DNA of 64,000 nucleotides from Chrysaora quinquecirrha (lineage: Eukaryota; Cnidaria; Scyphozoa; Semaeostomeae; Pelagiidae), in the NCBI GenBank assembly GCA_014526335.1, contig JACTAT010000326.1, positions 57,721-121,720 on the forward strand, given 5' to 3'. How positions within the stretch are numbered: position 1 is the first letter of the stretch; every line of letters begins with the position of its first letter. The translations under genes and the position numbers were made by a program. The notes below the pieces were generated by a model. That model saw nothing but the letters and a program-made list of their open reading frames with translations. It made no database searches and was not told where the DNA came from. This document shows, piece by piece, positions 1 through 64,000 of this stretch.

Positions 1-111
1 ACATGACAAACCATCTCTGTTGTTTCCTTATCGAGCCACATTTTAGTGCTCAGTCATTTTAGATTCTCCAATTACCCTTGTTAAACTCAGTTTTTGTTTT
101 TGTTTTTGAAG

Positions 112-294
112 GGCATTATAGCAGTTGGAGGAAGTGCATTGGCAAACTACCTTAGAACAGCATTTAGCACCATTTTAAGAAATCAAGGCAAGAAAGCCCT
201 TCTTTGGTGTGGCATCAGCATTCAAATTGGCTCATTTATTGGAGCAGTACTCATATTTCCATTTGTCAATATTCTCCACGTTTTCAAGCAATAG
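112..294 (+). CDS. SLC52A: Riboflavin transporter (SLC52 family), last coding exon
   Basis: Partial multi-pass membrane transporter that moves riboflavin across the plasma membrane. A T-rich tract followed by AAG ends at 111 and looks like a splice acceptor; the exon then reads in frame to TAG at 292-294. The peptide has two hydrophobic segments, and the stretch ALLWCGISIQIGSFIGAV followed by FPFVNILHVF matches the C-terminal helix pattern of SLC52A/RFVT proteins as I know them. The upstream exons are outside the window on the left. An alternative acceptor at 89-90 would add a few residues but lies upstream of the pyrimidine tract, so it is less likely. The paralogue (A1/A2/A3) cannot be told from this exon. 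Confidence 0.78.
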   Translation, partial: GIIAVGGSALANYLRTAFSTILRNQGKKALLWCGISIQIGSFIGAVLIFPFVNILHVFKQ

Positions 295-507
295 AAAGTA
301 TCTTCAGATAAAATTGCTGGATTTTAACCAATCTGATATCTTATCCAAAATGGTAACAGGTATATTATTCATCAAGTACTAGTTGCCACTTTAGACTTCT
401 GTTTTAAGATTTCTCAGCTTTATTTAGGCAGGACGTTTTTGAGAAAGCAATCAAATATTTCTAGCAAGCAAACATATTTCATAACAATTCAATTGAAACT
501 AAAGCTC

Positions 508-513
508 AATAAA
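508..513 (+). promoter_or_regulatory. Poly(A) signal AATAAA of the SLC52 gene
   Basis: Canonical AATAAA about 215 bases after the SLC52 stop codon. The sequence 295-507 is AT-rich without an ORF and is best read as the 3' UTR. Confidence 0.55.
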
Positions 514-589
514 AGTGATGTAAAATGTTTCTTTTTTAACCTTCATAAATGTTTATTGCTATAGTTTGTTCTAAAACCTTTATATAAAG

Positions 590-741
590 AAACCTCCATA
601 TAACACACACCTCAGAAAAACTGATAAAATTTTTGTACCAAAAATAATTTTTTCTGATAAAATAACCCTATGGGAACCTCACTACAAAAGGCAATAACAT
701 TGTTTCCACAGGGTGATTGTTATATGAAGGTTTATCTGTAG
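590..741. repeat. Small terminal-inverted-repeat element (MITE-like)
   Basis: The left edge reads AACCTCCATATAACACACAC and the right edge, reverse complemented, reads AACCTTCATATAACAATCAC. The interior is AT-rich without coding potential. A short non-autonomous DNA transposon is the simplest reading; no clear target duplication was found. Confidence 0.42.
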
Positions 742-3021
742 CACGTTTCAAGATCCATTTATGCTAAATTTTCAAGTCAATTTCATGTAGTCTCTAAAAT
801 CAATGTCTTTCTTTTTTCTCTTTATATTATAGCAACTGATAAACATATATATCTACAAGTGTCAAATATAACTGCTGGCAATTAGATTTAGATGATAACA
901 ATTTGATATAGCAAGCAATTACAATCAAATTTAAGCCTGTATTTGCTTAACCCATACTAGGGGCAAGGCATACAAATACTTAGAAACAGATATGAAGACC
1001 CCATTACACTTTTTTGAAAAGAACAGTTCCGTTTGGTTCCCTTGTTGTTTTGGTACAAAGGATGCAATTTTTTGCTTGCATTCACAAAAGATGCAAAAAG
1101 GAACATTTGCTGAATGGTTTTTCAGAAAACAGAAGAAGAAGAACTGTGTTCCAATCTAACCAATAGAACAGAAACAATCTCATGTGTGAAATAAAAATCT
1201 TTTGTTGGCTATTTTGCTCATGGAACTGCCTGGTTTTGTTCTTTTTCTTAGTGTAAACAGGGTTTCAATGGAAGAACACCAATTTGCAACAAATGAATCG
1301 GAGAAGCCAGTTGTCTTCATCTACTTTAAAGCTAACTTATCTGTTAGATTTTAAGACAAATCTTTGCAGATTTTACAAGTTCGCTTCAATGTTTACTGTT
1401 GAAATTTGTGCAAAAGTTGTGTTCTGCCTGCTGCCAATTTGGTTTGTTTGGATAATGAATAAATATGGGCTCTGTGTAATAACTTCAGGCATATTTGATT
1501 GAGAGTCTAAGGTGGCAAAATGGTAGGCAGTGGTAGACTTTGCAAAGGTAGATGTATATTCCCTAATCAAATGCAAAACATTGCAAAAGATCGATCTTGT
1601 ACTTGTAGGTTAGAATTACTATTCGATTTAAAAAAGCAACAACGATTTGTAAACAAGATTTTCTGAAAGTCTACCGAATCTTCTGCTTGTTGAAGTAGGT
1701 TTAGAAGACATTTCAAGCCTGCCAAATCGATCGTTTACAGTCCCCCAGTCAAATACGCCTTAAAACCATGCGGAGGATTTGAATAGGAGAATAGCAAGTC
1801 AACATGACGGAATTCGAACGTGCTGTTTTGAGATTCTTCGAAAGATCTCATCGAAATATCTAAAACCACTGCTGCTTTCAGTTTGTCATCAGGTGTGGGA
1901 ACGAGCCTATATACTGTTTTTGCTATTGTACTCTTTGGATAGCTATTTGCTACGAATATCGTGATCCGTTTGTTGCGACTATTTCCCCGAAAATTGGAAG
2001 GCAACACCTTCCAAGTTAAGTTGCGATGTAACCGTTATAACTGCTTTGTGGGAATTTTCACGTTTTTGAGCCAAATTGTAAATGTCCTTTTCTGGAAATT
2101 GTGGATTTTATCGCTTTAAGAAGACAATATTAATGAAAGATTGACAAACAAAAAATGTCGGAAATCTCGCGAAAAAGTCAAATTCGCTACAGTTCATTCC
2201 TGAAAATTATGTTGAATTTGCTAAAACATGAAAGGGTTTGTTCCCGAGAACTGTCAAATTTTTCGCCATTCGCGATAAGTAAGTAAAAAATTTCGCGCCT
2301 TTTCTTAGTCGTGAAAGTTTCTCCCCGTCCCGAAATTTTTTTTGGTCTGAGCAGCTAAGGAACAGAAAAAGGTTGAACCGCACCTCAATACATCACTGAA
2401 AAAATAGAAATGCTTTGTTCGTAGACGAGTGAAGTTTTAGCGATCAAATGATCTGCTGGGCTTTTTTCTTGTTTATTGTAAAATCGCTTCTGCTAACGCA
2501 CGAACTAACCATTACAAACCATATAGAAGGAAGGACAATAGAGATACACACCTGCCTAAAAAGAAAGCTTTACGACTACTGTACAACACTCTGTCAACAT
2601 TACCTATCAATCTTATACATTAAATTGGAATTGTAAGTGACTATGAGATATGACAGTGTTCACACAACACTTTACATCACTCTTGAGATTTGCAGAGAAC
2701 TACACACAAGTCATCAGGAAATAGCCAGGATAAGGATAATGTCACTAAACAGCAGAATTAAAGAAGTTAAGGGCCTGTAATGCTTATTTAAGACATTATG
2801 ACAGACACCGTTAAGCAAATGCATTACTGGTTGAAAACAAGGGAAGATGGCGAATTTATCAATCTGATCCAGCAAGCATGAATGTCACCGTATATTGGAC
2901 ATGACAAGTTTCAATGTTGGTACCTTGTTGTCTTTGCGATCAAGACTTGACATTAGAAGTGGAGGGTCTAGGACTAGAAGTAGCAATACGTGTCCAAGGC
3001 TCTATTCGCGTGGAAAGACCC
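742..3021. other. Intergenic stretch without a recognisable gene
   Basis: AT-rich sequence with only short ORFs. About 2030-2350 is richer in CG dinucleotides (several TCGCG and TTCGCG words), which could mark an unmethylated promoter or an old element, but I see no exon or TATA box to anchor it. The - strand ORF at 1735-2007 (90 codons) has no recognisable domain. Confidence 0.4.
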
Positions 3022-3230
3022 TTTAGGGACCGGTCATATTTATGACTGGGTGGGGGCTGAAGAGAAAATGGTGGAGTAACTGAAAAATATTAGTTGTTTT
3101 GAGTGAGGTATTCAAAAATGCCCTGAACATATTGAGGGTTGTGTTATTTTTTCTGCTTTTTAGTGATGGGGTAAAGAAGATACTTTCTCTTCAGCCCCCA
3201 CCCAAGTCATGAATAAGGACCGCTCCCTTA
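3022..3230. repeat. MITE with ~45-bp terminal inverted repeats
   Basis: The left end (TTAGGGACCGGTCATATTTA, continuing through GGGTGGGGGCTGAAGAGAAA) is matched by the reverse complement of 3186-3230 with a few mismatches. The interior of about 115 bases has no coding potential. The structure indicates a non-autonomous DNA transposon. Confidence 0.6.
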
Positions 3231-4268
3231 TGTACACACATTGATAATAACAAATGAGGGATACCAAATCTACCGAGACTGTCAGAAGAACCAATTTCCA
3301 TTTCCTAACAAGAATAAAAGTGCAGTTGGACGAAACTTCAAGAAGCTGGTCAACAGTAAGAGCTACATCGGAAACAAGAGTGCCGATCAGAAACATTTAG
3401 ATCCAGTACATTTTTAGAGGGGTTTTCTGGGGCAATTGCTCCAGTAGGCCCCTCTGCATGTCCCAGTAGTGGAGAGAAAAAGCATATTTGTTCCAAAAAT
3501 GAGCCCCTATTTGGACTTTGAACTGAAATGATCTAAAAGACGAAGAATAATTCTTTGTGGAAGTCCATTCCATGTGTTGACTATGCGTTAACTACTGTAC
3601 AGTAGATATTGACTGCTGTACTGTATGTAATGACGCTGTTGGCCAGTTAGTTTGTTATTTCTATATTTTAGTGATATATTGTATACGTAATTATGATTAA
3701 CCAATCAGAGTTGTTTGTGAAGCGTCTTTTGTTATAACAGTAGTTATAATCATGCAATCTTAGATTTAGAGGGATTCTTGGTTCAATGGCAGGGACACAT
3801 GTCACCTCGCCGAACTACATCCATATCGATATGATGAGATAAAATGAGATAAAGACAAATCTAAGTATCTTTCTTGCTCTCAAATCTTCAACACGCAATG
3901 ATGAAGAAAGACTGCTCGCGAACATTTCCTTCCGATTCACATGATTATTGAATCATCTCCAAATTTATTGGAAGCGCTAACTGGCCTATTGTTATCAATA
4001 AAAGGCAATAGCTGTACATAAGAGAAGGCCAGTTCAGATATGTGTAACCTCTCGTAAGGTGCTTGCTGATTGGCTGAGATCAAGATTGCGGATGTCCAGG
4101 GATTTTGGGTTTTCAGATGCAGACGGCCATTTCATTGGTTTAGCTTGTATGGGGATAGCGCATAAGTTTTTAATTACCAAGGAGACCCTGTTGTTTTAAC
4201 CATTACAACGAAATAAAAACATCTTCCTACTCGCTTAGCAATCACAAACCAAACTCAATTTTTTTCCC
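3231..4268. other. Non-coding spacer upstream of the zinc-ribbon ORF
   Basis: No convincing ORF. It contains short local repeats, for example the word CTGGCC/GGCCAG near 3645, 3980 and 4028, and AT-rich sequence. The last ~250 bases may be the 5' flank of the ORF starting at 4269; no clear TATA box was recognised. Confidence 0.3.
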
Positions 4269-4931
4269 ATGGCGACCAGGCCAAACGTTCCCGGAAACTT
4301 TCGTGGATCTGGTTCGTGTCCACGATGTGGCGAACGATTTTACCATCGGTATAAACCACCAAATTGTGAATATTGCAATTTTCCTCTTGGCGGTAGTTTT
4401 GTCAGGAAGAAAGCTAAGACAAACGAGACGTGTCATAGCAAGAAAGCTGTGCTTGTCACCACGCTTGGAGATGACGTTAGAATTTTCTCCGCGAGAACGA
4501 CCCCAAAAAACGATCGCTGCTTCGTCACGATCTGCGGAAAAAGCGGGCAAAAAATATGCTATTGCTTTAAATGCTTGACGGAAAGGTCAGCTTGTGTTAA
4601 TGAAGGTGCTGGACGAAGCCCGTCTTGTGAGCACATAACTGCGGCTGAGACATCTGAGTCTGATCCAGTTTACAAGGTTGATGCCTTCACAGACGAAGAT
4701 TTTTCCTTGCAGGATGCCACAGCAAATATGCTTATGAAAATGAAAGAGTACAACGAAAGTCAAATGCCAACAGTGGTAAAAGTAGACGACTCCTCTTACG
4801 TTACAGTTGCAAAGGCCAGTACAGAGATGGAGGTTGGCCTTTGTCATATTTGGTTTAGGAGAGATTCTTCAGTGAACTCTGACCCCAATTCAAATCGATC
4901 CCAACAAATGAACAAAAATTCATATATCTAA
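4269..4931 (+). CDS. Zinc-ribbon / SWIM-like protein of a multicopy repeat family (220 aa)
   Basis: Uninterrupted 220-codon ORF starting at ATGGCGACC. Residues ~17-36 contain CPRCGERFYHRYKPPNC, a treble-clef or zinc-ribbon-like set of two C-x2-C pairs. Residues ~96-123 contain C-x-C followed by C-x-H (CYCFKC ... SCEHI), which resembles a SWIM-type finger. The rest is acidic and low in recognisable features. I recognise the CPRCGERFYHRY segment only as a repetitive protein type in anthozoan genomes, probably transposon-linked; its function is unknown. The kinase fragment ~560 bases downstream is on the same strand and may belong to the same ancestral unit. The ORF could be truncated relative to relatives, because the similarity seems to continue past 4850 only weakly. 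Confidence 0.55.
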   Translation: MATRPNVPGNFRGSGSCPRCGERFYHRYKPPNCEYCNFPLGGSFVRKKAKTNETCHSKKAVLVTTLGDDVRIFSARTTPKNDRCFVTICGKSGQKICYCFKCLTERSACVNEGAGRSPSCEHITAAETSESDPVYKVDAFTDEDFSLQDATANMLMKMKEYNESQMPTVVKVDDSSYVTVAKASTEMEVGLCHIWFRRDSSVNSDPNSNRSQQMNKNSYI

Positions 4932-5493
4932 TGACATGCGAAAATGAAACTTTGATAAAAGATACAAGCGAATTCATTTCCAGAATATATGATAAACGAT
5001 TAGAAGCAAATTAAAAAAAAAAAAACACTAGAGCATTCTAGAACCTTTATCTTTATCAACACTCAACTGTTATGTAACTTGCGTATCTTTTTCTAATTAA
5101 CGTTGTATTTTTTGTTATGTTGTAGTGCAGTTGTAGACCATGTATCATATGATATAGCGTCGAATTTGAAAAAAAAATGATCGTAGATTTTTAAAGTGTG
5201 CATCGCGCTCATGCAAGGCACCAACAATGAAGTCAAAAAAGTCTTGACAACCAAATCTCTGTGTGCATGGAGAATCCTTCCATAATAGTTTCTCCGCCTG
5301 TCAATGAAATTCGTTATGGGCGATGATTCTTTGCGAGAATTCTTCTGCTGGTTCAATACTCTATTTTGTTGCAAGGCTTGACTTGCTCTATCATTAACTA
5401 AACAATCTGAATGGCTCGGAAACGGCCATCTTAGTGTCTCTCGCCCTCTCGTCTTCAAATAGTCTTCATTAAAACACGTCGGGGAAAGGGTTC
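4932..5493. other. Spacer between zinc-ribbon ORF and kinase fragment
   Basis: Starts with an A-rich tract (about 5011-5025). The 5093-5458 - strand ORF has no recognisable domain. Nothing else is supported. Confidence 0.3.
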
Positions 5494-5960
5494 TTGAAAA
5501 TTCCTGAACCGAAAAGAAAGGTCTCGGCTATTAATGTTTTACCTGTGTTCGCATGGGAAGATCTAAACGAAATTAAGTTTCTTAGCAAAGGCCGCTTTGG
5601 TTCTGTTGAATCAGCACTATACAAGCCCAAAGGGCAGGAAGACCACCTGATTGTGATTAAAAAACTACAGAATGCTTCTGCAGCGTGCGACAGAGAATTT
5701 CGCAACGAAGCCATGTTTCTATTTGATGTCAAAGGACACAAGAATATAGTAGAGTTTATTGCAATATCGGAAACTCCCTGCTATGCATTAATGCAGGAAT
5801 ATCTTGGCCTTACTTTCACATTTTTGGTAGAGACAAGACCGTAAACTCCTTGCAACAGTTTCTCCAACAAGCTGATGAGATCTATGATTTCGAGGGCTTT
5901 GAAAACCTGCATGGCATTATTGCAAGAGACATCGTAAATGGTGTAATTTGCGGGTTTTGG
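5494..5960 (+). pseudogene. Protein kinase N-lobe fragment, truncated and frameshifted
   Basis: The reading frame from 5494 shows the start of a Ser/Thr-type kinase fold: a glycine loop (SKGRFGSV), the ATP-binding lysine in VIVIKKL, a helix-C glutamate in FRNEAMFL and the strand MQEYLGLTF. A one-base shift near 5825 moves the continuation into another frame (KTVNSLQQFL ... ARDIVNG), which stops being kinase-like just where the HRDLKP catalytic loop should follow. The catalytic loop, DFG and C-lobe are absent, so it cannot be an active kinase. Its end abuts a Tc1/mariner relic, which suggests that the missing part was lost through transposon insertion or deletion. I associate this kinase type with multicopy elements in anthozoans; that link is an inference. 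Confidence 0.6.
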
Positions 5961-5976
5961 CACGGCCCGGCAACCG

Positions 5977-6154
5977 TTCTGATATGAATCCAATAGATTA
6001 TATATGGGATTAAACTCAAAAGAAAGCGAGCGTGTTGCTTTTAAAACAAAGAAGAACTTTGGGCAAGGGTAAGTTGGAATAGAACAACATTCCTATGAGT
6101 TATATTGAAAGATTGTACGAGAATATGCCAAGACGCATAAAGCGAAAGGTGAGA
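5977..6154 (+). pseudogene. Tc1/mariner transposase C-terminal relic
   Basis: The segment SDMNPIDYIWD is the classic third-acidic-residue region of Tc1-type transposases (usually SPDMNPIE-x-x-WD). It is followed after a stop and a frame change by IPMSYIERLYENMPRRIKR, which matches the usual C-terminal helix ending in SMPRR. Only ~60 codons remain, with at least two breaks. No terminal inverted repeats were located, so the element limits are unknown. Confidence 0.62.
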
Positions 6155-7739
6155 ATGTTTTTGCGAAATTCAATTCGTATGTTTCCTCTTCCAGGTCAAG
6201 AACGAAATGCAAAGGAAAATGCAGCACAAGGCAAGCTAGCCAAACTGGTGAGTTGATTCAATTCAATATTGATTAGTTTCCTTCATAGAATTTGCGCCTA
6301 ACCATTCTTCTATTTGAACAACAGCCATCTGAGTTATTTCAAATAATTTCTTAAGATTTTTACAGCAATTTTTTGCTATATCCTATTTCCTATTTCCCCT
6401 TTGCTATATGCTTTTTCCCTAATTGAAGTCACACTTTAAGTTTCCTTGTTTTCATATATCTCTCTCACACTTTATTCAATACACGACTGCAAATTACATA
6501 GGCTCATCCAGAGCAATGGAAGTTGCTGGAGTAAAAGATTTCTTCAGAATATCAGAAGAAAGGCTTAATGTATGGTACACAACCTACATAGGAGATGGTG
6601 ATTTTTTATCTTACACTTACATATTTTGCAGACTCTAAAATTGATTTGTTAGCTGAAGAGTTCGTTGTTTGTTATATTCTTATATCTTAAAATTTCTAGC
6701 TTATTATTATAAAGAAACAATTTATACACTGTTCAAAATATTGTCCTCGCTGAGTTAACCTTTCAACCGACCAGAAATTTTTAGTTACCTTCCGTTTGCT
6801 AGGCATAAACCCTTAGGGTCACTGGTCCGCTAGGTTGTCTAGAAATTGTATTCTTGTATTTAAAAGTATTTTTAAAGTAGTTTTAATTTGTTTATAGCTG
6901 CCTTGTTCAGGCATTAATAGTGAACCTTTATTCTCTATTCTAGATCTTTTTTGTCCTTTCTCTTGCGAGGCTTAAGGTTTGGGTTAGGAGTTTTGACGTC
7001 GCACATCGGATAGACCTTTTTTTTTATTTTGTTACAGTCCTCTTTTTGGGCTATCATTCGAGGAGTCAACCCCGTTAGATTCCCGACAAGAGAAGTTAAG
7101 AGAACAACAGAATAAGCTTAGAGACTGGTGTTATGAAGAGAAGTCTCCTGAACTTTATTTTGAACTTCGAACCGTTTAGCTCTGTGTACTTTGAACTTTG
7201 CTTGGTGATCTTTTTATTATTGCTTTTTGTTTTGTTATGTTTGTATTGCTAAGTAACTGTTTGTGTTTATAACCAGGAAGATTTTACTTGCGTGTGATTG
7301 GCTAATTTTATTCTGCACTTTCCATATATAGTTAATGTTTGCACCTTTTATTGTTTTACTGACACTAACCGTAGTTACTTAATGTTTGGATTTATAGCCT
7401 ACGGCTAGTTGTGGTAGTGTGATGATAAAAGTAAGAGCGCCGAGCGCTCAGCCGGTAAAGTTAGAAGTTCTTGAAGTTCTGTTATTAATTGATGATTTAG
7501 ATTATAGCTGTGTGACGAAATTTGATTCATCCGATGTTTTAATGTTCTGCCGCGCAGTTCTATTGCCTGCCGACACAGCTGAAGTGCGTAAAGTCTAAAG
7601 TTTTCAAGAGTCAACTAAAGTCTTTTGCGGAGCTCGCAAGTTTCTGTTCCTTATTAATTTGTATATGTAAAATTATCCTTGGAGTTCTAAAGAACTCAAA
7701 ATCGTTAGGCCAACTAAGTCGTGGCGTAACACTGGGATA
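6155..7739. other. Non-coding, probably old LTR-element sequence
   Basis: No long ORF. The stretch from about 6770 to 7720 precedes a BEL/Pao-like gag relic and may be its LTR. A tRNA-primer-like word TGGCGTAACACTGGGATAAG follows at 7721. Without a second LTR copy this cannot be proven. Confidence 0.3.
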
Positions 7740-7756
7740 AGCAAATTCTAGAGTAC

Positions 7757-8180
7757 ATGTTGGCCAAAGCAAGGGAAGAGCTCTGCGACAAAGAATTATA
7801 GGAAGCCAGCGAATCTCACGATGAAAACACGGGTGCGTTGATCTATGTTGCAGTAGAATTGGAAAAGGTAGATGAAGTTCTGTCAGTTAGATCATAGAGA
7901 TTATTACCAGAAATGTTTCAAACGAAAGCATGGGTTCGAATGTTTCACACAATTCTAAGGCTAGTGAGACCAGCAAGTGTGGGAAAAGTAGTCTAAGTTA
8001 GAATCAAGCTGTCTCGCAGTTGGAAGTAAAAAAATCAAGAAATTCGCCGGAAAAGTGAAGGAATTTCTAGAATTTTAGGGCAATTTTTTCGAGCGCGATT
8101 CATGAAAACCGTGATTTTGCAGACGTCGATAAGTTAAGATGTTTGAAGGAATTTCTTGAAGAGCCTGCTCGATAGTGAAG
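7757..8180 (+). pseudogene. BEL/Pao-like gag relic
   Basis: The phrase HENRDFADVDKLRCLKEFLE near 8101-8160 matches the conserved gag segment of BEL/Pao retrotransposons (normally H-x-N-x2-L-S-x-ID-K-F-x-YL-x2-L-x-G-x-A). The surrounding reading frames are broken by several stops and shifts, for example TAG at 7799 and TAG at 8173. An LTR-like segment and a TGGCG primer-binding-like word precede it. Protease and reverse transcriptase of this element are not seen. Confidence 0.5.
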
Positions 8181-9363
8181 CGAGCAGTACGCAAAATAGA
8201 TCGTTTTTGATGGTGGAATAGGATTGTTTATAAAAGTGAGTTGTCCAACAGCCACTTAAAGAGTTGTGAGATTCCACAGAGCCACATTGGCTTGGATACG
8301 GAATTAGGGAATAACAGAAATTAAGCAAGTCAGAACAGCTTCAAAAGTGAAGGCAGAATCTTGCAGAAGATATGGAGCAACATTTTGTTTTCATAAAGAG
8401 ACGGATTTTAGATATTAAAACGAGATTATGCCAGAATGAATTAGAAGGAAAGATCTTGAAATGTTGAAAAGCATTGTCTTCTGGACGCACTGGCATATCT
8501 ACAAAATATTTCCTTTGGCATGGCTACTGACAATTTTCACCTTTTCCCTTACTCGTATAGCCTACCTATACACCCATATCGTGATTTTACCCAATGTTCC
8601 TTTTTATATATAGGCATATAACATTCAGAGCTGGAAAACTAGTTTTGTGTGGAAGGAGAAATTATGATTGAAAGCAAAAAACCTTGGAAAATGTATCTGA
8701 TACCTCATGTTGAATGAGATCGATCAAAGTTTTTCGATTTGGTTACAGAAGAAATCAATCCAGTAGCTTATGTTAGTAAGCAGAGAAGATTCCAAGGCTA
8801 CATGGATGGACAGAGAAGATTTACATTGGACGTGAAGTGTGATTTGGAGAAATCTGAAAATTAGAGCAATTATAATTTGGTATCATTGCAAAAGAGAACA
8901 TTAACTATGGAAGATACAGAGAGTTCCCAGTTGATGTTAAAGTCGGTGATGTTATAACATGCTCTATAGAAAGTGTCAAAAGGACATTGGCTCATGTTGG
9001 CAGGTTGAAAGAAATAAAGGAGGTTAATGAAAAATTATTAGATAGAAAGAATTATTTGACAAGGAACTGAAGCCTAAACCTTGGGCAAGTAATGAAATTT
9101 TTTGTTGACAACTTTTTAGATAAAATGGATGGTCTAATAAAGGGGATGAACAGTATAGCTCTAGATATTCAGCATGTTCTGCAACAGTTGGAGAAACGAT
9201 TTGATTCCACTAGGAAAGCGCACGAAAGCGAAAAGTAAGAAGATAGCTTGAGCAAACATATAAAGCAAAGAAAAAGAAAGCAGTAGTAGTGGCTAAGAGG
9301 AAGATATAACTCAAGAGGAGAATAGATGATGATATTAATGATAGTGGTATTGATCAAGATAAT
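8181..9363. other. Degenerate sequence, no recognised gene
   Basis: Many short broken frames, + strand A-rich. A piece near 9110-9235 (NFLDKMDGLIKGMNSIALDI and onward) reads as a 40-codon helical segment before a stop, of unknown origin. Probably decayed retroelement sequence. Confidence 0.3.
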
Positions 9364-9372
9364 GATGATGAC

Positions 9373-9421
<49 letters not shown>
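9364..9421. repeat. (GAT)n microsatellite
   Basis: About 19 near-perfect GAT units with slightly interrupted flanks on both sides (9330-9480). The poly-isoleucine ORF on the other strand is a product of this repeat and not a gene. Confidence 0.9.
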
Positions 9422-10174
9422 GTGAAGATCATAATGACGATGATGGAGAGCATGATGATGATGAAATTTTTATAACTGCCATTAGAAATATGGTTTATTT
9501 TTTTACTCCACCCCTCCATTTTTGGTTATCCCACACAATAAAAATAATATTTTTCATTTATCCCACTATTTTCTGCCAAGGGCATAAATGACCGATCCCG
9601 AGGAACGATGTGGGTCCTGGAACAAAACAGAGCGATACATCGAAGAAAAAGACAGTGTATTGATGAAAACTGACTTCTTATTTCGAGATTTGAACCATTG
9701 TGTTACACTGTAAACCTTGCTAGCAGGAGAAAGGTGGTATATTTATGTTCATGAGATTCAGTTGTTTTTCTTTTTTGTTCTATAGAAGTATGCTGTTATT
9801 TCTTTTAGCTAAAATGTCCAGGAAATGATTGGTTCCATAAAAAGTGTATGAATATGAGAAGAGAACAATTTTTTTTTCTTAATGAGCCCCTCTCTCCAAC
9901 GAGCGCTCCTCTCAAACAAGAGCCCCCTCTCGAGGCAAAAAATCAAATCATCAGAGAGAAAAAGGTAGCTACTGGCTTTTATTGAGTAAGTTTCTTCATA
10001 GGAATTTTAGGAAAATTCGTGTTTGACATTTATATAAACGTATTGATAATGTTAATACTAGTTAACCAATTAATGAATCGTTTGTTTACATAGAATTTGC
10101 CAAGCAGTTTTACTTTAGTATTCTTAGCGTTTGTTATATTGCTTTGTATTTAAATTGTAGACCATGCATCTTTA

Positions 10175-10275
10175 GGCCCCGTTTACACTGTAGCGGATCA
10201 CTTTTTGATCCGCTACAAAAAGTGTTCCCAGTATGAAAACATGTTCTCTTTGCCTTTCCGTTTACACTGTACTGG
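10175..10275. repeat. Terminus of a GGCCCCGTTTACAC-type DNA element with hairpin
   Basis: Begins GGCCCCGTTTACACT and immediately contains a perfect 11-bp hairpin (GTAGCGGATCA, 5-base loop, TGATCCGCTAC at 10190-10216). A second copy of the start (CCGTTTACACTGTACTGGATC) follows at 10258. Related ends occur at 51429, 51762 and 63850. It could be one end of the element carrying the Myb-like ORF below, but no matching right end was found before 13345. Confidence 0.5.
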
Positions 10276-10416
10276 ATCACTTTCTGTTTGCTAAGTCAAG
10301 CATGCGTAATGTTACATCTCATCAACAGCAACAACAAGGCCTAACGTTTTGGCGCCAGAAGGTCACGTTTGTGATTTGGCAGGCAGAAGCTTGGTAGCAA
10401 TAGCAAGTAAGAGATA

Positions 10417-10566
10417 ATGGCAAAACAAATAAAAAAACAGACGAGTGATACGAATAACAACGTGGACGATGAAAAAAACTTTACATGGAGTGAGGAAGAG
10501 ATAGCTCTCCTGCTTCGAGTCGTTCTCGAATACAAAACCAGTAAAGCTGCCACTGTCATTGATTGA
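10417..10566 (+). pseudogene. Myb/SANT-like DNA-binding ORF of a repeat family, truncated
   Basis: 49 codons starting MAKQIKKQ with FTWSEEEIALLLRVVLEYKT, which has the W and acidic first helix of a Myb/SANT-like domain as found in transposon accessory proteins. TGA at 10564-10566 ends it before the second and third helices. Related residues may continue in broken frames afterwards. It lies just inside a GGCCCCGTTTACAC-type terminus, so it is probably element-encoded. Confidence 0.45.
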
Positions 10567-10628
10567 GAACGGTATTGAGTTGAAACAACAAAAAATTCAA
10601 AAAAGAAGAAATCTGATTCTTGTTGGTT

Positions 10629-10990
10629 GATAGATCTGTTTCGGAAAAAAGTTCGGTGAAATATTGAGAATCAAATTCCAGATGTGGTGCCTCGGAAATT
10701 TCACTTTTACTAAGCTCGTTGCCCGTAAGCAAAAAGCAACAACAAACTTTAATGCTAAACCTGGTCGCAAAGCTGTGCAAAGAAGTAGAAAATTAGGGCT
10801 TCCAGCATACCAATATTTATTTCAAAGCAGTAGATGCAATGCGGCAAATGATAGGCAAATGATGCAATCAATTACAACGTCAACTTCATCAATTCCAAGT
10901 GGAGCCTCTATCCTTGACGAATCATCGTTGTGGACGATGGCTTTAGTAACATCAAAGAATCTGAGCCAGATATTGTGGAAGTAGAACAGG
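10629..10990 (+). repeat. Diverged repeat copy A (pair with 12260-12605)
   Basis: Starts ATAGATCTGTTTCGGAAAAA and shares blocks with 12260-12605, including the AAATTCCAGATGTGGTGCCT block and a GTGGAGCCTNTATCCTTGAC block. The copies differ by substitutions and small deletions. Copy A keeps a 106-codon ORF (10664-10984) without a recognisable domain. Confidence 0.6.
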
Positions 10991-11691
10991 CTGGAGCAAG
11001 GATCATCTGAACCAGGTGTTAGTAGGACATTTACGCCCCGGCGTAAATGTCTGTTAACGAGAAGGCATTCATTTAGCCCCTTTTAGGAAGCTTAGTCACA
11101 AATCCCTTGTTGGTTTGACTTGGAATAAGCATCACACAGGTTCACTTCCCTCTTCAGTTCAGTTGCTCAAACGAATCATTATGTCTTCTGTTGCCTCTTT
11201 ATTACGCACGAATCAAGGAAAGGGATGTTCGTCTCTCTCGACGTGACTGGGAGCGGGCAGCTAAGCAAACGATACGCATGCGATGTGCTGCCTATGGCTT
11301 ATCAAGCACTGAAAAAATCTACTTTGGTTGCCTGCCTGTATTCGTATCTTAACCAGGATGGTGTACCTGCCCATACACCTCAGAATGATGGTCTGGACAC
11401 ACAACCAGCCACACCAGAGCCTCAAGAAGAAAGAGAGTCTACTCTTGGCCCAAGTGGGATCAATCAGTCGGGGTTACAACAAAACAGAGTTCCGTCGGGT
11501 GAATTGCGTGCGATAATTCGAGACGAGCTCCAACAGCATACACCTGTTTGTTGAAACCAGCAGCTCTCACCTGCATCGTCAATTGCAAGATCCATCCACC
11601 AAGGAGATGTTCATCTCCCATCGCAGTGCACACAAAATGGCATAACACGGCACGTTGCAAGTTGCGAAGAATCTTCGAATAAGAAATTGTA
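10991..11691. other. Decayed element sequence
   Basis: Holds a short palindrome (ACATTTACGCCCCGGCGTAAATGT at about 11028-11051, a perfect 12-bp inverted repeat) and a 109-codon ORF (11225-11554) without recognisable domain. It seems part of the same repeat-rich block as its neighbours. Confidence 0.35.
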
Positions 11692-11892
11692 ATGGCGACT
11701 ACACTACGATACAAAGAAGCAAGAATATTTTTGCTTGAACAAGCTTTTAATGATGGCTTAACATCAACTTCATTGGTAAAATACAGTGATAAATATCGCA
11801 ATCTCGAAGATAAAACAGGGCTGGAAATCAAAGGTATTCAAAGATGGATAAACAATCGCAATATGGGCCTAGGCCGCTCTCTCAAAGCTTAG
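11692..11892 (+). CDS. Homeodomain-like small ORF (66 aa), probably transposon-derived
   Basis: The peptide has the spacing of a helix-turn-helix homeodomain: LLEQAF near residue 13, a second helix LVKYSDKYRNLEDKTGL, and a recognition helix DKTGLEIKGIQRWINNRN with the diagnostic W-x-NN/N-R-N ending. The usual WFQNRR is WINNRN here. Short basic tail, stop TAG at 11890. It is embedded in a repeat-rich region between two repeat copies, so a mobile-element DNA-binding protein is more likely than a host homeobox gene. Confidence 0.4.
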   Translation: MATTLRYKEARIFLLEQAFNDGLTSTSLVKYSDKYRNLEDKTGLEIKGIQRWINNRNMGLGRSLKA

Positions 11893-11999
11893 CTGCCCAC
11901 ATGGATACTGAAGACGACGATGACAAAGAAAACGAAGAGCAATCAGGGGGAAAACTTGAGGATAAAACAGACAATAAAATGTATCGAAAGCCACCCCCG

Positions 12000-12237
12000 T
12001 CAAAATGAATACAATTACGGATTCTGGGGATGCAAAACGCAGCTTGCGTAACTATAAAGATTCCGTACAAAGACCTGGGAAACAAAGAAAAAACAAGCAC
12101 ATTTAATTTTGTCTCCCGATAAATAAAATGATTCTTGAAAAAGGTATTGAAGTTCTGGTAACAGGCAAGGGTAAAGTGTTGGTTGATCTAAAGCTTCTTC
12201 GAGCCTGGCACAGCGTTTAATGGTCTGAACGAATGGA
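12000..12237. repeat. Repeat copy related to 26885-27190
   Basis: Shares with 26885-27190 the words GTCCCGTACAAA/TTCCGTACAAAGACC, GGCACATTTAATTTTGTCT/AGCACATTTAATTTTGTCT, CTTGTAACTGGCAAGGCTAT/CTGGTAACAGGCAAGGGTAA and GTTTCATTGTCTGAACGAAT/GTTTAATGGTCTGAACGAAT in the same order. Diverged copies of one element family; no coding assignment. Confidence 0.55.
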
Positions 12238-12259
12238 GAAAAGAGGCCACCTGTCAATA

Positions 12260-12605
12260 ATAGATCTGTTTCGGAAAAAAGTTGGGTGAAATCGCTTTAA
12301 GTATTGAGGGTCAAATTCCAGATGTGGTGCCTCAGGAATTTCACTATTACTAACCTCATTCCCATAAGCAGAAAGCAAGAACAAAAAAGTAGAGAATAAT
12401 TTGGGCTTCCAGTATACCAATATTTACTTCAAAGCAATAGTCACAATGCAACAAATGACGCAATCAACTCCAATTTCAAATTCATAAATTCCAAGTGGAG
12501 CCTTTATCCTTGACGAATCATCGTTGGTGGACGATGGCCTTAATAACATTGAAGAACCTGAGCCAGATATTGTGGAAGTAGAACAGGCTGGTGCGAGGAA
12601 AAGAG
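12260..12605 (+). repeat. Diverged repeat copy B (pair with 10629-10990)
   Basis: Second copy of the segment at 10629, with an internal deletion of about 30 bases and point changes. The frame reading DIVEVEQAGARKRAYEP near 12566-12618 is shared in part with copy A. Confidence 0.6.
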
Positions 12606-12736
12606 CATATGAACCATGAGTTAGTGAAAAGAAAAAGAATATTCAGGTATCGAAGTGAATGAGCAAACAGCGGCAGATATCATTGACATTTTAGGGGAAA
12701 AGGAGAAGCCGAATCCACAATCGTCAAAAAAAGTTT

Positions 12737-12905
12737 TCGCCAATGTCTCTAAATCTTAGTCCAAAATTGCTGCTGCCAAAGCTAGAGGATTCACCCCTTA
12801 TTCACAGAAAAAAATCGAAGAAGTGGATGGAATGGAGAAGCTGTATTGGGAGCTCTATAATGAAAAGGCAGAAGCATTGCGCAGGTACCCAAAATATCAC
12901 GGATG
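12737..12905 (+). pseudogene. Helical ORF segment of the same element family
   Basis: Reads through one internal stop (TAG at 12758) into AAKARGFTPYSQKKIEEVDG and then an amphipathic EKLYWELYNEKAEALRRYP, ending at TGA. This looks like a real protein segment from an element, but I do not recognise the family. Confidence 0.35.
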
Positions 12906-13709
12906 AAAAAAGTTGGGAATAGACGTGATCATCAATCCATCTGGCACATTATGGAAAGCGACCATTCTAAGAGAGTAAGTGTCCAAGTTGAAAAGAAAAA
13001 TGGACAAAATGAGCGAGACAGAGTCCAGCACAGATGTTCCAAAATTAAAAACAGTGGCTACAAACTAAGAGAGAATGATGGTTGCAAGAAATGCCATAGA
13101 GCTTTGAAACAATGAAATTGAGCGTATGAGAGAATATATTTCTTCGTCTGTAAGGAAGGAAGAAAGGTTGCAGATCTTAAAGGAGAATAAAAGAAAGAGA
13201 AGAGAAAACAAACAAGAACTATACTGAGTTTAAGAAGCCTAAGACTCTTAGGGAAAAAGCACTGCTGCAGAAAACGATCAGCTGAAAAGTTAGATGCCAA
13301 AAAAAGATCGAGGCTAAGTTTAGACAGGATAGCCCCCTTGAGTTACACGTTTTTTTATAAGAAACCGGTTTATAGGAAACCTAGAACTAGACTCCCTAAA
13401 AGTTAAGAAACTTCTAGAACTAGGAGGATGGAGTTAAGAATCTTTAGAAATTTTTGTGTCAGTTTTTCAACATACTGATTTCACATTTGTGGAGGAAGTA
13501 ATTAGTTCTCAAGCATTTCCCTGCGATTTCTCGCACCAGCGTGGCTAATTCCGCGCTAATTCTTGCATCTGTTGGCAATAATTTGTCCCACAGAAGGTGC
13601 CAAAAAGTCATTGAATCACACGTTTTAAGCTAAGCTGTGAGCGAGGAACATTAAATATTATTTCGCGTTGCTTCTGGTACTGTTAGGCCTAACCGCTCCG
13701 CTTGAATTC

Positions 13710-14100
13710 ATGGCAAGTAATAGAAAAAAACAAGAAACATTGTTCAACTTCGGTTATTCAAGGAAAACATCCCACCGAGGCGAGGCCCACAATCTTCCTG
13801 GCAAAATACCAAATTAAACTCAAAAGAGTACAACGGAAAAAGCAGATGAACAAATCTTCCTATCTGGGAGCATCATGCGCTGGCATTCAACACTGAGGGA
13901 AGGTCTCATTAAAACAGAGACCTCCAAATCATCATATGACGAAAAGTGGGGAAGATTTAAGCCAAACCGACGTTTCAACGTTGATCAGGTCCAAATGCCA
14001 TTTGCAGTTGATAGAAAAACGACATACGAGGTTCACGTTTCAAAAGAAGATCGAAGAAGCCACCGAACGTGGATCAGCACGCCTGTTCCAGGCCTTGTTT
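13710..14100 (+). pseudogene. pogo-type transposase, N-terminal half
   Basis: ATG at 13710 begins MASNRKKQETLFNFGYSRKT. After an internal stop near 13815 and a frame change, the frame reads WGRFKPNRRFNVDQVQMPF. The NVDQ aspartate (13983-13985) is the first catalytic acid of pogo-like DDE transposases, in which NxDQ is typical. The frame is broken at 14101 by the DIRS insertion. The C-terminal half is at 19815. Confidence 0.62.
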
Positions 14101-14513
14101 ATTTATAAATTCATAGCGATACGATGAATTTTAGTTAATTATTTGACGCCAAGCACCTCTCGCCCAGCTTGCGTTAAAGCCGGTTCTGTGTTCTGTAAAT
14201 ATGAAAATTAAGTATTGACATGTACAGGACGCGGAAACTTCAGCAGCTTTCACTCTGTTTACATTTCTGTGTGGTCCAAACACAGTAAATCTAAAATGGG
14301 CTCGTTATCCAATCGCAGTACGGCATTTAGTCAGCTGACGAACTTTGACCAATCATAGAGCAAATCTGAGTTTCGTGCTCCTCACATGTCAATCAAACCG
14401 ATACAAAAGAAACCTCCCAAATTTCACCATGCACTCGATCAGATTTCGCACGGAAAACACATAATCAGAGCTTCAGAATAATTTTGAACTTCAGAAAATT
14501 TTTTCATTGAATC

Positions 14514-15641
14514 ATGCCTAAGCAAAAAAGTTCCGCAGCTCGACGCAGTAAAAGAACAGCTACTGTTGCCAGCACCGCAAGTTCTCGTCCAAATCGAGCT
14601 GAAGAGCAAGGTCTACAAGAAGATGAGGGGATCGTGGAGAGCCAGAACGACGCTCACAACGCCCCAAGGGATAACGTTTCACCTCCTGGAATTCACTTAA
14701 ACAGAGACCAGATGGAAGAAATCCGTGGTATCATCTCAAAGACGGTTGAAGAGCAACTCTCAGCTGTTGCAAGCAAGGCTGCAAAAACCGCCGTCGATTT
14801 GGCTTTGGGGCAGAAGTCTACCACACCAACATTGGCGAGTTTAGAAAGCATAGGAGTGACATCTGTTCCCGGGCAAGCAAGCCAGAATATCACAGTGCAC
14901 GCCGTCGATGGTGGCTTCACACCAGAGATACCTCCGGCCTATGTGAAAGCAATTCAAAATGGTGAGTTTTTTGATCTTTCTAAGCTGTTGCCGGAAAATT
15001 TGCATCATCTTGCGGCTAACGAGCCTGATGGAAACTTGGCTGTGGTCATTGGTCCAAATTCTGAATTGAAGTTGACGAAGCGTGGTTCGCCTAAAAAGAT
15101 CCAGGACATGAACGACTGGACTAGCGCTTTTCTTGTATATACGAAAATCATTGTAGATAAGTTCCCAGCACGTGCTCGGGAACTTGTAGAATACTTAGAC
15201 ATAATTCGTTACGCTGCAAAATATCATAGTTCGTTAGCTTGGTTGCTCTATGATTATAAATTTCGATATAAAGCTGCTAATGATAAATCCCTTTCGTGGG
15301 GGCTCATTGACCAGCAGTTGTGGATGCGCGTATTCACTGTAAATCAAACGCAGTTAATTAAAGATTATAATATTTTTAACAATGGACCCTTTAGTATTAA
15401 CGAGGGAGTTGGGGCTAGAAGGGTCGGAACATGCCGCAACTTCAATCGGGCCGTTGCCTGCCATTTTACCCCCTGCCGCTTCCGCCACGTGTGCAGCCGT
15501 TTTGGCTGTGGAGGATCCCATCCCGCACTGGAGTGCCCCCTTGGAGGGCATAGTACCACCTCAGCCAGCTCTGTCGGTTCCAGGACCGAATCCCGTACCG
15601 AATCTCGCACCGAATCTAATAGACGCAGCAATCGTAAATGA
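14514..15641 (+). CDS. DIRS gag-like protein (375 aa)
   Basis: Open from ATG at 14514. The N-terminus is basic and Ser/Thr-rich, followed by a helical region and a central globular part (residues ~130-290). The C-terminus has a Cys/His-rich segment (CRNFNRAVACHFTPCRFRHV, then C-x4-C and HPALEC), a zinc-finger type usual for DIRS nucleocapsids, and ends in a Ser/Arg/Thr-Glu repeat tail. It presumably packages element RNA. Its last 260 bases overlap the RT ORF in another frame. The frame is intact, unlike the recombinase. Confidence 0.75.
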   Translation: MPKQKSSAARRSKRTATVASTASSRPNRAEEQGLQEDEGIVESQNDAHNAPRDNVSPPGIHLNRDQMEEIRGIISKTVEEQLSAVASKAAKTAVDLALGQKSTTPTLASLESIGVTSVPGQASQNITVHAVDGGFTPEIPPAYVKAIQNGEFFDLSKLLPENLHHLAANEPDGNLAVVIGPNSELKLTKRGSPKKIQDMNDWTSAFLVYTKIIVDKFPARARELVEYLDIIRYAAKYHSSLAWLLYDYKFRYKAANDKSLSWGLIDQQLWMRVFTVNQTQLIKDYNIFNNGPFSINEGVGARRVGTCRNFNRAVACHFTPCRFRHVCSRFGCGGSHPALECPLGGHSTTSASSVGSRTESRTESRTESNRRSNRK

Positions 15642-17274
15642 GTGTAATTATCAGCGTATCGATAGTAATGTAGTTAGAACACCGGTTAATGTAACTTTTC
15701 TTAAAGATTCTTTGCTCGGTCATCCAGACCCGTTTTTTGTTAGTAACTTGTGTAATCAGTTAACGTATGGTGCTCGTATCGGGTATGAGGGCCCAAGGTT
15801 ACCGAAGGCATCACGCAATTTGCCTACTGCTTTCCTTCAGCCCGACATTGTGTCACATAATATTGCCCAAGAAGTGAAATTAGGGCGTACAGCGGGTCCT
15901 TTTGAGTCACCCCCTTTTCCTAATTTTCAGGTGTCACCTATAGGTCTTGTCCCTAAGAAGAACTCGGACAAGTATCGCACTATATTTCATTTATCCTATC
16001 CACGGTCTGGTAGTTCAATAAACTCAAATATCGATAAGGAGTCCTATTCTTTGAGCTATGTTACAATTGATGACGCCATATCTGCTATTATTAACCTTGG
16101 GAGGGACTGCCAAATGGCAAAAACGGACATTGAATCTGCTTTCCGGCAATTTCCAGTCCATCCAGATGACTGGGAACTATTAGGAATGAAATGGGATGGA
16201 AAATATTACTATGACAAAGTGCTGCCTTTTGGCCTACGTAGCGCCCCTTTTCTGTTTAACCAACTTTCTGATGCCTTGGAATGGATCCTAGTTAACAAAT
16301 GTGGGATATCTTTCGTCACCCATCTGCTAGATGATTTTCTCATTATCGAACCCGACAGCGCACCCCCAACCTCACTTTCTAATTGTCAGTTGAGTCTGTC
16401 TAGTATGCTCTTAGCCTTTAAACAACTTGGAATTCCTCTTGCACCCAGTAAGACACAGGGTCCCTCTACAGAGTTAGAATTCCTCGGCATTATTCTTGAT
16501 TCTCATAACATGCAAGCGCGCCTGCCGGACGATAAGGTCGCCAGACTGAAAGAGGAACTAGCCCTATGGACGTCCAAACGCTCAGCTAAACTAAAGCAGT
16601 TACAGTCACTCATAGGCTATCTTAACTTTGCCTGCAAAGTAATAGCCCCTGGGCGCGTATTCCTTCAGCGCATTATTCATCTAACCGTGGGCGTTTCCCA
16701 ACCCCATCATCACATTAGGCTTAACGGGGAGTTCTTTAAGGACATTGAAATGTGGAAGACCTTCGTGGAAAGCTGGAATGGGACAAGTTTCTTCCTGAAT
16801 ACCGTCTGGGAAAGCTCCGACACCCTCCAACTATACACGGATGCCTCCGGCTCGCAAGGATATGGGGGTATATGTCAGACTCAATGGTTTCAGGGGCCTT
16901 GGAGGGCACATCAAACTTTAGGCACCCCGGGTATTAGCATAGCATGGCAGGAATTGTTAGCTATTGTAGTTGCTTGCGCTATTTGGGGCAATTCATGGTC
17001 ACGTAAAAGGGTTATTCTCAACTGCGATAACATAGCTGTGGTGCATGTTATAAATACAAAGCGCTCCAAATGCCCGAGGATTATGCAACTTCTGCGTAAG
17101 CTAACACTAATTTCTATGCAGCATAACTTTTATGTTAAGGCCGCACACATTGCAGGATCAACAAACGAAATAGCTGATTCACTATCTCGTTTTCAGGTTC
17201 AACGCTTTCGCCACTTAGCCCCATGGGCCGATCAATCTCCGCAGAAACTTCCCATGGACATCTTGCAACTATGA
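15382..17274 (+). CDS. DIRS reverse transcriptase / RNase H (630 aa)
   Basis: RT palm motifs are visible: MAKTDIESAFRQFPVHPDDW (first catalytic Asp), PFGLRSAPFLFNQL, and the catalytic HLLDDFLII around residues 313-321. RNase H follows, with YTDASGSQGYGG near residue 485, a WQELLAI glutamate and NCDNIAVV, ending with IADSLSRFQ. These make the cDNA and degrade the RNA template. The first ~80 codons overlap gag and may not be translated from this ATG; the true start is uncertain. The stop TGA overlaps the recombinase ATG in an ATGA arrangement (17271-17274). Confidence 0.85.
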   Translation: MDPLVLTRELGLEGSEHAATSIGPLPAILPPAASATCAAVLAVEDPIPHWSAPLEGIVPPQPALSVPGPNPVPNLAPNLIDAAIVNECNYQRIDSNVVRTPVNVTFLKDSLLGHPDPFFVSNLCNQLTYGARIGYEGPRLPKASRNLPTAFLQPDIVSHNIAQEVKLGRTAGPFESPPFPNFQVSPIGLVPKKNSDKYRTIFHLSYPRSGSSINSNIDKESYSLSYVTIDDAISAIINLGRDCQMAKTDIESAFRQFPVHPDDWELLGMKWDGKYYYDKVLPFGLRSAPFLFNQLSDALEWILVNKCGISFVTHLLDDFLIIEPDSAPPTSLSNCQLSLSSMLLAFKQLGIPLAPSKTQGPSTELEFLGIILDSHNMQARLPDDKVARLKEELALWTSKRSAKLKQLQSLIGYLNFACKVIAPGRVFLQRIIHLTVGVSQPHHHIRLNGEFFKDIEMWKTFVESWNGTSFFLNTVWESSDTLQLYTDASGSQGYGGICQTQWFQGPWRAHQTLGTPGISIAWQELLAIVVACAIWGNSWSRKRVILNCDNIAVVHVINTKRSKCPRIMQLLRKLTLISMQHNFYVKAAHIAGSTNEIADSLSRFQVQRFRHLAPWADQSPQKLPMDILQL

Positions 17275-18195
17275 ACCGCGATCTCAATTTATACCTCTCG
17301 AATTCATTGGCTTCAAACACTAAAAAATCATACAGCGCAGGTGAAAAGCAGTTTCTTAACTTCTGTTTTGGTTTTAAACTTCATGAGCTAGGCCCAATAT
17401 TACCCGCCAGCGAGGCAGTGCTGTGTTATTTTGCCGTTTTCCTAGCCAAATCCGTGAAACATGCCACCATCAAAAGCTACCTTTTTGCTGTCAAACATCT
17501 GCATCTGGAAAATAGCTTTAACCTGGATCTGGGAAAATGTCTTCGCTTACAATACGTACTTAGGGGTATCAAAAGATATCAGGGAAAATCTAGCAAAATA
17601 AGACGCCCCATTACAATCGATCATCTGAAGTTGTTCTTTCATCTCCTTCAACCAAACATTACTGGTAACTTTGACAGCATCATGCTGTGGGCCGCCATCT
17701 GTCTGGCATTCTTTGGTTTCTTGCGTATAAGTGAATTTACCTGTACTCAGCCCTCGATTCACAAAAGAACTTGTCATTTTCGGATATTCAATTGCTTCCA
17801 ACACCGAATAACCCTGCCCTTTTGAAGATTAATCTCAAGTCTTCAAAGACGGACCCATTTAGAAAAGGGTAACGCTCACAATAGGAAAGACAGACAATGA
17901 GGTCTGTGCTGTTCAGGCCGTTCAAAGATATCTTCTTATTTCTCCGTATCAAGAAGGACCATTTTTTCGATATAAAACGGGCTCTCCTCTTTCAAGAACC
18001 TCTTTCACTCAAGATATCAGAGCATTATTATCCAAAAGCGGTCTTTCGTCATCTGAGTTTGCCGGTCACAGCTTTAGGATTGGTGCGGCCACCTCTGCCG
18101 CCGCGGCACAAATGCCCTCATGGCTAATAAAGACCCTTGGCCGCTGGACCTCCGACTGCTATGAACGCTACGTGAGAACCCCGATTCAGTGCTAA
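17271..18195 (+). pseudogene. DIRS tyrosine recombinase, frameshifted
   Basis: Lambda-integrase-like recombinase that would integrate the circular cDNA. The SAM-like N-terminal domain reads SNTKKSYSAGEKQFLNFCF and continues to the first catalytic Arg in FFGFLRISEFT (about 17724). Two single-base frame changes follow, near 17775-17785 and near 17868. The C-terminal catalytic residues are still readable: the HSFRIGAATSAA box (His 18067-18069, Arg 18076-18078) and LGRWTSDCYERYV with the nucleophilic Tyr at 18160-18162. Stop TAA 18193-18195. A 5' extension to ATG 17223 is possible, but the ATGA overlap at 17271 favours the later start. Confidence 0.75.
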
Positions 18196-18646
18196 TATCG
18201 GCATCAAGAAAATTGATCCAAGGCCATTAATTCCTAGCTTCGTCTATGGGGATTACACGGAGTGTAATTTGTGGCAGCAAGTGCTCCCTTTCCCAAGTTT
18301 CACACTTTTCTTCCCATAGACTTTGCCTTTTATATGGGCGCCGAGTACTTAGGGGCCTCACATCCCCCTCTGGTACTCGCCGGCCTCTAAGCGTACCAAA
18401 GCTTTGGGGTATTACACCCCCCAATGTCTTTACGCTTAGCTAACACGTATAAAAAGAACTTATGTTTTGCATAATCTCATTCATCCCAGTGCGCGAAATC
18501 TTCGCACTGGATGGGATTATGGGAAACAAAACGGGGGGGAAAGCTTCTTGCCACGAGCCACTTCCGTGTACTCCCACAAATCGTTGTTGTTTATTCTTGT
18601 TTTATCTGTTCTGGTATTCAGAATTCTGCGCGGCGAACAATAATTA
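18196..18646 (+). other. DIRS 3' non-coding region
   Basis: Follows the recombinase stop and contains no ORF of note. It includes a hairpin at 18482-18514 and short C/G-rich blocks. In DIRS elements this area usually carries repeats complementary to the termini; I did not find such complementarity to the 14101 end by eye. Confidence 0.45.
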
Positions 18647-19509
18647 ATTTATAAATTCATAGCGATACGATGAATTTTAGTTAATTATTTGACGCCAAGC
18701 ACCTCTCGCCCAGCTTGCGTTAAAGCCGGTTCTGTGTTCTGTAAATATGAAAATTAAGTATTGACATGTACAGGACGCGGAAACTTCAGCAGCTTTCACT
18801 CTGTTTACATTTCTGTGTGGTCCAAACACAGTAAATCTAAAATGGGCTCGTTATCCAATCGCAGTACGGCATTTAGTCAGCTGACGAACTTTGACCAATC
18901 ATAGAGCAAATCTGAGTTTCGTGCTCCTCACATGTCAATCAAACCGATACAAAAGAAACCTCCCAAATTTCACCATGCACTCGATCAGATTTCGCACGGA
19001 AAACACATAATCAGAGCTTCAGAATAATTTTGAACTTGCCTAAGCAAAAAGTTCCGCAGCTCGACGCAGTAAAAGAACAGCTACTGTTTCGTGGAGAGCC
19101 AGAACGACGCTCACAACGCCCCAAGGGATAACGTTTCACCTCCTGGAATTCACTTAAACAGAGACCAGATGGAAGAAATCCGTGGTATCTTTAAAGACGG
19201 TTGAAGAGCAACTCTCAGCTGTTGCAAGCAAGGCTGCAAAAACCGCCGTCGATTTGGCTTTGGGGCAGAAGTCTACCACACCAACATTGGCGAGTTTAGA
19301 AAGCATAGGAGTGACATCTGTTCCCGGGCAAGCAAGCCAGAATATCACAGTGCACGCCGTCGATGGTGGCTTCACACCAGAGATACCTCCGGCCTATGTG
19401 AAAGCAATTCAAAATGGTGAGTTTTTTGATCTTTCTAAGCTGTTGCCGGAAAATTTGCATCATCTTGCGGCTAAGAGCTTCAGAATAATTTTGAACTTCA
19501 GAAAATTTT
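18647..19509 (+). mobile_element. Second, deletion-riddled partial copy of the DIRS 5' end
   Basis: Repeats 14101-15018 (5' non-coding region plus the first third of gag) with no visible substitutions but with clean internal deletions: the bases corresponding to 14492-14513, about 64 bases after 14566, and a few bases at 14730. After GCGGCTAA it jumps at the shared word GAGC back to the block GAGCTTCAGAATAATTTTGA (19475-19509), which is normally at 14467-14502. The pattern of identity plus deletions at short matches points to reverse-transcriptase template switching. The sequence at 19510-19545 could still belong to it. Confidence 0.7.
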
Positions 19510-19814
19510 TCCCACCCACCCCCAAATTCCCAGTGCGGCTACTTCTCCAACTCACATGACGGAGCTGGTATTTTAATTCAGGCTGGACTATTCTATTTTC
19601 TTTATTTTACACGTATGTTATCATCTGCTTGATTTTATATTATAATTAAGGTATGCATGATTGAGCTAATTCTGGACATTATGAGGAACTTTGCAATTCG
19701 TAGTGCTTTTTTAATATAATTTTTTCTGTGTTTCAGTTAGATTATGATATGATAGCCTGTCTTGTTTCAGTTGTTTTATGACATGATAAATTTGAAGTGG
19801 TTCTCCGCTATGAA
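19510..19814. other. Junction region between DIRS copy and transposase C-half
   Basis: AT-rich, no ORF. The TTTCAG words around 19732 and 19767 could be the end of an ancestral transposase intron. The exact DIRS right border within 19510-19560 is not resolvable by eye. Confidence 0.3.
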
Positions 19815-20626
19815 TCTGGCAAGCAAACGCTTGGGCAAATATAGATTTCAGCATTGAATGGGTGGAGAAAACTCTCAAGCCAGCTGTAAAAGACGACAAA
19901 AAACAGCGAATTTCTGCTGTTTTGCGACAATTTAAGTGCCCAAACAAACGAATTGTTTCTTAGCAAAGTAAGATCATTAAATGGTGTTGTTTGGTTTGGC
20001 GTGCTAGGAGCAACTGACATTTGGCAGCCCGTTGATTGTGGCTTTTGGAGTATGTTGAAGTCAATGGTAAGAACCGTTCAAGACGAATGGCTTGAAGATG
20101 AAGAAAACATTGATCTGTGGCTAGGAAACTCAGACAAGAAGCTTGATACAATCGATTGTCTAGCGAGGCGTATGCAGCTTCTCGATACCGTTGCTTTGAA
20201 AAAACTGGCTGTCTGATGACTGCTGATGGTTCAGATGATAAGAAAATTCAACCTGAAGGCCTCCCTGGGTATGTTACTATTCCGCCTTTACCTGGAATTT
20301 CATCTCAAGCAATGGACTGCACACCGCCTGAGTCTGCTCCAGCTCCTGATGATGTTCAAGAGCAAGAAGAAACGGAAGCGCCACAAGAAGAGAATGGTGA
20401 AGATGCACCAGAAGATGAGAGAATCGACGAGGAAAAAGACAGAGTGTACGCCGACAAAGACCCCATGGTTAAGAAAAAGATACGCGCTTTCTATGACAAA
20501 TGACACACTGGAACCATTACCTGGTTTAACGTAAAATTCAACCAATACCGTATCCTTTTCGAAGATGAAAGTGAAGATTACATAACGATAAATGAAATTA
20601 ACGATGTGGACACAATATTACTTTAG
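19815..20626 (+). pseudogene. pogo-type transposase, C-terminal half with Tudor/chromo-like tail
   Basis: Reads NAWANIDFSIEWVEKTLKPA, then with a one-base shift the catalytic CDN (Asp 19926-19928) and GVVWFGVLGATDIWQPVDCG, the third-acid region of this DDE family. Further on, after a frame change near 20200, are GCLMTADGSDDKKIQPEGLP and an acidic linker. After a nonsense codon TGA at 20501-20503 the frame continues for 40 codons as WFNVKFNQYRILFEDESEDY and ends at TAG 20624-20626. That last part has the beta-barrel pattern of a Tudor/SGF29-like or chromo-like reader. It is on the same strand as the N-half at 13710. Confidence 0.65.
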
Positions 20627-20843
20627 TTTTAACTCAAATTGAAGATTTTTCTTTGTATTGTAGCACTAATACAATAATACTAATAATTTGCTTGCCATAT
20701 TCACGATTGTTATCGTTTTGACTGCAATTTATTTCCATTAAATCAAGAAACTGCTAAGAAACTTTTAGAACGATAATTGGGCCAAAAATTAGGAAACTTT
20801 TAGTACTAGGCCCCGAGCCAGGTTTCTTATAAAAAAACGTGTA

Positions 20844-22030
20844 GTGGGGAAGAAGAACAAGTGATTGCCGGCTATATAATAAGCATATCAAGTGCAGAGG
20901 CTTCAGAGGAGGATGTTAACTCCAGCTACAATCTTGGACAAAAATTACAGGATTTTCCAAAATAACATTGACGCAAACTTTGCGCCAAAATACAACGACT
21001 ATCTCTCTTGGAACAACGTGGCTGGATGAAGCCGCTGTTAGGCCATAAATACGACTAAGAACCTAATACCTTTAGGGTAGGTAAATAGAAACCATTGTAA
21101 CAGAACTGGTAATATCAGCTGTCACAACAATCGGCAATAAGGTCAGTCTGCCTTGCGTTGTTGAATACTCACAAGTAAATCAGGCAAGACAGGAGATGCA
21201 ATTGTCAAGTCATGGTCAGACACAACAAAAGTTTTGGTAATATGTGAATCAAGTCAGGAAAAAACCATCACTGAAGAGGATATCTTAACGGACGTCAACA
21301 ATTGCAGAAGTACGTGTGATGAATGCTTATCTTTGAAGTCTGTTGGCGAAAAAAGTGCTTTTGCTGGCCAAGTGAGTAATTTGCCATGTCTTAGCGTGCA
21401 ACAGCTGTATCGATGAAAATATTCTTTGCAAACGGAGAGTTTTCTCGGTTGTAATAGCTGATTCCGAAGAAGGCAACAAGAATGCATTTATGAAACTCCA
21501 ATCTGCACGAAATAAGGAAGACATCGATCCCGACTTGTCACTTTTGTCAGGAGGAAGGTGGTTTTGAGCTACTTCTGACATCCACCCAAAAGAAAGATAT
21601 ATTCCATTGGTTTTAGATATTTCAAATTTATAGCACAGATGCTCATATCTTAGTAAAAGAGAAACCTTAAAATTTTCTTACAAAACTTTCAAATTACCTT
21701 GTTCTTATTACCTTAATGTGCATTGTATAGAGTATAAAATTTCTTGATGATTGATTGGCAGATCCCTTTTACTGTGTCAAAGACAATGCAATTGTTGTAA
21801 TAGGTATTTACGGGTTAGAAATATAAAATATTATATCTATGGAAAGAAGCAACAAGGAATACCAAGGCAATGATCTCTTACTCTCTTACTGGTACCATGT
21901 TGAACACATTTGAAAAGCATCAAAAGGGTCACACCATTGCCATGCCAAGTTTAGGTGTGCTCCCATACAAATTCAATGTGCTCTCAACGTGTGTACCAGT
22001 TAGAACACAACGACCAGAAGAACCTTTAAC
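20844..22030. other. Non-coding or decayed sequence
   Basis: No recognisable product. An ORF at 21234-21416 (60 codons, with DVNNCRSTCDECLSLKSVGE) may be a relic segment of unknown origin. Confidence 0.3.
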
Positions 22031-23239
22031 CAAAGTCTAAAGAAATCAGTCGTCAGTCGAACGCAGAGTTGGCGAAGAGCAAAGAGAACATCAAAGAATA
22101 ATTAAGAGAACAGTAGTTAGTTATTAGTTTATCAACATATAAGAAAGAGCAAACAAACGACTTCTAATTGTCTCTCAACTCTTACAAGTCTACCAAGAAA
22201 GAGAACACCACACACTAAATAAAAAAAAGACCAATATAACACAGTTTACTAAACGACTTGGACAAGGGAAATCAAACTATAATTTATTTTAGTGAAATGT
22301 TGAAGCAATCTGCAAAAACGGCTGAAAACATCAGTTATTGCCAAACAAAATGAAGAGGAAGCAAAACAGTCTTGATTGACTACAAAGTCAGTTGGAGCAC
22401 AGCATTCAGAGTTACATCATCATTCACGTCCTTCTCTCTTGCTCCGTATTCTCTGCACGTTAAACAAATAACCGCAGCACCAACTTCAGCGCAGTCGATA
22501 TTAGTAAATGCAATTTTCAGTCTAACGAAATTGGTGACCACGACGTGACCAAGGATTTCACTAACTGGAATCATCTGCTTCATCAGCGGATTTGTCTGAA
22601 TCAACAAGACTTAGATAAAAGACATTTTCACTTCGTAGCACATCAAGCAATCGTTCTTCTTCAACATCATTCGTCGTTGATCCTAATCGTCGTCATTCGT
22701 TCCCACTTAGTTGTTCGTCACGCACAACTGTTCCTTTTTCGTCAAAGTTTCAAGCATTTGTCTTTCATTGTTTCAAGTTCAATTTCAAGTTTCAGTAGCC
22801 GCATGGCAGCATTCTCGACGCGCAATGCCACCCACTGTCAACCATAAGCAACATAAAAAAACACTCCACGGGCTCAGCTAGTGCTACACTGCGTCAACGT
22901 CCAACGTCCACTATTACCATCGGCACCATCTGAAGGTTCCTGGTAAGCTAAAGATTCTCATCAAAAACGAAATCAGGATCTTGTGAAGAAAACCATTTAA
23001 CGCAGTCCATGAAGGACTAACGCTTGATTGCATCACTGCTGTTAGAATGAATAGGAAGTCGTCATCCAAGATGAAAACCAGTCGTCCAAAAACAAGAAAA
23101 GTTCATCGCCCAAGATCGTTTCTTGAAAAAGGCCTGACTGGTGTTGGGCACAGTTAGAGGTCAAAGAAACTGGAATTGTAGAGGTCAAAGAAACTCAGTT
23201 CAATACACACCCAGATAAGTTCCTTTCGCTTTTGTAAAC

Positions 23240-23720
23240 CTCGAATGATAAGCTAGATGCTTGCGTTGCCCTTCTCGGGAACGCATACCTGGAGTCATCA
23301 TATCAACGATGAGACCTCCTCAAGCTGGCCATCAATTCAAGGTTCCATTCACTCTGAGGCTCTAAAACTCCCATTACAAATGTTTTGTTTGTGGAAATGC
23401 TGTAAAGACTATCCAATCTTCCTAAACAGTAACACGAACGAGTGCCCCACATCATGGAAATTCAGCACCACTTCCCCGACCGGTATTGAGAAACCCTTCT
23501 ACTCATTTTCAACCAAGCAGGCAGAGCCATTTAAACTATATTTGCCTAATGAACATCTCTTGGCGTTCCCAGGTGGGTCAAAAATAGACAGCCAATCAGT
23601 CACAGAACAACCAGTTCATAAAAAGGAACAATCAAAAATGAATGAAGAAAAGCAGGTAACAGGCAAAACTAGATTTCATCTCAGTAAATATACGTGTTCG
23701 GGCAACAAGTTTGATTAAAA
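23240..23720 (+). pseudogene. Ngaro/DIRS gag relic
   Basis: In one frame near 23255-23395, ALLGNAYLESSYQR is followed by DLLKLAINSRFHSL and ITNVLFVEML. This matches the conserved ALLG-x2 ... RRD-L-KP ... Y-x-LC ... LFGD segment of Ngaro/DIRS ORF1 proteins. It is interrupted by at least two stops. A 153-codon ORF exists in another frame of the same stretch (23257-23718) and is a by-product. Confidence 0.5.
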
Positions 23721-23820
23721 ACAATACTATAAGAAGCTTCATTTTAAAGAAGAAAGATGTTGTTATTCTTAAAAACTATATATTCGGTCAGACATTCCAC
23801 TGACCATCCTCAGAGTGATT

Positions 23821-24404
23821 TCATCTACATAACTGGCGTAGCATAACTTCAAATAAATTTGTTCTCAGCCTTGTTAGTGGCATTCTTGTCAATTTTCTGT
23901 CACCAGTCTCCAACTTCTCCCTCTGTTTTGTGACGATGAAATTACATGCATCAATACTGAAGAATGGTGCCATATATCTTGTCAACCATATAAAGAACCA
24001 ATTCATTTCCAATATTTTCACCCAAACTAAAAATTCCGGGAGTTTATGCACTATCATAATTTTTAAAAAAACTAAATAACTTTGTTGAAAAAATCCATTT
24101 CAAAGTGGAGCACATTATAACAATTTTACCTCCTATCAAGAGGAATTCATTTATGATGTCTCTTGATTTAAAAAATGCATATTTGTCACCACCAATCGCA
24201 AAACAATATCAAAAATGCCTTCTTTTCATGTCGAAAGATAAAAATCTATTAATATCAATACCTTTGCTATGGCTTAAGCCTTGCTCTGTTCTATTTCACA
24301 AAAGTTCTGAAGTCGATTTTTTTGCAGTTACGGCGAGAGAGCTTAACTGCACATACTACATTAACGAAAGTTTGTATAGCAACAATTCTGAAACAACTTT
24401 GTAA
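23821..24404 (+). pseudogene. Ngaro/DIRS reverse transcriptase relic
   Basis: NWRSITSNKFVLSLVSGI matches the W-x2-IT-x2-x-FVL-x-IV-x-GY start of DIRS/Ngaro RT. AIYLVNHIKNQFISNIF matches the region before RT motif 1, and MMSLDLKNAYLSPPIAKQYQ matches the catalytic S-x-DLKDAY-x-x-x-PI segment. The usual LPFGLSSAP and YLDD regions are degraded, so the enzyme would be dead. Confidence 0.6.
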
Positions 24405-25519
24405 GAAAAGACATGTTTTACGAGAAATGACTTTCCTTGAAAAAGCCTTATCTTTACAGTAAATCATGAATTTACCTTTAATAATTTGTCATAAGAATTT
24501 ATGTCCTGCAAGAGAACAGCCCAAAGAGCATAGATTAACAACAGTAAAGTTTATCTTAAAAAACCATTTCAAGAAAGTTTCAGGCTTTCGGTATGGTGTA
24601 TTCAACTCGTTTGTGTTTAAGCTGTACTAAAATTTTATGTTATGTGATGTATTAAATGCTCAAAATTCTTATATTTGAGGACTGAAATGAGAGTTTCAGC
24701 AATTCATTTATCCTTAGGTTCTTAGAGATTTGTCCACCAGCATTCCGTGCTCCCATGTTTATAGCTGACTGTTGGAATGCACATTAAAAGCTAGTCATCG
24801 GAAGAACTTTCCATATACAGTGTGACCATAAGTACAAGGATGTCACAAGAACTCATACTATCATTCCTGAAAGGACACAAAAGGTTAAAAAAAATTCGCA
24901 TATAGCTGCTCTCTCTCACTCAGGTATCATCTAAGCAATATTTGCGAAACATTAACTTTGGACTCTAAATGGAAGGAAGACACAAATACAAAAAAATTTA
25001 AAATGTAGAAGAAATGAAAACGTAGAAGAAATATGCATTCAACTTTGAAAGATGAGATTGGTGCGGAGATCGAAAGATGTGAAATTGATGTCGTGCACGG
25101 GGCAGGAATACGGAGAAAGGACGGGAATGTATTTACCCATTATTGTGGTGAAATGTGTTTCCCATAAAAAGAAATCGAATGTGACAAGGAAGAAAAAAAC
25201 AGACATGCAACAATTAGAGGAGATCTCGCACAAAGAATGCAAGATTACATGTTTCAGGTGATAGACGAAAGAAATGAGCAGGGTATGGAGTCAATTTTAA
25301 CGGTCGATGGTAAAATTCGAAGCAAATTTGAGGGTGGTCAGCTTGATATGTATCATTACAGGTAGTTACAATATCAAATCATCCCCGGCTTGACATGTGG
25401 CATTTATAACAGCTATACCAGACACATGGTATGTAAATGCAACACCCAGTGGGTGCTTTGGTGATGTGGAGTAAGGGCCCCGTGACCTTAAAGCGCCGCA
25501 GAAGACCCCGCAAAAATAA
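24405..25519. other. Mostly non-coding; possible 5' part of Mutator-like relic
   Basis: 24405-25000 is AT-rich without ORFs. 25052-25261 has a 69-codon ORF with GQEYGERTGMYLPIIVVKCV that could be an N-terminal piece of the transposase relic that follows, but I cannot confirm it. Confidence 0.3.
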
Positions 25520-26060
25520 GTGGCACTCTGTTGCGGAACGAGCGACATGGCCAAACACATCGTATACATAAAAACGGCCTACCGTATGTTTCCTTTATTT
25601 GTGATAGAGATTCTTCTGCCATCAAAACAGTATCTGAAGCAAAGCCACGTGGAAATAGTGTTACTATATAGAGAACGGAAATGTGTTGGGCATATCCAGA
25701 AACGTCTGGGAACAAGGTTTAGAAAACCGAAAGCTTCTCATGCAACAAAGCTTGAGTGATGGAAATAAAATAGAAGGCACTGGGAGGCTTACAGAACAAG
25801 TTATAGACATCATACAGAACTATTATGGATTTGCCTTACGTCAGAACAAGAACAATCTCGATGGCATGATAAAAGATGTCATGCCAGGCTTGTACCATAT
25901 ACCCTCAAGCAGGAAGAATCTCTTTAACCACTTCTGTCCACAGGGCGGAGATTCCTGGTGTTTATACAAACGTGAAAATTGTGCTACCGATATACTACGA
26001 TTTGTCAGACAAGTCATTGTTGATCCGATGCTTGGATTCATACACCCAAAACCCAAATGA
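25520..26060 (+). pseudogene. Mutator-like transposase relic
   Basis: CVGHIQKRLGTRFRKPKA in one frame is followed after a one-base change by GRLTEQVIDIIQNYYGFALR and HFCPQGGDSWCLYKRENCAT in the next. This set (GH-x-QKR-G-x-R-LR, KG-x-LT-x2-x-ID-x-LQ-x-YYG-A-IR, H-x-CP-x-G-x2-SWC) is the signature of the animal Mutator-like transposase domain proteins found in arthropods and cnidarians. Ends at TGA 26058-26060. No terminal repeats were found around it. It is at least functionally interesting as a possible relative of the enzyme that would move the 39945-44931 foldback element. Confidence 0.6.
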
Positions 26061-26206
26061 GTCACTGGACAATAGGATTTGCAAAAGATGTCGTTTGTAT
26101 TTGCATCAACACTTTATTGTAACTCTCTTTGGTATACTGCGGTATATTTGGCATATTATATTTAATTAATTTTTATATGAGCTGAAGGGATTTTGTGTCT
26201 AAATAA

Positions 26207-26231
26207 ATTATGATATGATATGATATGATAC
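26207..26231. repeat. (ATGAT)n short tandem repeat
   Basis: Four to five ATGAT/TGATA units in a row. Confidence 0.75.
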
Positions 26232-26884
26232 GATGTCAAAAGAAAATTTACCAAGGAAAGAAGGTTGTGGAGCTCTGTACTGCAAATGCAGTTGCCAGTT
26301 TTAACTGATAGCTCTAGGTCAATTGCAACAGCGATTGCAATCGTTACTACAGAAGTCTAGCATTGGAGTTGGACTTCATACTTAAAAAGGACTATGGTTG
26401 AAAGAAAGAACACGAATGCAACTAGCAGAGAAAGAATGATAAAAGCAGAATGATAATAACAAGATAAAAACAAGAATGCTAATATCAGAGAAAGGGGCAT
26501 CTTCAAAGGCAAATTGCAGAGAAAGAAGCTAAGGGCCATTAAAAAGACCAGGGGATAAAAAAAAGAAAAAAGGGAGTTTTGTATAAGTTTGGGGGGTTTT
26601 ACGTTTGTCGCAATCTTAAAAAATTGTCAATCGCATTTGTGACAAGGAATTTTTCAGACCATTGAAGATATAAGGCTGAATTTTTGCGGGTTGACTTTCT
26701 TTGCTTACATCTGGGGAATGAGGTGGTTTTAGGGCGCCCCCGTGAGTCTTCTGAGTAAATCTGGTGAAAGATGGGCAGTTTCCAGAGATGCAACTTCTTA
26801 TTGAATATGCTTTTGAGGAGAGTGGCCTTTAAAGTGATCAAAGATGACGGAAACTAATCTCTACAAATCTAGAAAAAGAGCGTC
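26232..26884. other. Non-coding AT-rich sequence
   Basis: A purine-rich stretch from 26395 to 26580 contains repeated AGAGAAAG words (four occurrences, irregular spacing). No gene recognised. Confidence 0.3.
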
Positions 26885-27190
26885 AACGACGGACAGATGA
26901 CGATACATTATTCTGTCCATGTTGCCAACCGGACAAAACGCATCGTGTGTTCCGATAAAGGTCCCGTACAAAACATGGAGAAAAAGAGATTTTGCTAGAT
27001 CATTCTTGGAACCAACGCCGAGTAAATGCTGTAACTTCAATGGCACATTTAATTTTGTCTTCGAATAAACAAATAATTTAAGAAAAAGAAAATATAGGTC
27101 TTGTAACTGGCAAGGCTATAGCGTTGGTTAATCTACGCTTCTTACAGCCTAGAACACTGTTTCATTGTCTGAACGAATTTTTCAAATTAT
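26885..27190. repeat. Repeat copy related to 12000-12237
   Basis: Longer, better preserved copy of the element segment described at 12000. No coding assignment on either strand is secure; a 61-codon - strand ORF overlaps it. Confidence 0.55.
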
Positions 27191-28104
27191 TGGTACAGCC
27201 AGAACATGATTCGTTTTCCGCAATCCAGAAAGCGGCATAGATTGAGATCCATGGTAATCAACATTGTGGACAATAGGCATGCCAAGCAACCACGAAGCCC
27301 GATGGTGCAGCTCTTATTGCCCGGATGAGAAAACACCTTGGCCTACAGAAAACAATTGCGCAAATTGTTTCGTAGCTATTGATAAATTTGTATTCGTGCA
27401 GCGACCCGCGCTATATGCGAACTCCCGCGCTATGTGTGCACTAACTTGAAGTTTCTGCTCAATGCAATATCCATACACTTATTTGCATTTTAATGAGCTT
27501 TTTTGGTAATTTTAAAGCGTGATTTTCTCAGAGACAGTTTCAATGTAATTTTAATCCTTATTCGTTACAGCGTGTGAAGGAGTAGGAAAATCTTTTGTTT
27601 GCAACTTTGCTTGCTTGCTATTGAATTTATGTCAAAACTGTCATGTCGTCAAACTAATGTCAAACTTATGAACATGATGGCTTGTCGTTGTTTTGAGTCT
27701 GATGGGAATTGAGTTTCAACCATTTTACAACACAGAAAATTAGACAAAATGATATTCACAGATCGACCATATACATTTCCTTTGGCTGCATGGAGTGTTC
27801 TGTTTAGTTCTGTTCGTCGTTGTGATTTCAATGCCCAGTCCGTGAAAGCCGAACACCTCCCTCTTTTGCAAGGAATCGCAAATCTAAAAGCAGTTTTATT
27901 GCTGCGAAGAGCTGTTACCAGAAGATCTAGCGTCGTTTTTTGCATCGTTTATACTTGGCGACCATGATACAAGAAGACTTCAATACACGTGCGCGAAGTT
28001 TACACCACAACAGGAGCTGCCTTCCTTCATACAGACGCGGTACATCAACAACTGTCACTGTATTAGAACCTTGTGGGTAGTATGTGTCTATCTAATATAG
28101 CAAT
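27191..28104. other. Uncharacterised sequence before the Merlin fragment
   Basis: Contains overlapping ORFs on both strands at 27649-27967 (98 codons on -, 72 on +), none recognised. This may be the 5' portion of the Merlin element. Confidence 0.3.
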
Positions 28105-28541
28105 ATGTTTGCGTTCATTGCTTTGATAACTCTTGGCCAAAGGGAGTTTATCCAAAGATTAACGGACATGCGCTTAATGAAACGTGGTGTTCGTTGTCCC
28201 AATGCAAGATGTAGGACAGCTATGGTTTCGGTGGCAAGAGATTGCAACGACGGTTTTTGCTGTGGATGCAATCGATGCAACAAAAGCAAATCAATTCTCG
28301 ATCGTTGCTTTATCTCCAAATTCAAGCAAGTCTAAAAGTGTTGCTAACGATAACCTATTTCTGGTTATCTGGTGTTCCGATGACGGTAGTATCTGAAATG
28401 CTTAGGGTTACAACAAAGTCGATGGTCAAATTGTGCTTTTTGTTTACTGTTGTTTTCCGCAAAGTATTATTTGATGCGTTAACATTGTTTGAGTGGTGTA
28501 TTTCTTCGAATTGTTATGATTTTAATCCTTACTTACACTAA
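28105..28541 (+). pseudogene. Merlin/IS1016-type transposase fragment
   Basis: The first frame has a zinc-ribbon-like Cys set (GVRCPNARCRTAM ... FCCGCNRCNKS). After a one-base shift near 28330 the frame reads YFWLSGVPMTVVSEML and FRKVLFDALTLFEW. This order, a ribbon followed by IL-x2-IY-x-WL-x2-x-S-x-x-AE, is that of the ISXO2/IS1016-like (Merlin) transposase N-terminal half. The catalytic DDE core is missing, because the ORF ends at 28541 and non-coding sequence follows. Confidence 0.62.
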
Positions 28542-28880
28542 TGTGCGATCAATGAATATCACTGTAACCTCATTAGCTAATTTTATCTATTATTAATAAC
28601 TTGATTGTGAAAATATGTTTTCTCTTTAGTTGCTTTTTAGTTGCTGTAAAAATTACGTCTAGTTGATAGGCCTATGAAATAATGTTGACAAAAAAAAATT
28701 ATTTTTAGTGCATTTCTTGTTTTCTCGGTGCTAAGAAAAATGCTCGATAGTGAGCACGTACAGAAAGTTTGAACACTTGGTCCACCGAACCGGATAGGGG
28801 CATATTAATCACGACCATTGAAGAAACAAGAAGATAGAAAGACAGAGTCACAGAGTTTCAAGATCGTAGAATTCAAGAAG
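28542..28880. other. AT-rich spacer
   Basis: No ORF. It probably includes the LTR/leader of the gag fragment at 28881: an A-tract at 28689, and a possible primer region near 28782 (TTGGTCCACCGAACCGGATA). Confidence 0.3.
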
Positions 28881-29288
28881 AGATGGCCGACGCCCTAGAC
28901 AAGAAAACGACGAATAAGGCTTGGGCATCGGGTGTTTACAACAGCCCTGACAGACTCTAACAAGAAAGAGAACATTGAAAGTAAAGAATTAAATTTGATT
29001 CAATTTCAAATGAAAAGCAAACAAAGAAAGTTAGATAGACTTGACGATAAAATTTTCGATTTAATAAGCGAGAAGGGAGACGAAGATGACTGTGTTGAAG
29101 AAGTGAGAGAAGCGGGCGAATTCAAAGTGAAAATCCAAAGATCGTTGTTGACAATTGAAGATTTGCTGAAGCCGCCAGCTATGGTAAAATATGACACGCT
29201 TGAATCTGTATCGTCAGTAGCCAGTAGCGTGAATGGTAGCAAGAAAAGTCAGAGTGAAGCTTCCCAAACAGGAGGTGAAGAAGTTTAG
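28881..29288 (+). pseudogene. Retrotransposon gag N-terminal fragment, BEL/Pao-like
   Basis: Begins MADALDKKTTNKAWASGV, shifts by one base near 28937 and continues for 118 codons of helical, charged sequence (KQRKLDRLDDKIFDLISEKG ... EFKVKIQRSLLTIEDLL). The heptad-like N-terminal helix pair followed by a Ser/Gln-rich linker is what precedes the conserved core of BEL/Pao gag. It ends at TAG 29286-29288, before any core. The assignment rests on general pattern only. Confidence 0.42.
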
Positions 29289-29326
29289 AAGAAAACCATA
29301 CGAATGACAAGAGTTTTGGGACTGTT

Positions 29327-29527
29327 TGTTACGTGCCTCTGCAAATGATATACGTGTAAACGTACATGTATGTAATTCACATTGACGTAATCGCAACATG
29401 TTAATATGCGTGATATAAATATATGGCATTGCTTGGTTTACAGTCAGAATTGAAAGTACCTCGAGGAAAATAGTTGTCTTATTTTCTAATCTTCGTCTTC
29501 GAACCGAACCTGGTATTAAACCTAACA
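29327..29527 (+). repeat. Candidate 5' LTR of a Ty3/gypsy-like element
   Basis: Bounded by TGTTAC and CTAACA (TG...CA with a 5-bp inverted end), with a TATAAATA box at 29414-29421 and lying directly before a primer-binding-like site and gag. 201 bp long. No 3' LTR copy was found before the assembly gap, so this rests on position and ends only. Confidence 0.5.
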
Positions 29528-29530
29528 AAT

Positions 29531-29548
29531 TGGTGACAGAGGTCGGTA
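29531..29548 (+). promoter_or_regulatory. Primer-binding-like site
   Basis: TGGTGACAGAGGTCGGTA starts three bases after the candidate LTR. A TGG start complementary to a tRNA CCA end, 2-5 bases after the LTR, is the normal position for minus-strand priming in LTR retrotransposons. Confidence 0.5.
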
Positions 29549-29563
29549 CGAGAGTGCAGAATT

Positions 29564-30422
29564 ATGGCAACTACCACTTCCTCGATTATTCCGGAGAAAT
29601 TCGAATCTGGCGACATTAATGCGTGTCTTCGACGGTTTCAAGTTTGCGCCACTGCGAATTCATGGAACGATAACAAGAAACTTCAGGTTCTCCCTGCATT
29701 TTTGCGTGGACAGGCTGCCTCTCATTATCATGCCTTTACTGCCGAGCAGAAAGAGTCTTATGCCGCGTTGAAGGCAAATCTCATCACAGCGTTTTGTCCG
29801 CCTGTTGACCGTGAGAAATACTATCGAGACTTTGAGACTCGCTTCTTGCGGCCAAATGAGGACCCTACGACGTATATTTGGGAATTGGAGCAACTTCTTA
29901 CTAAAGCTGATACTTCCCTCACTGACAGTGGACGAACAGCTCTCTTGTCAATTTATGACAGGCCTGAACGATAATTTGCGCCTCAAGATGTTGGAATTCA
30001 ATCCAACACCCACTCTTACTGAGATGGTGTAGTTTGTTCAACACTTTCGAGCGATTCATGGGTCATCTGAAGACCAGTTATCATTCGCTGCCCCTATTCA
30101 TCCGCTGCCCGATGTCAACTTTCGGCCCCCTGATGATTAGATTCGTGAGTCGATCAGTCAGCTAACTGCTGCTGTTGCCACTTTAGCCAACAATCAACAA
30201 GACCTTCAAGCGTCTATGGGCCGTAGCCCTCCGCCTTCAGCATCGCCTGGTGGCCAAGTTGCAAGCAACCACCAGTTTCGCCGTGTTGGTGTCAGAAATC
30301 GTTCTCCAAATGACAGTCGTCGCTGTTATAACTGTAATCAACTTGGACATTTTGCTAAAGACTGTCCTTGGGACATACATTGTCAGTTATGCCGTTGGTG
30401 GGGACACAATTCGCACAGGTAA
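29564..30422 (+). pseudogene. Ty3/gypsy-like gag, frameshifted
   Basis: Opens with ATGGCAACTACC and runs 136 codons through a capsid-like region (FESGDINACLRRFQVCATAN, FLRGQAASHYHAF, ENPTTY-like DPTTYIWELEQLL) to a stop at 29972. The continuation is in the next frame (CQFMTGLNDNLRLKMLEF), again with stops near 30030 and 30138. A CCHC zinc knuckle (CYNCNQLGHFAKDCP) lies at 30324-30368, with a further CQLC/HNSHR partial knuckle after it. It would bind element RNA. Breaks make it non-functional. Confidence 0.72.
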
Positions 30423-30479
30423 GTCTTAAACTTCAATGGGGTGCCTCAATGAGGGGCTTGGTTGCAGGTCACCCCCGAT

Positions 30480-30843
30480 TTTTCTCTGCTGGGTTATGTG
30501 GAGCCTCGTTTAAATCACCTTCTCAGCCTCGTGTTTCTTGTTGCTTTGGGACGTCTCAACTTTCCGCATTGGTTGACACAGGTTCTTAATGAAAGCTTTC
30601 ATTTCTTTTGATCAGTTTCAAAACATCGAGCCCAGACCAATTCTGCATAACGTTTCTGAAAAATTTTTGGAATAAATGGCCAACCTTTACCGGTAGAAGG
30701 AGCGTAGAAGCTGTGTTTTCTCTTCCTGATAACGGTAATATTTTATATTCCGGTATGTTTTTAGTTTCCCGCCATCTGTGTAAACCATTTCAGTGTATTT
30801 TAGGATGGAATTTCCAGACCATCAATGGGTTATCTTTAACTTA
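30480..30843 (+). pseudogene. Retropepsin-type protease relic of the same element
   Basis: The frame ends in ALVDTGS followed directly by TAA (30587-30589): DTGS is the aspartic protease active site. The rest of the domain continues in shifted frames (LPVEGAVEAVFSLPDNGNIL, FQCILGWNFQT with the ILGWDF-like C-terminal strand). Broken by the stop and at least two shifts. Confidence 0.6.
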
Positions 30844-31954
30844 AAATGGTGATGGTACTTACTATTAAATCTCTTACCCTCTTACCGCAGATAATGAGTT
30901 GTGATTACCCTTTTTCAGCAATCACATGCAAGAGGTCCAGTTCCTATTGCTTTGTTGAGTAGATCTGAATTCATGTTGACAGGTAAATTGCCTAAGAGTT
31001 CTAAAGATGAATTAGGCATGGTTTCTCCTAATAATAAGCCTACTGTACCTACAGGTATCTCAGTAGCTTATTCAGGAGTCAATTGATGAAGATCATCCAG
31101 ATTATGTGCCAACGAATTGAGTTAAAAAAGCTGTCACAGAAGAAAACAATGCTAAAATAGATGAATCGATTTGAAAGGAAAAAGAGGTCGATCAAGTAAA
31201 AGAAACATTTTAATATCATCAAAAAAAAACCAATAGAGGTTTCTCAATCAGAAATGATCAACAGAAGAATAAAAGTATCACTAATGAATCCAATGAAATT
31301 CACGAACAATATCAAACAACATATACTCATACCTATACCTACAGATAATATTCTCGCAGACTACGAGGAAATGACAGAAGCTGAATCTAATATGGACATA
31401 TCTGCCAGTGAGGGAGCAGCGAACACAGCGAAAGTCCTGGCGATACTCTCAACATAGAGTGTGGTCAAAGACCCCAAAAAGATAGAAAAAGATCCAAACC
31501 TGAGACAGCTATAACACAAAAAAAAAACAGAAAAGGTGAAGACCAAAACAGAGCTGAGAAAGGGACGTCTGGTGCCAAGCGCATGGGCCTGTCCAATAAC
31601 AGGATCCCTAAAAGGACATAACCAAAAATAAAGAGTGACACTGAAGCCAACAAAAATAAACAAAAAGGTGGCGAAGATCATTATGAAATTATAAAACAAA
31701 TCTCAAATAGTCTTGCTAGTCAATACTTTCATGCTGACAAGCAAAAAGAATGCGCTATATAGCTGAAAAAAGTGGGAGATACTCAATTTCTTACTCCCAA
31801 TATCATTATAAAGTACAAGAATGATATATTCTCTGATATCTTATCGGAGATGTCAGAGGCAAATGACACATTCGCAAAAACAATGTGCGGCCTCTTGGCC
31901 AAACATCATAAATCTATGAGCACAGGACAAGTGCACCAAATCCTATAAATTAAT
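30844..31954 (+). other. Decayed downstream part of the LTR element and unassigned AT-rich sequence
   Basis: 30901-31086 is an ORF with SHARGPVPIALLSRSEFMLT and TVPTGISVAYSG, which resembles the linker between protease and RT in cnidarian gypsy polyproteins. After 31087 there is A-rich sequence with a helical Glu/Lys-rich reading near 31680-31945; no RT motif is seen before the gap. Confidence 0.4.
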
Positions 31955-32709
31955 NNNNNNNNNNNNNNNNNNNNNNNNNNNNNNNNNNNNNNNNNNNNNN
32001 NNNNNNNNNNNNNNNNNNNNNNNNNNNNNNNNNNNNNNNNNNNNNNNNNNNNNNNNNNNNNNNNNNNNNNNNNNNNNNNNNNNNNNNNNNNNNNNNNNNN
32101 NNNNNNNNNNNNNNNNNNNNNNNNNNNNNNNNNNNNNNNNNNNNNNNNNNNNNNNNNNNNNNNNNNNNNNNNNNNNNNNNNNNNNNNNNNNNNNNNNNNN
32201 NNNNNNNNNNNNNNNNNNNNNNNNNNNNNNNNNNNNNNNNNNNNNNNNNNNNNNNNNNNNNNNNNNNNNNNNNNNNNNNNNNNNNNNNNNNNNNNNNNNN
32301 NNNNNNNNNNNNNNNNNNNNNNNNNNNNNNNNNNNNNNNNNNNNNNNNNNNNNNNNNNNNNNNNNNNNNNNNNNNNNNNNNNNNNNNNNNNNNNNNNNNN
32401 NNNNNNNNNNNNNNNNNNNNNNNNNNNNNNNNNNNNNNNNNNNNNNNNNNNNNNNNNNNNNNNNNNNNNNNNNNNNNNNNNNNNNNNNNNNNNNNNNNNN
32501 NNNNNNNNNNNNNNNNNNNNNNNNNNNNNNNNNNNNNNNNNNNNNNNNNNNNNNNNNNNNNNNNNNNNNNNNNNNNNNNNNNNNNNNNNNNNNNNNNNNN
32601 NNNNNNNNNNNNNNNNNNNNNNNNNNNNNNNNNNNNNNNNNNNNNNNNNNNNNNNNNNNNNNNNNNNNNNNNNNNNNNNNNNNNNNNNNNNNNNNNNNNN
32701 NNNNNNNNN
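31955..32709. other. Assembly gap (755 N)
   Basis: Run of N. ORFs called across it have no meaning. It may hide the rest of the LTR element. Confidence 0.99.
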
Positions 32710-33261
32710 ACAACGACCCTGACTTGGTTGGTTAAGATCATCAACTGTTAGGCCTAAAACACAACTTTTGGGAGACAGTAAGTGGAAAAACGTTAGCTAA
32801 CGAACTTCAACATACAAAACCTAAGAACGAACAATTTCATAACAACAAGAAAGAGTATATAAGCTTGGTTGTTTGACTTCTGAGTTGCTTACAGTAATTC
32901 AATTGAGTTGCTTAATGTTAAGGTCAGTTCAGCCCTAGTTGCTTGTTGGGCGGTTGCTTATTTAAAAAAAGTGTATGAAAAGGGCAACAACGAAGTCGAG
33001 AAAAAGGAAGACAGCTGCACAAAATACCAATCGTCTGACCATGTAATCAAAAGAAATCATTACATGAATATAAGATGGTTAATCAATCATACTACATAAT
33101 GTTATAGGTTTAGGTTGCAATTTTCCAAGTAACATTTTCTGTCAAGTGTGCAACGCTAAATTCTGAAATACCCTTGCTTTATTTTTACCGTTCCGACGAA
33201 AACTGTTTTACAGTGACTTGCAAAAGGTGTCTCTTGATTCTTCCCATCTGGAGATTGCCTA
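32710..33261. other. Non-coding sequence after the gap
   Basis: Contains a TATATAAG word at about 32855 in AT-rich sequence and a local repeat of GAGTTGCTTA (32882 and 32906). No gene recognised. Confidence 0.3.
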
Positions 33262-33662
33262 CACGCTTTTTTTTTTATAAGGAACCTACCTCAAGGCCTA
33301 GTTCTTAAAGTTCCTTATTTTGCACCTCTTTGAGTCAATTGTAGTTCCAAAAGTTCCTTAATAGTTCCTTAATTTTAACTGCACATACAGTGGTCTTAAC
33401 AATAAAAGAGAGACATTTGCATGTGTGCAAAGCTCGAGACTACTCAAAGAAACATTGGATACATGCTTAACGTACAATTTATGTGATTTTCGACTGCAAA
33501 TGAATGGAACCGGCTTTCTAATTCTTGATTATTTGATTACTTGATTATTCAACATGCAAAAGTTCCTTAATGATTTTCTCTTTAGTAGTATAAGTTCTTT
33601 AAATTTTCGGGCCTTCTACATGTAGGTTCCTTATAAAGTGGTTCCTTATAAAAAAAAGCGTG
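33262..33662. mobile_element. 401-bp MITE of the CACG-TTTTTTATAAG (pogo-like) family
   Basis: Ends CACGCTTTTTTTTTTATAAG and CTTATAAAAAAAAGCGTG are inverted repeats, flanked by TA on both sides (33260-33261, 33663-33664). The interior repeats words such as AAAGTTCCTTA and TAGTTCCTTA and has no ORF. It shares the terminal design of the 13346-20841 element, so it was probably mobilised by such a transposase. A diverged relative lies at 38130-38955. Confidence 0.78.
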
Positions 33663-34495
33663 TATACATAATCAAACGAGTGTCTGGGACCAACCTGACG
33701 GGCGGCTAATTCTGTGGAAGGCACCTATTCGAGGAAATATACGGTATACGACGTATGTCATACAATGTAGTCTTCCAGTGGAAGTCACGTGGGTAAATTC
33801 AAGCCGCGCTCTATCTGCGCACTGCAGGCGGAGTGCTGATGGCGACAAAGTTGTTGGTTAAATGCCGTTAAGGATAGCGAAATTGCAATGCAATTTCCCG
33901 ACTGTAGAAATATGCATTGTGCTTCATGGTATTGTCGCTAAAGCAGAAAATATCGAATATATGTTCACGAAGGAAAATTTTATGGTCACCATACACATTA
34001 TCCAGTATGCATCCAGTATGCATAATGCATCCAGAACAGGAGTAAAGTGTAAAGTCGACTGAGCAGCACTAGGCTAGTAGTAGACTTAAAAACGACAACT
34101 TCACTTTACTTTACATTCCTTTTAGTTCCTTCACTTTTCGTCTTCTAGAATGCAGATGGCATAAGTAATGAAAGTCTGAGTTGGTCATAACAAAAAACAA
34201 AAAGAAAACAAGAATAAAAACCAACATAGACAACAATAACAACAAAACAACGGAGTAGGTCGAGCAGTGATGTACATAGACTAGACATACTACATTTTGC
34301 ATACGGAATCACTACAAGACACGATAAAGGGAAAAATGCGAAACATGTGTCATGAATTTAAAATGCTAAATTTTAATAAAAATTGTCTATATGAAAGACT
34401 GAAATTCTGTGCAAGGTTATTTCATTAATAAAGGACTAGAATGATATAAAATGAAGAAATTACTAAATATATATAAATATTATAAACTATTGTCA
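33663..34495. other. 3' flank of TEP1
   Basis: No ORF beyond 66 codons. Includes short local duplications (CCAGTATGCATCCAGTATGCA at about 34002-34022). The TEP1 3' UTR must lie in the right-hand part of this stretch. Confidence 0.35.
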
Positions 34496-34501
34496 TTTAT
34501 T
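34496..34501 (-). promoter_or_regulatory. AATAAA overlapping the TEP1 stop codon
   Basis: Reads AATAAA on the - strand, with its last bases forming part of the stop TAA. It is too close to the stop to be sure that it is used; other A-rich ATTAAA words lie further downstream near 34372. Confidence 0.3.
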
Positions 34502-34619
34502 CAAAAAATTCAAGAATTTCTACGTTTCCAGTTTCATCGCCAGAAAGAATAAAACATCTTTCATCGTAATGACAAACATCTAATGTAGTCACAGGACCAC
34601 GGCAAAAGAATAGACCAAT
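34497..34619 (-). CDS. TEP1: TEP1 last exon and stop
   Basis: IGLFFCRGPVTTLDVCHYDE, then SGDETGNVEILEFFE and TAA at 34497-34499. Acceptor GCAG. The GLF-x-C-x-GPV start and the short G-D-x-x-GN ending match the end of vertebrate TEP1, which supports direct splicing from 35458 without an extra exon. Confidence 0.9.
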   Translation of the reverse strand: MGLFFCRGPVTTLDVCHYDERCFILSGDETGNVEILEFFE

Positions 34620-37600
34620 CTGCAAACAGATCAAAAGTTAAAAGAAATTTATACAAAAATAAAAGTGGAAACATCACGACATCTCTTCATACAACCACTA
34701 CCCGAGTTGAGCTCACAGACATACCTAATCACAGATGCAGGCACACAATATCCAGAGTCAGGAGATAGTTACAGCAACATGGTCATTAACTGGAGGAAGG
34801 TCAGACAGGTTCAAAGAATAAGCGATATCCAAAAGGAGGGAGGGAAGGGTAACTTGAAAACCACTGTGATCTAAGCACTGATAACAATGTGACACAATTC
34901 GCATGAACCAATGCAAAGTTAACTCTGTGTTCGACATCGAATAGTAAATAACTACCGATTTTTCAGTTTCAACATGCCAAAGTATTGCAATAAGCAACAA
35001 AATGATATTTTTTGGAGCTTTTTCAACTTCCGCTTTGTGAAGACCGCATGCCATCAGGGACAAAGTAGCAGTACTGGGCTAAAAGATTTTCAAATAATTG
35101 TCACAATACATTTCAGAGAATTTAAGTGAATTTATCAGCCTTCTTCTTTGATTAGGATGTTCTTCAATAATAATGACGTCATCACGCGATAACTCTTAAA
35201 CATGACGTCATATCACCAATGTAGTTATCTGCTAATTTTTTCTGTAGACTTTTTCTTTGGCTACTAGACCACATGTAAGCTATTTTTTGATGTTTTATCT
35301 CTGAAAGTAGCTGTGAGATAAATAGGGAGCACATGGGGTCCCAGGTTGAGAATTTTCTGAAATGCCCAGGTGAGAAAGGGTAGGTACGTAAGAAAAAACT
35401 CTTCTCAAATAAACCTTAGAGACCGTGTATTGTTAAGCGGATATATCCAAGACATACCTGCTTTAGGCTGGTTCTCTCATCTTCAATATTAGGCAATTCC
35501 CAAACTTTAACAGTCGTATCAGATGATGCTGTTACTAGATGACTTCTTGAAACTTTCAAACCATTAATAGATTTCTCGTGGGCCTGAAGCATAAAGGTAA
35601 AAACGTAACAGGTAAAGCGGTCATTCAATGTAATGTTTATGGCTTACCAGAACAGTTCTCCCCTAGGAGAGGTACTCGATTTAGTTGCGGATTGAGACGT
35701 TCCGCGCATGAAACAAATGCCTATCCATTTTTGAAAATAACTAAAATATACCAAAATTTTAAAAAATGAACATGCAAACTTTATCAACATGCACTATTTT
35801 ATATACTTGATTAAAGGTAAATAATTTTTCAGTTTAACAAAACTTCAAAATTGCGATAAAAAGCGAGAACATTTTCGGGCATACTCAAAAGCATTTTTCG
35901 CTGACACCCAGAGTGTGAACGTCAGAAAGAGATCGAAACAATAAACTAAAGCAGAATTCATACCCAGATGCGGCTCGAAATGCACCAATCAGAAAGAGAA
36001 GCAGAAATTGGCATTGTGTTTTAAACATCAATCAACTTGCGGGATACAGCGGGAACACCAATAGAATTATTTGAAGAGTCCAAGTGAGAAAACGAACTCT
36101 TTCTGTCTACACAGAACCGGCCTTTTGGTTTTAATGTGGACAGATTCCACAACACTGAGATGAAACAAGGGTCTAGCTCTACCGATTATTCGAAAACAAT
36201 CCTTGCTGAAATTTTCCACACACTCTGGGTAGTCTAGTAAATGTTGCCCTATTGCAGAATCATGCTTAAGTGCGGGTTGTTGCCTAGCGTTGCGAGGTGG
36301 TTGCTCCCTATGCCGAAAGTTGTGTCGGCGAATGTTAGATGGAATATGCTGTTTGATCCTTCAGTATCTTCTAATCCCTGGGAAATTTCTTGAAGGTCAA
36401 TCTTCAATCTTCAGATTTTGCTTATTTGCATCTTGTTTATGTTCTTTCAAAATAAATAAAAGATGCACATCAGCAACATCTGAAGATTGATATTTGTAAT
36501 ATCATTATCCAGGAGTGCATTCCAAATGCCAACTTACCTTAAAAGCTTTGATAAGTTTCTGTTTCACACCGTCCTTTTCCTTTTCATATAGAATTTGTAC
36601 ATAACCATCAGATGTACCACAGATAATCGCTGAATTTGAAGAATTTTCTTCCATGAATTTTGCGCTTGCTACTGATTTCACATGCTTATTTTGAATTTCA
36701 TTGAGTATCTCATCACTTATTCCGCTGTTTTCACTTGTCAAATGAATCGATAAGCTTTCTTCTTGCTTCAACTAAAAGAAAAGGAGTTATAACTGATATT
36801 CTTATTACCATTATTGAATAGTCTTAGAGTTGTACAAAACTTAAAAATTGGGATAAACAGTAGAAACATTTTCGAGCATACTGAAAAGCTTTTTCGTCTG
36901 ATACTCCTCAGAGTATGAACGTCAGAAATAGAAGAAAGAGATGTTGGAGATATTGTTAAAATTTAATAAACGGGGGTTGGAATAAACGGGGGGTTGGAAA
37001 ATACAAAACTAATTGCTTTAGCATAACAGAAACTCTAATGTTCGTACGGTGTCGTACGATAGCAAACGAAGAATATTTTGCAAGAAAGCGATAAAAAGTA
37101 CGTAATATATACTCAGTTAACTTGTAGGACAGCAAAGAAAAACTTATTTTAATTAAATGTTAAGTATTCATTTAGCAGATCATGTTCAACTAACAAAAGG
37201 GGGTTGGAATAAGAGCAAGCGGGGGGGAAAGATTATTCGGTACTCCAGATTAAACAAAGATAAAGATAAACTTACAGATAAAACTGAATCCTGGCGGCCT
37301 CTTTTACCCATATTTCTGCCCTTATTTGTAACATTAAACATTGTAATGCGATCATTACAGTGAAATGTAAGCAGCTTTTTGCCATCACTTGTCAGGTTCA
37401 GGCCTAAATTCCACGCATTGTTTCCTTGCCTGAAAAAGAATTGGAGTTCAATTATAATAGCGAAGAATCATGAATAGTAAGAAAATAAAAACGATAGCAT
37501 AAAGTTCAGAACTATTTTTAAACTTTTTAGATACACAGATAGATAGATGTAGCAGGCAGATAGGTAGGCAGATAGATAGATTAGTAATGAAAGCCATCTT

Positions 37601-40600
37601 AATAAAGCAATAATTAAAAGCTTCTTTATAAGAAAGAACAAAAAAGTTTCAAATGCTGGTAATCGAAATTCCTTAAACAGTTTCTGGTCAGTTTATATAA
37701 AAAATAAAATGGTTATGTTGAAAATCAAAGGTGGCAGGGCAGTGCTGATGATTGTAACAAGAAAATTTGACGAATTCTGGAAATGATTCTCCTCACTGCA
37801 TAGCTAAAAATTCCTATAAGCAAAAATTTGCCAAGCTAGCAATATTTTATATAACCAACCTAATTAAAAAGCTTTTCCAGATTTGCAATTTCTCAAAGGA
37901 GGGCTTAGCAGTTTTGCAAACTTGTAGGGCTTAGCAGGTTAGCAAACTTGGAGGGCTTAGCAGATTAGCAAACTTGAATACTTATAATATTTTCAAATAT
38001 ACGGTTGATTTTGGCTGCGTGGAAAACACCAGAAATTAAGGGCTTTAAAAAAGATTTGCCTATTGTTTTTGCATAACATGTATGTAAAGTTTTATTCATC
38101 TAGTCAAGTAGACACTTTCTATTTTATAAAGAACCTAGTTCCTAAAGTTCCTCATGTTTGGACCTCTTTTGATTACATTGCAGTACCAAAAGTTCCTAGT
38201 CCCTTAATAGTTCCTTAATTTCAACTGCATATTTCTATGTAAGGTTGGTACCTGGCCTAAGGTTCCGAAACGCATGCAGTTAGGCTCATATCACATGAGC
38301 ACAAATTCGTATTCGGCTTATATGAATAATTTCACCAGCCGCCCCATTCTCAAATGCCAGACGCGTTCCGCTCTTATTGGAGCTCATCAGTGACATGTGT
38401 GAGAATCGAACCGGGGTTTATTGCGTGAGAAGCACAAGTGCTAATCATACGACCACCGAATTTGGGCTGACTGGTGAGTAACTGCGCGAGTTTTAGACTC
38501 GTATCACACGAGTACCGAAGCCTTGCATATTACTATGTAAGGTTGGTACTTAGCCTAAGGATATGTAGCTAATATAGTAATATGCATAGTAATATGCATA
38601 GAAGCCTTACATAGTAATATGCAAGGCTTCGGTACTCGTGTGATACGAGTCTAACGAAACGCGTTTGGCATTTGAGAATGGGGTGGCTGGTGAAATTATT
38701 CATAACTGCATATTTATTGTCATGACTATTATACAGAGATACTTGTATTTGAGCAAAGCTGGAAACTAGACTCGAGGAAACATTTGATAAAATATGGGTA
38801 ATATTTTCAAAATATATAAGTGAGTGGAACCGTCTTCCTAATTCTTAATCTTCGGCAAAATGTCTTAGCGATTCATCTTTAGTAGTATAAGTTCTTTTAA
38901 ATTTTTGACCTTCTACATGTAGTTTCCTTAATCAGTGGTTCTTTAAAAGAAAAGCTTCTTAACCCCTTACACAAGTTGTTTGAAATATTGCTATCGAGCT
39001 GAAGTGTTGGGCGCTGAGCAAATCAACTGAGCAAATCAACTGAATAGAAATTACAAACGACGTATGTAGCGAGTGTAGCAATCAAGTGCTAAATGATACT
39101 ACCAGCTACAGCAAGAGCGAAAGTCTATACACGCAGTTTTTTTATAAGCAACCGCTTATAAGCAACCAAAATGTAGAAGGCCTTAAACTTTAAGCAACGT
39201 ATAGTACCACAGGAAAAAGACCTAAGCAACATCGTAACTATCAATACAGTCTCTATATGGTAACAATTACATAGTACTTCTTGACTGATGTTATTTATAG
39301 TATTACTTTGCTGTATAATTAAGCAACAACTAAGCAAATTTTGCTACTAAAAGGTGGCCATAAGAGGTCCAAAAATAAGCAACTTTTTGAACTAGACCCG
39401 AGCGAAGTTGCTTATAAAAAAACTGCGTGTACTTACAAATCACTGATTTTGATACAACAACTGGCTTGAAAAACATCTGGTACTCCATTCTTCAAATACA
39501 ATACCGCAATATGTGAATAGTCTGAACATGCCAATACATTATTTTGGTATTCCACAGCAGTTATTGGTGATTTAGACATCTCACCATGGATCTCACGCCT
39601 GTAAAGGAAGTTAAGAATCGATTATTTCTAATAATTTTTTAGGCTCAAATTGTTAAGAAAATTAAATGGACAGTGACTATGGACAGCGTTCTAAGGCAGA
39701 GTATTGATGATTGATTTGATTTGAAACTTTTGAACTGCAGTCCTTGTATGTTAAAAATTACGTCGTTACGTGGCAAGCAGTGCAAGCAAAGATTCTCACA
39801 CAGAAAATGATTTTCGAAAATTGCTTTAACACTTAAGATTCTTTTACTGTTGTCTTTACTGAAAAAAGTGATTACAGAGTCTATAGATTTAACAAAGACT
39901 GGGGTAATAGAACGATAAAAAATGTAGGAGCCCGGCTTTGGAACGGCATACCGGAATTTGATGACCCGGGACGCAGGTGGGACCCGGGACGTGGGACTCA
40001 AGTGGGACGCGGGACCCGGGACGGAAGTGGGACGCGGGACTCAAAACGGAAGTGGGACGTGGGACTCAGGTGGGACCTGGGACGCGGGACTCAGGTGGGA
40101 CCCGGGACGCGGGACTCAGGTGGGACCCGGGACCTGGGACTCAGGTGGGACCCGGGACACGGGACTCAGGTGGGACCCGGGACGCGGGACTCAGGTGGGA
40201 CCCGGGACCTGGGACTCAGGTGGGACCTGGGACCTGGGACTCAGGTGGGACCCGGGATGCGCGACTCAGGTGGGACCTGGGACCTGGGACTCAGGTGGGA
40301 CCTGGGACCTGGGACTCAGGTGGGACCTGGGACCCAGGACTCAGGTGGGACCTGGGACCTGGGACTCAGGTGGGACCTGGGACGCGGGACTCAGGTGGGA
40401 CCTGGGACTCAGGTGGGACCCGGGAACCGGGACTCAGGTGGGACCTGGGACTCAGGTGGGACCCGGGACGTGGGACGCAGGACACGGGTGGGACCCGAGA
40501 CACGGGACTTAGGTGGGACCAGGGAAGCGGGACTCAGGTGGGACCTTGGACCTGGCAACGGAATGGGACCTGAGACCTGGGAAGCAAGTTGAGAACTTGG

Positions 40601-43600
40601 ACCTGGGACGCATATTGGACCAGAAACCTGGGGCCAGGGACTCAGTTGGGACCTTAAACTCTGCGCAAGGATGGGGCCTGGGACAAGGTTTTGACGTGGA
40701 AAGTGGTTGCTCGCTGGACTATTAGTAGGGCGTTTGACTAGAGAAATTTGATCACTTGATAGAAAAACTGAATCAACATCATTAAATGTCTATGAAAATG
40801 CTTTTCACAAAAATGTTTAAAAAGTTACAAATGAAGCCAAAGTTCATAACCGTTCATTAATTTTTAAACTTAAATTCTACTCATAATGCCAACGAATTAA
40901 GTGTAACAGAAAACGAGAATAAAACTCATGATTTTAGTAAACAAAAATGCGTTAAGTAACCATTATTGCTCAATTTTCCCCCTGTTGTACAAATTTGGAA
41001 TCTGGAGATTTGAAACTACTAAGTTAGTCGCTGCGATGATTTGAATTCCAAACCGAAAAAAATGATTGTTGAAGTTGAAGAATGAAACCTTTTTTGTTGA
41101 AATTAGACATGCTTCATCAACATTCCTTGAAAAGCGGCTCCTAGAGAAAGGCAGTGCATACTTTATAGGGCATAAATCCTTACAGGGTGGGAATTTTCCT
41201 GTTTAACGATGTTCTAGTTAAGATAACAAAACAACAGAAGAAACAAACATGCGTAACGTTATAAAAATAAGAGATACAGTAATATATACTTCGTAATTCA
41301 AACGGTGTAGTCAAGATCTTCAATTCAAAAATTAAATTCCTATGCCACAATTTCGCAAAATCTGTTTGTGCTCAGGAAGCAAGAAAGGCTTCAGTTGCGG
41401 AGGAACTACAATCATTTGCGGAGAAAACATTTGATTGTTGTGCGCTATGCAAGTGCGATTAAAGTGATAATACAGTATGTGAAACAAACTCTTGCTTATT
41501 CTAATAAAATATAGAGAAAGGGCGCAGGCATTTATGACAATGTATGATTATTATTGGGACGACATTTTAAAAAAACAAAATCAACCCAAAAGAGAAAGGG
41601 GCCACCGAATGTGGTGAAACCCAAGGTCTAAAGATACATAACACCAGCGGATGCTACTCCAAATGTAACAGCACCATCAGCTCATTCTTCTGATGTTCAA
41701 ATGAGAGTAGTAGATGTTCCTAATCAGCTGCATCAACCACTCGTCTCTGGCATGCAAGCGGATTCAGCCTTAAATCCACCGCCACAACCAGATCCACCAG
41801 CAAATGGATACGTACTGGCACTTCTACGATTTTGCCATAAGAATGTTGCTGTTTGCTATAAATGCAGTGGCAGGTTCTATCAAAATGGGTACCCTAGCCC
41901 ACCCAATGATATGGTCGTTGTTTCAAAAACACAAAGATCATATTTTGATCAAAAAGCACGTGAGTGGAGGATATCTGCAGAATTTGCTAAAGTTTATTAT
42001 CACTTTAATCGCACTTGCATAGCGCACAACAATCAAATGTTTTCTCCGCAAATGATTGTAGTTCCTCCGCAACTGAAGCCTTTCTTGCTTCCTGAGCACA
42101 AACAGATTTTGCGAAATTGTGGCATAGGAATTTAATTTTTGAATTTTAGATCTTGACTACACCGTTTGAATTACGAAGTATATATTACTGTATCTCTTAT
42201 TTTTATAACGTTACGCATGTTTGTTTCTTCTGTTGTTTTGTTATCTTAACTAGAACATCGTTAAACAGGAAAATTCCCACCCTGTAAGGATTTATGGGAT
42301 GTTCTTTTAACTGGACTCCACGACCTCACGACCCCAGACCATACGACCCTACGACCTCACGACCATACGACCCTATTTTTATTAATATTTTTTTATTTTC
42401 ATAAATACTAATTTCTAAGTTGATTTTCATTAACAATTATCAAGATGACTTTGATTTTGATTTATAAAACCATTCGGAATCATTTAATAGGTGAACTTGA
42501 CTTATATCAGTAGCTATCATGACATCAATGCGGTTTGTGCAAAAGTGGACAGCAGTTTGCATTATTGTTATTCGCGAGTCTTGGATTACTTTAATGGCAT
42601 ATTGGTGCCTGAAGTTATTTCTAACATTAAACATGTCAGCATGGCGTGTCACCAATGGAATGATAGGTAAACTTGAGCAACACAACGAAGCATTTTCGCA
42701 TTGGCCACCTAAAACTCAAAAGCAATTTTATTTGTGACTACGAATGGCCTATGGTCTTGAAGGTTAAAAGTGATGTTGCGTTTAAAGGTACGTATAGTTT
42801 ATGCATTTGATATCCCTCGACCAGCCTCGACCAATTCAAAATGTAGCTAAAATCGGGACTGTAAACATAGAAGCTATTTTATAAGAACACCTGGCTGGCT
42901 TTGATTTCAGCCTGCTTGTTTCTTGTTTTTCAAGTGATTTTTCAAGTACTTGTCACCCCCCTTCCCTTCTCGAAAACATGTTTAAAATGCATCTCCGGGC
43001 AAGGGCTTAACGCTGGTGAATTATGCTTGTGCGCATCTCAAATAGTTTGTGAGGTAGCAAAAAATATTGACCCAAATTTCAGCCTGGTGTTTCTTAAAGT
43101 TTTAAAAACGTGCACAAATTCTTTATATGAGCGGTTTTTGTAGCTATGTATTAGGTCCAGTTTTAACATGGGACCTAAAGTTAAAAATTTTTCAGTTTTT
43201 TCTTGCTCTTAACTTCTGGTTCGGCAGTCAGCATTCGCAAATTAGATAGACCGCTTAAAATAAATATTATTTTTCTACGGACAAAAATATAATTTTCTAC
43301 CCATCTCGAACAAAAATAGAATTTAGCATTGCAGGTACCGATGTAATGTAATATAGCATTGGAGAATGAAACAGGATTGATGAATACAGTAGCAATGTTT
43401 ACATATCAAACCGCTTTTTTGACCTCTGGGCAAACTGTCGAGGATAACACGATACTGAAATAAGTCAAGTTCACCCATCAAATGATTCCGAATTATTTTA
43501 TAAATCAAAATCAAAGTCATCTTGATACTTTTTAATGAAAATCAACCTAGAATTCACTATTTATGAAAATGAAAAATCATTAATAAAAACAGGGTCGTAT

Positions 43601-46600
43601 GGTCGTGAAGTCGTAGGGTCGTATGGTCTGGGGTCGTGAGGTCGTGGAGTCCAGTTAAAAGAACATCCCAAGGATTTATGCCCTATAAAGTATGCACTGC
43701 TTTTCTCTAGGACCCGCTATTCAAGGAATGTTGATGAAGCATGTCTAATTTCAACAAAAAAGGTTTCATTCTTCAACTTCAACAATCATTTTTTTCGGTT
43801 TGGAATTCAAATCATCGCAGCGACTAACTTAGTAGTTTCAAATCTCCAGATTCCAAATTTGTACAACAGGGGGAAAATTGAGCAATAATGGTTACTTAAC
43901 GCATTTTTGTTTACTAAAATCATGAGTTTTATTCTCGTTTTCTGTTACACTTAATTCGTTGGCATTATGAGTAGAATTTAAGTCTAAAAATTAATGAACG
44001 GTTATGAACTTTGGTTTCATTTGTAACTTTTTAAACATTTTTGTGAAAAGCATTTTCATAGACATTTAATGATGTTGATTCAGTTTTTCTATCAAGTGAT
44101 CAAATTTCTCTAGTCAAACGTCCTACTAATGGTCCAGCGAGCAACCACTTTCCACGTCAAAACCTTGTCCCAGGCCCCATCCTTGCGCAGAGTTTAAGGT
44201 CCCAACTGAGTCCCTGGCCCCAGGTTTCTGGTCCAAAATGCGTCCCAGGTCCAAGTTCTCAACTGCGCCCCTAGGTCCCAGGACCAACTTGCTTCCCAGG
44301 TTTCAGGTCCCATTCCGTTACCAGGTCCAAGGTCCCACCTGAGTCCCGCTTCCCTGGTCCCACCTAAGTCCCGTGTCTCGGGTCCCACCCGTGTCCTGCG
44401 TTCCACGTCCCGGGTCCCACCTGAGTCCCAGGTCCCACCTGAGTCCCGGTTCCCGGGTCCCACCTGAGTCCCAGGTCCCACCTGAGTCTTGCGTCCCAGG
44501 TCCCACCTGAGTCCCAGGTCCCGGGTCCCACCTGAGTCCCAGGTCCCGGGTCCCACCTGAGTCCCAGGTCCCGGGTCCCACCTGAGTCCCAGGTCCCGGG
44601 TCCCACCTGAGTCCCAGGTCCCGGGTCCCACCTGAGTCCCGCGTCCCGGGTCCCACCTGAGTCCCGCGTCCCGGGTCCCACCTGAGTCCCGCGTCCCGGG
44701 TCCCACCTAAGTCCCGCGTCCCGGGTCCCACCTGAGTCCCAGGTCCCGGGTCCCACCTGAGTCCCGCGTCCCGGGTCCCACCTGAGTCCCGCGTCCCGGG
44801 TCCCACCTGAGTCCCGCGTCCCACTTCCGTTTTGAGTCCCGCGTCCCACTTCCGTCCCGGGTCCCGCGTCCCACTTGAGTCCCACGTCCCGGGTCCCACC
44901 TGCGTCCCGGGTCATCAAATTCCGGTATGCCCTTTGGAACAAGCTCCCAGAGCCAGTGAAATCGATTTCTAACCATAAAGCTTTCAGTAAGCAAATAAAA
45001 CAAGCTCTAATAGCTAAGTACTGATATACATATATTGAGATATACATGTATACACAAAAACATATGCAGTCTGACCAGAAAAGAAAAAAAAAATGACAGT
45101 TAGTATTAGTTGTTTCATTTATATTATTGTAGGTTTCGCAACCTTTTAGTTATGTTAGTTGTGTAATCTTTAATGATAAGCTTCTTAAAAAACATACAGT
45201 ATTCTTGTAATTCTTTACATATACTTTCTAGATTTTATCATATATACGTATTTTTTTTCTATTACACTTTATTATAAGCTCTGCTTTTCTTGGGCCGTGC
45301 AGATTTACATCCTTTTTATATTAATTAATTATATTGTAGTTGTAACGATGTTTTTCTGCAAATAAAATTGAATTGAATTGAATTGAATACTGTATAAGAT
45401 CAGGTATATGAAACGTTCACATGTACATAATTTGTATCGAGTTCAGAAGAGTAAACAGCATATAAACTGACCTGATTGGCTATACAATACACATAAAAAT
45501 AGTAAAAACCACACAAGAAACAGAGGTGAAATGGAGAAATGTTCGAAATTTCAATGCGATTAAAGTCCATAGGTCTTCAAAAAACTAGGTTATCCTTTCT
45601 TCCAAGTTCAGTAAATCACGAATACCGGGGCCTAGCACAAACTATAGTGCTTGCACTTGCACAGATACGGGACCTGCAGATCTGCCTTTCTAACACACAA
45701 AACTGTTATCTGAGATGAGCCTTGAAATCTCCTGTCATTATTTTGGGTATACAAAGCTCCGTGGAAATTTTAGAGCTCTTCTGAAGCAATGACGAGCTTT
45801 CGCAGCGAAAAGTATCTAGAAGTCATGTCTACTTTCAGTCATTTGCGCCATGAGCGTGCGAACAGAAAAAGCAGTTCTATGTATCGTAGTGTTGTAATTT
45901 TTCCAGAGAACTTTTTCTGAGTCGAGTTTCTGCTAAAGATTTTTAAGTGAATAGTTTTTGAGTAGTACAAAACTGATTCCACCTTAGTTCATTGTTTCGA
46001 TCGGCTTCTGACGTTCATAGTCTGAAGAGTGTCAGACGAAAAACGCTTTTAAGTATGCCCGAAAATGTTTCCGTTGTTTATCGCATTTCTAAGATTTCTA
46101 AGCTTATAACAGAGTAAAAACGTTTGTAATACCGCAACAAAGGCAGCAACATATACTCTTAACTGGACAACAGGTTTATAAAAAATAATTAGGGAAAATT
46201 TGACAAACCTGCAGAGCTGAGTACCATTGATATCCATTGTAGTCAATGTACATTCATCATCACCAACAACAAATTTATCATTGGAAGTGAAGCAGACACA
46301 GTTGACGCTTTTACCACCAACCTATACAGAAAAACGTATAATCACCTTAAAGTGTCTTCCCGCTGTATCCCGCTAGCTGATAGGTGATTAAAACACAATG
46401 CCGATCCGGCTTCGCTTTCTGATTGGTGCATTTCGATTCGCATCTGGGTATAAATTTCGCCTTAGTCATTTGTTTCGGTCTGTTTCGGAGGTTTAGATTC
46501 TCAAGAGTCTCAGGCGAAAAAGTATGCCGAAAATGTTTCCGCTGTTTAATGAAATTCTAAAAGCATTTTAATGGTACGTTATGTATTTTGGCTCATAACG

Positions 46601-49600
46601 TATCGTCCTAGCCAAACGATCCAACATTGTTGGTCCAACATTTGAGATTTGCATGTCAAGCAAAATGTTTGACCGTTTGGCTACGTCCAAAACATTTCTC
46701 ATCCAACATATTGTGTTTGCTTCAAGCAAAAAATGTTTTTGATTTTTTTTTCAAAATCATTACGCCACAAATTTTGTTACTTTTGCTAGTCAAGCAATGT
46801 TTTTGGAAGTGACCAAACGGTAAAATATTTGTCGTAAAGCAAATTTAAAATCTTCGATCAACAATGTTTGATCGTTTGGCCAGACCCTAAGGTATTTAAT
46901 ATATGGTACTAACAAAGCCAAATAAAACACAGCATCGTTTTTACACTTAAAAGCACAATCAAGCATTCTAAAAAGGAGTGAAAAATATCTAAACAACACA
47001 TCATGTTTATTCTCTTCATACTCAAACGGTTCTATATTCAAGAATGTCACTTCAGAACGGCCTCTTTGCAGGGAATATCATGGAGAAGTCCGCTCTTGAG
47101 AAGGCTCATCTCAAGATCCTTTGATTTAATCGTATGGATTATAAAGAGAAAATGGGTTATTGAAGAAGTTATTGAAAGATTTAGAAACAATAAGTAGTCA
47201 ATATGCTGAGTTATCATAAGCAACTCCGATGGCTGATCCTGTGTTAAGTTGCCCATTAGTTGTCGATTCATTTGCACTATGAATCGGGTTAAATTTGCAA
47301 CAAAATCGAATAACAATAGCCTCAATATCGTGAAGAGGCTGGTAAATTTTGCTCTTCTCTTTCAAGCTGGCCAAGAACAGCAAAACGTTAATCCTTAGTT
47401 TGTTCGGTTTATCGAAAGGGGCACCAGGATTTCACCACCTACCAAACACCTCACTGTAAAATTTTAGTAACGTAGGATGTTGACAGTAACCGCTAGGTGC
47501 AAAGATAAGAAATGACAATCTTTGGCGCCGACGAACTCGCCACCCCAATGCAAAATAAATATGGTGGAAAAATTACACTAATCAATGAAACATAACGAAT
47601 CGACCAATCAGAACACGACAAACTCTCCACGGGTTTAAGAGCAACCAATCAATGTTAAGCTATAAATCACGAGGCAAAACCGCCCAACATATTTAAATTA
47701 CGGCCCCGAAGAAAAGAAATCCTTCACTTCGTATTGGAAAACTTTAGAAGAAATATTGTTACCCTCCCACCCTCCCCATTCATGTTCAACCCCAGCATAA
47801 AATGTGACAAAAAAAATGAACAAATAATTACATAAAACCGAACGGGCATACAACGTCCCTCGACTAAGTAACTGTAAAACTTCAAACGAAGCCTTCCTTG
47901 AATCAGTATTCTATTCTGCATAGTGTTTTTTTTCTTGTAATGAGTCGTACCCCTTCAGTCACCGAAATGTTAATATTCCGATTTTGATGTAGCTTGTAGC
48001 CGTTAACACATTTTCCTTTTCAGGGATACATCAGAACGATTTTCAAATAATTAACTTTCTTGACCTCACAATTAGCTTAGCGTTGTTTTAGTCCGCTTTA
48101 CACAGAAACGCACGAAAGCCTGGCCTCCTTCCGGAAGCAGAGGAGCCTGGCCTCCTTTCGGCGGCAGAAATGCCCATATACTCGGCATGTTTCTTAGATT
48201 TAACCTTTTCACTGGCGTCGTTTTGCACTACGTTACCTACTACAGGTGGCTGCATACCACATTCTTGTGGCCGGCCTTCCTGCGAACAGTTATCTACTAC
48301 AGGGGGCTGCCTACCACATTCTTGTGGCCGGCCTTCCTGCGAACCTTCTACAGGGGGCTGCATACCACATTCTTGTGGCCGGCCTTCCTGCGAACAGTTA
48401 TCTTTTACAGGGGGCTGCTTACCACGTCCTTGTGGCCGGCCTTCCTGTGAACAGTTTATCAAAAGACTGTACGCCAATATACGCTTATGCTCCGAGGGAT
48501 GCCAGTCTTTACGTTGCGTTTCCACGTCGATCCACTTACAAGTAATTTAATTCATATAGTATTAACGTCGATCCATTAGCTTAATTAATTTCTTTTAGCA
48601 TTTGATACAAACGTTTATTGCTATTGGCAAAACAGATCTCGCTAACTCGTGGAGTTTTTCTCGTGGGAACCCCTGAATGCGCAAGATTTTGGTAAAAAAT
48701 TTAATGTGCATTAAAGTGGATAATATCATGGATATTATATTCTATTTAGGATCATCAAATGCTATTCTTAGACCCATAAAACATTTTTATCCCTAAAAAC
48801 TATATAGCGCCGAGAAATATACCTGAAAGGCTCCGATTTGCTTATGCGTTGCCAAATCCCAAAGAACAACTTTACCATCCCTAGGTTGAAAGAGATCATA
48901 GTCAGCGACTTCATAATTAGAATAACATCAAATATCGGCGATGCAATAAGAAACTCCGTCAATGTTCTAAATTGTTTCACCACTATGCTACGTTTAACTG
49001 TTGTACAATTAAGAACGAAAGAACGGTTTTCAAGACAACCATTGCAATATATTAAGTGCGATCAAGCAGATGTGCTGACAACAATTTGGCATCCTTCAAC
49101 AACAAAGCCATTCAGTCTAATTTACCCCGCAGCTTTGATCCGACCTATGCTATTACTTATGGTACCCGTGCTGGTTTCACTCGCAGTGGGACTATGTCGT
49201 TAGTTGTCTCTCAGCGGGTAAGCATTTCAACCAGAAGATCCATTTGAGTCGTTGCAAGCAGATTCAAACTGTTCACCAAGTTTCAATAACCTTAAGAAAG
49301 TACTGAATGCCAGTCCGAAATATTGGTATCAGTTAAATAATGTTCAATTCTACTTTGTGTGTCTTCTCTTGTGCAGCTGCGTTTCGTTGTTAGTTAACAT
49401 AAATCACATGCCCAATTTATACTTAAATTATTGGATTAGACAGAACTGTTACGCTCCTCATATAACTATTCCTCAATATTCCTCAACAAGATTCCAAATT
49501 CAATATTCCACCATCTCTAAGGCAAATATAATATCTTGACGGTTTACAACATATGGAGTACATTACATAGTACATACATGCATCAATTGCATACTTGCAC

Positions 49601-52600
49601 AATTTGTCATAAAGAAGCACCATCGAAACAAAGTATATAAAAGTACTCCATGTATATCTTAACTTTCGCGCTAATTAAGCCTCTCCTCTTTGTCTTTCCC
49701 TTTCTATTGTCTTTTTCTCCACGGCCCTCCCCATAATTTCGTCTTATTCATTATGTTGTATTAGGCAGGTTCCCATGATAGGTTGCTATTGTGTTGTTAC
49801 CCCATTGTAATATAGGTATTTAAGTAGGCCCCAAATCATTGTAAGAACAGTTACTGATGAAGATCATAGATCGAAACGTTTAAACAAAGTTATCTATATT
49901 TTTGAAATTCTCTTATATACTATACCCCATAGTCAAAAACTTCACTTTCTATACAAACTACACTAATACAAAATGTACAATATTGTATGAACCTTACAAT
50001 CGTCACAAGACGTTAAAAGACGTTACAATAAATCGTGGCATGTTGCACTATTCGAGAACAGACAGTAAGTTAGTCCAATGGCATTCGGTAAAACGTTCTA
50101 AAAGACGTTTGGAGCTTTTACCTTTCATCAAGGATGGTTTTTCTCTCTTCCGAGTTCAGTTATCAGTAACAACGATATTCGTGCACAAATAAAAATCCTT
50201 GGGTCTAGCACAGAATCCAGTGCTTGCACTTGCACAGTCAGGAGACCCACAAATCTGCCTTTCTAGCACAAAACTGTTATTTGAGACGAGATTTTCAATC
50301 TCTTGTCACTATTTTAGCATACTAAGCTTCTTGGAAATGTTAGAGGTCTGACCAGGCGATGTCCTTGACGTGACAAGCTTTCGCAGCGAAAAGAATCTAG
50401 AAGTCTTGTCTACTTTCAGTCATTTGCGCCAAGAACGTACGAACAGAAAAAGCAGTTCTAATGACTCGTAATGTTGTAATTTTTCCAGAGACATTTTGCT
50501 TAGTGGAGTCCCTACTTAAGATTATAAAACTTATAGCCGAGTGAACACTTTTGTGGAAAGGTTCTACAAGACGTTTAGAGCTTTTACCTTTCATTAAGGG
50601 TTCTGGCAGTTGACAGACAATGTCGTTAGTAGAGAGTCTAAGTGAATACAACGCAACAAACCTTCCAGTTGTGGCAGCAATACTTCCACTTGGTGAGATT
50701 TTTGCACATGTTACGTCTGCAGTGTGAGGTATTTCTTTAGATTCAACCTTAAAGTAAAAAGCAAAAACAACGTTAGTATTAGATGTTCCAAAAACACAAG
50801 ATTTGTTAAACTGAATAAATTTCAATTTGTAGTGTGATGGGTATTACTCTTTCTAAACACAATTAAGGCAAATTCTGAACTATGGGATCAAAGAAGGAAA
50901 GAAAAGACCACTTAACTGATTATTTCATAGAAGAGCTTCTTGCGGGGAAGTAAAATCATAAAAACAAGACAGAAACACACTGAGCCAAGACAAATAACAG
51001 CTATGTTTCAAAAGGTACAAATATTTGGCCTTGCCAAGCAAAGCTTCTTCAGAGTATCACTCTTGCTTTTGCAACATAGGTGTCGTTTGTCTTGCCTAGC
51101 AGTATTTCTGCTATACTTCTTTAGTGAACTATGGCATTGTAAGGTAGAAATTCACTCCAAAAGCATTTACAAATATCAAGAAATTTCATAAGGCAAGGTA
51201 GTGAGATCTTCCATGCTTGCGAGTAAACTTTAAAACGCTCAAAAGCCAAATGGTTTTGATTTTTGCATGTTTTATTTGGAACATTTTATAAGCGAATTTG
51301 AATTCACAAAGAAAGTCAATTTATCTGACAACAATGATGTCTTCAACAAATATGTACTGAATATGTACTATGTACTGAAAACAGATAGTTCTCTCAAGAA
51401 TTTTCGATAGTTATTATCTCATCTTTTTGACCCCGTTTACACTATACCGAGTAACTTGATTTTCATATCGGATAGGGTGGTGTTTACATTATGCCAGAGC
51501 TATCCGATACAAAACGCTCCAAAAATTGGAATGATTTTCACTCTGTTTTGTAGGGGATATGAAAATCACAATGATCCGGGTGTTCGACATTCTTTTGTGG
51601 ATGGATATTAACACTTGAAATTTTCTATTGTCCCGGCTAGGTATCTACTATAGTGTAAATGGGTCTATCCGATATGAAGATCAAGATGCAATGGTAGCTA
51701 CTTGGTACAATGTTAACACTTGCCCAATCTGATATGAGTTAAAGCAAGGTGTGAACGGGGCCTAGCAGCCTCAAAAAACAGCGAAGTGTGAAAAGGCTGC
51801 TTTGTGAAAATTACGATTAATAGAAAATAAGAGAAATCGTGCAGTGTCAACTTAGCCCTTCTGAAAGTTGAAGCGAAAGTAGACCATCCTTGAAATACCA
51901 TAATCCAGAAAATGACGAAATTTCGAAGAAAAACAACAATTAATAATAATTTTATTATCAAACTCACTTTTTGTACATCCCAGCATTTCACTGTTTTGTC
52001 AAAACTGCAGCTGAATAAATCTTCACCATTGGGACTGACAGCCAAATTAGCAACTGCGTCTGTGTGGCCATTTAGATTTTGGATCAGATGTGACTAAAAC
52101 GGAACAAAATTCAAAATGGAACAAAAATTAAAATAATATTACTTTCTGTAATTGACAGTTTCATCTTCATCAAAGCCAGCCTTTCATCTTCATGAAGGAA
52201 GGGGTGGGAGTGAAATGGTGTGCTTGGCGGCATTCACTAGGATTTCAGACGTAGAAGAGCTAATAGAAAAAATCGGCTAACGTTATTTATACCCATTTGA
52301 GGCCACATGACCATACTCTCGAGGAGCTTTTCCTTTTAATTGAATTCTAAATTTGGTGCCACGAAAAGCGTGGCTCGAGCTACGAATTTGGCAGCAAAGC
52401 AATGATGCCTCAAGGGTATGACCATGTGACCTGAAATGGGTGTAAAAACAGGCCCCGATGCTGCCTGTGACGCTGCGAAATGTGGAATGGCATAACAAGG
52501 ACAGTCTATTTTGGCAAGGTTCCACCCAATCCAAACTACAAATAATCAGCATCTAGATCAAAAGACGATTATGAAATAGTAATTGATTGCGTAGCTATGG

Positions 52601-55600
52601 CAAACGGAATAATTAGCCATAGTGATATGCTTGTGGACTTATACCCTAATTCTTCCTGGCTATATTTCAATGTGTTCCGCAGAAAAGCAACATAGTCCAT
52701 TTATCAGTCAACATCTTGTCGTCTTAGCCAAGAATAAAAATGTACTAAGCAAGAACTGCGAGGCAAGCTGAAGTGTAGGTAAAGGTGAGGGTGAAATGGT
52801 GTTATTAGCGCCTTCATTAGATTTCAGAAGTAGATGAACTTATGAGACCTCGGCGCTGGTTGTGGCATTATTGAATGCTGACTGGTATTACAAGACCAGT
52901 ATATTTCTGTAAGGCACCACCCAATCCAAACTACAAACTATCAGTATCTAGATAAAAAAACGATTATGAAATAGCAATTAAATATGTAATATGCATCCTG
53001 TCAACATTTCAATGCGTGTTCAACCAGTTCAGCATTAAAGCAACATACAGTACATTCGTCTGTAAACATCTAGTCGTATTAGCCAAGTCTATAAATGTAC
53101 TTAACAAGAACTGTGGGGCGAGCTGAAGTGAAGGTTAAGGTGAGGATGAAATGGAGTTTTTAGTGCCATTCGGTAGGATTTCAGAAGTGGAAGGACTAAC
53201 GAGACGTCAACGTTGGCTGTGATACTATCGAATGTGTAAATGCGTAACAAGACCAGTCTATTTTGGTAAGGTGCCACCCAATGCAGTCTGTCAACAATCC
53301 AGTCTTGGCGAACATGACTATAAATATGCTTTACAAGAACTGCAGGGCAAACTCCAACCAATTCTTCACAGGAGCTAGCTAGGCGGCCTAGCAAACAAGC
53401 AGTGGCCCTTATAGCTAGCCTGAATACTAATTTAAGAATATTTGAGGATTCATTTTGAATGGCTTCCATTTTTTAAATGTGCCATCACCACTTACTGTCA
53501 TTGCATCTACCTCTTCTAAACTTGGTCGACTTGATTAGTTGCTTGATAAACGAAGTTAACAAGAACTGCGGGCTAGCTAGGTTGCCTAGCACACGAGCAG
53601 CGGCCATCATAGCTAGTCTGAATACTAATTTAAAAATACTTGAGGATTCATTTTGAATGGCTTCCATTTCTTAAATGTGCCATCATCACTTACTGTCAGT
53701 GCATCTACATCTTCCAAGCTTGATCGATTTGATTTAATTGCTTGACAGACATACTTAGCAAGAACCACGGGCTAGCTAGTCTGCCTACAAACAAGCAGCG
53801 GCCCTAATAGTTATAGTCTAAATACTAATGTACAAATACTTGAGGATTCATTTTGAATGGCTTCCATTTCTTAAATGTGCCATCATCACTTACTGTCAGT
53901 GCATCTACATCTTCCAAGCTTGATCGATTTGATTTAATTGCTTGACAGACATACTTAGCAAGAACCACGGCCTAGCTAGTCTGCCTACAAACAAGCAGCG
54001 GCCCTAATAGTTATAGTCTAAATACTAATGTACAAATACTTGAGGATTCATTTTGAATGGCTTCCATTTCTTAAATGTGCCATCATCACTTACTGTCAGT
54101 GCATCTACATCTTCCAAGCTTGATCGATTTGATTTAATTGCTTGACAGACATACTTAGCAAGAACCACGGCCTAGCTAGTCTGCCTACAAACAAGCAGCG
54201 GCCCTAATAGTTATAGTCTAAATACTAATGTACAAATACTTGAGGATTCATTTTGAATGGCTTCCATTTCTTAAATGTGCCATCATCACTTACTGTCAGT
54301 GCATCTACATCTTCCAAGCTTGATCGATTTGATTTAATTGCTTGACAGACATACTTAGCAAGAACCGCGGGCTAGCTAGTCTGCCTACAAACAAGCAGCG
54401 GCCCTAATAGTTATAGTCTAAATACTAATGTACAAATACTTGGGAACTCACCTTAAATGGCTTCCATTTCTTCAATGTTCCATCATCACTTACTGTCAGT
54501 GCATCTACATCTTCCAAGCTTGATCGATTTGATTTAATTGCTTGACAGACATACTTAGCAAGAACCACGGGCTAGCTAGTCTGCCTACAAACAAGCAGCG
54601 GCCCTAATAGTTATAGTCTAAATACTAATGTACAAATATATGGGAACTCACCTTAAATGGCTTCCATTTCTTTAATGTTCCATCATCACTTACTGTCAGT
54701 GCATCTACCTCTTCTAAACTTGGCCGATTTGATTTGATTGCTTGGTTCTTTGAAAGGGAAGTAACGTCTTCAAAACTCCACTCGCCAGCTTCCGGTTTCT
54801 ACAAATGAGTAAATTAGATAAAGCAGACCAACATTGATACGAATGGTCATTCTTGTTACAGAAATTTCGTGTTTATTTTCAATTCCATTATAGAGTTTGA
54901 GCCTTATATCCTAGTAAAAACGACAGAGCATGTGAGAAACAGCAAGCAGATAGGATATGATCACAATTACCTTATGATTCAGGTAAAAAGAAAATCAAAA
55001 GACAAAAAATGGAAAAACTTACGGCTGGTGCCCAAAGACAGATATTATTCACTCTCTGATCATGCGCATTTATTTTTGTTATTTCAGCACCTTTGTGTGT
55101 CCATATTCTTAACGAGCCATCAAATGCCACAGAAGCCACACATCCAAACTATACGCAAATGAAAATAAAATAATATATGGAAATGAGTGGAAATCAAACT
55201 GGACTATATCGTTTTTTATTAGATTAGTGTCAGTCCTAATGAAAATGTTTCTCTACGATATTTGGCGTAAAATAGAAAGAAGGTCCTTATTAAAGCAATG
55301 TCTTACAATGAAAGGGATTCTATGGGGTCAGTATGTAATTTTCAACCTTGGCAATCAACTTGAAGTAGTCAAACTCGCCTAGATTCAGGGTTGTCAGAGG
55401 AAGTGCTGGGGTTCGGCGACGTTACTATTTGTTTGGAAAGTTTAAAGAATCATAACTAGTTTTTGAACGAAGCTTCTAGCTATAAAACCCTCATGCCTAA
55501 TGTATTACTCGAATGGCTTTCCTTATCTCATTGAATTTTACAGATACGTCCTGTGACCAAATAAGCATCCTTCCCAAGAAATGAGGCAAATCATTGTATG

Positions 55601-58600
55601 CTCATTGGTGGATTTAACATTGATCGTTACGGCGATGTTCATGTTTCCATATAATCGTAATTGACGGGGGTGACAGGGACATAAAAATTCTCAAGTAGTT
55701 GTTGGTGTTAGTGTGCAGCGACCATATGGGATTATGTGTTTCAGCATGTCCCCATTGACGCCGTCGTCGGCAACGATAAAAACACGTTCCCATAGCAAAA
55801 TTCATGTCCCCTTTATACAGTAAGTGGCGGGGATATGACGGCTTCATTCAAAACAGTTGAGTCGGTTTTAATTTTTTTTGCTCTGTCGGGTGTCGATGGG
55901 GACATGTTTCCATATCACTGTAAGCGTCTCCGTTGCAAGGCCTGTTTTATACGTCGTACCATGCTGTGCCACACCAACAGAAAGTTTGACCGTGGTTCGA
56001 GTCGGTACGCCTCACAGTATAAAAATAACAATGCAGCTTTCATATGGATACAATGTGTCGCCGTGAATCATTTTTGTCGCAGTGTTCACGAGGTCCGACT
56101 TCTCATTGTATGTTACAAAATATCAATGACTTTTTACCTTGTATGCAACAGCATTAATTGCACTTGTATTGCCGAAAAATTGGTATTTTTCCGTTCCTGT
56201 TTTTGCATCCCATAATTTCAAAGTAAAGTCATTGGATCCTGTAACCTGAAGGAGAAAGAAAAGTATGTGTGAAATATGTGAAAATGTTGCACTTGTGATT
56301 CTACGTCGCGAGCTAGAATTCTTGAAAAATATCATAGGGACTGACTGCACCTGAGCACAGAATCCTTGAATTCGTTTAGCTCCTGCGAAATTACTCCTAG
56401 AATTTCCTTTCTCAACAATTCCTCAACAAAGAACTAACAGTAACGGACGACATCTTTTACAAAAGTCTCTATGAGAGGAGGCGTAATACAGACCAGGGGC
56501 ATAGAATGTTTACTGTAATTAAGAAATAATAAAATGCAGCATTTCCAGTTTAAGTGTCAAAAAATGTTTTCGAAAAAAATCTTAAGAATCGTTTAGTAGA
56601 TGAACAACTGAAGAAGATCGAAAATGATAATCAGAACATTAAAAATACAAAACAGAGCTTTCTTAAGTTTCAAGAATCCAGTATTGAACTTTCTTATATA
56701 CCACTTTCTTAATACAAAAAATCTGTACAGACTACCGCCAACTGTGTATTTTTATGATTAAATTTTTATGACTTACTCTTATTGCACCCAAGAAGTTTCG
56801 GCCGACTGTTGGATGAACATACCCCCGCTCTAATTATTGGGTGCTACAAACCCTAACAGTAGACTTGCCATGTATTTAGCTCGATAGCTTTGACTGGCAG
56901 CCCGAAGGACAGTAAGGATCAATGCCGTCAGAATGTCATCTAAGTCATACCAAAAAATTACTAGTAGCTACAATTCCAATAAAAAGGAAAAAATATATAA
57001 TAAAAATTCATTACCACGAAATCTCCTATATCAGACCAAGCGCACGTGCTAATCCAGTCCCTATGGCAATGACTTAGAATGTGAATGGGCTTTAAAGATG
57101 CAATGTCCCATATAACCAAAGACTACAAAAGAAAAAGGAAACGAATGTCAAGGCTTGATTATCACTAGTCTGTTGTTCTTACTCCTAATTAAGACAACAA
57201 AAAATTATTCGAATTTGAAGTCGAAATTTCTCTATGACCTAGTTTTCAATTTTTTTGAAAACGAGGCCCTTAGTTGAAAAGATCTATACGGGACACTATA
57301 GTACTCTCAAGGGACAAAGTTACGGAAGGTATCAAACGTGGCCTACACGTGTGTGACCAAGGCTTTTCGATGCATTAAAGGCCAGGGTTTTCTCTATTGA
57401 ATCCCAACCTCCCTTCTCTTTAAACGTGGAGACCTCTGAAGTCTATTCTTGCGGCTCGTACCGTGGTATCGGAATATTCTTCAAACAATAACCTTTTTCA
57501 AACATACGATAAATGCTGCAACTCTTTGAAGCTCTTTTTAGACGCAGATGTTGTCGAACCATGGTGCAAGCCTTAAAAGACCAGCTGGAGCTCTTTGAAG
57601 GCGTATATTCGTACAATTCTTTATGATCTACATGAGGGGAGATCTATTTTTTAATTATCAATCAAGCTTGTACAAAATCATCGTAAGGATTTCTCTTGAA
57701 TTTTCTCTTGGCTAGGAGTGTTGCAACTGCTTACCAGTTTATTTGTAAAGCAACTTGTTCCAGCTTTTCCACTTTGTGTTTTCAAAAAAGGCAAGCCCTG
57801 CTCTGTTTCTGAACCAGACTTCTTTCGCATACGCTTCACTTAAACATAAATTTGATAGTAGATGTATCTTACGTATCAATAGATTTATTTTACCTTGTCT
57901 GTAGAAACAGTCATTAGTTTTGTTTCGCATGAAGAGAAGTCGCAACAAGTTACATATCCAGTGTGGTGCTGCAAAGTAGCTGCTGGTTTCATGCTGGAGA
58001 AAAAAGATGAAAGTCAGTCACTCATCAATTGGGAGCTCTGGATGCAGCAAAAAAATCATGTTTTGGTGCTGGCTACCAACTAAGGGCCGTCAAATAATGC
58101 CATTTTCTTCGTACATGTGACGTGTTAATTAAAAGCACCAAAAATTCTCAGTAATGATTTAGAACGCACTACTTGAACTTTTCATTCCTTATCTGTGAAA
58201 ATCTAGAATTTTGCTTCGCTATGAATTCATGTCGAAATCAATTACAATGGCTCTTTTCAATGAATCTTTAATGCATACAGAGGTTGCTGAGTCTCGCAAT
58301 TTTCATAATGAAAACACTTTGCACGAGGCCAAAAGCCACAGCTTGCGACTAATATGAACAGGGCTGTGCAATAGTTTTCAAAAATATCTAAATACTTAAT
58401 ATAAGTTTAATTATAATACTCCAAATGCCGAAAGATACAGTTTTGTCTTTAACGTTTTTGATTGCATAAAACTTCAAAAAGGCAAAATCTCAAAGGAAAA
58501 GCTTCCTCTAGCGGAATAACCAACCATTTCAGCATGTAAAATCAATGTACTTCATGGTCCTTTTCAAAGTTTCATCTCTAAGTCATTCCACTAGGCACCA

Positions 58601-61600
58601 ACAAACCTAATTGTACACTGCTTTGTCGTTTGATAGGTATTCATTATCTTAAAGGCAGCGTTGTAACTCAGCAACGAGTTAATTGTTTACTGTTGTAAAC
58701 CTAAATTGTTGTCGTAATGTAACAAAGTTAACTTTTGGTACAGAAGAACCTCCGTTAACTGCCGCATAAAGTTAACTTTGTTACATTACGACAACAATTT
58801 AGGTTTACAACAGTAAACAATTAACTCGTTGCTGAGTTACAACAGGACCTTAATTTCATCAACGTTAACTGTTGACTGTTACTTGAATAACTATTGTACA
58901 CTTTAACAGTTTTCGTTCTGTAGCAAAGTTATCTATTTGTACTGAAGAACCTGAATTAACAGGCCTTGATTTCACCAAAGTAAACCATCGATTCTAGATA
59001 AACAGGAAAAGGAAATAAATATGGATAATATAAAAAAACCTTGATTGCTCGTCCAAGAACACAGCATTCCATAACATTATAGTATAATCATCTGAACAAG
59101 TAGCAAAGTGTGCCAATGATGCTCTAACACAACGCACAGCTTCAGAATGTGCTTCAAGGGTATGTACATCCCAAGTTTTCAGATTTACAACCTGACAGAA
59201 AATAAATAAAACGTGCTTGAAAAATTTCTTGAATTCTACAGTGCATTTCATAACATTAGGAGACAATATTCATTCACTCACTTTTAGTCACGTTTCGTAG
59301 ACTATCTTTATGCATACACTTTTAGTCACGTTTTTTATCCGTACCAATTACACTGGATCTAAACACAGATAGAGATGAGCTTGCTCTACTTCTAAACAGA
59401 GCCAAAAAAGGCGTTTTCGAGCCCAAACTGGCTCTATAAGGTGCAGAGCCGATCCAGTTGCTCTTGCGTAAAAGAGGTCTGAAAACCTCAAAATAAGAAC
59501 GTAGCTAAATACAAAAAACTATGTTTATGCTTACCTTGGCAGTTCTGTCATCAGAGCCTGTTAATAAGTAGCTATAACACTTTGATAAGCATACACTTCT
59601 GACAGCAGATCTGTGCAGCGGTAGTTTCTTTATTGTATTTCCAGTGGTATAATCAAAACAATGAACACTACCATCATGGTATCCAACATATGCCACGGAA
59701 CCTTTTTGATCTACAGTCACTGACAATGCCCATTCTTTTTTACCCTCCTCTGGATATGAAAATGTTCCATTTGGCTGTCCCAGAGATCCGGACCAAACCT
59801 TGGAGAGCAAATAAAAACAACCTTCAGATGATATTATTAAACAAGGTTTCACAAAAACAGTATTTTCAATTAGACTTTAATAAAAATAATTTGAAAATGC
59901 ATTAAAAAAGCAAAAACATGTTCAGCGTTCAGTCATTGTAAAGCCATTTCTAAGACAGTCTATGCTGAAACCTAAGGAAGTAAAAGCAATTTAGAACGAA
60001 TGGCATTTTAGACAAACCAGCTCAAGTTGATATGACGGACAGATTGTGTCGCCAATTATACACAGTTTTCATTGGTTAATTCAGGTCCGTCGATCGGCAA
60101 AAGCGTCATTCAACGCTTTAAATTTTTATTGAACGTTTTAAATTGTTATTGAACGTTATTAAATTGAACGGGCGAGCCGTTCAAAATTTTTGAGCGAACG
60201 CTAATTTTCTGCTTTTTTTATCATCATAAAAATAAAAAAAAAGAGACTACAGTCTACTGTGCCATCCAAAGCAGGAAAAGACACAAGGTCATGTGGTCTT
60301 CGGATGACACTTACAATTCTAATACTTAAGCAAAACAAATTGATTTTCTGTCCAAAAGAGAACAGCGAACAGAGAATTCGCTGGCGAACAGCTTATGTGA
60401 ACGAAATAAAAAAGGGCCTTGATAGTGAATTAGAACTACAGAAAAAGGAGGTAACATGCTGGGATCAATGCCAGATGACCAAAAGTCAGCTGGATTGGTA
60501 AACAAATGAAATTAACCAAAATAATCAAATGAGGGATTTTTCTTTGGTAACATAACTTTGCTTTGACCATGAAACGGAATTAGGCATAACGTCGTCAATA
60601 ATACACCCAACATTTTGACAACTTCTTTTTGCAAGTTTGCTAATGCAGGGGCTGGAGCGGCTAAACGTAGCCAAAATTGTTTTTAAGGGCACCTGTTGGA
60701 AATTTCTCATTTAGAGTCGTTTTCAAGTATTTTGTATGCGGAAAAATTATGAGTAGTTTAACAATTTGCTTCTTTAAGAATGAGAATGCTGTGTTGCTTC
60801 GTTTTTACCGGCTAAAGGAGAGCGCATTGTCAAATACGCATTGTTAACACGGCTGGCCAAACGAAGGCAACATTATGAATTTTCCACCCTGATCAAATTC
60901 CAGCCAAGGCTCACCAAACAGGTGCCAACATTTCGCCCAGCATGAATGTTTGCCAATACTGGGGGAAATGCTAGCTACCTTGGGCCAGGGTTTTAATACC
61001 AAATGTAAGATAAAAACTTTGATGGCCATTAGAAAAAGTTTCAAAATTCCAAGGAATATTTTGCCATAACTCGAGAAGAGAAACTGAAATTTTTACGACA
61101 CAAAAAAGACTGAAATTGTTGACAGAGAAACAAAGAGAAAATGACGAGTTTCTTATATGTAGAGTAACAAATAAAGGGATGTTTGTAGTAGAGCTTCTTT
61201 AATGCAAGTTAAGAAACCTTTATAAAAAATTAACATAGAGTATAGTGAAGTGATAGAAATTCTTTATTATTATTCCTTCAAAAATAGTGTTTGCTGTTCA
61301 TATGAAATGAGGTAAGAAGACAAACGTAAATAAAATGTGTTTAAATATTATTATAACAATTAATAGTATTACCTTCACGGAGCTATCTGTGCTGGCACCA
61401 AGCATCTTCAGCCCTGATGTGGTATACTTCATGTGATTTAATGCCAGAGAGCCGCTTGAGAATTTTCCAACCTGGAACAAAAGAAAATAGGATTATTCTT
61501 AATTTATACGATGTCTGGACAGGAATGCATAAAAATGATCCGGCCCCAAATGGACACCATGCAAACACCCGTGAATCTCGCCTATGTTGCTAAAAACAAG

Positions 61601-63407
61601 GATCTTTCCTTGTAATTTTCACAGTATCGATTGGTAGAAGGTATGTAAGTCGTTAATTCGATTCCCATAAAGGACTCCCATGGTCTACCTCTCCACGAAA
61701 CAGTGAGGACAAACGTTCTCTGTAATTCTAGGCAAAAGGACAAAATCACGATGCGTGATCAAGTCAAGAAGCAAGCACCAGCGTTCGCATGCTTTACAAA
61801 CGCTTCGTTGTGTTTTATTGACCGTGTGCTAAGCACCGCACCAAATAAATTCATAAAAAGAGTGTTTTGCGTTCGGTACAGCACAATGTTGGAACAAACA
61901 AGCAAAAAATAAATATTGTACCAGTTGAAATTTTCTAATGTTTAATAAACGACGTTTCGAGCATGAACTCGTTATCACGGCAACCAATACTTTGTGAAGA
62001 AAGCAAGTGTTTGTTTTGTCAACTATTAAGCTTTTGCGTAACGATTTCTGAAAAATTCTGCTATGTGCAGACAACCTCTCCTTGTTCAAAACCCTATGTT
62101 TTACCGTACATCACCCATTTATTGAAAATAAACGATTCAATCTTTGCCTACCACTAAGAGAAAGCAGTTAATTGCATATTGAAATTACTTCACTCACCCT
62201 CACACCAGAAGCCGTTGCCCATATATAAACATCTCCAAGCAAAGCAGCCGAGATTAGATGTTCACCAGATGTTGAAAATGCTACAGCTCGTACAGAGCTT
62301 TCATGCCCTTTTAAAACCTAAAATTCGACAAAATAGGAAAATAATTCTTCTAGCCTATTGTTTCACTTTGGTCCTGTTTCAACATATTCCTCCAGGAAAT
62401 CCAATTGTAGGACTAGCAATACAGTATACCTTGCACATCTAATCTACAATTTCGCAACTTTTGGTGGCGAACGTCCGAAAATATATTCTACGACAGTGAT
62501 AAGGGGACACCGTGAAATTATTAAACTTCTGTCAATAAGCTATGTTGTAGCGAGTCCAGCGCTTTACAAAAAACCAAGGTTTTTGCATGAAAGATCTGAA
62601 TATCAAAACGTTTAACACATGCCTTCATGTGAGCGTTACAGAAAGGGTAACGTGAATCATAACGTGTTTAGCATGCACGCTTTAAAAGTAATGGCTACAT
62701 TGCATGAATATTCTCTGTTGAAATTAATCCTTTGATATCCAGCGAAAGTAACTAATGTATTTTCAAGGCGACACACTTTTCGATAGCAAAGAGATTTGTG
62801 CCTAATTGAATACCTCAATGGTGCCAATTCTATTCAAAAGAGATACTGGAATGGTAGAGTGGACATGTGGATGAACAAGGAGCGAGAGTCCAAAAAAGTA
62901 TTTAATCTTCCTCCGGACAATAACACCCCTGCTGCAAACCTTCCTCGCTTAATAATGAAAAATAGGTATGTTTTGAGTGTTGTATTTGATTTTCTTTTGT
63001 TCTTATTGACCTTCCTCCAGTCAATGATCGTGTTGTTAGCCCATTTTAATAGTAGAGATTTCTATAAGCTCTAACCCTCATTTTCGCCATTTATTTGGTC
63101 CAACATTCCACCCTCAGCAACCAAACGTAATAGCAAAAGCATCACATTCTGTAACACAAGAAGAGTCTTAAGCACGACGCAATGCTACTGCAATTTCCTT
63201 AACAAAAATCCTTGCACTCCCAGTAAATTTGGTTACACAATGAACTTATGGAACTTATCCCAATGACCTAAGTATAACATCACAACTGACCAACTTACCA
63301 TTTTCCTCTTGTTTGCTAAGATATCCCAGACTTTAATTAAGCAGTTCCAACCAGCTAACGCAACCAGCTGCCCATCTGGATGACAAGCTGCGCAGTTCAA
63401 CGGGCGT
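34497..63407 (-). CDS. TEP1: TEP1 C-terminal WD40 region, 19 exons (partial gene)
   Basis: Telomerase-associated protein 1, a large scaffold found in telomerase and vault ribonucleoproteins. The window holds its C-terminal WD40 propellers; the TROVE and NACHT parts would lie beyond 63407. Exons from 5' to 3': 63299-63407, 62198-62317, 61373-61471, 59535-59798, 59040-59191, 57894-57993, 57015-57122, 56138-56245, 55023-55148, 54652-54798, 51968-52093, 50588-50747, 48823-48908, 46209-46321, 39437-39598, 37276-37429, 36538-36771, 35458-35583, 34497-34619. All join with AG/GT borders and matching phases: one base completing a split codon plus 872 codons including TAA, with no internal stop. Identity rests on collinear matches that I recall from vertebrate TEP1: RRPLNCAA-HP, WSG-LG-P, CHRDWI, DGTLK-W and the final GLF-C-GPV segment. 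Other NACHT-WD40 proteins would not share these in order. Confidence 0.88.
35458..35583 (-). CDS. TEP1: TEP1 exon: penultimate WD blade
   Basis: AHEKSINGLKVSRSHLVTAS, then DTTVKVWELPNIEDERTSLK. Acceptor TCAG, donor GTATGT. Joins in phase 0 to the last exon. Confidence 0.9.
35863..36062. repeat. Dispersed intronic repeat, copy 1
   Basis: Shares the blocks GAACATTTTCGGGCATACTC, ATACCCAGATGCGGCTCGAA, ATGCACCAATCAGAAAG and GGGATACAGCGGGAA with 46335-46560, where they occur reverse complemented. Partial copies lie at 36850-36935 and 45985-46085. It is a short (~200-bp) mobile repeat of unknown class. Confidence 0.6.
36538..36771 (-). CDS. TEP1: TEP1 exon: linker plus blade
   Basis: Seventy-eight codons, phase 0 to 0. 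Acidic/polar linker LKQEESLSIHLTSENSGISD, then SAIICGTSDGYVQILYEKEK. Acceptor TTAG, donor GTAAGT. Confidence 0.85.
36850..36935. repeat. Dispersed intronic repeat, partial copy 2
   Basis: AGAAACATTTTCGAGCATAC, then AAAAGCTTTTTCGTCTGATA and GTATGAACGTCAGAAATAG: the first third of the repeat at 35863. Confidence 0.5.
37276..37429 (-). CDS. TEP1: TEP1 exon
   Basis: Begins with one base closing a Leu codon, then QGNNAWNLGLNLTSDGKKLL and ITMFNVTNKGRNMGKRGRQD. Acceptor TCAG, donor GTAAGT. The basic GKRGRQD patch is a possible nuclear-import or RNA-contact feature. Confidence 0.83.
37536..37586. repeat. Imperfect (GATA)n repeat
   Basis: Interrupted GATA/GGTA/GGCA units. Confidence 0.6.
37899..37979. 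repeat. ~27-bp tandem repeat, three copies
   Basis: Three units of AGGGCTTAGCAGNTTNGCAA plus ACTTG, located in a TEP1 intron. Confidence 0.7.
38130..38955. mobile_element. Old CACTTTCTATTTTATAAAG MITE, interrupted by a SINE-like insertion
   Basis: Flanking parts match the 33262-33662 MITE in order: GTTCCTAAAGTTCCTCATGT, CAGTACCAAAAGTTCCTAG, then ATTCTTAATC, TTCTACATGTAG and GTGGTTCTTTAAAAG at the right end. The inverted ends are diverged. A 469-bp insert (38235-38703) splits it. Confidence 0.6.
38235..38703 (-). mobile_element. SINE-like insertion with 12-bp target duplication and inner hairpin
   Basis: Bounded by the direct repeat AACTGCATATTT (38223-38234 and 38704-38715). On the - strand it contains GGTGGTCGTATGATTAGCAC and CCCCGGTTCGATTCTC about 30 bases apart, the spacing and sequence of RNA polymerase III A and B boxes in a tRNA-derived head. 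It also contains a perfect 48-bp inverted repeat (38495-38542 and 38605-38652) and outer inverted blocks (38318-38370 and 38655-38703), so part of the insert is duplicated in reverse. Confidence 0.6.
39131..39429. mobile_element. 299-bp MITE (CACGCAGTTTTTTTATAAG family) next to a TEP1 splice donor
   Basis: Ends CACGCAGTTTTTTTATAAGC and GCTTATAAAAAAACTGCGTG are near-perfect inverted repeats flanked by TA (39129-39130 and 39430-39431). The interior has repeated AAGCAAC words and no ORF. It shares the TA target and TTTTTTATAAG core with the 13346 and 33262 elements. The right flank TA forms bases +6/+7 of the TEP1 intron. Confidence 0.82.
39437..39598 (-). CDS. TEP1: TEP1 exon with MITE beside its donor
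   Basis: REIHGEMSKSPITAVEYQNN, then LACSDYSHIAVLYLKNGVP. Acceptor ACAG, donor GTAAGT at 39431-39436. A MITE ends at 39429, right after this donor. Confidence 0.85.
39837..39944 (+). pseudogene. LINE reverse-transcriptase protein C-terminal relic, left part
   Basis: Open for 36 codons ending NRTIKNVGARLWN. The G-A-x-LWN motif is typical of the C-terminal end of CR1/L2-type LINE ORF2 proteins. The frame is interrupted exactly inside LWN by the foldback element and resumes at 44932. The 5' part of the LINE is missing or too decayed before 39837 (in-frame TAA at 39834). Confidence 0.62.
39936..39944 (+). repeat. 9-bp target duplication, left copy
   Basis: CTTTGGAAC directly before the foldback element; the identical copy is at 44932-44940. 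Confidence 0.9.
39955..40700 (+). repeat. 25-bp minisatellite array of the left foldback arm
   Basis: About 30 tandem units of GGGACTCAGGTGGGACCYGG plus GACNY, with internal GGGAC sub-repeats. Units vary mainly at CCC/CCT and GCG/CCT positions and decay towards the inner end (from ~40540). Because 25 is not a multiple of 3 and the unit has no stop, all three forward frames are open; these are not genes. Confidence 0.92.
41701..42135 (+). CDS. Accessory ORF inside the foldback element (144 aa)
   Basis: Proline-rich N-terminus (NPPPQPDPPANGYV), then a compact domain with CYKCSGRF and later REWRISAEFAKVYYHFNRTC and PQLKPFLLPEHKQILRNCGI. The C-x2-C, H and C residues suggest a small zinc-binding fold. 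I recognise the pattern (W-R ... YYH-x4-C ... L-P-H-x2-L) only as a repeated transposon-associated domain in cnidarians and molluscs; its function is unknown. The frame is open upstream of the ATG back to a TAA near 41627, so the original protein was longer. Its last ~47 codons lie in the right inverted arm, so an antisense copy of them exists at 41333-41472. Confidence 0.6.
   Translation: MRVVDVPNQLHQPLVSGMQADSALNPPPQPDPPANGYVLALLRFCHKNVAVCYKCSGRFYQNGYPSPPNDMVVVSKTQRSYFDQKAREWRISAEFAKVYYHFNRTCIAHNNQMFSPQMIVVPPQLKPFLLPEHKQILRNCGIGI
42296..43669. mobile_element. Nested 1374-bp inverted-repeat element
   Basis: Inserted into the right arm of the foldback element, whose undisturbed left arm shows the empty site. 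Terminal inverted repeats of about 215-220 bp start GGGATGTTCTTTTAACTGGA. Next to each end lie repeated ACGACC words (CTCACGACC, ATACGACC, CTACGACC), probably transposase-binding sites. Target duplication AAGGATTTAT (42286-42295 and 43670-43679; 10-11 bp depending on where the end is placed). The interior has no recognised ORF, so it is non-autonomous. Confidence 0.85.
44190..44925 (-). repeat. 25-bp minisatellite array of the right foldback arm
   Basis: Reverse-complement counterpart of 39955-40700 with about 28 units. Unit order differs from the left array, so the arms are not kept identical in the array even though flanking arm sequence is nearly identical. Confidence 0.92.
44932..45388 (+). 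mobile_element. LINE 3' end: C-terminal codons, 3' UTR and (ATTGA)n tail
   Basis: Starts with the second copy of the 9-bp duplication, continues in the LINE frame as LWNKLPEPVKSISNHKAFSK and stops at TGA 45021-45023. About 340 bases of 3' UTR follow, then AATAAAATTGAATTGAATTG, a short-unit 3' tail as found in CR1/L2-like LINEs (45366-45388). Direction is opposite to TEP1. With 39837-39944 it forms one 5'-truncated LINE. Confidence 0.68.
45575..45915. repeat. Dispersed intronic repeat R2, copy 1
   Basis: Shares long blocks with 50140-50525 in the same orientation: AGTGCTTGCACTTGCACAG, ATCTGCCTTTCTA, CTTTCGCAGCGAAAAG, GTCTACTTTCAGTCATTTGC and AACAGAAAAAGCAGTTCTA. Moderate divergence, no ORF. 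Confidence 0.72.
46209..46321 (-). CDS. TEP1: TEP1 exon
   Basis: VGGKSVNCVCFTSNDKFVVG, then DDECTLTTMDINGTQLC plus two bases. Acceptor ATAG, donor GTTTGT. The following intron (39599-46208, 6.6 kb) hosts the LINE and foldback element. Confidence 0.84.
46335..46560. repeat. Dispersed intronic repeat, copy 3 (inverted relative to 35863)
   Basis: Contains CCCGCTGTATCCCGCTAG, TTTCTGATTGGTGCATTTCG, CGCATCTGGGTATAAATT and AAGTATGCCGAAAATGTTTC, the complement of the 35863 blocks in reverse order. A partial copy (45985-46085) lies just to the left. Confidence 0.6.
46605..46886. mobile_element. ~280-bp MITE with GGCCAAACGATC ends
   Basis: The left end CCTAGCCAAACGATCCAACA and the reverse complement of the right end (TCTGGCCAAACGATCAAACA) match over about 30 bases. 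Inner repeats of CCAACATT, AAGCAAA and CGTTTGG occur. No ORF. A similar word (CTGGCCAAACGAAGGCAACA) occurs at 60852. Confidence 0.62.
48088..48525 (-). other. Long ORF over a coding-frame minisatellite
   Basis: 145 codons on the TEP1 strand, containing four copies of SQEGRPQECGMQPPV-like units (19, 17, 19 residues apart) and a basic C-terminal part (RRPGSSASGRRPGF). Three other frames of the same repeats are also open, so openness is weak evidence. It lies in a TEP1 intron (46322-48822) and no matching splice phase is needed by the gene. It may be a relic exon of another gene or non-coding. Confidence 0.35.
48239..48455. repeat. Minisatellite with 57/51/57-bp units
   Basis: Four copies of CCACATTCTTGTGGCCGGCC plus TTCCTGCGAAC and a variable CTACAGGGGGCTGC; spacing 57, 51 and 57 bases, all multiples of three. 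Confidence 0.88.
48823..48908 (-). CDS. TEP1: TEP1 exon: DGKVVLWD
   Basis: Short exon chosen for phase: acceptor GAAG at 48909-48910 gives two bases that complete the codon left by the previous exon, then ADYDLFQPRDGKVVLWDLAT and HKQIGAFQ. A stronger-looking acceptor CCTAG before 48880 would break the frame. Donor GTATAT. The start is less certain than the end. Confidence 0.68.
50140..50525. repeat. Dispersed intronic repeat R2, copy 2
   Basis: See 45575. This copy is bracketed by a ~35-bp duplication of the exon 50588-50747 end and its donor (50092-50125 and 50563-50600), so it seems to have arrived together with a local duplication. Confidence 0.72.
50588..50747 (-). CDS. TEP1: TEP1 exon: WD blade
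   Basis: Acceptor TAAG, VESKEIPHTADVTCAKISPS, then STNDIVCQLPEPLMK plus one base. Donor GTAAAA. A second copy of the exon end and donor sits at about 50092-50125, further along the intron. Confidence 0.84.
51429..51762. mobile_element. 334-bp MITE of the GGCCCCGTTTACAC family
   Basis: Left end GACCCCGTTTACACTATACC; the right end reverse complemented begins GGCCCCGTTCACACC. Inner copies of GTGTTTACATTATGCC and TAGTGTAAATGGGTCTATCC give a subterminal palindromic structure, and TATCGGATA words recur. No ORF. Confidence 0.68.
51968..52093 (-). CDS. TEP1: TEP1 exon: canonical WD repeat
   Basis: Forty-two codons: LIQNLNGHTDAVANLAVSPN, then SCSFDKTVKCWDVQK. The most canonical GH-WD blade of the gene. 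Acceptor TTAG, donor GTGAGT. Confidence 0.9.
52190..53400. repeat. Degenerate ~450-550-bp tandem duplications in a TEP1 intron
   Basis: Three related blocks (about 52190, 52755 and 53105) share GTGAAATGG, GATTTCAGAAGTAGA, CAAGACCAGTCTATTTTGGT, GGCACCACCCAATCCAAACT and ACGATTATGAAATAG in order. Only the first contains the MITE at 52291. Confidence 0.65.
52291..52441. mobile_element. 151-bp MITE
   Basis: Inverted ends ACCCATTTGAGGCCACATGA and the reverse complement of ACCATGTGACCTGAAATGGG match over ~35 bases. Interior AGCTNCGAATTTGG, no ORF. Absent from the two sister blocks, so it inserted after the duplication. Confidence 0.68.
53400..54651 (-). repeat. 200-bp tandem array copying part of TEP1 exon 10
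   Basis: The word CATCATCACTTACTGTCAGT recurs at 53681, 53881, 54081, 54281, 54481 and 54681 (the last is the real exon): an exact 200-bp period. A diverged copy occurs at 53482. Each unit holds the last ~95 bases of the exon and about 105 bases of the following intron. The unit next to the real exon keeps the donor AAG/GTGAGT, while the more distant units have AAA/ATGAAT, which lacks GT. The middle units are nearly identical to each other. Confidence 0.9.
54652..54798 (-). CDS. TEP1: TEP1 exon 10 of the window: source of the 200-bp tandem array
   Basis: Forty-nine codons: KPEAGEWSFEDVTSLSKNQA, then VDALTVSDDGTLKKWKPFK. Acceptor GTAG, donor GTGAGT. The 3' half of this exon plus the start of the next intron is copied about six times downstream at 53400-54650, in the direction of transcription. 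Confidence 0.88.
55023..55148 (-). CDS. TEP1: TEP1 exon: WD blade
   Basis: Forty-two codons: CVASVAFDGSLRIWTHKGAE, then INAHDQRVNNICLWAPA. Acceptor ATAG, donor GTAAGT. The DGSL-x-IW ... G-E-x-T-x-I-x-AH order matches TEP1. Confidence 0.86.
55600..55910. repeat. Possible diverged inverted-repeat element
   Basis: CATGTCCCCATTGACGCC (55746-55763) is matched in reverse by GGTGTCGATGGGGACATG (55890-55907). Neighbouring GTTCATGTTTCCATAT/GACATGTTTCCATATC words recur. Ends are unclear. Confidence 0.35.
56138..56245 (-). CDS. TEP1: TEP1 exon: WD blade
   Basis: Thirty-six codons: VTGSNDFTLKLWDAKTGTEK, then FFGNTSAINAVAYK. Acceptor ACAG, donor GTAAAA. Confidence 0.87.
57015..57122 (-). CDS. TEP1: TEP1 exon: LVIWD ... 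CHRDWI
   Basis: Thirty-six codons, phase 0 to 0: SLVIWDIASLKPIHIL and CHRDWISTCAWSDIGDFV. The CHRDWI-x-x-C-x-W motif is a strong TEP1 marker. Acceptor GTAG, donor GTAATG. Confidence 0.88.
57894..57993 (-). CDS. TEP1: TEP1 exon: WD blade start
   Basis: Acceptor TCCAG, one base finishing a Ser codon, then MKPAATLQHHTGYVTCCDFS and TKLMTVSTDK. Donor AAG/GTAAAA, phase 0. Confidence 0.83.
58661..58842. repeat. Perfect 74-bp inverted repeat with 34-bp spacer
   Basis: 58661-58734 and 58769-58842 are exact reverse complements (starting TTGTAACTCAGCAACGAGTT). The spacer includes GTACAGAAGAACCTCCGTTA. A degenerate relative of arm and spacer follows at 58860-58985. The unit lies in a TEP1 intron and could be a short TIR element or a hairpin-forming duplication. 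Confidence 0.9.
59040..59191 (-). CDS. TEP1: TEP1 exon: WD blade with weak donor
   Basis: Reads LEAHSEAVRCVRASLAHFAT and CSDDYTIMLWNAVFLDEQS. Acceptor ACAG. The donor AAG/GTTTTT is weak, but it is the only one that keeps phase (exon ends with two bases) with the next exon, which starts with one base. Confidence 0.8.
59335..59475. repeat. Fragment related to the element at 63850
   Basis: Contains ACACTGGATCTAAACA on one side and AGAGCCGATCCAGTTGCTCT on the other, an imperfect inverted pair resembling the ACTGGATCGGCTCTGG stretch at 63871. Confidence 0.4.
59535..59798 (-). CDS. TEP1: TEP1 exon: two WD blades
   Basis: Eighty-eight codons, phase 0 to 0. Starts VWSGSLGQPNGTFSYP, then VAYVGYHDGSVHCFDYTTGN and LLTGSDDRTAK. 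The WSG-LG-P motif matches TEP1. Donor GTAAGC. Confidence 0.88.
61373..61471 (-). CDS. TEP1: TEP1 exon: half WD blade
   Basis: Thirty-three codons, phase 0 to 0: VGKFSSGSLALNHMKYTTSG and then GASTDSSVK. Acceptor CCAG, donor GTAATA. Joins directly to the VWSG start of the next exon to complete the blade. Confidence 0.82.
62198..62317 (-). CDS. TEP1: TEP1 exon: WD repeat
   Basis: Forty codons, phase 0 at both ends, acceptor TTTTAG and donor GTGAGT. Contains VLKGHESSVRAVAFSTSGEH and ends DVYIWATASGVR: a complete GH...W blade with IW in place of WD. Confidence 0.86.
63299..63407 (-). CDS. TEP1: TEP1 exon (first in window): WD repeat
   Basis: Acceptor TTAG, then one base completing a split codon, then RPLNCAACHPDGQLVALAGW and IKVWDILANKRKM. 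Donor GTAAGT. The RRPLNCAA-HP start is the best single TEP1 identifier in the window. Confidence 0.85.
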
Positions 63408-63849
63408 CTAACGGGCAAAATAAGAAAATAACTGTGAACGAAGTGAAAAAAATCTGTTTTTCTCCTACTGCAATGAGGCAGTAATGGGTTTTATATCAAC
63501 CAATGCATATTCTAAACCAACGCTAACGCCAACAACAACGCTAACAGTAAGAGAAAAAAGCTTTTATTGTTTTTGGAAATAAGGTAGATACCAGATTTTC
63601 ACAGTTTTCTGCAAGAAGGTTGGGGCTGTTTAACGGGAAGAGAATCCTTTCTTGGTTGTTTTTTGCTTCTTACAAGGAGTCTTTAACTAAAAAAAATGGG
63701 GCTTTCATTATAAGAATCAGTACCTTATGCCTGTTGTTGGTCCTATCAGACAGCACAGAAACACAGAATTAGAACTGTGAAGAAGACAGGGACCAATAGA
63801 TGCATAAAGTGCATGAAAGATACTGGTTATTTCCGCTACAAGTAATAAA

Positions 63850-64000
63850 GACCCGTTTATACGAGAGTAACTGGATCGGCTCTGGTCCAATCTGGAGCCA
63901 GTTTTTGGATTGAAAACGCTTTCCGTTTAAACGGGATCTCTTGGATCCGTACCTTTTCTGGCTCAATTGAGAGAAAGTTCAAGATCCGTTCATAAGCAGA
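63850..64000. repeat. Left end of a (G)ACCCGTTTATAC element, cut by the window edge
   Basis: Begins GACCCGTTTATACGAGAGTA followed by ACTGGATCGGCTCTGG and GTTTAAACGGGATCTCTTGG. This is the terminus style of the GGCCCCGTTTACAC family at 10175 and 51429. It lies in the TEP1 intron upstream of the first exon seen. Confidence 0.5.

Follow-up and report, generated by a model that had tools for sequence, protein, structure and literature searches.

Among the foldback elements of Drosophila, FB4/FB-NOF is placed by Dfam in the class MULE-NOF, generates 9-bp target duplications and resembles the element described here in that short tandem repeats build up its arms. FB4 also appears in PMC8277862. For Tm1, a Mutator/Foldback element of root-knot nematodes, target duplications are described as mostly 9 bp long, with 8-10 bp in 45 of the 53 complete elements (PMC3169594). 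Membership in the Mutator group was likewise suggested for Tetris of Drosophila virilis in a report according to which the majority of foldbacks appear to belong to Mutator (PMC4079207). The duplications of MULEs span 8-11 bp, and one animal clade, Ghost, includes four cnidarian sequences (PMC6446971); the duplication of Galileo, of the P superfamily, is 7 bp (PMC2775673). Our literature search, which covered titles and the openings of abstracts with most subscription papers falling outside it, returned neither a cnidarian foldback nor a kinase-bearing MULE.

Here we analyse a foldback element from Chrysaora quinquecirrha, located in the window (the whole 64,000-nucleotide stretch of DNA that was analysed). 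Very probably, it is a non-autonomous deletion derivative of a MULE DNA transposon whose parent, of ~11.6 kb, encodes a DDE transposase and a protein kinase.

Structure of the element and its LINE host

The outer element occupies positions 39945-44931, with termini GGCATACC at 39945 and GGTATGCC at 44931, and the 9-bp sequence CTTTGGAAC flanks both ends, as an earlier note on this DNA had claimed. Scanning the window (starts up to position 58,000, termini 0.3-15 kb apart) for an exact 22-bp inverted terminus pair with an exact 9-bp duplication returned this one place only; a 9-mer was common to random pairs of positions 27 times in 2,000,000. The features of the locus are as follows.

39862..39944, + strand: 5'-truncated LINE, coding sequence on the left side of the insertion (RT domain seen in the longer copy L124)
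39936..39944, no strand: left copy of the 9-bp target-site duplication CTTTGGAAC (single copy in 10/10 empty LINE copies fetched)
39945..41472, + strand: left arm, corresponding to the parent's left TIR (98% to it outside the minisatellite)
39963..40552, + strand: 25-bp subterminal minisatellite, ~24 copies
41473..41994, + strand: spacer between the arms, the remainder of the parent's interior
41567..41568, no strand: deletion junction, parent (C246) 1506 joined to 9712 (common to 5/22 mapped copies including the window copy)
41632..42135, + strand: open remnant, 167 aa, of the putative last exon of the transposase gene (homologs found)
41995..44931, - strand: right arm, split by the nested foldback (42296-43669) with one copy of its duplication
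42286..42295, no strand: left copy of the nested element's 10-bp duplication AAGGATTTAT
42296..43669, no strand: nested second foldback, 1,374 bp, ends GGGATGTTC...GAACATCCC
43670..43679, no strand: right copy of the nested element's 10-bp duplication AAGGATTTAT
44331..44913, - strand: 25-bp subterminal minisatellite, ~24 copies
44932..44940, no strand: right copy of the 9-bp target-site duplication CTTTGGAAC
44932..45388, + strand: LINE 3' end, coding up to 45021, then 3' UTR

The palindromic arms of ~1.5 kb and the subterminal minisatellite arrays reported in the earlier note were both confirmed. The inverted arms, ~1.53 kb long and near-identical, show 95.5% identity between 39945-41181 and 43670-44931 and 99.3% over the innermost 302 bp (41171-41472 versus 41995-42296). 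Long inverted arms, in part tandemly repeated, on either side of a short central region are the architecture of the Foldback class. A second foldback, missed in the earlier note, lies inside the right arm. This nested element is unrelated to the outer one and has arms of ~217 bp (93% alike) with subterminal repeats of its own. Together with one copy of its duplication it makes up 1,384 bp of the outer interval, and after its subtraction the outer element measures 3,603 bp. The nested arm had 115 candidate places in the genome at first look, 40 of which were scored. Ten further pairs of this family were read at their ends, and seven of them carried exact duplications of 8-10 bp (none in the other three); in this the nested family, too, resembles a Mutator-type foldback. 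We found no transposase in this family; its longest copy seen (C429, 8.8 kb) was rejected as the autonomous partner, as it contains an LTR-retrotransposon-like insertion and gave no match to the MULE proteins tried.

With the flanks of the outer element joined through one CTTTGGAAC, the LINE frame is open through ...GARLWNKLPEPVKS... up to the stop. The empty site, with one CTTTGGAAC, the same motif and no insert, was found in each of the ten other LINE copies fetched, which are 95.7-99.4% identical to the joined flanks from ~39862 onward. These ten were the non-window matches longer than 400 bp with the match start at query position 1, six further shorter matches starting there being left out of the count; the right-flank repeat had 322 first-look candidates in the genome, with 40 scored. 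The two LINE halves are thereby in frame, as the earlier note had read them, with the qualification that the LINE is 5'-truncated: its homology in the window begins at ~39862, and only the 3' end of the ORF, about 55 codons, is split by the insertion. The truncated copy in the window gave no RT match itself. In a longer copy, L124, an ORF of 608 aa contains a reverse transcriptase (RVT_1, E = 5.5e-37) and continues in the same frame to the shared GARLWNKLP... C terminus, which bears out the LINE assignment of the host.

Copies in the genome and the full-length parent

In the assembly that contains the window (327,998,173 bases, 740 contigs), the exact 22-bp element end occurs 125 times, 65 forward and 60 reverse, and its reversed control not at all. 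For 100 of these 125 ends the places were listed, the remaining 25 lying outside the list. The paired copies number 35: 22 from the first search, 11 from a pattern list and two full-length ones from the transposase search. Exact target duplications, within the 8-11 bp of MULEs, were present in 22 of the 35 (9 bp in 16, 10 bp in six); they are all different, with 37% G+C. What the earlier note had named as refuting, other copies lacking 9-bp duplications, was observed in part: 13 pairs have none, although two of these, both on C302, come from a local array of ends and are perhaps not simple pairs. By length, duplications flank 17 of 20 copies below 3.4 kb, five of ten between 3.4 and 9 kb and none of the five full-length copies (0/5 versus 22/30 in the others; Fisher p = 0.004).

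The five full-length copies have the same ends as the window element: C246 (11,567 bp), C304 (11,604), C121 (11,655), C372 (13,890) and C324 (14,489). The parent, represented by C246, has minisatellite-bearing TIRs of ~1.4 kb and the following ORFs.

3512-4342: kinase ORF
4285-5164: overlapping ORFs of no assigned kind
6750-8459: DDE ORF
9237-10277: ORF with a SWIM-like pattern and a conserved C-terminal domain

The DDE ORF, of 570 codons, is open in C246, C304, C324 and C121, and a one-base gap breaks that of C372. Its region is 99.9-100% identical at the DNA level in the five full-length copies and has 14 matches in the genome, nine of them partial (one 97% over 335 bp, eight 67-70%). The pattern in the last ORF is what we take to be a SWIM-like motif, and Pfam gave no match to it; this ORF and the DDE ORF are probably later exons of one transposase gene. 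The kinase ORF matches Pfam Pkinase (E = 2.6e-25); in each of the five full-length copies it is open and lies between the TIRs. For the ORFs after it, a resemblance to a cysteine protease was considered and dropped, Pfam and PDB searches giving no support to it.

The DDE ORF of the parent (P0008) aligns to the whole Pfam MULE profile with 16.4 bits (E = 0.012; cut-off 27.6 bits) and to the IS256 model with E = 5.8e-5, also below the cut-off; the parent's protein or its homologs match the MULE, Transposase_mut and IS256 models. Among the 40 aligned sequences, 26 match MULE at E <= 0.01, and P0008 is outside those 26. The alignment conserves both D residues, C and H in 40/40 and E in 35/35 ungapped sequences, with the CxxH between the second D and E in the aligned homologs. 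The best-ranked solved structure in Foldseek was ISCth4 of the IS256 family (PDB 6xg8, 6xgx; E = 5.4e-6), at low TM-scores (0.20-0.25 by query) and 9-14% identity; the single-sequence structure model was poor. Two species are named among the listed homologs, both cnidarian. A MULE-type transposase is present between the ends of the parent and absent from the window copy, where a six-frame Pfam search matched no family. Scans of viral contigs revealed no relative, and a phage search gave weak, unrelated-looking matches only. The Mutator-like reading proposed in the earlier note is supported by this transposase-bearing parent with the same ends, and the autonomous-type copy that it suggested looking for was found as five full-length relatives with a MULE/IS256-type DDE gene, the main ORF being open in four.

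Origin of the window copy

Mapped on C246, the window copy consists of parent 1-1506 joined to 9712-11567, with a single internal deletion of 8,205 bp and a 2-bp overlap at the junction. Junction microhomology is not a general rule, the other three junctions checked having 1, 0 and 0 bp. The ORF in the spacer is the end of the parent's last ORF (99.5% over 188 aa); its coding homology begins at 41569, and an in-frame stop lies just upstream of 41632. Breakpoints were mapped for the first 22 copies with C246 as the reference, the other 13 pairs being outside the mapping. The window copy has its breakpoint (1506/9712) in common with C157, C202, C341 and C224, and a different one (740/9808) is common to ten short copies. 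Breakpoint 1139/9135 occurs in C405 and C609, both of which show additional differences; C92 has a breakpoint of its own (4090/9257), only one side of C141 could be mapped, and C304, C324 and C246 are full-length. Duplications flank 10/10 copies of the 740/9808 group and 2/5 of the 1506/9712 group. In a tree of the unique part of the arms, built from the 31 of 42 arm matches of at least 420 bp, the ten short copies stand apart from the rest (98/98), and most inner forks lack resolution.

Since the breakpoints are common to loci with different duplications, the deleted forms themselves transposed; as they have no transposase gene, these deletion derivatives were probably moved in trans. In the sequence of events that we propose, a single event, e.g. 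interrupted gap repair, would have removed ~8.2 kb from the interior of one ancestral copy, leaving both TIRs and the end of the transposase gene. The short form would then have transposed to several sites, including the LINE in the window, where it would have left the 9-bp duplication, and a different foldback would later have jumped into its right arm. The parent's transposase may bind the subterminal repeats and mobilise the short forms in trans. The copies, their ends and duplications, the common breakpoint, the transposase gene, the empty LINE sites and the nested insertion were read directly in the data. Judged from its sequence, with 98-99% identity between copy and parent, the family looks recently active.

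The higher identity of the innermost 302 bp, compared with the arms further out, is what one would expect had the arms been lengthened in the lineage of the window copy by a fresh inverted duplication or a hairpin event. Against this, the TIRs of the parent have the same inner limits (parent 1410 and 10140), and their unique parts are 99.1% identical. As the window spacer equals parent 1411-1506 plus 9712-10139, no new arm sequence is needed; the window arms are the parent's TIRs. Hairpin-built arms were rejected on this ground, and any fresh lengthening is very improbable. The foldback architecture claimed in the earlier note is thus present, but it did not originate in this copy, whose arms are the long TIRs of the parent after one internal deletion. 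It is equally improbable that the element is a foldback of another superfamily, Galileo-like (P) or hAT-type, with its architecture a look-alike only: the duplications are 9 or 10 bp in 22/22 copies with one, not 7 or 8 bp, and the profile matches and the top-ranked ISCth4 structure point the same way. A P or hAT origin was rejected on duplication size and transposase.

Nearly identical 11.6-kb repeats are difficult to assemble, and the palindrome and the long copies could in principle be assembly artefacts (inverted-repeat mis-joins or collapsed copies). All five full-length copies are nearly identical and without a duplication, and many of the listed contigs have sizes in multiples of 500, which may point to scaffold editing. 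Exact duplications flanking both ends, as in the window copy and 21 others, would not result from a mis-join, nor does an artefact agree with one breakpoint common to ten copies at different loci. Shuffled flanks would leave exchanged duplications, and among 60 unmated ends (from the exact ends listed) no partner of at least 8 bp was found. As an account of the whole, artefact seems highly unlikely; it is unlikely for the short copies and may apply to the long ones. Long-TIR Galileo elements recombine ectopically, exchanging their duplications (PMC2775673), and such recombination or misassembly might explain the missing duplications of the full-length copies. Flank exchange between the examined copies was rejected as the cause on the same 60 ends, a set in which 25 of the 125 exact ends are outside the list and mismatched ends are not systematically included. 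Descent of the window copy from the long-TIR parent by internal deletion remains our preferred reading.

Comparison with known systems

A single genome thus holds a series from the transposase-bearing parent through derivatives with common breakpoints to insertions with readable empty sites, so one can follow how a long-TIR Mutator element turns into a foldback, and the mobilisation can be tested. Also unexpected is the kinase gene, open and lying between the TIRs in five near-identical full-length copies; together with this series it sets the family above the routine. We tentatively raise the idea, which we hold to be somewhat less probable than its opposite, that the parent represents a new kind of animal MULE in which the kinase, fused to an uncharacterised Cys/His domain or lying next to one, serves the transposon itself instead of being passing cargo, e.g. 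by regulating its own transposase or the host response.

The closest likeness of the parent's DDE ORF among solved structures, ISCth4, belongs to a bacterial insertion sequence. The Phantom, Ghost and Spectre clades are animal MULEs with a DDE transposase, some of which also have a SWIM or C2H2 finger; they differ in their reported TIRs of 14-500 bp (PMC6446971), compared with 1.4 kb here. The TIRs of Tetris reach 1,735 bp and contain tandem repeats, it lacks a conserved ORF, and its duplications are 8-10 bp long; foldbacks can be orphans, and as its report found no autonomous copy, the transposase mobilising Tetris stays open (PMC4079207), whereas transposase-bearing copies occur in the same genome here. 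Tm1 is similar in its composite TIRs with internal repeats, in short derivatives beside transposase-encoding elements and even in a nested second inverted-repeat element. By its description, Tm1 is set apart by an internal repeat of ~14 bp and asymmetric 7-bp terminal motifs (PMC3169594), in contrast to the 25-bp unit, the 22-bp ends that are exact inverted copies and the parent with a kinase ORF found here. The Mutator foldback architecture is of a known kind, that of Tm1 and Tetris, and the kinase-bearing parent is less ordinary.

The nested foldback and its family

42296-43669: foldback nested in the right arm of the outer Mutator-type foldback and unrelated to it, with a 10-bp duplication

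The nested foldback represents a separate multi-copy family, with duplications of 8-10 bp found in 8 of the 11 copies examined (window copy included). An LTR-retrotransposon-like insertion was seen inside one copy of this family in the source assembly (L063, at G000:C429:3596242-3604630).

Clustered ends of the outer element

At G000:C302:1183887-1204401, where only the ends themselves were fetched, six ends of the outer foldback are spaced 1.3 to 7 kb apart in partly alternating orientation, and two apparent end pairs have mirror-image flanks. The cluster is perhaps a tandem array made from the outer element.

Kinase fragment and repeats

4239-4928 and 5473-5963: Cys-rich ORF, then protein-kinase fragment
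31949-32735: N run
53374-54744: tandem repeat, 200-bp unit, 6.9 copies, 94%

The Cys-rich ORF is presumably zinc-ribbon-like. Compared with the kinase encoded between the TIRs of full-length parent copies, the kinase fragment showed 42% identity over 50 aa; the two stretches are possibly a further element that carries a kinase, or else a relative of the transposon's kinase that belongs to the host.

DIRS-like ORFs

14511-18195: series of long ORFs that overlap and encode a reverse transcriptase (RVT_1, E 2e-13), then further ORFs
19158-19559: partial repeat of the first of these ORFs

Pfam returned no match for the one recombinase-like ORF tried from 14511-18195. The ORFs after the reverse transcriptase resemble a tyrosine recombinase, an arrangement like that of DIRS-type elements.
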